Below, in pieces: positions 1 through 38,163 of a stretch of DNA of 38,163 bases. Position 1 is the stretch's first letter; the number at the start of each line of letters is the position of its first letter. A program made the position numbers and the translations under genes. Under the pieces are notes generated by a model, which was not told where the DNA came from, did not search any database, and saw only the letters and a list, made by a program, of their open reading frames with translations. The DNA comes from Candidatus Aphodovivens avistercoris (GTDB lineage: Bacteria > Actinomycetota > Coriobacteriia > Coriobacteriales > Eggerthellaceae): contig DVIW01000005.1 in the NCBI GenBank assembly GCA_018710945.1, positions 1 through 38,163 on the forward strand, read 5' to 3'.

Positions 1-56
1 GTCGTCCCGTTCTTCTTGGTCTTCCCGCCGCAGACGGCGCACCTTGGATTATTCAC
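1..56 (-). CDS. Zinc-ribbon transposase, 5' end only (runs off left edge)
   Basis: Reading leftward from a GTG at 54-56, the minus strand encodes about 18 residues before the window ends, beginning with a CAVCGGKTKKNGTT stretch. A Cys-x2-Cys knuckle followed by a Lys/Asn/Gly-rich turn is typical of the N-terminal zinc ribbon of IS1249/IS256-like actinobacterial transposases. A GA/GGGG-rich stretch about 14 bases upstream could serve as ribosome binding site. Too little is visible to name the family. The GTG start and the transposase call are inference from the motif only. It fits the other mobile-DNA signs in the first 7 kb. Confidence 0.45.
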   Translation of the reverse strand, partial: MNNPRCAVCGGKTKKNGT

Positions 57-126
57 CGCTCACCCCGGCCCCTCGGCAACTTCTTCCGGGGAAAAGAATG
101 CCTGAACTGGGATGCCAAGCGAGAAT

Positions 127-235
127 CGGACACACTTTCTGTCCGAGCCCAAAGTTGGCGGCAGCCAACTCGAACGGTCTGTTTATAGAGGCTTAGCTGG
201 GGATTTGCCGATTAAGCGGACACATATTCTGTCCT
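127..235. repeat. Two copies of an 18-bp palindromic repeat
   Basis: CGGACACACTTTCTGTCC (127-144) and CGGACACATATTCTGTCC (218-235) match at 16 of 18 positions. Each is an inverted repeat, GGACA/TGTCC around a 7-base spacer; the left copy extends to 7-bp arms. They lie between the transposase start and the DUF3800 gene, the right copy ending 10 bases before that gene's ATG. They could be a dimeric repressor site controlling the DUF3800 gene or remains of a mobile element end. Function is not established. Confidence 0.5.
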
Positions 236-245
236 ATAACCCACA

Positions 246-917
246 ATGCGAGAACTCAGCATCTTCGTCGATGAGTCGGGAAGCGACGGCCTCTCCGATC
301 GCCACTATCTGCTCACCGTCGTCATGCACGACCAATCCGAGAGCATCGCGGATTCGATCGCGGCATATGAGGGCGCCTTTCGCGCCAAGGGGCTCCCGGA
401 CATGCCCTTCCATGCGTCGCCGCTCATGAACGGCAAGGACCAGTACTCGGGGCTCGACCTGAGGACGCGCAAGATGCTGCTCGGTTCGTTCCGAGTCTTC
501 TTCCGCCATATGCCCGTGAAGTACCATACCTTCGCATACGCGACCAAACAGTTCGCCTCGCTCGACAAGCTCGCGGGGACGATGCGGAGGGACCTCGTGA
601 ACTTCCTGTTCGACAACCTCGCGGAGTTGCAATCCTACGATATGGTCAAGGTCTACTACGACAACGGCCAGCACTCCATCGCCGAGTCCCTCCATCGCGC
701 GGTCGAGTACGCGCTGTCGAAGGACGCCGTCGTCTACCGGTCGGCGCAGCCCTCCGAGTACCGGCTTTCGCAGGCGGCAGACTACATCTGCACCATGGAG
801 CTCACGGCGATCAAATACGCGGAGCATGCGGCCACCGCGACGGACGAGAAATTCTTCGGCAAGTGGTCCGATTTCAAGAAGGGCATACTGAAGGAGACGC
901 GCAAGAAGCTCGTCTAG
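246..917 (+). CDS. DUF3800 domain protein
   Basis: This 223-residue protein opens with the DUF3800 signature, a short strand then FVDESG (residues 7-12). Later it has a conserved acidic/aromatic pattern including YYDNGQ around residue 138 and LSQAADYICTMEL near 177-190, where the AADY acid is a family hallmark. DUF3800 proteins are presumed RNase H-fold nucleases of unknown role, often found in mobile or defence neighbourhoods; function here is not known. No good Shine-Dalgarno precedes the ATG, but a TATAAC hexamer lies at 236-241, so the transcript might have almost no leader. The overlapping long minus-strand frame is a shadow. Confidence 0.8.
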   Translation: MRELSIFVDESGSDGLSDRHYLLTVVMHDQSESIADSIAAYEGAFRAKGLPDMPFHASPLMNGKDQYSGLDLRTRKMLLGSFRVFFRHMPVKYHTFAYATKQFASLDKLAGTMRRDLVNFLFDNLAELQSYDMVKVYYDNGQHSIAESLHRAVEYALSKDAVVYRSAQPSEYRLSQAADYICTMELTAIKYAEHAATATDEKFFGKWSDFKKGILKETRKKLV

Positions 918-1233
918 AGAGGCGATCGGCCCTTGGCGGAGCGTTTACCGACAATGGAGTCTGTCGCGCGCGGAGGGTTGATAAATGTCGCTTAGCTGCA
1001 AAATAGGCTCCAGTTGGAAATCCTCGGGTTTGCGGGGCGGAATAGCGAAAGCGATTCTGCCCTGTTTTAGCTCGATGAGATAACCGCCGAAGATGCCGCA
1101 GCGATCGTCGGAAGCGCGAAAAGGAAATGGCCCCAAAGGAAGAAACCCAAGAACCCGAGAAGCGTCCCCAATGGGAGTGCTTCTTCGGAGACGCCCAGCT
1201 CGCCCCACCGTCTGATACCCCGGGCAAACCCAG
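918..1233. other. Intergenic stretch, no convincing gene
   Basis: No frame here has both a plausible start with ribosome binding site and protein-like composition. One minus-strand frame (about 1200 to 1075) would encode a hydrophobic segment and could be further remains of the decayed zinc-ribbon protein at 1234-1603. No repeat or terminator with a T-run was seen. Confidence 0.35.
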
Positions 1234-1603
1234 CTACGGCCTCTTCGGCACGTGCGGCAGCTTGACCCCGCAGGAAGAGCAGAACGCTGCGTCACCGGTC
1301 GCCTTGGCGCCGCAATAAGGGCAGAAAGCTGCGCGCACTATGCGGTCCGGCGGCGTCCAAGTCTTAATCCCCTTGGCGATCAAGCCCGCCACGCGTTCGG
1401 CTATGCCCGAGTCGTCGTTAGAGCTCGCTACGGTGTAGTCGCTCGACAGGAAGCCGATGAAGGCAGACGCCCAGAGCAGAAAGCCCATCCCCACGGGAGA
1501 GCAGCAAATCGAGCACCTTAAGCAGAAGGGCGTCTTCTTCGTGCTGCACACCGAAATGGAAGCCGCGCGCATCCGAGAGCCCGAGCTTTTCAATCCAACT
1601 CAA
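1234..1603 (-). pseudogene. Decayed small zinc-ribbon membrane protein (frameshifted)
   Basis: Two overlapping minus-strand frames seem to be halves of one gene. The upstream half starts at a TTG (1601-1603) after a GAGAGGGGCGG stretch and encodes MSWIEKLGLSDARGF then a Leu-rich helix. About 35 codons in, the sense continues one base forward in the next frame with a hydrophobic segment (GFLLWASAFIGFL) and then a Cys4 zinc ribbon, CPYCGAK followed by CSSCG, ending at 1234. A one-base insertion near 1490 (a GGGG run) would explain this. The join is inference: protein-like composition changes frame at one point and the C-terminal zinc ribbon has no good start of its own. It could instead be one shorter intact gene, or noise. 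Confidence 0.3.
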
Positions 1604-1825
1604 CCCGCACCGCCCCTCTCGAGGTCACGCGATGCGCCAGCGATAACCGCTCGTGCTACAATGCGGACATCAGAGATGAAAACGCAGTCCCCGTCGGGTA
1701 GTCGTGGGCGTGCGGGAGCCCGCATCAGTAACCCGTCTCCTTGGTTGTCCCTTCTCTGCATGGTCATCTACATTTCGGTAGTAGAAACCAGCCCTAATCA
1801 TAGACGGTCGAGAGTGAGCTATCGC

Positions 1826-2620
1826 ATGAAGCTGCCGAGGCATTATTCAGGGTTGCGCACCAGCAGCAGATTTCTCCTGACAACCTTCCTCATCACTTGG
1901 CCCGCATGGTGGCTGAACGCGGTCCTGACCTCAGCGGGCATCATCGATTATTCAAGTCCCATCGGAACGGCGATCCACACCGTCGGCGTCTTTGGACCCA
2001 CCATCGCCGGGCTCTCGTTGATCCCGGGAGGCTTTACCCTGAAGCGCGGCCTCGCGTTCACGTTCGGCGGGCTGAGACGCTCGCTCCCTTGGACCGCGGC
2101 GTTCCTCGTCGTGCCGCTGGTTCTTCTCACCGCCGCCTCCGATGGCCTCGCGGAAGGCCTCAGCCCAATCTCCGCCATGGGGGTCTTCCTTGCTGCCCTC
2201 ATGGTGAGCGGCGGCAACGAGGAGCTGGGTTGGCGAGCGGTCCTGGAGCCTGAGCTTGAGCGAAGAATTCCTTTTTTCGCGGCCTGTCTTGCCACCGGGG
2301 CGATTTGGGGCCTGTGGCATCTGCCGCTGTGGTTCACGCAGGGCGCCGGGAGGGAGACGACCCCGTTTCTTGCGTTCGTAGCCCTCGCCGTGCTCCTCTC
2401 GTTCTGGCTGTCGGCGCTCTATCGCGCGGGCGGGTGCGCCTTCTCCTGCTGCCTTCTCCATGCGTTGGCGAACACGCTAATCGGGGTGCTTTCGCTTTCA
2501 AGCATTTCACTCGTGATAGCCGCGGCGCTCGCCCTCACGGGGCTCTCGTTGGCCGCTTTCCGCCGCAGGCTCCCAATCGAAGAGGTCTGCGGCGGAAAAC
2601 CGGAATGGCCTGCTCCGTGA
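1826..2620 (+). CDS. CPBP family intramembrane metalloprotease
   Basis: This 264-residue, mostly hydrophobic protein has the CPBP (Abi/CAAX protease-like) motifs in order: NEELGWR (Glu132, Glu133, Arg137), WGLWHLPLWF (His165) and HALAN (His212, Asn216), each in a predicted membrane helix. The two glutamates and two histidines are the metal/catalytic residues of the family, which cleaves or processes membrane-associated peptides and prenylated proteins. About seven to eight membrane spans are likely. I chose ATG 1826 because the conserved membrane protein begins just after it; a GTG at 1814 is an alternative and the ribosome site (GAGAGTGAG) is weak. The open frame extends to 1457, but that part is not protein-like. 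Its substrate cannot be inferred. Confidence 0.8.
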   Translation: MKLPRHYSGLRTSSRFLLTTFLITWPAWWLNAVLTSAGIIDYSSPIGTAIHTVGVFGPTIAGLSLIPGGFTLKRGLAFTFGGLRRSLPWTAAFLVVPLVLLTAASDGLAEGLSPISAMGVFLAALMVSGGNEELGWRAVLEPELERRIPFFAACLATGAIWGLWHLPLWFTQGAGRETTPFLAFVALAVLLSFWLSALYRAGGCAFSCCLLHALANTLIGVLSLSSISLVIAAALALTGLSLAAFRRRLPIEEVCGGKPEWPAP

Positions 2621-2910
2621 ATTAGGTGAGGCCGCACTGGCGAACGGTCTCAGACAGGCGAGCCCCTTGAACCGGAATGCCGTTCCGATCCAGGGTGCTC
2701 GGTTTTCCTATGTGTGGACAGGCGTGCAAGAGGGGGCACGAGAAGCGACCCTGAGGACCCCGCCCATTATATCGGCCATCTACACTCGGTTCTGGCTTTG
2801 CGTAAACGCATGGCCAGGATCCGCGAAAGAGCGTCGGGTGCACCGCAGCTGAACTCGCTAAACGTCCGAATCGAATTTCGCTCAGAGCAGAGCCGTTTGC
2901 CCGACGACTC
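2621..2910. other. Intergenic stretch, nothing recognised
   Basis: No supported gene lies between the CPBP protease and the REP repeats next to the RAYT gene. Short frames on both strands have no ribosome site and unlikely compositions. Two near-copies of an ACCGGAATGCCGTTCC-like segment are not evident, and no terminator hairpin with a T-run was found. Confidence 0.4.
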
Positions 2911-2980
2911 GGGTGTCATAGGCGGGTGTCATAGGCGGGTGTCATAGGGACACATCAAATGACACCCCCGCCTATGACAT
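2911..2980. repeat. REP-type repeat 3' of the RAYT gene
   Basis: GGGTGTCATAG recurs three times with a 13-bp period (2911, 2924, 2937). It runs into the core GGGACACATCAAA (2947-2959), followed by an inverted copy of the tail, GACACCCCCGCCTATGACA (2961-2979). The outer tails can form a long hairpin (TCATAGGCGGGTGTCA against its complement). The core is the same as one half of the REPIN-like elements at 6387-6550 and 17702-17905. It starts 38 bases beyond the RAYT stop codon, the usual place for REPs tied to a RAYT. Confidence 0.75.
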
Positions 2981-3018
2981 TCCTTGGCGTCGCGCTCATT
3001 CGTCATCCTTTGGGATGG

Positions 3019-3765
3019 CTATGCCCTCGCTATCGCGCCTCTGCCGACACCCGTCAACCTTTCGATTTGGCGAATAGAAAGTCCGGCGAACTTCAATTGG
3101 GCAAGCGCTTTGTCGCGTTCGGTCTTGGGCATCGAAGAGATTCGGTCTGCAAAGGATTGCCCGAATGCCTTCAACGCAATGTCGATTGCCTCTGCGTCGT
3201 CAAGTCTCCGCCGGTATCCGTCGATCCTTTCGAACCCGTCTTCCTCGTTGGCGTTGTTGTGAAAGCTCAAGAATCCGTCTATTCCTGCGAAAAGCTCAAG
3301 CACAGCTGCCGAATCGGCTATTCCTCCCTTGCCTTCGGCGATTTCTTGATAGCTGCTCCAGGCGTACTGATCGACGTCTTCTCCTATGTCGAGAGGATTG
3401 CGGTGGATGTAGCGGATTGCCGCTAGCAAATGGCTTTCGCTCGTGATCGGTTGGGCATTGAAGCGGTTCTGGAAAACCTTCCCGACATGCCCATGCCTTC
3501 CGTTGAAGTACTGCGCATAGCTGATCTCCGTGCGCTGCATCAGCTTCGAGAGGTCGGCTCTGTCTGCGCGAAGGAGTAGATGAGCATGATTGTCCATGAG
3601 GCACCAGGCATAGATGGCAGCCTTTGACCCTTTCAGTTTTTCCGCGAGAATGTCGAGAAACCTTTTTTTGTCCTGATCATCCTCGAAAATGATGCGCCTT
3701 CCCAGTCCCCTTACGGTCACGTGGGCAAATTCGGAAGGGAACAGCGCTCTCGCGTCGCGTGCCAT
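3019..3765 (-). CDS. REP-associated tyrosine transposase (RAYT, Y1 family)
   Basis: This 248-residue protein is a single-strand DNA transposase of the Y1/HUH superfamily. It has an early beta-strand pattern (HVTVRG), the metal-binding HUH motif DNHAHLLL (His60, His62), GKVFQNRF (95-102), and the catalytic tyrosine in IRYIHRNP (Tyr119). A C-terminal helix-turn-helix (LSIRQIERLTGVGRG) could be a second DNA-binding element. I chose ATG 3763-3765 because AAAGGAGG sits five bases upstream; a longer frame starting at 3813 lacks this. The gene is single-copy with no IS ends of its own, but REP-type repeats lie on both sides (2911-2980, 3841-3900). That is the known RAYT arrangement, in which the enzyme acts on short dispersed palindromes rather than moving itself. 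The related repeats at 6.4 and 17.8 kb are its likely substrates (inference). Confidence 0.9.
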   Translation of the reverse strand: MARDARALFPSEFAHVTVRGLGRRIIFEDDQDKKRFLDILAEKLKGSKAAIYAWCLMDNHAHLLLRADRADLSKLMQRTEISYAQYFNGRHGHVGKVFQNRFNAQPITSESHLLAAIRYIHRNPLDIGEDVDQYAWSSYQEIAEGKGGIADSAAVLELFAGIDGFLSFHNNANEEDGFERIDGYRRRLDDAEAIDIALKAFGQSFADRISSMPKTERDKALAQLKFAGLSIRQIERLTGVGRGAIARA

Positions 3766-3840
3766 GGCTCCTCCTTTTTTTGCAGGGGCGCCCAAGATCT
3801 TCGTTGCGCTCATTATGCCATGGGACGGGGCGCTTTGATA

Positions 3841-3900
3841 CGTGCCGTTAGATGCGTCCCTTTGGCACGGATGCGTCCCTTTGGCACGCCTTTGGCACGG
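3841..3900. repeat. REP-type repeat 5' of the RAYT gene
   Basis: The 19-bp unit GATGCGTCCCTTTGGCACG occurs twice in tandem (3851-3869, 3870-3888), followed by a partial copy (3889-3900). An inverted CGTGCC lies at 3841-3846. The GATGCGTCCCT part is the reverse complement of the AGGGACGCATC core in both REPIN-like elements, and the TTGGCACG part also occurs inside their cores. It therefore belongs to the same repeat family with a different tail. Confidence 0.7.
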
Positions 3901-4102
3901 AGTTCCGGAATCAGGCCCTTCGGGAAGCCGTCTAGCGGCTATGATTTAACGCGTCCAAGATTTGGGGCGCAGTTCATCGTTGTGCCAACACTCTTTGCGC
4001 AAAACCACCCATATTGCGCACCCCCCCGCACAGTACAATGTACGCAAGCGGTACAGAAGCTTGCGCAGTACCCAAACGCCGCGCATAACCAGGAGCATGC
4101 TC

Positions 4103-6034
4103 ATGAGTCCGAAACCGCAACCGCCACAGGGGAGCAACCTCTTCCAACGCGCCATATTTCGCATCAAGCACCCTGAAACGCACACCTCGCAGGAATGGGA
4201 CGAGATAGCAAAGCGCAAAAAGCAGCAGCGCCGCGAGAAGCGCAAAGCGCTTCTCCACCGGATAACAGCGTCGCCGCAAGAACCTCTGGCACAAAAGCAG
4301 CCGCACCGTGAGAAGCGCCAGGGCCTTCTCCGCCGTGAAACAACGCCGTCGCGCGAACCCCTGACGCTGATCCCCTTCACCTTTAAAAGCCTGATTATCC
4401 GCGCCGTTTTTGCCGTGGGCATTCCTGCCGCCATCGCGACGTTCTTCGCCTGGCAGGCCCCATGGGACGGGTTCGTCCGCGACAGCAACATCTTCGGCGT
4501 ATTCATCAGCGTGGGCGTATGGGGCCTCGCATGCTGGTGCTACGCCCAGTTCGGAAGCGCCAACGAGGGCAACGACCGCGCTCGGCCGCTGAAGTCGGTG
4601 GGCATTCTGGTTCTCGTCATCACGTTTTGCCTGATGGCATGTGCGTTTGTCGCGTGGATCGAGTACCTGAGAATGACGCTCATGAGCATAATGACCAACG
4701 GAAATGACGCCGCGCCATGGAGTACCTTCATGGCGCAGCTGGTTGACTCCTTCGTGGCATCGGGGCTGCCCGTCACACTGACCCTGTTCACCTGCGTGAG
4801 AATCGCGAGCTGGGCATGGCGCCGCTGGTCGGAAGCGTTTGAGACCAGCGAGGCGCTGTGGTGGCTCGACGCGGGCGTGCGTGTGCTGAAGTTTTTCGCC
4901 CACCTGTTTGCGGTGCTGGCGGTGGGCACATCGCTCGCGCTGCTGTGCGAGGCGGGGCTCTACCCCAACATTCCGCTGTGGTTCAACGGCCCCTGGTGGG
5001 CAGGCGTGGCGTCGCTCGCGCAGCAGCTCGCGCAAACAGGCATGCTCTGGGTGCTGGCGGCGGCGTGCGTGCTGCGCGTTGCGTGGCGGCGCTTCAAGCT
5101 GTGGAACGATGTGCGCACCGAGCGCGAGCGCAGCCTCTGGAAACAGCAGCCAAACCCTAAGCCCGACCTGGCCATAAGCGCCAAAACCGCGTTATCGAGC
5201 GCAATCGCGTCCGTCGTGCGCACCGTCTGTTTGACCGCCATCGTGCTGGCGTTTATCGCGTCGGCGCTCGCCCTTGTGCATCCCGGAGGGCTTCCAAGCG
5301 CCACCCTACTCGCCACCATGGCGTCTGCCCTGGCCACGGGCCCGCTAGCGGGCGCACTTGCGGCATGCGTCGCGCTTTACCTGGCGCGGCTTGCGAAGAA
5401 CCGCTGGGCTATGTCGTTGGGCAAAACGCACGGGTTCCTGCGCGGATTGGCAACCTTCGTTTGGGCGCTCGCGGCCATCGCCACCGCCGGATTGGCGCTC
5501 TATGGCATCGTGCGCGCCCAGCAGGCCACCGGAGTGTTCTCGACTTTGGGCTGGCAGCTGCAAAGCGGCCTGGAAAACCCCAATATCTGGGGATTCGTCA
5601 TCCATCTGGCCATCGGGATGGTCATCGCCATCATCGTGCTGTACATTGTGGTGATGCTTATCCCGTTCGGCGGGGGCGTCGGCGCAGGCGGCGGGGGCGG
5701 CGGTTATGCGGCCGGCGGTGGCGGTGGTGGCTCCAGTTTTGGCAGCAGCAGCGATTCCAAGCGTCAATCCGTCAACGACCGCTACGGCCGCAAGCTGGTG
5801 GAGGTAGATGATTCCGGCATATTCTCCCCCACCACCCTGCGCGACCGCCACGGCGCCAAGATTGGCACCGCACGCGAGAGCTGGGACGGCTCCACGCATG
5901 TGAGCATCGGCGACGACGAGTACCGCGTGCGTGAAGCCCTGTTCTCAAGCGACAAGATCGTGGAGAAAGACGGCGAAGAGGTGGGCCGCATCCGCGAAAG
6001 CGGTGGGGGCGACGACCGGTTCTATAAGAAGTAG
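4103..6034 (+). CDS. Unrecognised large membrane protein with Gly-rich linker
   Basis: I do not recognise this 643-residue protein. ATG 4103 is chosen because AGGAG (4091-4095) lies seven bases upstream; an in-frame ATG at 4097 would sit on the ribosome site. Residues 1-90 are basic and contain a tandem repeat of about 28 residues (REKRKALLHR... then REKRQGLLRR...), visible also in the DNA. About nine to ten membrane spans follow between roughly residues 100 and 530. Then comes a glycine-rich linker, including GGGVGAGGGGGGYAAGGGG, and a hydrophilic C-terminal domain of about 90 residues (SVNDRYGRKLVEVDDSG to the end) with repeated beta-like turns. The highly basic N-terminus and soluble tail suggest both ends are cytoplasmic. 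It is monocistronic, with a strong terminator 22 bases after the stop. A sensor or structural membrane role is possible but unsupported. Confidence 0.75.
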   Translation: MSPKPQPPQGSNLFQRAIFRIKHPETHTSQEWDEIAKRKKQQRREKRKALLHRITASPQEPLAQKQPHREKRQGLLRRETTPSREPLTLIPFTFKSLIIRAVFAVGIPAAIATFFAWQAPWDGFVRDSNIFGVFISVGVWGLACWCYAQFGSANEGNDRARPLKSVGILVLVITFCLMACAFVAWIEYLRMTLMSIMTNGNDAAPWSTFMAQLVDSFVASGLPVTLTLFTCVRIASWAWRRWSEAFETSEALWWLDAGVRVLKFFAHLFAVLAVGTSLALLCEAGLYPNIPLWFNGPWWAGVASLAQQLAQTGMLWVLAAACVLRVAWRRFKLWNDVRTERERSLWKQQPNPKPDLAISAKTALSSAIASVVRTVCLTAIVLAFIASALALVHPGGLPSATLLATMASALATGPLAGALAACVALYLARLAKNRWAMSLGKTHGFLRGLATFVWALAAIATAGLALYGIVRAQQATGVFSTLGWQLQSGLENPNIWGFVIHLAIGMVIAIIVLYIVVMLIPFGGGVGAGGGGGGYAAGGGGGGSSFGSSSDSKRQSVNDRYGRKLVEVDDSGIFSPTTLRDRHGAKIGTARESWDGSTHVSIGDDEYRVREALFSSDKIVEKDGEEVGRIRESGGGDDRFYKK

Positions 6035-6056
6035 CGCAGCTCGGTGCTGAATCAAC

Positions 6057-6088
6057 AGCGGCACCGCGTTTTGCGGTGCCGCTTTCTT
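6057..6088 (+). terminator. Rho-independent terminator
   Basis: A perfect 11-bp stem (AGCGGCACCGC / GCGGTGCCGCT) with a five-base loop is followed by TTCTT. It ends the membrane protein gene that stops at 6034. Confidence 0.85.
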
Positions 6089-6386
6089 ATTGCGCTGCTC
6101 TGCCGCTTGCGGGGCGACGAGCGGTTCTGTAGGCAATGGGGCCTATTTCGTGCGCCAGTCGCAGGGGTTGGGTGCAAGGCAGGCACGCAAGCCTTCGGTG
6201 ATGATGAGAAGGCAGTTCTCAAACGACGCCGCCGAATAGCCCGCCGCCGTAGTACGCCGCCAATGCTCGTTGAGCACGAACGGGGGCGCCTGGCGACCGC
6301 GCCTGGTGAGCATGCCCGGCACGCGCGATGGTTGGGGGACGTGTTCCTTTCAACCCATTTGGCAGGCCGCCTCGATGGGGTTGGTT

Positions 6387-6550
6387 GTCCGTGACAGAGG
6401 CGTTGTCCGTGACAGAGGGACGCATCTATTGGCACGAAGCTTGCAGCGAAGGGGCGCGGAGCGTGACGTTTGATGTGTCCCTCCGTCACCACGACTCCTC
6501 CGTCACCACGCCTCCGTCACCACGTTTGATGTGTCCCTCCGTCACCCGTC
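6387..6550. repeat. REPIN-like element, copy 1
   Basis: The 82-bp core (6409-6490) starts GTGACAGAGGGACGCATC and ends GTTTGATGTGTCCCTCCGTC plus ACC. The two ends are imperfect inverted copies, as in a REPIN made of two REP singlets. The core matches copy 2 (17761-17842) at 79 of 82 positions in the same orientation. Extra tail units lie outside it: GTCCGTGACAGAGG on the left, and CCGTCACC units plus a second TTTGATGTGTCCCTCCGTCA on the right. The GGGACGCATC and GGGACACATC cores are shared with the repeats flanking the RAYT gene. The rest of the 6089-6611 stretch holds no supported gene. Confidence 0.8.
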
Positions 6551-6611
6551 ACCGGGCTTTCTCCCGCATACGATCTCCTGTGCACGTCATGCTATGGGGG
6601 CTTTCGAGACG

Positions 6612-6885
6612 CATGACAATGTCGCTTGGCGGCGCCCACAGGCTGGAAGACGTGACCTCGAAGTTGTTCGAGAAGCTGGCCGAGTCAATGAGGCTCCCGG
6701 AGGGTCGCGCCATGGCGAGGCTTGGCGACCTTGCAGCCGGAATCGAAGGGGCGATAGAGGAAGCCTTTTCCTTCGTGGAATCTGGCGGGATCGCCTGCGG
6801 AGAGTTAGGGATCGCGTTGTCGGCGAGATCCGTGCGAATGCGGGAAGACTTTAGGAACGCGTGGGTGCATAAGGGCATTGATTGA
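6612..6885 (+). CDS. Possible small protein, unrecognised
   Basis: A 90-residue frame from ATG 6612 has protein-like composition (helical, Glu/Arg/Ala-rich, mostly G or C at third positions) but no domain I recognise and only a weak ribosome site. The open frame continues upstream into the REPIN-like element, so this could be the tail of a gene whose start was lost when the repeat arrived. It ends 78 bases before the regulator gene. Evidence is composition only. Confidence 0.3.
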
Positions 6886-6922
6886 CTTGCGCCAAGAAGA
6901 GATGCTGCAGCGTTTGGTGCCA

Positions 6923-6928
6923 TATAAT
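6923..6928 (+). promoter_or_regulatory. -10 hexamer of the regulator gene
   Basis: TATAAT lies 35 bases before the regulator ATG. No good -35 hexamer sits 16-18 bases upstream, so this promoter is either weak or activator-dependent. Confidence 0.4.
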
Positions 6929-6963
6929 GCGCTTCAAAGGCGGCGGCACCGAAGGGACTTGCC

Positions 6964-8679
6964 ATGAGTATCGTGAACTCGCAACTAGGCTCGCTTGTTT
7001 CTGACAAGGAGAAGTCAGCGTATCTTGCGAAAATACGATCAAGCAAAGATAAGCTGATTCACAGCGGAATAAATCCGTTCGAAAACCTGCGTGTTGAGCC
7101 GGAGGTCGCCGAATCGTGGATCGCTTCATACAATGCCGGGGTTGATCCCTACGCTCCAAACAACTCTGAGTACGTAGACTATGATGATCTTTCCAAGCGT
7201 CTAGCAGCCAATGTCGACATCGTTGCCGCCGTAGACGAGACGATAAGTCGCTTTCTTGGCGTTTTAAAGAAGATGATCAGCTCTATTTTTTACGCTGACA
7301 GCGACGGTGTGGTTCTTTACGTGCTCGAAGGGGAAGTTTCGAACGACAACTATCGTCAATTTGGGACGCGTGTCGGCGGGTTGTGGAACGAAGAGATCAC
7401 GGGGACTTCGGCGATCTCTTTGTGCGTCAAGCATCGGGATGTTGTCCAGCTGGTTGGGCCTGAGCACTATGGAATCGTTATGCAAGACCATCTCACCACT
7501 GCTGTTCCGATTCGCGGCTCAGACGGGGAGTTTTTCGGCGTGCTGGCGATGACAACGCTGCACAACAAAGTCGGCACGGGACTCTCTTATTCGCAACCGT
7601 ACAATCTTGGTCTTGCCTTGGCGTTGGCATCATCGATCGAGAGGCTCGTCCAGTTCGAGAGAAAGCCGTATGGAACAGACAATGGTGGGGGAGGCGGTCT
7701 TCTTGTAAGCGGACGCAGCGAAGAGGGGGCACGGTTCCCGGCGCTTCAAGATCTTATCGGATTGAGCGCCGCGTTCTCGAGCATAAAGAAACTTGCCAAG
7801 CAAGCTGCGCTTACAAAAGCGAACGCTTTCATCTATGGCGAGATGGGGGTGGGGAAGTTCACGCTTGCAAAAGCCATTGCTGCTGAGCGGGGGCTGTCTC
7901 CCGATTCGCTCGCGGTGCTCTCGTTTTCAGGAATGCCCGATTTGCTGATCGAAGAGGAGATGTTCGGCAGGGAGGGGCCGATGGGCGTTGTCGAGAAGGT
8001 GGGCATACTCGAGCAGGCAAAAGACGGTGTGCTCATCATCATGGAGATCGGTGATGCTCCGGCAAGAATCCAGCATGCCCTGCTGAATGCAATAGAGGAG
8101 CGTTCGTTTCGAAGGATAGGGGGCGCCGCTCGCGTTCGGCTTGGCTCGTTCCAGGTTGTTTCCACTTCGGAATTCGATCCGGCGGAGCTCGTGAAGCTTG
8201 GGAAACTGAGAAGCGATTTGGCCATTACGGTTTCGCAGATCAAAATAAACATTCCACCGCTTCGCGAAAGGCGTGATGACGAGCGGCTCCTCATCGGGCA
8301 TTTCTTGAAGCATGCCGGTGAGAGAAGCGGGATGCGGCGCCCTCCCCATTTGTCTTCTCGTGCTATGCAGGTGCTGCTTGAGACGCCGTTGCGTGGGAAC
8401 GTGAGGCAGCTGCGCGACGCTTTGCAGTATGCAGTTATAGTCTCCGAAGGGGAGACAATCAACGAAGACGATTTTCCGCTCGGCATTGAAGACGCTCCTG
8501 CCAAAGGCTTTTCCGAAGAGGATGGAGACGGCGTGATGTCACTTAAAGACGCCGAACGTGCGGCAATCGAAAACGCTTTGGCATTCACAAACGGCAACAT
8601 TCGAGAAGCGGCGAAGGTTTTGGGGATCAGCAGGTCAACGCTCTATCGCAAAATGGACGAGTATCGGATTGCCCGATGA
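6964..8679 (+). CDS. AcoR/NtrC-type regulator with degenerate AAA+ domain
   Basis: This 571-residue protein has an AcoR-like N-terminal domain (ESWIASYNAGVDP near 50-62), a GAF-like sensor (about 85-230), an AAA+ domain (about 265-500) and a C-terminal Fis-type helix-turn-helix (GNIREAAKVLGISRSTLYRK, 544-563). The Walker A loop is kept (GEMGVGKFT, 292-300), and an arginine in LRSDL (417) fits the arginine finger. Two canonical features are missing. The GAFTGA loop that contacts sigma-54 is replaced by EGPMGV around 337-342, and the Walker B aspartate is methionine (LIIMEIGD, Met360). It therefore probably does not remodel sigma-54 holoenzyme and may work with the housekeeping sigma factor, as TyrR-like members do. 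GAAGGGAC precedes the ATG. It reads toward the molybdoenzyme genes and is their likely aromatic-responsive regulator (inference). Confidence 0.85.
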   Translation: MSIVNSQLGSLVSDKEKSAYLAKIRSSKDKLIHSGINPFENLRVEPEVAESWIASYNAGVDPYAPNNSEYVDYDDLSKRLAANVDIVAAVDETISRFLGVLKKMISSIFYADSDGVVLYVLEGEVSNDNYRQFGTRVGGLWNEEITGTSAISLCVKHRDVVQLVGPEHYGIVMQDHLTTAVPIRGSDGEFFGVLAMTTLHNKVGTGLSYSQPYNLGLALALASSIERLVQFERKPYGTDNGGGGGLLVSGRSEEGARFPALQDLIGLSAAFSSIKKLAKQAALTKANAFIYGEMGVGKFTLAKAIAAERGLSPDSLAVLSFSGMPDLLIEEEMFGREGPMGVVEKVGILEQAKDGVLIIMEIGDAPARIQHALLNAIEERSFRRIGGAARVRLGSFQVVSTSEFDPAELVKLGKLRSDLAITVSQIKINIPPLRERRDDERLLIGHFLKHAGERSGMRRPPHLSSRAMQVLLETPLRGNVRQLRDALQYAVIVSEGETINEDDFPLGIEDAPAKGFSEEDGDGVMSLKDAERAAIENALAFTNGNIREAAKVLGISRSTLYRKMDEYRIAR

Positions 8680-8757
8680 TTGAGATAATTATGGAAATAA
8701 TATGAATTATTTTAACAAAGGAGGGGCGCCAACAAAGTATTGATCTCAACTTCGAAC

Positions 8758-8776
8758 ATGTCTCAAAATGAGACAT
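8758..8776. promoter_or_regulatory. Palindromic operator, ATGTCTC-N5-GAGACAT
   Basis: Perfect 7-bp arms separated by AAAAT lie about 195 bases before the molybdoenzyme start, in an AT-rich intergenic region. The size and spacing fit a Fis-type dimer site for the neighbouring AcoR-like regulator. That pairing is inference. Confidence 0.55.
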
Positions 8777-8789
8777 AACATTGTTCTAT

Positions 8790-8825
8790 AGCTCTGTCCG
8801 AAAACAGGACAGAGCTTATTTTATT
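8790..8825 (+). terminator. Rho-independent terminator of the regulator gene
   Basis: AGCTCTGTCC (8790-8799) pairs perfectly with GGACAGAGCT (8807-8816) over a seven-base loop and is followed by TATTTTATT. It separates regulator transcription from the molybdoenzyme operon. Confidence 0.8.
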
Positions 8826-8848
8826 CTCAAATTAAAATAACGAAAACA

Positions 8849-8902
8849 CGAACAAAAGTTCGCTCATTCGATTCTTTATATACTCGTTTTCGTGATCACG
8901 AA
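8849..8902 (+). promoter_or_regulatory. Likely molybdoenzyme promoter with 14-bp palindrome
   Basis: A TATACT -10-like hexamer (8879-8884) lacks a good -35, as expected for an activated promoter. A small inverted repeat CGAAC-AAAA-GTTCG (8849-8862) covers the -35 area. A perfect palindrome, TTCGTGATCACGAA (8889-8902), covers the expected transcription start. The latter could be a repressor site. Assignments are from spacing only. Confidence 0.5.
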
Positions 8903-8970
8903 TTGCAGGGTTGGCCGACAACTCCGGTTCTAAAGCGAGTCACGCTAACAGGGAGAGGGAGGAGAATCGT

Positions 8971-11586
8971 ATGGGTGAGCCTATTAAAATCAGAGACAAA
9001 ACTGTTCTGAAGGGTCTTGGGTTCGACAGTTTTGGACAGGGGTCGAACTCTTGCGAGGTGGATGTTCTTGACGGGAGGATCGTTCGCACGCGTCCGTTCC
9101 ACTACAACTACAAGGACGCATACGATCCTCAGGACAAGAATCCGTGGACCATTGAGGCTCGGGGCCATACGCTGGTTGCTAAAGAGGAATCGCTGCTGTG
9201 TCCGTTCGAGCTGGCATATAAGCTGCGGGCCTATTCGCCTAACCGCATTCCGTTTCCGCTGAAACGAGTTGACTGGGAACCTGGCGGCGATCCTGAAAAA
9301 ATCAATGCGGAGAATCGCGGGAAGTCGAAATTCGTGCGCATCAGCTGGGATGAGGCGACGACGATCATCGCGGACGAGATTCGACGCATGGAGTCCCAAT
9401 ATGGTCTAACGGCTATTCTTGCGCAGTGCGACGGCCATGGAGAAACGAAAAGCATACATGGGCCCCATGGGTGCCAGACGCATTTGCTGCAGCTTCTCGG
9501 GAACTACACGCAGCAAATCCGCACGCCTGACAGCTGGGAAGGCTGGGTATGGGGAGCCAAGCACGTTTGGGCCCAGTTCCCTGTGGGCCAGCAGCGTCAG
9601 GTGAACATGCTCAAGGACATTTGCGAGAACACCGAGATGATGCTGTACTGGGGTTCCGATCCTGAGGCTATGTGCTGGGGTTGGGGTGGCCAAACGGCAA
9701 GCTACCTTGCGTCTCATTTCGACAAGCTCGGCATTAAAAACGTGTTCGTTTCCCCCGACTTCAACTACACCGCCGCAGCGCATCCCGGCAAATGGATACC
9801 GGTGCTTCCGAACACCGATTCCGCCCTCCAATGCGCCATCGCCTATACATGGATCACTGAAGGCATTTACGACCGCGAATACATCGACACCCATTCGATC
9901 GGCTTCGATTGGTTCGAATCCTATGTGCTGGGCAACATAGACGGCGAGCCGAAGACTCCGAAGTGGGCTGAGCGCATTTGCGGAGTGCCTTCCCGAATCA
10001 TCAAAGCGTTTGCACGGGATTGGGCTTCGCACGTGACGGTCATCTCCCACTGCAACGGTGGTGGCTACATTCGCTCCGCGTACTCCCATGAGCCGGCGCG
10101 ACTCGAAGTGGTTCTGCTTGCAATGCAAGGTCTCGGCAAACCTGGTTCGGGGCAGTTCATTTATTTCCAGTGGCAGCTGTTTGGAATGCAGTCCACCAAT
10201 GCTGGACCGAGATCTTCCATCATTCCGAGCATCGAGGGTTGCTATCATGGTATTGACCAGGCGTTTATTCCGGAATCGTTCATCCCGAAGACGCTTATCC
10301 CCAAGGCTATCTTGGGTGACTACACTGAAGAGCATCCTCTGAAGTGGCACAGCTTCACGCATTGTTCTCTTCCCGCATCGGATCAGTTCGACGAGTATCA
10401 GTATCCCGTTCCTGGCGCTTCTCCCATCCACATGATTTGGACCGACACGCCCTGCTGGACGACATGCTGGAATGGTGGAAACGAGATGATCGAAGCTGCT
10501 CGTTCTCCCAAGATCGAGTTCATCTTGGCTCAGCATCCCTGGTTCGAGAACGACTGCCTGTTTGCCGATATTCTGCTGCCCGTGAACACGAAGTTCGAAG
10601 AAGAGGACTTCGCCGATGACCTTCTCAACGGTTTTTACAACCATATTTTCTACGAAGCGCAGGCCATCGAGCCCATCGGCGAGTCCAAGAGCGATTGGGA
10701 GTGCGTACTTGAAGTTGCAAAGAAACTCGGCGTGTATGAGCAGCTGACCGAGGGCCTTACCTATGATGATCTGATTTACCGCGGATGGGAGAAGTCTCGT
10801 TGTGCCGATAACGTAAGCTACGAGGACTTCCGTAAAAACGAGTATTACATCATTCCGACGGCCGAAGACTGGGAAGACGATGAGCCGGGTCTGCATGCGT
10901 TTTGGCGTGATCCGCAAAACAACCCGCTTGACACCCCGTCGGGTTTGCTTGAGATCTACTCGCCTTCGCTGGCATACAACTTCCCCGACGACACGGAGCG
11001 CATGCCGTATCCACGCTATATGGGAGATGGCGAATCCCATCAGGAAAGCCTGTTTTCGCCTCGTGCGAAAGACTACCCGTACATCATGATGTCGAACCAT
11101 CCGCGTTGGCGCGTGCACGCGAACATGGACGACATCCCCTGGTTCCAGGAGATCGAGACGAGCAAGGTCCATGGAGAAGACGGCTATCCCTATGAGCCTG
11201 TGTGGATCAATCCCGAAGATGCCAAGGAGCTCGGCATTGAGGACGGCGACATCGTGGAGATCTACAACGAGCGTGGCATGGTGCTTGGCGGCGCGTACGT
11301 CACGTATCGAATCATGAAGGGTGCGGTCAACCAGGACCATGGCGCTCGTCTCGATCCGCTTGAGTTCGGTGTTGCTGATCGCGGCGGTGCGAACAACATC
11401 ATCTGCCCGACGAACGTTACGTCGAAGCACTGCGCGGGCGAGGTAACGAACGGATTTTTGGTTGGACTGAAGAAAGCAGACATGGATGAGCTGAAAAGCC
11501 GTTATCCGGAAGCGTTCTCTCGCACGTTCGACGCGGCGACAGGCATGGTCATAAGCGACTGGATCATCGAAGGGGATGAAGCGTAA
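8971..11586 (+). CDS. Molybdopterin oxidoreductase, AthL-like large subunit
   Basis: This 871-residue protein belongs to the DMSO reductase family (bis-MGD cofactor). It has no Tat signal and no N-terminal Cys motif for an iron-sulfur cluster, both unlike most of the family but like the large subunit of Pelobacter pyrogallol-phloroglucinol transhydroxylase (about 875 residues, cytoplasmic). The sequence PDSWEGW (186-192) is in the place of the transhydroxylase's Asp-Ser-Trp where, as I recall, the serine binds molybdenum; a DGHGE motif (154-158) precedes it at a similar distance. Later segments (HPRWRVHANMDDI, GDIVEIYNERGMVLGGA, CPTNVTSKHCAGE) are molybdopterin-binding domain features. ATG 8971 follows GGGAGGAG; a TTG at 8911 is open but unlikely. 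Its stop overlaps the next ATG (TAATG). A catechol- or pyrogallol-type dehydroxylase or transhydroxylase is likely; the substrate is unknown. Confidence 0.9.
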   Translation: MGEPIKIRDKTVLKGLGFDSFGQGSNSCEVDVLDGRIVRTRPFHYNYKDAYDPQDKNPWTIEARGHTLVAKEESLLCPFELAYKLRAYSPNRIPFPLKRVDWEPGGDPEKINAENRGKSKFVRISWDEATTIIADEIRRMESQYGLTAILAQCDGHGETKSIHGPHGCQTHLLQLLGNYTQQIRTPDSWEGWVWGAKHVWAQFPVGQQRQVNMLKDICENTEMMLYWGSDPEAMCWGWGGQTASYLASHFDKLGIKNVFVSPDFNYTAAAHPGKWIPVLPNTDSALQCAIAYTWITEGIYDREYIDTHSIGFDWFESYVLGNIDGEPKTPKWAERICGVPSRIIKAFARDWASHVTVISHCNGGGYIRSAYSHEPARLEVVLLAMQGLGKPGSGQFIYFQWQLFGMQSTNAGPRSSIIPSIEGCYHGIDQAFIPESFIPKTLIPKAILGDYTEEHPLKWHSFTHCSLPASDQFDEYQYPVPGASPIHMIWTDTPCWTTCWNGGNEMIEAARSPKIEFILAQHPWFENDCLFADILLPVNTKFEEEDFADDLLNGFYNHIFYEAQAIEPIGESKSDWECVLEVAKKLGVYEQLTEGLTYDDLIYRGWEKSRCADNVSYEDFRKNEYYIIPTAEDWEDDEPGLHAFWRDPQNNPLDTPSGLLEIYSPSLAYNFPDDTERMPYPRYMGDGESHQESLFSPRAKDYPYIMMSNHPRWRVHANMDDIPWFQEIETSKVHGEDGYPYEPVWINPEDAKELGIEDGDIVEIYNERGMVLGGAYVTYRIMKGAVNQDHGARLDPLEFGVADRGGANNIICPTNVTSKHCAGEVTNGFLVGLKKADMDELKSRYPEAFSRTFDAATGMVISDWIIEGDEA

Positions 11587-12401
11587 TGAAGGTATTCGTT
11601 ATCGACGAGCAGAAATGCAACGGCTGCCACAACTGCCAGATCGCTTGCAAGGACGAGCACTGCGGCAACGATTGGAGCCCCATTTCGCTTCCGCAGCCGC
11701 TTACTGGCCAGTTTTGGGTCAAAGTTGACGAGAAGACGGTTGGTCAGACCCCGAAAGTGCGCGTCGACTACCACGTTACGCGGTGCAATCACTGCGAGAA
11801 CGCTCCGTGCATGGCGGCTGCGGAGAACGGTGCGGTGTACCGCCGGGATGACGGGCTGGTCATCATCGATCCCGTTGCATCCAAGGGTCAGAAAGCCATT
11901 GTGGACGCATGTCCCTACGGCGTGGTGTTCTGGAACGAAGAGCTCGAAGTTCCCCAGAAATGCACGGGCTGCGCGCATCTTCTCGATGCCGGTGAAAAGC
12001 CTCACTGCGTGGATGTGTGCACGACGGGCGCTTTGCGCTTTGGCGAGTATGAGGAGTTTGCCGAGGAGCTTGAAGCCGCCCATGCCGAGGTCATGAAGCC
12101 GGAACTTGGCACCAAGCCGCGTGTGTACTATCTCAATCGGCCGAAGATTTTCTATGCGGGGGACGTCTACGATCCCGAGCTTGACGAGTGCCTTGAAAAC
12201 GCAACGGTAACGCTTTCGCGAAAGTCAGACGGTGCCGTGTTTGAGCAGAAGACTAACAACTACGGTGATTTCTGGTTTGACGGGCAGGAAGCTGGCGCGC
12301 ATGAGCTTCGCATAGCGTGTGACGGTTACGAAGCGGTGGTCAAGGAGTTTTCGTCAGACGAATGTCTCAACTTGGGAAGTTTCCCGATGAACGCCATCTG
12401 A
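11586..12401 (+). CDS. AthS-like iron-sulfur subunit with C-terminal Ig-like domain
   Basis: This 271-residue partner of the large subunit carries cysteine motifs for three 4Fe-4S clusters: CNGCHNCQIAC (11-21), CNHCENAPC with a later ACPYG, and CTGCAHLL...CVDVC. Residues from about 186 form a Cna-B/transthyretin-like beta domain (AGDVYDP...NNYGDFWFDG...YEAVVKEF). Both the length and this unusual C-terminal domain match the small subunit of Pelobacter transhydroxylase (274 residues, three clusters plus a beta-barrel domain). No membrane anchor follows, so the complex should be soluble. The ATG overlaps the upstream stop by one base, implying translational coupling. Electrons may come from the ferredoxin encoded 0.3 kb downstream (inference). 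Confidence 0.9.
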   Translation: MKVFVIDEQKCNGCHNCQIACKDEHCGNDWSPISLPQPLTGQFWVKVDEKTVGQTPKVRVDYHVTRCNHCENAPCMAAAENGAVYRRDDGLVIIDPVASKGQKAIVDACPYGVVFWNEELEVPQKCTGCAHLLDAGEKPHCVDVCTTGALRFGEYEEFAEELEAAHAEVMKPELGTKPRVYYLNRPKIFYAGDVYDPELDECLENATVTLSRKSDGAVFEQKTNNYGDFWFDGQEAGAHELRIACDGYEAVVKEFSSDECLNLGSFPMNAI

Positions 12402-12413
12402 TTCTGCATGCAT

Positions 12414-12450
12414 GGGCGACCGTTGCTCGATGATGCAGCGGCGGTCGCCC
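12414..12450 (+). other. Intercistronic stem-loop
   Basis: GGGCGACCG (12414-12422) and CGGTCGCCC (12442-12450) form a perfect 9-bp stem with further pairing inside. No T-run follows, and the next gene's ribosome site comes shortly after. It is therefore more likely an mRNA processing or 3'-stabilising element that sets subunit levels above the downstream genes than a terminator. Confidence 0.55.
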
Positions 12451-12487
12451 CAACAGGAGGAAAGCGGGAGAGAAAGGAGTTTCGGCT

Positions 12488-12685
12488 ATGTGCTTCAGGC
12501 CGGCTATGGCATCTGCGGAAGTCAAATGCCCTCGTTGCGGGCATCCGATCGCGAAGGAGGATGGTGACGTTTGTCCGAAATGCGGACTTACGAAGGAAGA
12601 GCTGGAAAGCGGAGGTCTTGTTCCGACTCCTGGAAAGCCTGGCGGGCTCGTGCCGCCACCTCCTGCTCCGCCTTCTGCCAGGTAA
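12488..12685 (+). CDS. Zinc-ribbon miniprotein with proline-rich tail
   Basis: This 65-residue protein has one Cys4 zinc ribbon (CPRCGHP...CPKCG, about residues 14-32) and a Gly/Pro tail rich in PPP. AAAGGAG lies eight bases before ATG 12488; an internal ATG at 12506 would give MASAEVKCPRCG and is possible. It is between the AthS-like subunit and the ferredoxin genes on the same strand, so it is probably co-transcribed. Zinc ribbons of this size can be chaperones, adaptors or nucleic-acid binders. A cofactor-insertion or partner-binding role is only suggested by position. The tail could be a docking segment. Confidence 0.7.
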   Translation: MCFRPAMASAEVKCPRCGHPIAKEDGDVCPKCGLTKEELESGGLVPTPGKPGGLVPPPPAPPSAR

Positions 12686-12706
12686 GCCTTTGGATGCTGA
12701 GCAAGC

Positions 12707-13018
12707 ATGGGAGCGAGCGGCAAGGTATCGGTGCTTCTCTGTGGGGGCAGCGGTGATCTGAGGGAATTCGAGGTCTCTGCAGGGCTCACCGTCGCCCAAG
12801 CGCTTGAAGCGATCGGTCTGCCTGTGAAAACGCCATGCGGGGGAGCGGGTCATTGCTGCTCATGCACGACGAAAGTATGGCGGAAGGGGGAAACGTCTCC
12901 TATCAGGGTCCGCGCATGCCGCGAGAAAGTGGCGGAGGGGATCAAAATCTATCCGGCGCATTGCAGGGTGGTCGGTGTGTTGGTGCCCCCTCCCCCTCAT
13001 CGAAAGATCAGAGGGTAG
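12707..13018 (+). CDS. Stand-alone 2Fe-2S ferredoxin (RACo N-domain-like)
   Basis: This 103-residue protein has the 2Fe-2S ferredoxin pattern Cys44-x5-Cys50-x2-Cys53-x17-Cys71 (PCGGAGHCCSC ... RACRE). A preceding LTVAQALEAIGLPV helix fits the beta-grasp fold. The PCGG-G-C--C / AC--V order, with an IKIYP strand after the last cysteine, resembles the ferredoxin domain at the start of reductive activators of corrinoid proteins (DUF4445/ASKHA). The ASKHA part is absent here. The start at 12707 has a poor ribosome site, so the N-terminus is less certain. As the only small electron carrier in the cluster it may feed the molybdoenzyme; involvement with the UroD-like protein is an alternative. Confidence 0.75.
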   Translation: MGASGKVSVLLCGGSGDLREFEVSAGLTVAQALEAIGLPVKTPCGGAGHCCSCTTKVWRKGETSPIRVRACREKVAEGIKIYPAHCRVVGVLVPPPPHRKIRG

Positions 13019-13248
13019 TCGCGATCGGGTGGTCTCGGCGCCTTTTGCGCAACGTGAGTGAGGGGCAAGGAAACGCCTTTTCGCATGTCGCGCTTAAGGG
13101 TTTTCGCAATCTAGACAATTTCAACCAAATGATTGGAACAGCCGTCACGTACTCGGCCTGGTCTCGTGCTGACTGAAAGGGGGGATGCTTTTGGCTCATG
13201 CTGCCTCGTTTGGGCTACGCAAGATGAACAAAACATAGGAGGGGTCTT

Positions 13249-14484
13249 ATGTCTACTAATTCAGAAAACGCAACACCCAGCAAGTGGCGCTGGCTCGTTC
13301 TCGCAACTTGCTTCCTGCTGTACATGTTCGGGAATTACTCTTCGTACGCAATGGGTCTGACGATGGTTCCTGTGCGTGAGGCGATGGGGCTTGACACGGC
13401 AGCTGGCGGCATGCTGTCTTCGGTGCTTATGTTCGGAGCGGTGATCGGCTGCGTTCTTGCGGGCCGACTTGCTTCTACATGGGGAAGTCGCAACGTTATC
13501 GTTGCATCCGGCGTTGTCATCGGCATCTGCTGCATCGTTTGTTCGCAGCTGACCAACTACACCGCATGGATTGTTGTCAGGTTCATTAACGGATTGGCCT
13601 ACGGTGCCCAGTTGGGTCCCGTGGTGACGCTCGCGACCGATCACTGGGCAGGCAAGCGCCAGAACATGGCGACCGCGTTCATCCTTTCAAGTTTCCCGGT
13701 CTCGGGAGCCCTTGCGGCTTTTGTTACGGGGCTGTTCCCGGACAACTATGCGATGGTTTGGCTGCTGTGCGGTCTTGCCATCATCCCGGCCCTTCTGACG
13801 CTGCTCGTTCCGAGCGATAGGCTTACGGCTGGTCAGGTTGCCGCCAAAGCGGACGAAGGGGAAAGCGTCGGTTTCGGTTCGATCTTTGCGGGGAATCTCA
13901 AATTCGTCACCATCTTTGCCATTATCGTTAGCTTCATGAACATGGCTGGCGTCTGGGCGCTTGGAACTTGGCTGCCGTCTTGGCTTCAGATCGAGCGCGG
14001 TCTATCCACTGAGATCATGGCCAACTTCTCCATGGTCAACTACCTCGGCGGGTTTATTGGGTACTTCTTCTGGTCTTGGTTGGGAAAGAAAATCACCAAC
14101 CCCAAGTCCCTTATCGTTGGCTACTTCGCCACTGCTGCGACGGCGATCATCTACTTCCTGATGCCTGGCACTGACCTGTTGTTCTATTGGGGTCCGGTTG
14201 TGTACTTCTGCCAGGCGGTCAACGTTATGTGCTCGATTACGTTTGCTGCTGCTTTCCCGCGTCTTATCAGGGCGTATGGTGCAGGAACGTGCTTTAACGT
14301 GGGTCGTGTTGGCTCCATCATCTCGCCTTACACCACGGCGATCATCGGTACGGCATTCGGCCTTACCGCTGGTTTGGCAACGGTTCCCGTGTTCTATGCC
14401 ATTGGCGGTCTGTTCGGGTTTGGCCTCAACCGCTTTGTGAAGAAGCAGGAGCGCATCGATGCTGCTGAGGAGGCTGGGAAGTAA
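13249..14484 (+). CDS. MFS transporter 1
   Basis: This 411-residue protein has twelve predicted membrane helices and major facilitator motifs (GRLASTWGSRNVIV in the 2-3 loop, residues about 68-81). AGGAGGGG precedes ATG 13249. It is a clear paralogue of the transporter at 14630: both have an IFAGN...TIFAI / TLFAI helix start and FNVGR-GSIISPYT near the end. Unlike that partner, it lacks acidic residues in helix 1 (YMFGNYSSYAMG). The likely job is uptake or exchange of the aromatic substrate or product of the molybdoenzyme (inference from position). Confidence 0.85.
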   Translation: MSTNSENATPSKWRWLVLATCFLLYMFGNYSSYAMGLTMVPVREAMGLDTAAGGMLSSVLMFGAVIGCVLAGRLASTWGSRNVIVASGVVIGICCIVCSQLTNYTAWIVVRFINGLAYGAQLGPVVTLATDHWAGKRQNMATAFILSSFPVSGALAAFVTGLFPDNYAMVWLLCGLAIIPALLTLLVPSDRLTAGQVAAKADEGESVGFGSIFAGNLKFVTIFAIIVSFMNMAGVWALGTWLPSWLQIERGLSTEIMANFSMVNYLGGFIGYFFWSWLGKKITNPKSLIVGYFATAATAIIYFLMPGTDLLFYWGPVVYFCQAVNVMCSITFAAAFPRLIRAYGAGTCFNVGRVGSIISPYTTAIIGTAFGLTAGLATVPVFYAIGGLFGFGLNRFVKKQERIDAAEEAGK

Positions 14485-14498
14485 GGGGTTTCTTCTGC

Positions 14499-14553
14499 GA
14501 AGAGGTGGCGGTAGGGATACGAGCGGTTTCGTTTGCGTCCCCGCTGCCACCCT
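14499..14553 (+). other. Imperfect long hairpin between the two MFS genes
   Basis: GAGGTGGCGG on the left pairs with CCGCTGCCACCCTC on the right with small bulges, and an inner ACG/CGT stem continues it. No T-run follows (AATCAATTT), so it may stabilise or partly terminate the upstream transcript. A separate ribosome site serves the next gene. Confidence 0.4.
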
Positions 14554-14629
14554 CAATCAATTTGCATGCTTGGGCCGCATTTCAACATGGCCTGATGCAT
14601 GAGTCCCGAATAAAAAGGGGAGGGACAAC

Positions 14630-15892
14630 ATGAAAAGTGACGCTTTTCGCATTCCCGAGGGGGCTCCGGGAACCAAGGCGCGCTGGGCGGTTGTTCTGTG
14701 CTGCGCAGGCGCCTATTTCTTCGATTCCTACGACATGTACATTTTGGGAATCGTCATGCAGGATATCCTCACCGAGCTCAATATGACGACGGCTCAAGGT
14801 GGGCTCTTGTCATCTGCGACGATGCTTGGCGCGGTTATCGGCAGCGTGTTTCTTGGCAGATTTGCATCGAATTACGGGAACAAGTTCTGCCTTGTTTTGT
14901 GCACCGCATGGATAGGGGTTTGCTCTCTCGCCGTTGTTTTCGTTCAGAGCTTTGCTGCGTGGTTTGTGCTGCGCGTTCTTGTCGGACTTGGCATCGGTGG
15001 CATCATGGGGCCGATTCATGCGCTTATCTGGCAGCATTGGGGGCCAGGTCACCGCACGAAGATCACCGGGCTCACGTTCAGCACGTTTCCCATTGCCGGC
15101 ATTGCTGCGAGCTTGATGGGCAAGCTCGTGCTCGTGACGAACTTCCGTGTCATTTTCATCTCCGCGGGTCTTTCCATCGTTGTCGCGGTTGTCGCCTACT
15201 TCATGATTCCAGATGACAAGCATCTGGTTCCACGCGGCCAGATTGCAGCTTCCCAGGGTGCTGGCAAGGTCAAGACGAACGAGATCTTTGCGGGAAACTA
15301 CAAATGGATTACCCTCTTCGCCATTTTCGCGAGTTTTGCCAACATGGCTGCTTGCTGGGCGATGAACACGTGGATCCCGTCTTGGCTTATGACCGATCGC
15401 GGGCTCGACATGGCGGAAATGACGAATTTTGCCACGCTCAACTACTGCGGAGGCTTGGCGGGCTACCTCATCTGGGGCGTGATAGGATCAAAGATAGGTT
15501 CTGGTCGCGCGATGGTGGCTGCTTACGCCTTGTCCGCAATCGCATTGCTCGCTTACATCGTTATGCCGGGTGGCAGCTACCTCGCTCTTCTTGGGCCGGT
15601 GCTTTATTTCGGCCAGGGCGGATGCGGCTGCTTGAATTCTGTTCTGTTTGCAGAGGCGTACCCCGAGCGAACGAGAGCGTATGGCTCTGGCACGGCATTC
15701 AATGTTGGACGCATCGGTTCGATCATCTCTCCCTATACGGTAGCGCTGGTCGGTACGAGTTTCGGTTTGACGGCCGGCTTGCTTATGGCGCCAGCGTTCT
15801 TCGCTTTCGGCGTGGTCGTATCGGTTGTTTTGAACCGCGTTCTCCGCAAGCAATGGGCGATAGAGGGCCGCTCCGATCTTGATAGGGAATGA
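14630..15892 (+). CDS. MFS transporter 2 (AAHS-like)
   Basis: This 420-residue, twelve-helix protein is similar along its length to MFS transporter 1. Helix 1 contains FFDSYDMYILG, which resembles the DGxD-type motif of the aromatic acid:H+ symporter (AAHS) group, and loop 2-3 has GRFASNYGNKFC. AGGGGAGGGAC lies before ATG 14630. Having two paralogues that differ at the helix 1 acidic site suggests distinct transport modes or substrates, such as substrate import and product export. That division is inference. Confidence 0.85.
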   Translation: MKSDAFRIPEGAPGTKARWAVVLCCAGAYFFDSYDMYILGIVMQDILTELNMTTAQGGLLSSATMLGAVIGSVFLGRFASNYGNKFCLVLCTAWIGVCSLAVVFVQSFAAWFVLRVLVGLGIGGIMGPIHALIWQHWGPGHRTKITGLTFSTFPIAGIAASLMGKLVLVTNFRVIFISAGLSIVVAVVAYFMIPDDKHLVPRGQIAASQGAGKVKTNEIFAGNYKWITLFAIFASFANMAACWAMNTWIPSWLMTDRGLDMAEMTNFATLNYCGGLAGYLIWGVIGSKIGSGRAMVAAYALSAIALLAYIVMPGGSYLALLGPVLYFGQGGCGCLNSVLFAEAYPERTRAYGSGTAFNVGRIGSIISPYTVALVGTSFGLTAGLLMAPAFFAFGVVVSVVLNRVLRKQWAIEGRSDLDRE

Positions 15893-15904
15893 TGTCGCAT
15901 TGGC

Positions 15905-15968
15905 GGCGATGCGCCGGTGGGCAGGATAGGCGATGCGCCAGTTGAGTGACATGCTTTGGCTGGCGCAT
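15905..15968. other. Repeated GGCGATGCGCC and stem-loop before the nitroreductase
   Basis: GGCGATGCGCC occurs twice (about 15904 and 15930). The second copy's ATGCGCCAG (15933-15941) pairs with CTGGCGCAT (15960-15968) over an 18-base loop. No T-run follows. It may act on mRNA stability between the transporter and nitroreductase genes. Confidence 0.35.
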
Positions 15969-16017
15969 TTGCGAGAGGGATGCTGCAAGGGCGTTTTGGC
16001 TGAGAAGGGAGAAAGCT

Positions 16018-16599
16018 GTGGAGGTTTACGAATGCATCACAACGCGGCGAAGCTGCCGTGCCTACAAGGACATGCCGATCGAGAGAGAAAAGCTTGAACG
16101 GGTCGTTGAGTCGGGGCGCTTTGCTCCAAGCGCGAACGACAATCAGATGGCGCGGTTCATCGTGCTTGCAAGCAAGGAGGCGCTTGATGAAATCGCCGCT
16201 GTTGTTCGCAGGGCGTATGCGGAAATGAAGGAAGATGATCCGAAGTACGCGTCATCTCAGGGCGTTATCGAAAAGTCCAAGGACGGAAGCTACGTTTTTC
16301 ACTACGACCCATCTGCGCTTGTGATTGTTGCCAACAAGGATGGCTATTCCCATGCCATGGCTGATTGTGCTTGCGCGATCGAGAACATGATGATAGAGGC
16401 GAACGATCTCGGGCTTTCGAGCGTTTGGGTGAACCAGTTGTGCGCGTTCGAGCGCCATCCAGATGTGGTCGGGCATTTGCGCAAGATCGGTTTGGCGGAT
16501 GATGAGATCGTGTATGGGGCATTAAGCATCGGGTATGCGCAGGTGCCAAACCATGATGCTCCGGAGCGCAAGGGCAACCCGGTGGTGTATGTGGAATGA
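16018..16599 (+). CDS. Nitroreductase family protein
   Basis: This 193-residue FMN-dependent nitroreductase-fold protein has ITTRRSCRAYKD (the RRS FMN phosphate contact), FAPSANDNQMARF (35-47) and an ENMMIEANDLGLSSVWV segment typical of the dimer/FMN site. It has no extra ferredoxin domain. I chose GTG 16018-16020, eight bases after AAGGGAG, giving MEVYECITTRRS; the longer open frame from 15946 is not family-like. The cluster position suggests reduction of an aromatic or enone intermediate, or electron transfer, but family membership alone does not fix the substrate. Confidence 0.85.
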   Translation: MEVYECITTRRSCRAYKDMPIEREKLERVVESGRFAPSANDNQMARFIVLASKEALDEIAAVVRRAYAEMKEDDPKYASSQGVIEKSKDGSYVFHYDPSALVIVANKDGYSHAMADCACAIENMMIEANDLGLSSVWVNQLCAFERHPDVVGHLRKIGLADDEIVYGALSIGYAQVPNHDAPERKGNPVVYVE

Positions 16600-16651
16600 C
16601 GCTGCGCCGATTCTGATTGGTTTTCGTTCTGCGGCATGAGAAGGAGCCATC

Positions 16652-17689
16652 ATGTTGGGAGCAAGGAACAGGGGTCGCTTGCAAACGTGCATGCGCGGGC
16701 AAGTGCCTGACGCCCGTCCGTATTGCTGGTACTACAGCTACGATTTCGTTGGATCGGCGACGGGTGTGAACTTGAGGGAGTACTTGTTCGACCCCAAGCT
16801 CATGTTTGAAACTCAGATGCATCTTTGCTCCCTCTTGGACGGAGGCATATCGCTGATTCCCGATGGCGCGATGCTGCCTGAGAACGAAGCGCTTGGTGCT
16901 GAGTTGGTGTTCACAAATGGGTATCCGACCACAAAGCATCAAGATTGCGTGATGATCGGCTCGATCGCTCGCTCGGATCCCGTCAATCCGTACAACGGAA
17001 AACTGATGGAAGCTTTGCTGGAAGCGCTGAAATACATGAGGGGTCATGCTCCAAACGATGTTTCCGTCGAACCGACGTTTATCACTGGTCCGTTTTCGTT
17101 GGCTGCATCCGTTTGCGGGATTTCGGATTTTCTCGTTGGTCTGTATGAAGAACCCGACACCGTCAAGCAATGCTTGGAGATGGTTGCCGAAACCGAAATA
17201 GCGTATCTGAAAGAGCAGGAGAAGATCCTGGGTCCATTGGACCGTATCTCGATGTCCGATGACGTATCGGCGTTTCTCTCGCCTGAGATGTTTCGAGAGT
17301 TCGTGCTGCCTACTTATGATCGAGTGCGTGCTGCGTTTCCCCATTCGCAGCACTGGCTGCATAACGATGCAGATACTTCAAAAATCTACCGGGATATCTG
17401 CGGATACGGTTTCGATCTATGGCATGTGGGCTACGTCGTGGATATCGTGAAGATCGCGCACGATACACCTGATAGCAAGACGGTTCTTGCCGGAAACCTG
17501 GTTCCCTTGGACGATCTTGCCTGCAAAACGACGGAGGATGCGTTGGGGCTTGCGAAAGATCTTCTCGCTCAATTTGACAACAGCTCGAGGTTCGCCATCT
17601 CTGCTGGTGGGTTCCTTGCAACAGGAACCCCAGTTGAAACCGTTCGCGCGATCATGCATCTTGCCGACGAGTGGCAGCTGGTGCAATGA
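16652..17689 (+). CDS. UroD/MtaA-fold protein lacking zinc cysteines
   Basis: This 345-residue protein belongs to the uroporphyrinogen decarboxylase / methylcobamide:CoM methyltransferase superfamily. It has PTFITGPFSLAASVCG (about residues 141-156), MSDDVSAFLSPEMFREFVLP, LHNDADTSKIY and a C-terminal SAGGFLATGTPVETVRAIM. In methyltransferases of this fold, zinc is held by His-x-Cys and a later Cys. Here those positions read His-Asn-Asp (LHND) and GGF, so neither cysteine is present. A zinc-thiol methyltransferase is therefore unlikely; a decarboxylase or other carbon-carbon chemistry is possible. GAAGGAG precedes ATG 16652. It is the last gene of the cluster; the REPIN-like element begins 12 bases after its stop. 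No corrinoid protein gene is nearby. Confidence 0.8.
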   Translation: MLGARNRGRLQTCMRGQVPDARPYCWYYSYDFVGSATGVNLREYLFDPKLMFETQMHLCSLLDGGISLIPDGAMLPENEALGAELVFTNGYPTTKHQDCVMIGSIARSDPVNPYNGKLMEALLEALKYMRGHAPNDVSVEPTFITGPFSLAASVCGISDFLVGLYEEPDTVKQCLEMVAETEIAYLKEQEKILGPLDRISMSDDVSAFLSPEMFREFVLPTYDRVRAAFPHSQHWLHNDADTSKIYRDICGYGFDLWHVGYVVDIVKIAHDTPDSKTVLAGNLVPLDDLACKTTEDALGLAKDLLAQFDNSSRFAISAGGFLATGTPVETVRAIMHLADEWQLVQ

Positions 17690-17701
17690 GGTTTTGCCAA
17701 G

Positions 17702-17905
17702 CGTGACAGAGGGACGGGTGACAGAGCGGGTGACAGAGTGACAGAGGGAGGACGGACAGAGTGACAGAGGGACGCATCTATTGGCACGAAGCTTGAAGCG
17801 AAGGGGCGCAGAGCGTGACGTTTGATGTGTCCCTTCGTCACCCTTCGTCACCCATCCCTCCGTCACCCATCCCTCCGTCACCCCCGTCACTCCGTCGCCC
17901 GTCAC
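17702..17905. repeat. REPIN-like element, copy 2
   Basis: The 82-bp core (17761-17842) is 79/82 identical to copy 1 and has the same orientation. The left side carries several TGACAGAG units (17704, 17720, 17731, 17740 and others). The right side carries many CGTCACCC units up to about 17905. This gives an expanded palindrome of variable tails around a fixed core. It lies between the UroD-like gene and the HAD gene. Confidence 0.8.
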
Positions 17906-17932
17906 CCCCTCATCCGATAGAAGGAGGCTACC

Positions 17933-18583
17933 ATTCTTTACCGGTGCATTTTGTTCGACCTGGACGGCACGCTTACCGATCCGAAAGAGGGCATAACGAA
18001 GTCCATCCAGTACGCGCTTTCGTCGCTTGGGATAGAAGAGCGCGATCCCGATGCGTTGTGCGCGTTTATCGGTCCCCCCTTGCAGCGCGTGTTTGCTGAA
18101 AGCTACGGCATGAACAGCAAGGAGACTGAAAAAGCGATCAGCAAATACCGTGAGCGCTTTTCTGCCGAAGGCATTTTTGAGAACGAGGTGTATCCCGGAG
18201 TTGATGAAATGCTGGCATCGTTGAAAGCGGACGGTGCATGCATCTGCCTTGCTACATCGAAGCCGACGGTGTACGCGGAGCGCATCTTGGATCATTTTGG
18301 TTTGAGTCGGCATTTCGACCAGGTGGTTGGGAGCGAGCTCGATGGGACGCGAAGCGCCAAAACAGACGTTGTGCGAGAGGTTCTCTCACGTTTGGAGTGG
18401 GTGGATCTTGCTGATTGCGTGATGGTTGGCGATAGGGGCCATGACGCTGAAGGCGCTAAGGCGTGCGGCATCGATGCAGTTGGCGTTTTGTACGGATATG
18501 GCTCGCGGGAAGAGCTTGTCGAAAGCGGAGCCAAGCTCGTTGTCGGGACCGTCAACGAGCTTGGCGATCTGCTTCGATCGTAG
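17933..18583 (+). CDS. HAD-superfamily phosphatase, phosphoglycolate phosphatase-like
   Basis: This roughly 216-residue protein has the HAD motifs in order: LFDLDGTLTD (catalytic Asp pair), CLATSKP (motif II Ser/Thr and Lys region) and VMVGDRGHDAEGAKACG (motif IV), with a helical cap between I and II. The cofactor is expected to be magnesium. Members dephosphorylate small phosphates; the substrate is not predictable. The start is unusual. AAGGAGG (17921-17927) is followed five bases later by an in-frame ATT (17933), giving (M)LYRCILFDLDGTL, the normal family N-terminus. No ATG or GTG is nearby, and the TTG at 17951 is too far from the ribosome site and would remove the first strand. Stops seven bases short of the convergent asparagine synthase gene. 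Confidence 0.75.
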   Translation: MLYRCILFDLDGTLTDPKEGITKSIQYALSSLGIEERDPDALCAFIGPPLQRVFAESYGMNSKETEKAISKYRERFSAEGIFENEVYPGVDEMLASLKADGACICLATSKPTVYAERILDHFGLSRHFDQVVGSELDGTRSAKTDVVREVLSRLEWVDLADCVMVGDRGHDAEGAKACGIDAVGVLYGYGSREELVESGAKLVVGTVNELGDLLRS

Positions 18584-18590
18584 TTTCCCC

Positions 18591-20177
18591 CTACTTCGCA
18601 TCCTTGCCGAAGAACAGTTCGTACCAGCGGATGAACAGGTAGATGGTCCACACGTGGCGCCACAGCAGCGCTTTGTGGCGGGGGAACCAGATGGGGTGGC
18701 TCACGCGCGGCTTGCGGCCGAGGAATGCGTCCAGCAGCGCGCCGATCTCGCCGGTGTTGAAGAACTCGGCGGCGGCCTCGCTTCCGAACGCGCGCTCGAT
18801 GTCGGCGTTGGCGGCGGGGTCGCGCAGCCACGAGCTCACCGGCACGGGGAAGCCGAGCTTCTTGCGGTAGGCCACTTCCTCAGGCAGCACGCGCGCGGCG
18901 GCGGCGCGCAGGGCCACTTTGTTCTTCTCGCCGTCCCGCTTGAACCGCGACGGCATGGCAAGCGCCACGTCCAGCATGCGTCGGTCAACGAAGGGCATGC
19001 GGATGTCCAGCCCCGTGCCGCGGGAGATCTTCGTGGAGTTGAACAGGATGCTGCCCTCGAAGTAGCTGCGGAACTCGACGTAAAGCATCCAGGTGAGCGG
19101 GTCGTACTGGCGGCCCTTCGCCCCGCGCTCCTTCATGAACTCACGCGTGGTGACGCGCGGGTTGTACTCTTTCAGATAGCGGCGCTCTTCGGAGGGGCTC
19201 ATGATGTGCGTGGAGCCGAAGTACACCGGGTCGGGGCCGGCGGATGCGCGCTTGACGTTGCCGTAGACGCTGTAGCCGGCGAAGAACTCGTCGGCGCCCT
19301 CGCCCGAGAAGCACAGGCTCGAGATCTTCGCCGCCTTCTTGCAGCCGCAGTACAGCGACAGCCCCGCCACGTCGGCGGAGGGCTGCTCGTAGGCCAGCAG
19401 GAACTCGTCCACGTTGCCGAAGAAGTCCTCGGGCGTCACCGAGATGCCCTCGAACCCGCGGCCCAGGTACGCCGCCGTGGCGCGGGCGTCCTCTTCCTCG
19501 CTGACCTTCTGGTCCTCGTAGGACACGCAGAAGCCGCGCTTCGCAGGGCCCTTCGCCAGGATGTAGGACGAGTCCACGCCGCCCGACAGGAAGCTGTCGG
19601 CCACCTCGCCTTCGTCGCAGATATCGCGCATGGCGCCGTCCATGGCCGCCTCGATGGCGTCGGCCCAGTCCTCGAGCGTCTTGGATTCGTCGGGCGCGAA
19701 AGCCAGCTCCCAGTAGCGGCCGAGCGCGAGCCCGTTGCCGCTGAAGCGCAAAAAGCCGCCGGGCTCCAGCTTGCGCACGCCCTTGAACAGGGTGTCCTCG
19801 CCGGGAACGTAGGTGAATTCCAGGTAGAACGGGATCATGTCGCGGTTGAGCGCGCGCACGAAGCCCGGCTGGTCGAACAGGTCCTTGATCTGCAGGGCGT
19901 AAAGCAGCTGCCCGTCGGCCGTCTCGTAGTAGAACAGCAGCTCCGCGCCGAACGGATCGCGTGCGCAGAACAGCTCGTCGGTTTCCGTGTCGTGCAGCGC
20001 GAAGGCGAACTGGCCGTTCAGGTGGTTGCCCATCTGCTCGCCCCACGCCTGCCATGCCGCGACGAGCAGCTTCTCCTCGCGCTCGGCGCGCGTGCAGCTA
20101 TCGATGCTGACGCCCAGTTCGGCGGCGAGTTCCTTGTGGTTGCGGATCAGCCCGGAATAGGCTTTCACTTCGATCAT
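18591..20177 (-). CDS. Asparagine synthase homologue without N-terminal Cys
   Basis: This 528-residue protein has the N-terminal Ntn-glutaminase-like fold (FAFALHDTETDELFCARDPFG, 57-77) and the ATP-pyrophosphatase synthase domain with SGGVDSS (198-204) and SGEGADEFFAGY. Classical AsnB begins Met-Cys-Gly, with Cys2 as the glutaminase nucleophile. This protein begins MIEVKAYSG and has no cysteine there, so it should not hydrolyse glutamine; free ammonia use or another acyl-adenylating role is possible. ATG 20175-20177 follows AAGGAAG; an upstream ATG (20190-20192) overlaps that site. The C-terminal PRHKALLWRHVWTIYLF segment is AsnB-like. No lasso or peptide-natural-product genes are adjacent. 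Confidence 0.8.
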   Translation of the reverse strand: MIEVKAYSGLIRNHKELAAELGVSIDSCTRAEREEKLLVAAWQAWGEQMGNHLNGQFAFALHDTETDELFCARDPFGAELLFYYETADGQLLYALQIKDLFDQPGFVRALNRDMIPFYLEFTYVPGEDTLFKGVRKLEPGGFLRFSGNGLALGRYWELAFAPDESKTLEDWADAIEAAMDGAMRDICDEGEVADSFLSGGVDSSYILAKGPAKRGFCVSYEDQKVSEEEDARATAAYLGRGFEGISVTPEDFFGNVDEFLLAYEQPSADVAGLSLYCGCKKAAKISSLCFSGEGADEFFAGYSVYGNVKRASAGPDPVYFGSTHIMSPSEERRYLKEYNPRVTTREFMKERGAKGRQYDPLTWMLYVEFRSYFEGSILFNSTKISRGTGLDIRMPFVDRRMLDVALAMPSRFKRDGEKNKVALRAAAARVLPEEVAYRKKLGFPVPVSSWLRDPAANADIERAFGSEAAAEFFNTGEIGALLDAFLGRKPRVSHPIWFPRHKALLWRHVWTIYLFIRWYELFFGKDAK

Positions 20178-20280
20178 GCGAGCTTCCTTCATACGCTTCG
20201 GTCTGAAAACGCTAGCCATGATACCGCATCGCCGCGCGCGATTTTCCGGTGAGCCTGCATCGTCGAAGGAAGGACACGGG

Positions 20281-20622
20281 TCAGTGCGCGCCTTCGCCCG
20301 TCTTGTCCGTCATGAACAGGCCAACACGGACCTGATGGTAGGTCTCGGCCCGCTCGTCAACCTTCAGGACGCGGCATTCCAGCACGTCGTCGTGGCCGAA
20401 AGCGAGCAGCTGGGCGGGCAGGGCGTTCTCGCCGCGCGGGATGTAGCCCAGCTTCAGCCCTTCCCAGCAGATTGCCACCGCGTCCGGGTCGTGCGGGTTG
20501 CTCGGCTCCGCCACCAGGCTCAGGTTCTCGCCAGGCCTGAGCTCCGACAGCACGAACGTCCCATCCCAGTAGCGCATGCCCGCGATGTCGAAGTCGGCCA
20601 GATAACGCGATCGGTAGTTCAT
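20281..20622 (-). CDS. HIRAN domain protein
   Basis: This 113-residue single-domain protein has the HIRAN pattern: FDIAGMRYWDG, LVAEPSNPHDPDAVAI, and LGYIPRGEN. HIRAN domains bind DNA ends or single-stranded DNA in helicases such as HLTF; stand-alone bacterial ones are uncharacterised. ATG 20620-20622 follows AAAGGAG. It shares a short regulatory region with the divergently transcribed WYL regulator and is upstream of the asparagine synthase homologue on the same strand with a 103-base gap. Confidence 0.85.
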   Translation of the reverse strand: MNYRSRYLADFDIAGMRYWDGTFVLSELRPGENLSLVAEPSNPHDPDAVAICWEGLKLGYIPRGENALPAQLLAFGHDDVLECRVLKVDERAETYHQVRVGLFMTDKTGEGAH

Positions 20623-20700
20623 AGGTGCTCCTTTCCTGCAGCCGCACGGGTGGTGAAACCTCCTTGGTCTGTATCTTACGACAGGGCTCGGCTTGCGGGT

Positions 20701-20770
20701 GTCCTGCAGAATGGACAGGGTGCAAAAGGGGACACCCTTTCGCCTCGATGCGCCTTCCATCTGGTAGAAT
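20701..20770. promoter_or_regulatory. Divergent HIRAN/WYL control region with inverted repeats
   Basis: TGTCC-N8-GGACA (about 20700-20717) and AGGGTG-N10-CACCCT (about 20717-20738) are adjacent inverted repeats between the divergent genes. A TAGAAT -10 hexamer (20765-20770) reads toward the WYL gene. The repeats are plausible sites for the WYL regulator itself (inference). Confidence 0.4.
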
Positions 20771-20807
20771 GACAAGCGTATTCCGCAGATTCCGCAGGGA
20801 AGGCAGC

Positions 20808-21797
20808 GTGATCGCTATGGCGAACAGCGGCAAGTCGAAGCTGAAGCTTCTCCATCTGCTCATGATGCTCCAGGAGGAAACCGACGCCGAGCACGGCCTG
20901 TCCATGACGGCCATCCTTGAGCGGCTTGCCGAAGCGGGCATCAACGCCGAGCGCAAGAGCATCTACGACGACATCAGCACGCTGCGGGAGTTCGGCATCG
21001 AGATACGCACCTACCAGCGCAATCCCGTCGAGTACGCCATCGAGCGGCGCGATTTCTCGCTTGACGAGCTCATGCTCATGGCGGACGCCATCCAGTCGTG
21101 CCGGGCGATCACCGACCGTCAGGCGAAGCAGCTCATCGGGAAGATCAAGGCGCTTTCCCCCGAACGCGAGCGTGAGAAGCTCAACCGCCGTATCCACGTG
21201 GTGGGGCGCGTCAAATCCGCCAACAAAAGCGTGTTGAAAGCCGTCGACATCCTGCACGAGGCCCTGCGCCTTCGCCGTAAGGTCGAATTCTCTTACAGCA
21301 GGCTGGGACCCGACGGGAAGCGGCACGTCACGCGCGAGGGCAGAAACCACGTGGTCACGCCGGTCGGCATCACCTACGACGACGGTTTCTACTACCTGAC
21401 CGCCTGGGATGACGGCCACGAGAGCATGCCCGAGTACCGCCTTGACCGCATGGTGTCGCTCAAAGTGCTGGAAGAGCCCGCTGCGAAGAACGAGCGGATA
21501 GCCAACCATGCCTACGACACGGGCGACACGGCGGTGTTCGGCCGCTTCACGGGAAACGAAGGGACGGCGGTGCTCGTTGCGGCGCCCGAGAAGCTCGAGA
21601 TCATCACCGACCGCTTTGGTCCCGCCATCAAAACCATCGTGGCGGATGGGGACGAGGCGCGCGTCAGCGTACGGCTGTGCGTGAGCGAGCAGTTCTTCGG
21701 CTGGGTGGCGGGCACGGGCAAAGCCGTGCGCATCGCGGAGCCGCCATCGCTCGTGCGCAAGTACGAGGACTTCCTGCGCGATTTGCTGGACGGCTAG
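20808..21797 (+). CDS. WYL domain transcriptional regulator
   Basis: This protein of about 329 residues has an N-terminal winged helix (LHLLMMLQEETDAEHGLSM, then IYDDISTLREFG) and a WYL domain (VEFSYSRLGPDGKR, then VVTPVGITYDDGFYYLTAWD), ending in a WCX-like tail (FGWVAGTGKAVRI). WYL regulators commonly bind nucleic-acid-derived ligands and are frequent near DNA-damage and phage-defence genes. The divergent HIRAN gene fits that. GTG 20808 is preferred because AGGGAAGG lies four bases upstream; ATG 20817 and an earlier ATG 20769 are alternatives, the latter overlapping the -10 hexamer. Its TAG abuts the stop of the convergent hypothetical gene. Confidence 0.85.
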   Translation: MIAMANSGKSKLKLLHLLMMLQEETDAEHGLSMTAILERLAEAGINAERKSIYDDISTLREFGIEIRTYQRNPVEYAIERRDFSLDELMLMADAIQSCRAITDRQAKQLIGKIKALSPEREREKLNRRIHVVGRVKSANKSVLKAVDILHEALRLRRKVEFSYSRLGPDGKRHVTREGRNHVVTPVGITYDDGFYYLTAWDDGHESMPEYRLDRMVSLKVLEEPAAKNERIANHAYDTGDTAVFGRFTGNEGTAVLVAAPEKLEIITDRFGPAIKTIVADGDEARVSVRLCVSEQFFGWVAGTGKAVRIAEPPSLVRKYEDFLRDLLDG

Positions 21798-22391
21798 CTA
21801 CAGCGCCACGACGGCATAGCTCACCTCGCCTCCTTTCGCCTCAAGGACAAGCTCCGCTTCATCGAACGCGATGGCGCAGCGGCCTCGTTCGCGCGCAGGC
21901 GCTTGGACGACTTGCGCGCCGGCGAGCCTCCACAGGGAGGGCTCGCTTACCCAGGCGGGGCAGGCGCGCTCGTTCGCTTCGGCATCTGCATCGGTCGCAT
22001 CGGCGCGCATCCGCATGCTGCGTCCCGTGTCCAGCGTGCCGCGCCAGAAGGCACCTGCATCATCTGCGCCTGCCGAGAACGCCAGATCGAACTCCTCGAA
22101 GCGCAGAAGCAGCGGTGCGGCGGCCAAGCGCTTCCCCTCGCAGCACTCCCACACGACAAGCGCGTCGGCAAGGCGGCATCCTGCCAGGCCGTCAAGGGCG
22201 TTCGCGTCGTCGCGGCGAAACGAGCCGGACAGCACCAGGCGTCCCGCGCTGTCGTAGGCGGGGCCGGCGGCGGGGGCGGTGGGAAGGGTGCCGCGCGCGC
22301 GGTCGGGAGGGTGGTTGGCGGCGGCGCAGTCAGGAACGCAGGAGGAGTTGTTCGTGCTGCCGTACAGCATGCGTGCGTTCTGCTGCGCCAT
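21798..22391 (-). CDS. Hypothetical protein, unrecognised
   Basis: I do not recognise this 197-residue protein. From ATG 22389-22391, after GAGAAGGAGGG, it reads MAQQNARMLYGSTNN, then a Pro/Ala stretch and alternating beta-like segments (GRLVLSGSFRRDD, ADALVVWECCEGKRLAAAPLLLRFEEFDLAF). The acidic-hydrophobic strand pattern suggests a small beta-sandwich or receptor-like soluble domain. No signal peptide or membrane helix is visible. It converges on the WYL gene with no base between the two stop codons. Confidence 0.65.
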   Translation of the reverse strand: MAQQNARMLYGSTNNSSCVPDCAAANHPPDRARGTLPTAPAAGPAYDSAGRLVLSGSFRRDDANALDGLAGCRLADALVVWECCEGKRLAAAPLLLRFEEFDLAFSAGADDAGAFWRGTLDTGRSMRMRADATDADAEANERACPAWVSEPSLWRLAGAQVVQAPARERGRCAIAFDEAELVLEAKGGEVSYAVVAL

Positions 22392-22924
22392 GCGCCTGCC
22401 CTCCTTCTCATCGGATCGGTTGCGATGATCATAGCGCGTCTTTGCCGGCATGGCTGTCCCGGCATTGGGACAGGCAGGAAACATTTGTTCGTTTTGCGCG
22501 TGTGGACCTTTCGCGCGCTTGTGCGCTCGCGCGGGCTCGCCTTCCGCATGGATGCTCGCGCCGTCCACGACCCTTCGCGCACCTGCGCGCTTGCGCACGG
22601 AACCTGACGTGCAATTATGCGTTTGCGTGCGGTGTCGCCTGCGCACCGTGCAAGACGCGGGCGGCGCTGGAGGGGCGCTCCACCGCACGCGCAGGGCCGT
22701 TTGCCCACCGGCCCGCCTTCCGCGCCATTCCGCCGCGCACTGCATCAAGCTCTCCGAAACACGCCGGAAACACGCCCGCGTGGCGCGCCCCAATTCCGAA
22801 AAAGCGCAACAAGCCGGAAACATTCGCCTCCTATCCTAGGGCGCAGCCCAGCTTGGGGCTTGGTTTTATCGGAGCGGGATGCGGACAGGGTTCGCAAACC
22901 GCAAGGGAAAGAGGTTGCCTGCAT
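22392..22924. other. Long intergenic stretch, no gene recognised
   Basis: Open frames on both strands are arginine- and cysteine-rich shadows without ribosome sites. Two GGAAAC(A)-type short repeats are present. Nothing RNA-like was identified apart from the leader at its right end. It should contain the promoters for the hypothetical gene (leftward) and the cstA leader (rightward). Confidence 0.4.
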
Positions 22925-22969
22925 ATGCTTATCGGCCTGCTGGACATGCTGGTTCTGCTGATTAGCTAG
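22925..22969 (+). CDS. Leader peptide candidate, 14 residues, Leu/Ile/Val-rich
   Basis: ATG 22925 to TAG 22967-22969 encodes MLIGLLDMLVLLIS, with six leucines, two isoleucines and a valine in 14 residues. AAAGAGG lies ten bases upstream. Two hairpins, the second a strong terminator, follow directly, before cstA. This is the layout of a branched-chain amino-acid attenuator. A short hydrophobic toxin-like peptide is the alternative. Confidence 0.5.
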   Translation: MLIGLLDMLVLLIS

Positions 22970-22990
22970 CACGGGTTGGACGAAAACGGT

Positions 22991-23052
22991 CCGCCCGTGA
23001 GACGACGGGCGGCCTGCTGAAGGGGCCGTTGCACTGCGGCCCCTTCTTTTTT
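22991..23052 (+). promoter_or_regulatory. Attenuator: tandem hairpins with intrinsic terminator before cstA
   Basis: A first perfect stem, CCGCCCGT/ACGGGCGG (22991-23012), is followed by a perfect 10-bp stem, GAAGGGGCCG/CGGCCCCTTC (23019-23046), and TTTTTT. CGGCC (23010-23014) in the first stem could pair instead with GGCCG (23024-23028) in the terminator stem, giving a mutually exclusive antiterminator. cstA starts 98 bases after the T-run. Read-through is required if the promoter lies upstream of the leader peptide. Confidence 0.6.
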
Positions 23053-23150
23053 GTCCGCTTCGAATCGCAGGATCTTCCCCGCGCGCCGATGCGCAGGGCG
23101 CGAGGGGATGTCCGCAGTCGCGGCATGCGGGTCCTCTAGGAGGGAATTCA

Positions 23151-25010
23151 ATGAACGGAATGATCATCGTCGTGGTCGCTGCGGTGGTGCTGGCCGCCGG
23201 CTACGTGCTCTACGGCCGCTGGCTGGCGAAGACGTGGGGCATCGACCGCGCGGCGCTGACGCCGGCCAAGCGCATGAAGGACGGGAAGAACTTCTCGCCG
23301 GCCTCGTGCTTCACGGCATTCTCGCACCAGTTCAGCTCGATCTGCGGCGCAGGCCCGGTGACGGGCACCATAACCGCCCTCATGTTCGGCTGGCTGCCGG
23401 TGCTTCTGTGGGTGCTCGTCGGCGGCATCTTCTTCGGCGCCGTGCACGACTTCGGCGCGCTGTACGCCAGCGTGAAGAACAACGGCAAGTCGCTGGGGCA
23501 GCTTATCGAGAAGTACATCGGCCGCACGGGCCGCAAGCTGTTCCTGCTGTTCAGCTGGCTGTTCACCATCATCGTCATCGCGGCGTTCGTGGACATGGTG
23601 GCGGGCACCTTCCAGGCGACGTTCGACGCGTCGGGCGCGGTCGACGCTGCGAAGTCGTATGCGGGCGGCACGGCGGGCACCATCTCCATCCTGTTCACCT
23701 TCGTCGCCATCCTCTTCGGCTGGCTCAACCGCCGCTTCGGGCTGTCGGGCTGGAAGGAGCTCGCGCTGGCCGTCGTGCTGTTCGTGGCCATGTTCGCCGT
23801 GGGCATGCAGTTCCCCCTGTACCTGGACAAGTTCGGCTGGTTCGCCGTCATCACGGTGTATCTGCTGTTCGCGGCCGCCATGCCCATCCAGACGCTCAAG
23901 CAGCCGCGCGACTACCTGACCAGCATCATGATGATCGTCATGATCGCCTGCGCGGTCATCGGCATCTTCACGCTGGGCGTCTCGGGCCAGGCCAGCATGA
24001 GCGCGCCGATGGTGGCCGACTTCTCGGCGCTGGCGGCGAACGGCAGCTACGTGTTCCCGCTGCTGTTCGTGTCGGTGGCGTGCGGTGCGCTGTCGGGCTT
24101 CCACAGCCTGGTGTCCACCAACACCTCCTCCAAGCAGATCGCCAAGGAGCAGGACATGGTGCCGGTGGGCTACGGCGCCATGGTGCTGGAGTCGTTCGTG
24201 GGCGTGCTGGCCATCGTGGTGGCGGCCATCATGTTCACGCAGCTGAACACCTCCGGCGCGCTGGGCGCTGCGGTGGGCACTCCGTTCCAGATCTTCTCGC
24301 AGGGCGTTGCCAGCGGCATGATGGCGTTCGGCATCGACGGAACGCTGGCCACGGTGTTCATGACGATGTGCGTGTCGGCGCTGGCGCTGACCTCGGTAGA
24401 CGCGGTGGCGCGCATCGGGCGCCTGTCGGTGCAGGAGTTCTTCGCCAAGGGCAACGATGCTGCTGAAAATGCTGCAACCGAGAACACCGGGGTGGCGAAG
24501 GCGCTCTCCAACACCTGGGTGGCCACGGTGCTCACGCTGGCGCTGGGCCTGGCGCTGGCCTTCGGCGGCTACCTGAACATCTGGCCGTTGTTTGGTGCGT
24601 CGAACCAGCTGCTCGGCGGCATGACGATGATCACGCTGGCGGTGTTCTGCAAGTGCACCGGCCGCAAGGGCTTCATGCTGTACGTGCCGGTGGCGTTCCT
24701 TCTGGTGTGCACGTTCACCTCGCTCGTGCAGAGCACGATCGGCTGCATCAACGCGCTGTCCACGTCGGGCGCGGCGGTCATCGCCACCTCCGGCCTGCAG
24801 CTGGTGTTCGCCATCCTGCTGATGATCCTCGGCGCCATCGTGGCGTACAACTGCCTGAAGGAGCTGTTCACGAAGAAGGCCGGCTCGCTGCCTGACGAAG
24901 AGCCCGAGTGGACCGAGATGGGCCGCGCGGAGTACGGCGCTGGCGAGCGCGTCGAGGCTGCGGCGGCTTCCGCCTCCAAGCCGAGCAAGCCCGCCGCGTC
25001 GCAGGCGTAA
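23151..25010 (+). CDS. cstA: CstA family transporter (pyruvate/peptide uptake)
   Basis: This 619-residue protein has about sixteen membrane helices and CstA hallmarks near the start: GRWLAKTWGID, SPASCFTAFSHQFSSICGAGPVTG (split in text: SPASCFTAF and GAGPVTG) and GGIFFGAVHDFGALYASV. CstA/BtsT proteins import pyruvate or peptides under starvation. The C-terminal 60 residues after the last helix are acidic then Ala/Ser-rich and probably cytoplasmic. TAGGAGGG precedes ATG 23151. It appears monocistronic, between the attenuator and the terminator at 25103. The leader suggests control by branched-chain amino-acid supply, consistent with peptide uptake (inference). Confidence 0.9.
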   Translation: MNGMIIVVVAAVVLAAGYVLYGRWLAKTWGIDRAALTPAKRMKDGKNFSPASCFTAFSHQFSSICGAGPVTGTITALMFGWLPVLLWVLVGGIFFGAVHDFGALYASVKNNGKSLGQLIEKYIGRTGRKLFLLFSWLFTIIVIAAFVDMVAGTFQATFDASGAVDAAKSYAGGTAGTISILFTFVAILFGWLNRRFGLSGWKELALAVVLFVAMFAVGMQFPLYLDKFGWFAVITVYLLFAAAMPIQTLKQPRDYLTSIMMIVMIACAVIGIFTLGVSGQASMSAPMVADFSALAANGSYVFPLLFVSVACGALSGFHSLVSTNTSSKQIAKEQDMVPVGYGAMVLESFVGVLAIVVAAIMFTQLNTSGALGAAVGTPFQIFSQGVASGMMAFGIDGTLATVFMTMCVSALALTSVDAVARIGRLSVQEFFAKGNDAAENAATENTGVAKALSNTWVATVLTLALGLALAFGGYLNIWPLFGASNQLLGGMTMITLAVFCKCTGRKGFMLYVPVAFLLVCTFTSLVQSTIGCINALSTSGAAVIATSGLQLVFAILLMILGAIVAYNCLKELFTKKAGSLPDEEPEWTEMGRAEYGAGERVEAAAASASKPSKPAASQA

Positions 25011-25102
25011 GGCTTCGGCTGCGCGAGACTGCGGAGCAAAAGCGGCCTGACGGCGGATTCGGCCAAGGGGAAGGGTTGCGCCGCCGGTCCGCGGCATGAG
25101 AG

Positions 25103-25136
25103 AAGGGGCGGGAGCCTGGGTGCCCCCGCCCCTTTT
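25103..25136 (+). terminator. Rho-independent terminator of cstA
   Basis: AAGGGGCGGG (25103-25112) pairs with CCCGCCCCTT (25125-25134), with TTTT from 25133 on. The stem is GC-rich and the loop about 12 bases. It lies 93 bases after the cstA stop. Confidence 0.8.
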
Positions 25137-25216
25137 GCATGCTCGCGGTTTGGATGGCGCGGGCATCGTTTGGGGAGGGCGGCCGCCGTTGCTGCGCAGC
25201 GCGCGGGCGGTGCTGC

Positions 25217-25222
25217 TATACT
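25217..25222 (+). promoter_or_regulatory. -10 hexamer of vsr, likely leaderless
   Basis: TATACT ends seven bases before ATG 25230, and no Shine-Dalgarno lies between. The transcript would therefore begin at or next to the start codon. Confidence 0.45.
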
Positions 25223-25229
25223 GGCGCGC

Positions 25230-25757
25230 ATGACCCGCACTTCCGAACAGCCGTCAACTGCGCCCCGGTCGCCCGCCGCATCTTTGCCCGGCGGCCGGCA
25301 ACCGGCCGCGCCTCCGGCCACCAACGAGCACGTGCGCAAGTCGATGCAGGGCAACAAGCGCAAGGACACCAAGCCCGAGCTGCTGATGCGCGCCCGGTTG
25401 CGCAAGGCAGGGCTGACCGGCTACCGGCTGCAGTGGAAGGTGCCGGGCCGGCCCGACATCGCTTGGCCGGGCAAGCGCGTGGCCATCCAGGTCATGGGCT
25501 GCTTCTGGCACCGCTGCCCGCACTGCAACCCGCCTTCCCCGAAATCCCACGTGGAGTATTGGGTCGTCAAGTTCGAGCGCAACGTGCAGCGCGACGAGCG
25601 CACGCTGGACGAGCTGCGGCAGGCCGGTTGGACGGTGCACGTGGTGTGGGAATGCCAGCTCAAGAAGAAGGCCATCGACGACACGCTGCGCGAGCTGTTC
25701 CCGCAGCTGTCGCGCGAGCTGGGCAAGCCGCTCGCCGAGGGCTGGGACGAGGTTTAA
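25230..25757 (+). CDS. vsr: Very short patch repair endonuclease (Vsr)
   Basis: This 175-residue protein nicks 5' of T:G mismatches formed by deamination of 5-methylcytosine. The family signature NKRKDTKPELLMRARL (42-57) is followed by GRPDIAWP with the catalytic Asp76, CFWHRCPHC (91-99; catalytic-site His94, zinc ligands Cys/His), FERNVQRDE and VVWECQ (Cys142). The zinc ligands occur as Cys-His-Cys-His/Cys, slightly different from E. coli Vsr but known in homologues. A disordered Pro/Ala-rich N-terminus of about 30 residues precedes the fold. No cytosine-5 methyltransferase lies in the window, so its partner must be elsewhere. Confidence 0.9.
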   Translation: MTRTSEQPSTAPRSPAASLPGGRQPAAPPATNEHVRKSMQGNKRKDTKPELLMRARLRKAGLTGYRLQWKVPGRPDIAWPGKRVAIQVMGCFWHRCPHCNPPSPKSHVEYWVVKFERNVQRDERTLDELRQAGWTVHVVWECQLKKKAIDDTLRELFPQLSRELGKPLAEGWDEV

Positions 25758-25876
25758 GGGCGCGTCTCAGCCCTCGCGAACGTGTGCGAGGCGTGCGGAT
25801 CGAGTGGGGGCTGGGTGCCTTCAAGGCCTGCTGCCTCGGCGAGCGCCCGGCCCCAACCCTCGCAGCCTCCGCAAAG

Positions 25877-27469
25877 CTAGGCGGCTTCGGCCTCATCCGG
25901 CTGCGCTTGGCTGCGGCCTCGCGTGTCCACTCCGACGACCTTCTTCAGGACCAGCAGCGTCGCGATGGTCAGCACCACGCCGATGGCCAGACAAAGCGGC
26001 GCGTTGCGCGTGAAGCCGGCGATGACGAAGCAGACGAACGACAGCGATCCCACGGTGATGACGTAGGGCATCTGCGTGGACACGTGCTCCAGGTGGTTGC
26101 AGTTCGCGCCCGCCGAGGCCATGATGGTGGTGTCGGATATGGGCGAGCAGTGGTCGCCCGCCACAGCGCCCGCAAGGCAGGCGGAGATGCCGATGATCTG
26201 CAGGTCGGGAGCGGTGGCGAAGATGGGCAGCACGATGGGGATGAGGATGCCGAACGTGCCCCAGCTGGTGCCCGTGGCGAACGCCAAACCCCACGCCACC
26301 AGGAAGATGATGGCGGGCAGCATGCTGTAGAGGCTCGCCGCCGAGCCTTCCATGACGCCGGAAACGAACTCCGCCGCGCCCAGCGCGCTGGTCATGCCCT
26401 TCAGCGTCAGCGCGAAGGTGAGGATGAGCATGGCGGGGATCATCGCGATGAACCCGTTCGCCAGCGCGTCCATGGATTCGCGGAACGACACGACGCGGCG
26501 GGCGAGCAGGTAGACGTAGGCGAACACGAGCGCGATGATGGCGCCCCACGGCAGGGCGGTGAACGCGTCGGTGTCGCCAAACGCCAGCACGACGTTCAGG
26601 TACCCCTCGGTCTCAGGATCCCAGAAGCCGCCCACGTAGAGCATGCCGACGATGCAGAACGCGATGAGCACCAGGATGGGCACAACCATGTCGAACAGGT
26701 TCGCGCGTGAGTTCTCCACCGGCTTGTCGTTGCCGAGCGATCCCAGCTCGCCCTCGCGGATGGCGGCCAGCTCGGATTTCGCCATGGGGCCGTAGTCGAA
26801 GCCCATGACGGTGATGACGACGACGAACACGAGCGTGAGCAGCGAGTAGAAGTTGAACGGGATGGCGCTGATGAACAGCTGGATGCCGTCCACGCCCAAA
26901 TCGGATGCGACGCCGGAGACCGCCGCCGCCCACGAGGACACGGGCGCGATCATGCAGACGGGCGCCGCCGTGGCGTCGATGAGGTAGGACAGCTTCGCGC
27001 GCGAGAGCTTCTCGGCGTCGGTCACCGGGCGCATGACCGAGCCGACGGTGAGGCAGTTGAAGTAGTCGTCGACGAAGATGAGCACGCCCATGACGAACGT
27101 CGCCATCTGGGACCCCAGGCGGCTTTTCACGTGGCGCGCGGCCCAGCGCCCGAACGCCGCCGATGCGCCGCTGGAGTTCACGAGCGCCACGAACACGCCC
27201 AGCATGACCAGGAACACGAAGATGCCCGCGTTCTCTGACAGCGCCGGCACCAAGCCGGTGGTCAGGGCGTCCTCTTCCGTCCCGCCGGCGGGAACGTAGG
27301 TTCCGCTGATGATGGTGTTCACCGTCTCGATGGGGTTGAACCCGGCCAGAAGCAGGGCGCCCACCAGGATGCCGATGAACAGCGAGCTGTAGGTTTCCTT
27401 GGTGATGAGCGCAAGGACGATGGCGACGATTGGCGGCACCAGCGCCCAGAACGTGTTGACGAATTCCAT
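25877..27469 (-). CDS. NhaC-family transporter under lysine riboswitch
   Basis: This 530-residue protein has about twelve to thirteen membrane helices and the NhaC/ion-transporter pattern: FVDDYFNCLTVGSVMRPVTD, SWAAAVSGV, FATGTSWGTFGILIPIV and AGDHCSPISDTTIMASAGA. Family members are annotated as Na+/H+ antiporters, but a group controlled by lysine riboswitches has been predicted to carry lysine. The riboswitch directly upstream (27536-27695) puts this gene in that group, so lysine transport is more likely than simple ion exchange (inference). ATG 27467-27469 follows GGAGGG. The C-terminal tail is hydrophilic. It converges on vsr with a 119-base gap holding no recognised element. Confidence 0.85.
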   Translation of the reverse strand: MEFVNTFWALVPPIVAIVLALITKETYSSLFIGILVGALLLAGFNPIETVNTIISGTYVPAGGTEEDALTTGLVPALSENAGIFVFLVMLGVFVALVNSSGASAAFGRWAARHVKSRLGSQMATFVMGVLIFVDDYFNCLTVGSVMRPVTDAEKLSRAKLSYLIDATAAPVCMIAPVSSWAAAVSGVASDLGVDGIQLFISAIPFNFYSLLTLVFVVVITVMGFDYGPMAKSELAAIREGELGSLGNDKPVENSRANLFDMVVPILVLIAFCIVGMLYVGGFWDPETEGYLNVVLAFGDTDAFTALPWGAIIALVFAYVYLLARRVVSFRESMDALANGFIAMIPAMLILTFALTLKGMTSALGAAEFVSGVMEGSAASLYSMLPAIIFLVAWGLAFATGTSWGTFGILIPIVLPIFATAPDLQIIGISACLAGAVAGDHCSPISDTTIMASAGANCNHLEHVSTQMPYVITVGSLSFVCFVIAGFTRNAPLCLAIGVVLTIATLLVLKKVVGVDTRGRSQAQPDEAEAA

Positions 27470-27476
27470 GCGATCC

Positions 27477-27516
27477 CTCCTCTGCGTTCGAGCCGTCGGA
27501 CCATGGCGCAAAGGAG
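27477..27516 (-). promoter_or_regulatory. Anti-Shine-Dalgarno hairpin of the lysine riboswitch
   Basis: On the minus strand CTCCTTTGCG (27516-27507) can pair with CGCAGAGGAG (27486-27477), ten pairs with one G-U wobble, covering the ribosome site of the NhaC-type gene. No terminator T-run lies between the aptamer and the gene, so control should be at translation initiation. Confidence 0.65.
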
Positions 27517-27535
27517 CGAGACATCGCACCGTGCC

Positions 27536-27695
27536 ACGGCAGCTCTCCGCTTTCGCGACAGTGCCCAGGATGTTCTCCTGGACCCCAGGCGGCATGCCGG
27601 CGGGAACCGGCGCGCGCCTTCGGCGGCTTCCCCTTTCAACCCGGCGCTTCCCGGCGCCTGGGCGGGCCTACTGATGGAAACCGCGCCTCTGCCAT
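27536..27695 (-). ncRNA. Lysine riboswitch
   Basis: Reading the minus strand from 27695, the conserved lysine-aptamer segments appear in order: ATGGC (P1), AGAGGCGCG, AGTA, GAAAGGGGAAGCCGCCGAAG, then GCCTGGGG, CACTGTCGCG, GGAGAGCT and GCCGT (P1 closing). This order and spacing match the L-box family, in which lysine binding closes P1. The aptamer ends 67 bases before the NhaC-type start. The assignment rests on recognised consensus blocks, not on a covariance search. Confidence 0.85.
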
Positions 27696-28001
27696 TGCTG
27701 TGATGCGCACACCATAGCGTCTTTGCGGATGAAGGCGGTGCACGCTGCGGTGAGGTGTAGGGGAATCCTGGCGAGTGACAAATTTCGTTTGACAGCGAGC
27801 CTGCGCGGGTGGTGTGGGGCTGCGGCGCGGATGGCGAGCGGCGGTGCGTCTCGTGCGCGGGGGTGGCGTCGCGCGTCGAGCGCCGTTCCGCAACAGCCTG
27901 TTTCTTGCGCGCTGGGCGGCGCTCGGCGAGAATCTTTTCAGGCGGCGGCGCTGGCTGCCGCGCAAAGGACGATACCGACCACCACGCAGAAGGGGACCAT
28001 C
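27696..28001. other. Divergent promoter region, NhaC riboswitch and XRE regulator
   Basis: No gene is visible between the riboswitch and the XRE gene. It should hold the promoter of the riboswitch transcript (leftward) and of the XRE gene (rightward), but no convincing -35/-10 pair stood out in this GC-rich stretch. Confidence 0.35.
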
Positions 28002-28829
28002 ATGGCCATGAACGACGTCATCGCCGCCATCCGCAAAGAGGCGGGCATCACCCAGGAAGAGATGGCGCGCCGCCTGTACGTCACGCGCCAGGCCGTCAGT
28101 CGCTGGGAGAACGGCGAGACCGCTCCCGGCATCGACATGGTGAAGCTCATCTGCGTCACCTTCAACGTGCCGCTCGAGCGCTTCTTCGACATGCCCATGA
28201 GCTACTACTGCCAGTGCTGCAGCATGCCCATCCCCGACGAGGCGCTGCACGGCACCGAGGCCGACGGCTCGCGCAGCGCCGACTACTGCAAGTACTGTTA
28301 CAGCGCCGGCGACTTCACTGCCAAAGGCGTGGGCATGGACGAGTTCATCGAGGCGACGGCGCAGATGGAGGCCGACGCGCTGGGGATCTCGCGGGAAGAG
28401 GCGGTGTCGCTGATGGCCACGCTGCTGCCGCATCTGAAGCGCTGGCGCGAGATGGCGGAGAACGAGGCCGCCTACGGCGCGGAGGTGCGCGCAGCCTACG
28501 GCGACGAGGCGATGGATGCGGCGAACGAGAAGTACGTGCGAATGGGCGAGGCGGCGCATCTGCAGGCCGGCGAGCTGGAGCTGGCCGTCAAGGAGCAGCT
28601 GCGCCGTGCGATGGAGGCGGGCGATGCGGAAGGCCCCGAGGCGCGCAGGCTCGCGGAGCTGCACGCGCAGTGGCTCAAGATGTACTGGCCCGACGGGATG
28701 TACTCGCCCGAGGCGCACAAGGGCCTCGCCGACGGCTACCTGGCCGACGAGCGCTTCCGCGCCTACTACGAGGAGGTCGCACCCGGCGCGACGCAGTTCC
28801 TCCGCGACGCCGTGCACGCCTGGGCGTAA
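28002..28829 (+). CDS. XRE regulator fused to zinc ribbon and TipAS-like domain
   Basis: This 275-residue protein joins three parts. An XRE helix-turn-helix comes first (residues 4-60, GITQEEMARRLYVTRQAVSRWENG). Next is a zinc-ribbon domain with CQCCSMPI and CKYCY (Cys70, 72, 73, 96, 99). Last is a TipAS-type helical domain (about 160-275), with YGDEAMDAANEKY and ending in RFRAYYEEVAPGATQFLRDA. TipAS domains bind thiopeptides and other hydrophobic ligands and are usually fused to MerR DNA-binding domains. The XRE fusion implies a ligand-sensing regulator, perhaps of drug resistance. AAGGGGACC precedes ATG 28002; a second ATG is at 28008. Its target genes are not obvious. Confidence 0.8.
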   Translation: MAMNDVIAAIRKEAGITQEEMARRLYVTRQAVSRWENGETAPGIDMVKLICVTFNVPLERFFDMPMSYYCQCCSMPIPDEALHGTEADGSRSADYCKYCYSAGDFTAKGVGMDEFIEATAQMEADALGISREEAVSLMATLLPHLKRWREMAENEAAYGAEVRAAYGDEAMDAANEKYVRMGEAAHLQAGELELAVKEQLRRAMEAGDAEGPEARRLAELHAQWLKMYWPDGMYSPEAHKGLADGYLADERFRAYYEEVAPGATQFLRDAVHAWA

Positions 28830-28992
28830 GGGGGCTCTTGCGCGGCCCGGTCGCTGATGTTGCGTTGGCGGATGGCGGTCGGTGGGGAAGAGGAGGCGGC
28901 ACGAGCGGGGCGTAGCGCGAGGCCGATGCGCCTGCCGCGCGGGCGCTGCGAACGTTTCCGCCGCCCTCTCTTCGTCTCTCCGTAATAGCGGC

Positions 28993-29023
28993 TTGACTTG
29001 AAGCGTGCTCCAAGGGGTAGGGT
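28993..29023 (+). promoter_or_regulatory. MerR-type promoter with 19-bp spacer
   Basis: TTGACT (28993-28998) and TAGGGT (29018-29023) are separated by 19 bases, the extended spacing that MerR-family activators correct. The spacer is filled by the near-palindrome CTTGAAGC-GT-GCTCCAAG (28997-29014). No merR gene is in the window, so the regulator acts in trans. Confidence 0.7.
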
Positions 29024-29059
29024 GCTTTCGCGAAAAGGGAAGCGAAGGAAGGAGCGCGC

Positions 29060-30154
29060 ATGCAGTACCGCACCTTGCCCCATGGTGGGGAGAAGATCAG
29101 CATCATCGGCCTGGGAATGGGTTCCATCCATCATGCGAACGTCGCGGAAACCGAGCGCACCGTGCGCGCCGCCATCGACGCGGGCATCAACTACCTCGAC
29201 TTCGTTCCGAGCGAAGCCGTGGCGTTCGAGGGCTACGCACGCGCCCTGCGCGGCCAGCGTGACAAGGTGATGCTGCAGGTGCATCTGGGCGCCGACTACT
29301 CGACGGGAAGCTACGGATTCACGACCGACCCCACTGTGACGCGGCGCGAGTTCGAGGCGCGTCTTGCGACGCTCGGCACCGACTACGCCGACTTCGGCTT
29401 CATCCACTGCATCGACGAGGACGCCGATTTCGACAAGGTGATGAACGGCCCCACCTGGGAGTACGCTCAGCGGCTCAAGCAGGAGGGCGCGATTCGGCAC
29501 CTGGGGTTCAGCACGCACAGCGTGGACATCGCACGGCGCTTTCTTGCGACGGGCGTCATGGACATGGGCATGTTCAGCATCAATCCCCTGTACGATTACA
29601 CCTCGGAGTCGGCTTACGGGCAGGGCGAGGCCGACGACCGCGCGGCGCTCTACCGCGAGTTCGAGCGCGCGGGCGTGGGCATCTCGGTCATGAAGGCGTT
29701 CGCGGGCGGGCAGCTGCTCGATGCGCGCCAGAGCCCGTTCGGCGCAGCGCTTACGCGGGAGCAGTGCATCCAGTACGCGCTCGACCGTCCCGGCGTGCTC
29801 ACGGTGCTGCCGGGCGTGCGCGGCATGGACGATCTGAACGATCTGCTGGCGTTCCTCGATGCCCCTGCCAGCACGCGCGACTACTCCGTTCTCGGTGCGA
29901 TGGCGCCTCAGTCGTCCGTCGGCGCTTGCGTGTACTGCAACCACTGCCAGCCGTGCCCGAAGGGCATCAGCATCGGCATGGTCAACAAGTTCTATGATCT
30001 CGCATGTCTGGGGGATGCGATGGCGGAGCAGCATTACCGCGATCTGAAGGTGCCCGCCTCGGCGTGCATCGCCTGCGGCCATTGCGATGCGCGCTGTCCT
30101 TTCGGCGTAAGGCAAAGCTCCCGTATGCAGGAGATCGCCGCGTACTTCGGGTAG
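29060..30154 (+). CDS. Aldo/keto reductase-like protein with ferredoxin domain
   Basis: This 364-residue protein has the AKR (TIM) barrel followed by a C-terminal 2x4Fe-4S domain (CVYCNHCQPCPKG and CIACGHCDARCPFG). The catalytic residues seem altered. Where canonical AKRs read FDTA--Y (Asp, Tyr) and a later Lys in TK/SK, this reads YLDFVPSE and LQVHLG, so the tyrosine and lysine are absent; a histidine remains in FIHCID. It may act as a flavin- or ferredoxin-linked redox protein rather than an NADPH carbonyl reductase (inference). GAAGGAAGGAG precedes ATG 29060. Expression is probably MerR-controlled through the promoter at 28993-29023. Confidence 0.85.
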   Translation: MQYRTLPHGGEKISIIGLGMGSIHHANVAETERTVRAAIDAGINYLDFVPSEAVAFEGYARALRGQRDKVMLQVHLGADYSTGSYGFTTDPTVTRREFEARLATLGTDYADFGFIHCIDEDADFDKVMNGPTWEYAQRLKQEGAIRHLGFSTHSVDIARRFLATGVMDMGMFSINPLYDYTSESAYGQGEADDRAALYREFERAGVGISVMKAFAGGQLLDARQSPFGAALTREQCIQYALDRPGVLTVLPGVRGMDDLNDLLAFLDAPASTRDYSVLGAMAPQSSVGACVYCNHCQPCPKGISIGMVNKFYDLACLGDAMAEQHYRDLKVPASACIACGHCDARCPFGVRQSSRMQEIAAYFG

Positions 30155-30305
30155 CGCGAGCCGCACCGTCTTTCGAGACGGCCTTGCGCTCGGCGGCGGG
30201 GCTTCCCGGGATGCGGGGTCTCGAGAGGGCCGCCGACCGGCGTTCTGGAGGCGTTTGCGGGGGGGCGAGGGCGCCGGCCGTCTCGGTTCGGGTCCGAGGC
30301 GCGCG

Positions 30306-30638
30306 TCAGCGGGGCATGTGCTCGGCTCCCCAAACGCAAAGCCGATCAAGCACCTCCATGAGCGAGGCCCCGAGATCGGTGAGCGCGTATTCGACCTTTG
30401 GAGGCACCTGGGGATACTCGGTGCGCGTGACAAGCCCGTCGCGCTCGAGCTCCTTGAGGTTCGTGGACAGCGTTTTGTCCGCGACGTTGCCCAAGTAGCG
30501 GCGCATCTGGTTGAAGCGCACCGGCTCGTATTCCATCAGGCAGTACAGGATCGCCATTTTGTGCCTTCCTTGGATGAGCGAGAGCGTGTAGCTGTAGCCC
30601 GTGCCCTCGAACGCCGCTCCTTCGATGTCCGCAGCCAT
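30306..30638 (-). CDS. HxlR family regulator 1
   Basis: This 110-residue winged-helix protein has HxlR features: YTLSLIQGRHKMAILYCL (helix 1), RFNQMRRYLGNVADKTLSTNLKELERDGLV (recognition helix area) and TEYPQVPPKVEYALTDLG (wing). HxlR proteins are often thiol- or electrophile-sensing repressors. It is divergent from the flavin reductase gene, and an operator-like inverted repeat lies between them (30686-30712). GGAAGGGAG precedes ATG 30636-30638. It is similar to regulator 2 at 31408. Its only cysteines (CLMEY, LCVWG) could be redox sensors. Confidence 0.9.
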   Translation of the reverse strand: MAADIEGAAFEGTGYSYTLSLIQGRHKMAILYCLMEYEPVRFNQMRRYLGNVADKTLSTNLKELERDGLVTRTEYPQVPPKVEYALTDLGASLMEVLDRLCVWGAEHMPR

Positions 30639-30685
30639 GATGTCGCTCCCTTCCGGTGAACCGCGATAAGCGCTTTCTTCCAGGT

Positions 30686-30739
30686 AAGTACCTGATGCGA
30701 AAACCAGTACTTGTCTGCATTCTGCTTATGAAGAATACT
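30686..30739 (+). promoter_or_regulatory. HxlR operator 1 and flavin reductase promoter
   Basis: Operator 1 is GTAC-N15-GTAC (30688-30710), part of AAGTACCTG...CCAGTACTT. The -35 TTGTCT (30711-30716) begins immediately after it, and AATACT (30734-30739) is 17 bases further on. A further small repeat, ATGAAG-AATA-CTTCAT (30728-30743), covers the -10. Repression by HxlR 1 would block the -35. Confidence 0.65.
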
Positions 30740-30779
30740 TCATTTCGAAGAGCGGTCAACGCAACCGGAAGGAGATCCC

Positions 30780-31343
30780 ATGGCAAAGAAGGATTTGGGA
30801 AGCGCGGGCGAGCTGTTCCCGCAGTCGGTGTTCATCGTGGCGAGCTACGATGAGAACGGCGTTCCCAACGCCATGAACGTGGCGTGGGGCGGCGAATGCA
30901 CCCGCAACGAGGTGGCCATCAACATCGGCGACCATAAAACCACAGACAACATCCTGGCGAAAGGCGCCTTCACCGTGGCGCCGGCCGATGCCGCCCATGT
31001 GGCGGAGGCCGACTACTTCGGCATGGCGACGGGCCGCAAGGTGAACAAAGCCGCAGCCTCGGGCCTGACGTTCGTCGCGTCCGAACATGTCGACGCGCCC
31101 GTCATCGATGAGTTCCCGCTCACCATGGAGTGCGTGGTCAAAGACGTGCAGGATTGGGGCGGCGAGAAGCGCTTCATCGGCGAGATCGTCAATACGCGTG
31201 TGGACGACTCGATCCTCGACGACGAGGGCCGTGTCGACTTCGCCAAGATGCGCCCGATCGTCTACGATTCGACCCGTCGCATCTACCGCGTGGTGGGGGA
31301 GGTCGTCGGCGGCGCATGGGACGCCGGCAAGAAGTTCATGTGA
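30780..31343 (+). CDS. Flavin reductase-like FMN-binding protein
   Basis: This 187-residue protein has the flavin reductase split-barrel pattern: QSVFIVASYDENGVPNAMNV, NIGDHKTTDNILAKGAFTV, and AEADYFGMATGRKVNKAA. It probably binds FMN. Members reduce flavin or detoxify quinones. GGAAGGAG precedes ATG 30780. The gene is divergent from HxlR 1 and shares its operator, so it is likely induced by oxidative or electrophile stress (inference). Confidence 0.85.
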   Translation: MAKKDLGSAGELFPQSVFIVASYDENGVPNAMNVAWGGECTRNEVAINIGDHKTTDNILAKGAFTVAPADAAHVAEADYFGMATGRKVNKAAASGLTFVASEHVDAPVIDEFPLTMECVVKDVQDWGGEKRFIGEIVNTRVDDSILDDEGRVDFAKMRPIVYDSTRRIYRVVGEVVGGAWDAGKKFM

Positions 31344-31407
31344 CGGAGGCTGCCGCCGTTGCCGCGCGCCGTTCCCGTCGGCGCGCGGTTCGGCCGCGCC
31401 TTTGCGC

Positions 31408-31755
31408 TCAGCGCCTTTCGCCTTGATGCTCCTCGCCCCAAGCGCACATGGCTTCCATCAGCGGGTAGAGGGATCGGCCTTTCTCGGAGAGGCCGTACTC
31501 CACCTTCGGCGGGACCTGCGGGTACTCCGTGCGGACGACAAGCCCGTCGCGCTCCAATTCCTTGAGCTGGCTGGAAAGCGTCTTCTCGGTGATGCGCCCG
31601 ATGCGGCGGCGCAGCTCGTTGAAGCGCGTCGTCTTTTGCTCGGCAAGCCAGTACAGGATGACGAGGCGCCATTTCCCCCCGATCATCGACAGCGTGTAGC
31701 CGAACGGCGTGTCCTCAAGCGACGCGATGCGCCCCTCGTACTTCTTCATGCTCAT
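31408..31755 (-). CDS. HxlR family regulator 2
   Basis: This 115-residue winged-helix protein resembles HxlR 1 (TLSMIGGKWRLVILYWL, RFNELRRRIGRITEKTLSSQLKELERDGLV, TEYPQVPPKVEYGLSEKG). The wing TEYPQVPPKVEY is identical in both. ATG 31753-31755 follows GGAAGGGGCGG; ATG 31747-31749 is an alternative. It is divergent from the TIGR04076 gene with an operator of the same design and register as that of HxlR 1. Confidence 0.9.
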   Translation of the reverse strand: MSMKKYEGRIASLEDTPFGYTLSMIGGKWRLVILYWLAEQKTTRFNELRRRIGRITEKTLSSQLKELERDGLVVRTEYPQVPPKVEYGLSEKGRSLYPLMEAMCAWGEEHQGERR

Positions 31756-31814
31756 GGCCGCCCCTTCCCGAGAGCGCGCACGACGATCATGCGCCCGATG
31801 GTTTCCAAAAAGAT

Positions 31815-31867
31815 AGTACCTGTCCGGAAAGCCAGTACTTACCTGCGAATGCCGCCACGAGTATAAA
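31815..31867 (+). promoter_or_regulatory. HxlR operator 2 and TIGR04076 gene promoter
   Basis: Operator 2 is GTAC-N15-GTAC (31816-31838), within AGTACCTG...CCAGTACTTA. The -35 TTACCT (31839-31844) starts directly after it, and TATAAA (31862-31867) follows after 17 bases. The operator-to--35 register is the same as at operator 1. Confidence 0.65.
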
Positions 31868-31910
31868 AAGGAGGCGAAACGACGGAGGATCTGCTGCAAA
31901 GGAGGCTGCC

Positions 31911-32258
31911 ATGTCCATGAACAAGGTGAAGATCACCGTGCTGAAAACGACGTTCGACGAGGAGCTGGCGAAGGAGTACGGGGTGCCGGGGCTGGACAAG
32001 TGCCCCATGATGCGCGAGGGCCAGACGTTCTACGCCGACTACGCGAAACCCGACGGCTTGTGCGACGAGGCGTGGAAGGCCATTTACCAGTTCGTCTTCG
32101 CGCTCGCGCACGGCATGGGCGGCAACTGCTTTTACCACACCGACTGGATCGACAAGCCGGGCGTCGCCATCGCGGCATGCAACGACGGCATCCGCCCGGT
32201 GATCTTCAAGCTGGAGGCGACCGACATCCCCGCCGAAAAGCCCCATCCGGCGGAATAG
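31911..32258 (+). CDS. TIGR04076 family protein
   Basis: This 115-residue protein follows the family pattern: KVKITVLKTTFDEELAKEYG, KCPMMREGQTFYAD, DEAWKAIYQFVFALAHGM, and ACNDGIRPVIFKLE. The conserved cysteines (CPMM, LCDEAW, ACNDG) suggest metal or redox function, but none is established. AAAGGAGG precedes ATG 31911 (a second ATG is two codons on). It is divergent from HxlR 2 and probably repressed by it. Confidence 0.85.
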   Translation: MSMNKVKITVLKTTFDEELAKEYGVPGLDKCPMMREGQTFYADYAKPDGLCDEAWKAIYQFVFALAHGMGGNCFYHTDWIDKPGVAIAACNDGIRPVIFKLEATDIPAEKPHPAE

Positions 32259-32283
32259 GCTCGCAACGCCTGTGCCGTTCGCG

Positions 32284-33465
32284 CTACCGCTTTCCCACGG
32301 TGCTGCCGCGCATGAGCTGGGGCTGCTCGGGCTCGACGGAGAAGATTTCCTTCTCGATGCGGTTGAAGTAGTCGAGGATGGGCAGGTTCTGGGGGCAGGC
32401 GTCCTCGCAGGCGCCGCAGCGGATGCACTCGGTGACGAGACTCTTGCCCGCGTTGAAGCGCACGACGAAGCCCATCTGGTAGCCCGCCGAAGCGGCGTCG
32501 CCGTAGGCGAGGTAGTGGTTGAGCACCGCGAGCGACTGCGAGATGCCCACGTCCTGCGGGCACACCTTCGCGCAGTAGTCGCAGCTCGTGCACTGGATGC
32601 CGCCGCTGTCGCGCAGCACGACGCGCGCGCGGTCGATGGCGGCCAGCTCGGCATCGTCGAGAGGCTTGAAGTCGCTGAACGCACGGCAGTTGTCCTCTAC
32701 CTGCGCAAGCGTGCTCATGCCCGACAGCGTGACGGCAATGCCCGGCTGGCTCGCGGTGAAGCGCAGCGCCGCCGTGGCGTAGGAGTCGTGCGGAAACGCC
32801 TCGTCAAGCACGTCTTTCACCGCCTGCGGCGGATCGGCGAGGATGCCGCCCTTCACCGGCTCCATGGCGATGACGGGAAGGCCGTGCGCGTGCGCCAGCT
32901 CGACGCATTCACGCTCGCGGAAGTCGGGGCTGTCCCAGTCGCTGTAGTTCGCCTGCAGCTGGACGACCTCCGCCTCGGGGTACGCCGCGAGAAAGCCCTC
33001 GAGCTCCTCGGGCGTGCAGTGCGCCGAGAAGCCGATGTGCTTCACGAGTCCACGCGCCTTCACACTCTTCACGAACTCCCAGGCGTCGTACCTCTCGAAC
33101 GCCGCCGTGCGCGTGCCGCCCAGGTTGTGCATGAGATAGACGTCGAGGTAGTCAACGCCGAGCGTGGCGAGCGTCTCCTGAAGCTGCGCCTCCAGGTCCT
33201 CCTTGCAAGTGCAGTTGCTCCACGCGACGCACTTCGACGCGATGAGGTACGCATCGCGCGGATACCGCTCGACAAGCGCCTTGCGCAGCGTCTTCTCGCT
33301 GTTGGGGTAGGCCCACGCCGTGTCGAAGTAGTTACCGCCCGCCCGCATATAGCAGTCGATCATCTCCGACACCTGCGCGATGTCCACCGTATCGTCCCCA
33401 TGCCCCTCGAAGCGCATGCACCCGAACCCAAGCGGACTCTTGATCCTCGAAACATCAAACGCCAT
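32284..33465 (-). CDS. Aldo/keto reductase with C-terminal 4Fe-4S domain
   Basis: This 393-residue protein has an AKR barrel with the canonical tetrad: FDTAWAY (Asp, Tyr), ASKCVAW (Lys) and LMHNLGG (His). A C-terminal ferredoxin domain follows, with CTSCDYCAKVCPQDVG and CIRCGACEDACPQNLP. Unlike the copy at 29060, the catalytic residues are intact, so NAD(P)H-carbonyl reduction is expected, possibly linked to ferredoxin. ATG 33463-33465 follows GGAAGGGGAAG. A TATAAT-like -10 on the minus strand lies about 40 bases upstream. It converges on the TIGR04076 gene with a 25-base gap. Confidence 0.9.
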   Translation of the reverse strand: MAFDVSRIKSPLGFGCMRFEGHGDDTVDIAQVSEMIDCYMRAGGNYFDTAWAYPNSEKTLRKALVERYPRDAYLIASKCVAWSNCTCKEDLEAQLQETLATLGVDYLDVYLMHNLGGTRTAAFERYDAWEFVKSVKARGLVKHIGFSAHCTPEELEGFLAAYPEAEVVQLQANYSDWDSPDFRERECVELAHAHGLPVIAMEPVKGGILADPPQAVKDVLDEAFPHDSYATAALRFTASQPGIAVTLSGMSTLAQVEDNCRAFSDFKPLDDAELAAIDRARVVLRDSGGIQCTSCDYCAKVCPQDVGISQSLAVLNHYLAYGDAASAGYQMGFVVRFNAGKSLVTECIRCGACEDACPQNLPILDYFNRIEKEIFSVEPEQPQLMRGSTVGKR

Positions 33466-33642
33466 GTGAGCTTCCCCTTCCTCTAGTGCTGTTGGCTGAA
33501 TTATATATGCCCGCCCCGCTGTGGGGAAAACGCTCATCACCCGTCTGCCGCTCAGATATCGCGTGATTTTACGGGGGCTTGATCCTGCACGGTTCTACGG
33601 TTTCTATACTGGGTTCTGGCGGACCGAGGCGAGGAGGCGACT

Positions 33643-34341
33643 GTGGAAGAGCACGTTGCGATAGACGCTGCGTCGACCCTCCCCTATGGCCGTACGTGGG
33701 ACTTCACGGTTGACGAGGCGTATGCCGACAGGATGCTGCGCGCCTACAACCGTGCGTACCGCCGCAAGACGGGAAAGGGGTTCTTCGTCTTCTGCCTGCT
33801 GCTCGATGCGCTGGTGGTGGCGGGCACCGTCAAGGCCTTCGTGGACGGCATCGACATCGTGGCGGACATGGGTGTTGGCGGCATGCTCGGAGCCTACGTC
33901 CTGTTCCCCGCGCTGACGGTGTTCTTCGGCGTGCAGGCGCTCGTTCCTGACAAGATGTCGTTCTGGGGAAGGAAACGCGTCGTGCGGGAGCTTGCGGAAG
34001 AGCTTGCCGGCGACGGCGACGGCACGGTGCGGGCGCGCTTCGACGTGCTGGGCGTTACGCTGGCTGCGGGAATGGAACTGACGCATATCCCCTATGCGGC
34101 CTGCTACGACATGGCGACGATCGAAGGGGAGACGTTCGTCCTGGTGGGAGACGCGAAGGAGCAGTCGGCCCTCTACAACCTGGCGGGTGACAACGCGATG
34201 CTGCGCGACAACGTGGGCTTCGCCTTCGCCGCTCCTGCCGACCGAGCTGCCGCGATCATCGAAGCGGGCAAGCGCCAGTTCGAGCGCATGCGCGATGACG
34301 AAGCCTATCGCAATCGCGTGCTCCGCTACATGGGCGACTGA
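33643..34341 (+). CDS. Hypothetical membrane protein, two membrane spans
   Basis: I do not recognise this 232-residue protein with certainty; it resembles YcxB-like proteins in layout. The N-terminal 45 residues are hydrophilic, two membrane spans (about 46-68 and 79-105) follow, and then a soluble C-terminal domain with strands (GTVRARFDVLGVTLAA, FVLVGDAKEQSALYNL). GTG 33643 follows GAGGAGG. A TATACT hexamer (33605-33610) could be its -10. It sits alone between AKR 2 and a YjbR-type gene. Confidence 0.65.
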   Translation: MEEHVAIDAASTLPYGRTWDFTVDEAYADRMLRAYNRAYRRKTGKGFFVFCLLLDALVVAGTVKAFVDGIDIVADMGVGGMLGAYVLFPALTVFFGVQALVPDKMSFWGRKRVVRELAEELAGDGDGTVRARFDVLGVTLAAGMELTHIPYAACYDMATIEGETFVLVGDAKEQSALYNLAGDNAMLRDNVGFAFAAPADRAAAIIEAGKRQFERMRDDEAYRNRVLRYMGD

Positions 34342-34476
34342 CGGCCGGCGTGTCGCGCGATGGCGCTTTCGCCTGCGGCAAGGCGGCGACTCGAACGATT
34401 CGGGCGCTTGCCGAGCAGCGGGCCGGAACGTCGTGCTATGGTGTTGCTGTTGGGGCAATTGCGGAAAGGAACCGCC

Positions 34477-34872
34477 ATGGCACTCGATTTCTCCGCTGTC
34501 GATGCGCGGCTGCTGGCGCATCCCGGGGCGCGCAAGGAGCTCCATGAGAAGTGGGGCTGGATGGTCTACTGGGTGGGCGGCAAGCAATTCGCGTGCGAGT
34601 TCACGGCCAAGGCCGACGCGAAGCCGCCGTATGCGGGGCGTCACCTGCTCTCGCTCAAATGCGATCCTGACCGCATCCGCGAGCTGCGCGCCGAGTTTCC
34701 CGGCGCCGTGCTGCCCGGCTACTACTCCGACGGCCGCACGTGGATTTCGATCGACCTCGACGCCGACATCCCCGAAGCGCTCGTGCTCGACTTGTGCGAT
34801 CGCACCTACGAGCTCGTGTTCGCCAAGCTGACGAAGAAGGCCCAGCACGAGATCGCGGCGCAGCAGCCGTAG
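34477..34872 (+). CDS. MmcQ/YjbR family DNA-binding protein
   Basis: This 131-residue protein is MmcQ/YjbR (DUF419)-like, with the CyaY-like fold pattern: KQFACEFTAKAD, LLSLKCDPDRIRELRAEFP, GAVLPGYYSDGRTWISIDLDADIPEALVLDL (in parts), and RTYELVFAKLTKKAQHE. The family is annotated as DNA-binding with no defined role. GAAAGGAACC precedes ATG 34477. An open frame upstream to 34360 is not family-like. Confidence 0.85.
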   Translation: MALDFSAVDARLLAHPGARKELHEKWGWMVYWVGGKQFACEFTAKADAKPPYAGRHLLSLKCDPDRIRELRAEFPGAVLPGYYSDGRTWISIDLDADIPEALVLDLCDRTYELVFAKLTKKAQHEIAAQQP

Positions 34873-34919
34873 CGACCGCAGGCGCTTTCCACCGCGCGCT
34901 CGCCTTACACTTCCCCCCG

Positions 34920-34962
34920 CAAAAAAACAAGCGGCCCGCTGCCGTCGTTGGTGGCGGGCCGC
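34920..34962 (-). terminator. Rho-independent terminator of carB
   Basis: On the minus strand GCGGCCCGC (34962-34954) pairs with GCGGGCCGC (34939-34931), a perfect 9-bp stem, and is followed by TTGTTTTTTT. It lies 40 bases beyond the carB stop. Confidence 0.85.
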
Positions 34963-35001
34963 AGTCGCTTCAGCGCACCAAGCGCGCTAGAAGTGCATCG
35001 C

Positions 35002-38163
<3,162 letters not shown>

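Follow-up and report, generated by a model that had tools for sequence, protein, structure and literature searches.

Organization of the gene cluster

The window, i.e., the whole stretch of 38,163 nucleotides that was analysed, carries the genes of a two-subunit molybdoenzyme together with a regulator, two permeases and several smaller or accessory proteins. We took the cluster as positions 6964–17689 and widened it, with an 82-bp direct repeat that flanks it on both sides, to 6409–17842. The original prediction covered 8971–12401 and did not mention the MCFRP protein, the altered regulator or the repeat. Neighbourhood genes were called with our own codon model, and two small genes of the window that it skipped were read by eye. 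The features, all on the + strand, are as follows.

6409–6490, +, 82-bp direct repeat, left copy (96%), lying outside the cluster
6964–8679, +, AAA+ Fis-type regulator of the enhancer-binding-protein type, with altered Walker B
8971–11586, +, AthL-type catalytic subunit, bis-MGD, 871 residues
9529–9546, +, DSWEGW, residues 187–192, aligned to AthL 174–179
10450–10470, +, PCWTTCW, residues 494–500, signature of the window-type clade
11586–12401, +, AthS-type electron-transfer subunit, 271 residues
12159–12344, +, C-terminal Ig-like CarboxypepD_reg domain, residues 192–253 (PF13620, 37.3 bits, cut-off 32.3)
12488–12685, +, MCFRP zinc-ribbon small protein, 65 residues, proline-rich tail, predicted accessory factor (PF13248, 29.2 bits, cut-off 27)
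12707–13018, +, [2Fe-2S] ferredoxin-like protein, 103 residues, predicted electron carrier (PF00111, 25.7 bits, cut-off 21)
13249–14484, +, MFS permease 1, best model aromatic-acid/H+ symport (TIGR00895, 127 bits, below the cut-off of 418.55)
14630–15892, +, MFS permease 2, same best model (TIGR00895, 165.5 bits, below the cut-off)
16018–16599, +, nitroreductase-family flavoprotein (PF00881)
16652–17689, +, URO-D-family protein of the MtaA/CmuA methyltransferase type (PF01208)
17761–17842, +, 82-bp direct repeat, right copy

An Rfam search over 6000–18000 gave no match at the gathering threshold. The order regulator, AthLS pair, MCFRP gene, two MFS genes and nitroreductase slot is common to the window, a Raoultibacter timonensis locus (L021) and the locus of an Eggerthellaceae MAG (L022). 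The permeases are well conserved in L021 and L022 (84 and 75% identity for permease 1, 81 and 79% for permease 2), and the nitroreductase keeps its slot in both with a diverged sequence (25–26%). The [2Fe-2S] protein, whose nearest PDB entry is the corrinoid activator 3zyy (E 6.5e-4), has a 61% counterpart in L021, while tblastn did not find its gene in L022; the URO-D-family gene was found in neither locus.

The MCFRP gene occupies the same place in L021 and L022, and among the matches listed its family occurs near molybdoenzyme genes, as counted over those listed rows whose alignment starts at profile position 1. Since this family was searched with the letters [ML]CFRP plus CxxC, its 20 alignment rows (of 26 loci) share MCFRP by selection. 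As for the regulator, the window copy and those of L021 and L022 are without the GAFTGA loop; it is retained in 5/5 Firmicutes neighbours of window-type genes. A PF00309 domain search of the genome did not find sigma-54.

Structure and motifs of the two subunits

The large-subunit gene starts with the ATG at 8971, preceded by the ribosome site GAGGGAGGAG. By sequence, the closest solved structures for both subunits are those of the pyrogallol-phloroglucinol transhydroxylase of Pelobacter acidigallici: AthL (4v4c_A; phmmer E 4.4e-111, 375 bits) for the large subunit, with MtsZ second at 239 bits, and AthS (4v4c_B; E 9e-58) for the small one. The domain-1 model of AthL (PF21423) matches marginally, with 28.1 bits against a cut-off of 27. 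The AF2 model of the large subunit (pLDDT 91.5) again has 4v4c_A as top Foldseek match (E 1.4e-73), with 30% identity over that alignment. The original prediction of a partner subunit with an Ig-like end is borne out by the PF13620 domain; AthS has a C-terminal domain as well. Twelve cysteines of the small subunit (positions 11, 14, 17, 21, 67, 70, 75, 109, 126, 129, 141, and 145) align with those of AthS.

The large subunit had also been described as devoid of a Tat signal and of an N-terminal iron-sulfur motif; indeed, motif searches detected no RR within the first 60 residues and no CxxCxxxC within the first 110, and the same holds for 120 listed relatives. Likewise, the proposed match of DSWEGW to the Asp-Ser-Trp motif of the Pelobacter enzyme agrees with the alignment. 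D and S are present in 142/142 window-type rows and W in 141/142, rows being assigned to the window-type or AthL-proper class mostly by the search that found them rather than by the tree, with some near-copies among them; a chance match is therefore not the explanation. The molybdenum shell (His156, Asp187, Ser188, and Trp189), with an equivalent of AthL His144, is retained by the window-type clade in the alignment, and Ser188 is the predicted ligand that would bind molybdenum. On the other hand, window-type proteins have signatures of their own that distinguish them from AthL, namely GHGExK and PCWxTCW. In the latter, C495 is found in 135/142 rows, C499 in 139/142 and W500 in 142/142, positions at which the 121 AthL-proper rows have S or P (A once), T, and M, respectively. 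In the VIA-align ranking of the large subunit, TorA stood higher than AthL.

Phylogenetic position and active-site pocket

In a quick-search tree that comprised 82 proteins, with SH-aLRT support values, the window-type proteins form a single clade (34 rows, support 100), sister of AthL-proper (20 rows, 100). The two are joined at 99, with MtsZ, the sole TorA-type row, outside this branch. The acetylene-hydratase/catechol-dehydroxylase type (27 rows), which includes proteins of Gordonibacter, Ellagibacter and Raoultibacter, is separate at 100, although none of the tree rows is a dehydroxylase of proven activity. Thus, judged from its sequence, the window protein is outside the dehydroxylase type, as represented by these proxies and as the original prediction expected, and outside AthL itself, in a large uncharacterised sister clade. 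Of the two results that would have contradicted that prediction, a placement within the Tat-exported dehydroxylases and a DSW motif away from molybdenum, neither was obtained with this tree and with a model free of metal.

The pocket differs as well. Tyr152, Tyr404 and Tyr560 (AthL numbering), which we take to be pocket residues of AthL, are nearly invariant in AthL-proper (121/121, 120/120 lettered rows, and 119/121, respectively), whereas the window-type rows have G, A or S at the first position (142/142), P at the second (139/142) and a gap at the third (142/142). AthL Phe468 and Cys557 are likewise not retained. Since almost every member of its clade has another residue or a gap at these tyrosine positions, the window protein is very probably not the transhydroxylase itself: of the transhydroxylase design that had been proposed, the AthLS architecture holds and the identity very probably does not. 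The substrate is likely to be different from that of AthL.

This expectation of another substrate was part of the original prediction, which linked it to a cytoplasmic enzyme with its own transporters and contrasted it with Tat-exported Eggerthella dehydroxylases. That contrast is correct for Dadh, Cadh and Hcdh, whose export uses the Tat pathway and which are likely membrane-bound, and not for Dodh and similar Gordonibacter enzymes, which are not Tat-exported and adjoin MFS genes (PMC7028382, as excerpted). A cytoplasmic two-subunit layout with its own MFS genes is hence already described for Gordonibacter-type catechol dehydroxylases (available excerpts of PMC7028382 and PMC11887054). With these enzymes (Dodh, Gp Hcdh, Eadh1/2) the window pair shares the small Fe-S partner and the host family, the missing Tat signal (Dodh, Gp Hcdh) and the MFS neighbours (Dodh and similar). 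It differs by proxy, in that acetylene-hydratase-type proteins from the same genomes form the other clade and carry an N-terminal cysteine motif that the window protein does not have. Dadh, Cadh and Hcdh, which are absent from the tree and are compared by description, are also bis-MGD enzymes and come from the same host family but differ in their export; E. lenta Hcdh has 1193 residues. The corticoid 21-dehydroxylase was considered too: its described locus, Elen_2451-2454, has FdhD and SPFH among its neighbours (excerpt of PMC11835702), and no link to the window cluster was seen.

Candidate activity and distribution

The reading we prefer, to which we give a probability of roughly 40%, is a molybdenum enzyme of two subunits without export signal, belonging to the sister clade of AthL, which would reductively dehydroxylate a small aromatic compound. 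The substrate may be imported by the two MFS permeases, and electrons would likely travel via the [2Fe-2S] protein and the clusters of AthS. Reductive removal of a hydroxyl from the aromatic would be a net reduction and could serve as an electron sink. The MCFRP protein may aid assembly of the enzyme, while the regulator could sense the substrate and act without sigma-54.

An oxidative ring hydroxylase like RhL/RhS of Azoarcus anaerobius, adding a hydroxyl and passing electrons out through AthS, is an unlikely alternative. The likeness comes from a published scheme in which RhL and PgtL form one Ser-ligand family and are both listed as cytoplasmic; RhL, however, serves anaerobic respirers that use resorcinol as electron donor (available part of PMC10100899). 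Furthermore, the phloroglucinol-type ring-cleavage families PF04199 and PF05853 had no match in the genome (the same searches give matches in 8/14 and 1/14 control genomes, respectively). Both points are weak evidence against a ring hydroxylase because RhL was not placed in the tree. The 3,5-dihydroxybenzoate hydroxylase DbhLS (Thauera) is presumably a comparable system.

A cytoplasmic S-/N-oxide reductase of the TorA/BisC kind with an acquired AthS partner is somewhat more doubtful. TorA and DMSO reductases share the fold and the serine ligand, but the score of the window protein with the TorA/BisC model is far below the cut-off of 1017.55, AthL comes first by both Foldseek and phmmer, MtsZ falls outside the branch that joins the window protein to AthL, and DSWEGW together with the AthS partner are marks of AthL. 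These reductases are not known to have an AthS-like partner.

We consider it improbable that the cluster demethylates methoxylated aromatics, with the MtaA-like and corrinoid-activator-like [2Fe-2S] proteins transferring the methyl group and AthLS handling the freed phenol. MtaA/CmuA models do match the URO-D-family protein (65–79 bits, below cut-off), the [2Fe-2S] protein does resemble a corrinoid activator, and one URO-D-type neighbour cluster recurs in 5/84 loci, window included; however, the MtaA-like gene was not found in L021 or L022, and no corrinoid-binding domain appeared among the window proteins scanned with Pfam.

A transhydroxylase working as in Pelobacter is very improbable. The solved relatives of both subunits and the retained His, Asp, Ser and Trp of the molybdenum shell speak for it; the separate clade, the five pocket residues not kept and the genome without PF04199 or PF05853 match speak against it. 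Given the missing families, a pyrogallol-phloroglucinol-acetate route by known enzymes is not expected, and we rejected ring fermentation of pyrogallol to acetate. Finally, membership in the catechol dehydroxylase family known from Coriobacteriia, despite the same bacterial class, two-subunit cytoplasmic layout and adjoining MFS genes (PMC7028382, excerpt), is hardly credible in view of the clade at 100 that holds the proxy proteins and of the published tree of these enzymes, which places AthL among the outgroups.

Of 138 genomes from the host family that were searched, 47 carry the window-type clade, named carriers including Gordonibacter, Ellagibacter, Adlercreutzia and Raoultibacter. There are often several genes per genome; as the survey scored up to six candidates per genome, these copy numbers are minimum values. 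Proteins of the MFS cluster lie near 27/84 loci and those of a LysR-like cluster near 19/84. Substrate-induced dehydroxylases show much the same pattern, which speaks for the preferred reading.

It is conceivable, though doubtful, that gut Coriobacteriia possess, besides the known catechol dehydroxylases of the acetylene-hydratase branch, a further and so far overlooked arsenal of molybdenum dehydroxylases that are cytoplasmic and belong to the AthLS branch, several per genome and each with its regulator and permeases. The MCFRP assembly factor would be common to both arsenals, and the module would come from sigma-54-bearing Firmicutes, its activator having been remodelled for function independent of sigma-54. 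The window-type clade may escape surveys of catechol dehydroxylases because AthL is used as outgroup, and part of gut polyphenol metabolism would be missed if its members dehydroxylate polyphenols. The MCFRP protein would also offer a testable reason for the difficult production of such enzymes outside their hosts.

The large subunit is 94% identical to that of R. timonensis and 92% to that of genome G130; GyrB, compared over a piece of 573 residues, reaches 86 and 83%, respectively. Recent horizontal transfer was rejected because the DNA is only 79% identical, and gene loss is as good an account as transfer. CarB was discarded as a vertical marker, the window copy being one of two kinds.

The enzyme and its relatives

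The window is one entire contig of the 2.45-Mb genome G000. Both genes of the originally predicted enzyme are real and their coordinates exact:

8971–11586, plus strand: AthL-type bis-MGD subunit, 871 residues
11586–12401, plus strand: AthS-type subunit, 271 residues

Among solved proteins, the large subunit, a bis-MGD enzyme, is closest in sequence to the Pelobacter transhydroxylase AthL, and the small subunit to AthS. In a motif search, the RR motif and the N-terminal CxxCxxxC were absent from the window protein, as foreseen by the claim that it lacks a Tat signal and an N-terminal iron-sulfur motif, and from all 120 listed relatives. Because of these two absences, we regard it as a cytoplasmic enzyme.

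The placement of the large subunit was analyzed in a tree of 82 proteins: 34 from its own clade (window-type), 20 from the clade holding Pelobacter AthL (AthL-proper), the S/N-oxide reductase MtsZ, and 27 from the clade of gut catechol-dehydroxylase-like proteins (acetylene-hydratase type). The latter comprise 25 proteins from Gordonibacter sp. 28C, G. pamelaeae, Ellagibacter and Raoultibacter timonensis, one from G000, and acetylene hydratase itself. In this tree, a quick search with a long-branch warning at MtsZ and acetylene hydratase, each of the three groups lies on one side of a branch with support 100, and window-type and AthL-proper are united at 99. According to the available text of PMC7028382, catechol dehydroxylases form a clade beside acetylene hydratase and distant from the transhydroxylase; a later tree, in the accessible part of PMC11887054, has DorA, EbdA and AthL as outgroups. 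Given our tree and these published placements, a position of the window protein inside the Tat-exported dehydroxylases, named beforehand as the result that would count against the prediction, did not arise, the dehydroxylase side consisting of proxy proteins, none with proven activity. The enzyme belongs to the known RhL/PgtL family, and no characterised member of the window-type clade was found among the entries and texts searched.

Within the window-type clade, the nearest neighbours of the window protein are copies in two other Eggerthellaceae, followed by P0002 and P0004. All of these lie in a larger branch that also contains Firmicutes (Moorella, Sporomusa, Desulfitobacterium) and further Eggerthellaceae proteins (R. 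timonensis b, Gordonibacter P0075, Adlercreutzia ZJ304). G000 has three paralogues: those on contigs C51 and C17 fall in another branch, of Coriobacteriia proteins, and that on C38 lies outside both. This fourth AthL-type gene of G000 (locus L103 on C38, about 4286–9950) has DSVEGW in place of DSWEGW and by eye adjoins FKBP-like, VOC-like and SDR-like genes.

Active site and candidate reaction

The alignment of 142 window-type and 121 AthL-proper sequences shows that His144, Asp174 and Ser175 (AthL numbering) are conserved in every row of both groups, and Trp176 in all except one. The other residues lining the AthL pocket behave differently. All 142 window-type proteins have Gly, Ala or Ser in place of Tyr152 (121/121 AthL-proper) and a gap opposite Tyr560 (119/121). 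The position of Tyr404 was taken from P0121, which equals the typed AthL in length and shares 81% identity with it; the residue is Tyr in the 120 lettered AthL-proper rows and Pro in 139 of the 142 window-type rows. Phe468 (118/121) and Cys557 (107/121) are variable in the window-type, and Trp354 (104/121) is mainly replaced by Tyr, Phe or Leu. The window-type has signatures of its own, GHGExK, with His163 (window-protein numbering) in 138/142, and D-x-P-C-W-x-T-C-W, with Cys495 in 135, Cys499 in 139 and Trp500 in all 142. In our reading of these patterns, window-type enzymes would share the metal chemistry of AthL and act on a different substrate.

As for the reaction, the phloroglucinol pathway relies on a hydrolase of the cyclase family together with an enzyme that cleaves beta-keto acids (PMC10470551, accessible part), which we infer to belong to PF04199 and PF05853 (BKACE). 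Neither family has a match in G000, so a transhydroxylase supplying this pathway is unlikely there. Window-type genes, of which one genome often has several, lie close to regulators and transporters and in this resemble the substrate-induced dehydroxylases found in these bacteria. For these reasons we tentatively favour, at a probability of about 0.4, a reductive dehydroxylase serving as an electron sink. Alternatively, the enzyme may hydroxylate its substrate, may reduce oxides, or may have a demethylation-linked role.

Elsewhere in the clade, a Spirochaetes MAG locus (L099, 272–20174) carries a window-type AthLS pair close to genes that by eye resemble those for a beta-keto-acid cleavage enzyme and a hydrolase of the cyclase family; these neighbour families are those of phloroglucinol fermentation. 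Two Dehalococcoidales loci (L079, L045) have a window-type AthL and, by eye, a UbiX-like gene; an adjoining AthS was not found.

The gene cluster, its regulator and the MCFRP protein

The cluster runs regulator, AthL, AthS, MCFRP zinc-ribbon protein, [2Fe-2S] protein, two MFS permeases, nitroreductase-family protein and MtaA-like URO-D protein, and includes:

6964–8679: enhancer-binding-type regulator, GAFTGA loop absent
12488–12685: MCFRP zinc-ribbon protein, 65 residues, of a family recurring by AthL-type and acetylene-hydratase-type molybdoenzyme genes

Identities to the window in R. timonensis (L021) and an Eggerthellaceae MAG (L022) are, respectively, 94 and 92% for AthL, 90 and 78% for AthS, 84 and 75% for the first permease, 81 and 79% for the second, 73 and 76% for MCFRP (tblastn), and 65 and 47% for the regulator. 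The nitroreductase slot is conserved, yet its proteins are only 25–26% identical to that of the window (56% between L021 and L022). The [2Fe-2S] gene is present in L021 and was not found in L022; the MtaA-like gene was found in neither. Both permeases are nearest the aromatic-acid symporter model, with scores far below its cut-off. The layout of a cytoplasmic two-subunit enzyme beside MFS genes is by itself not new, as Gordonibacter-type dehydroxylases already show it.

The regulator keeps Walker A, has an altered Walker B and lacks the GAFTGA loop, likewise in L021 and L022, whereas in Firmicutes the loop is retained (as GSFTGA, GAFTGA or GTFTGA) by all five of the regulators that lie close to window-type genes. 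A search for the sigma-54 domain PF00309 gave no match in G000 and matches in 4 of 14 control genomes. Together, these observations fit derivation of the module from sigma-54-bearing bacteria, the tree giving no direction.

MCFRP loci were chosen by the letters CFRP plus a CxxC. Such a protein occurs at 26 of 84 AthL-type loci (19/50 among those flanked by 2.5 kb on each side), and its distance to the AthL-type gene is at most 7.8 kb. The four ribbon cysteines are invariant in the 20 proteins aligned from the 26 loci, the common MCFRP letters being a result of how the loci were picked; a profile search of seven genomes returned 30 loci, 25 with MCFRP. In the three genomes with molybdopterin gene lists, counting listed profile hits that start at profile position 1, those within 3 kb of a listed molybdopterin gene were 5/6 in G000, 13/20 in Gordonibacter sp. 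28C and 8/11 in G. pamelaeae, this zone covering 7–8% of each genome. Without the four hits used in the profile, 22/33 are near such a gene (binomial p 8e-17); 11 of all 37 hits have none nearby. Acetylene-hydratase-type genes make up many of the neighbours, so the MCFRP factor may serve both enzyme types. A small search of the catechol-dehydroxylase literature gave no mention of "zinc ribbon"; an unannotated accessory, DadhE, is reported in the available text of PMC11887054.

Distribution and provenance of the contig

Scoring up to six candidates per genome showed a window-type protein (E 1e-150 or better) in 47 of the 138 genomes from the host family, and at least 592 stretches in genome_contigs encode a relative. 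Copies above 90% identity are patchily distributed in four genomes, counting G000. Between genomes, AthL identity exceeds GyrB identity; however, because DNA identity to L021 is only 79%, no recent transfer is claimed. Other features of the contig are:

6409–6490 and 17761–17842: 82-bp direct repeat, 96% identity, one copy on each side of the cluster
35002–38103: carbamoyl-phosphate synthase large chain (CarB)

A 261-base query spanning the right repeat matched both copies in G000 and gave two weak partial hits; G022, a relative in the genus, and R. timonensis had no match. By eye, the repeat resembles a small palindromic element whose ends are of the GTGACAGAGGGAC type.

Two overlapping pieces (L210, L211) of a 22,263-base contig (C38) from G021, a genome of the same genus, are base-for-base identical to window positions 1–22263. 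As GyrB of G021 and G000 is only 86% identical, the contig may be misplaced in one of these two drafts. The window CarB is 94% identical to that of G022, the same as GyrB, which speaks for G000 as its home. G022 has two kinds of CarB, 94 and 53% identical to that of the window, and only a 52% kind was seen in R. timonensis. The latter genome gave 124 first-look candidates for acetylene-hydratase-type proteins, a very large expansion for one genome. Finally, window positions 25344–25757 by eye resemble a gene for a very short patch repair endonuclease.
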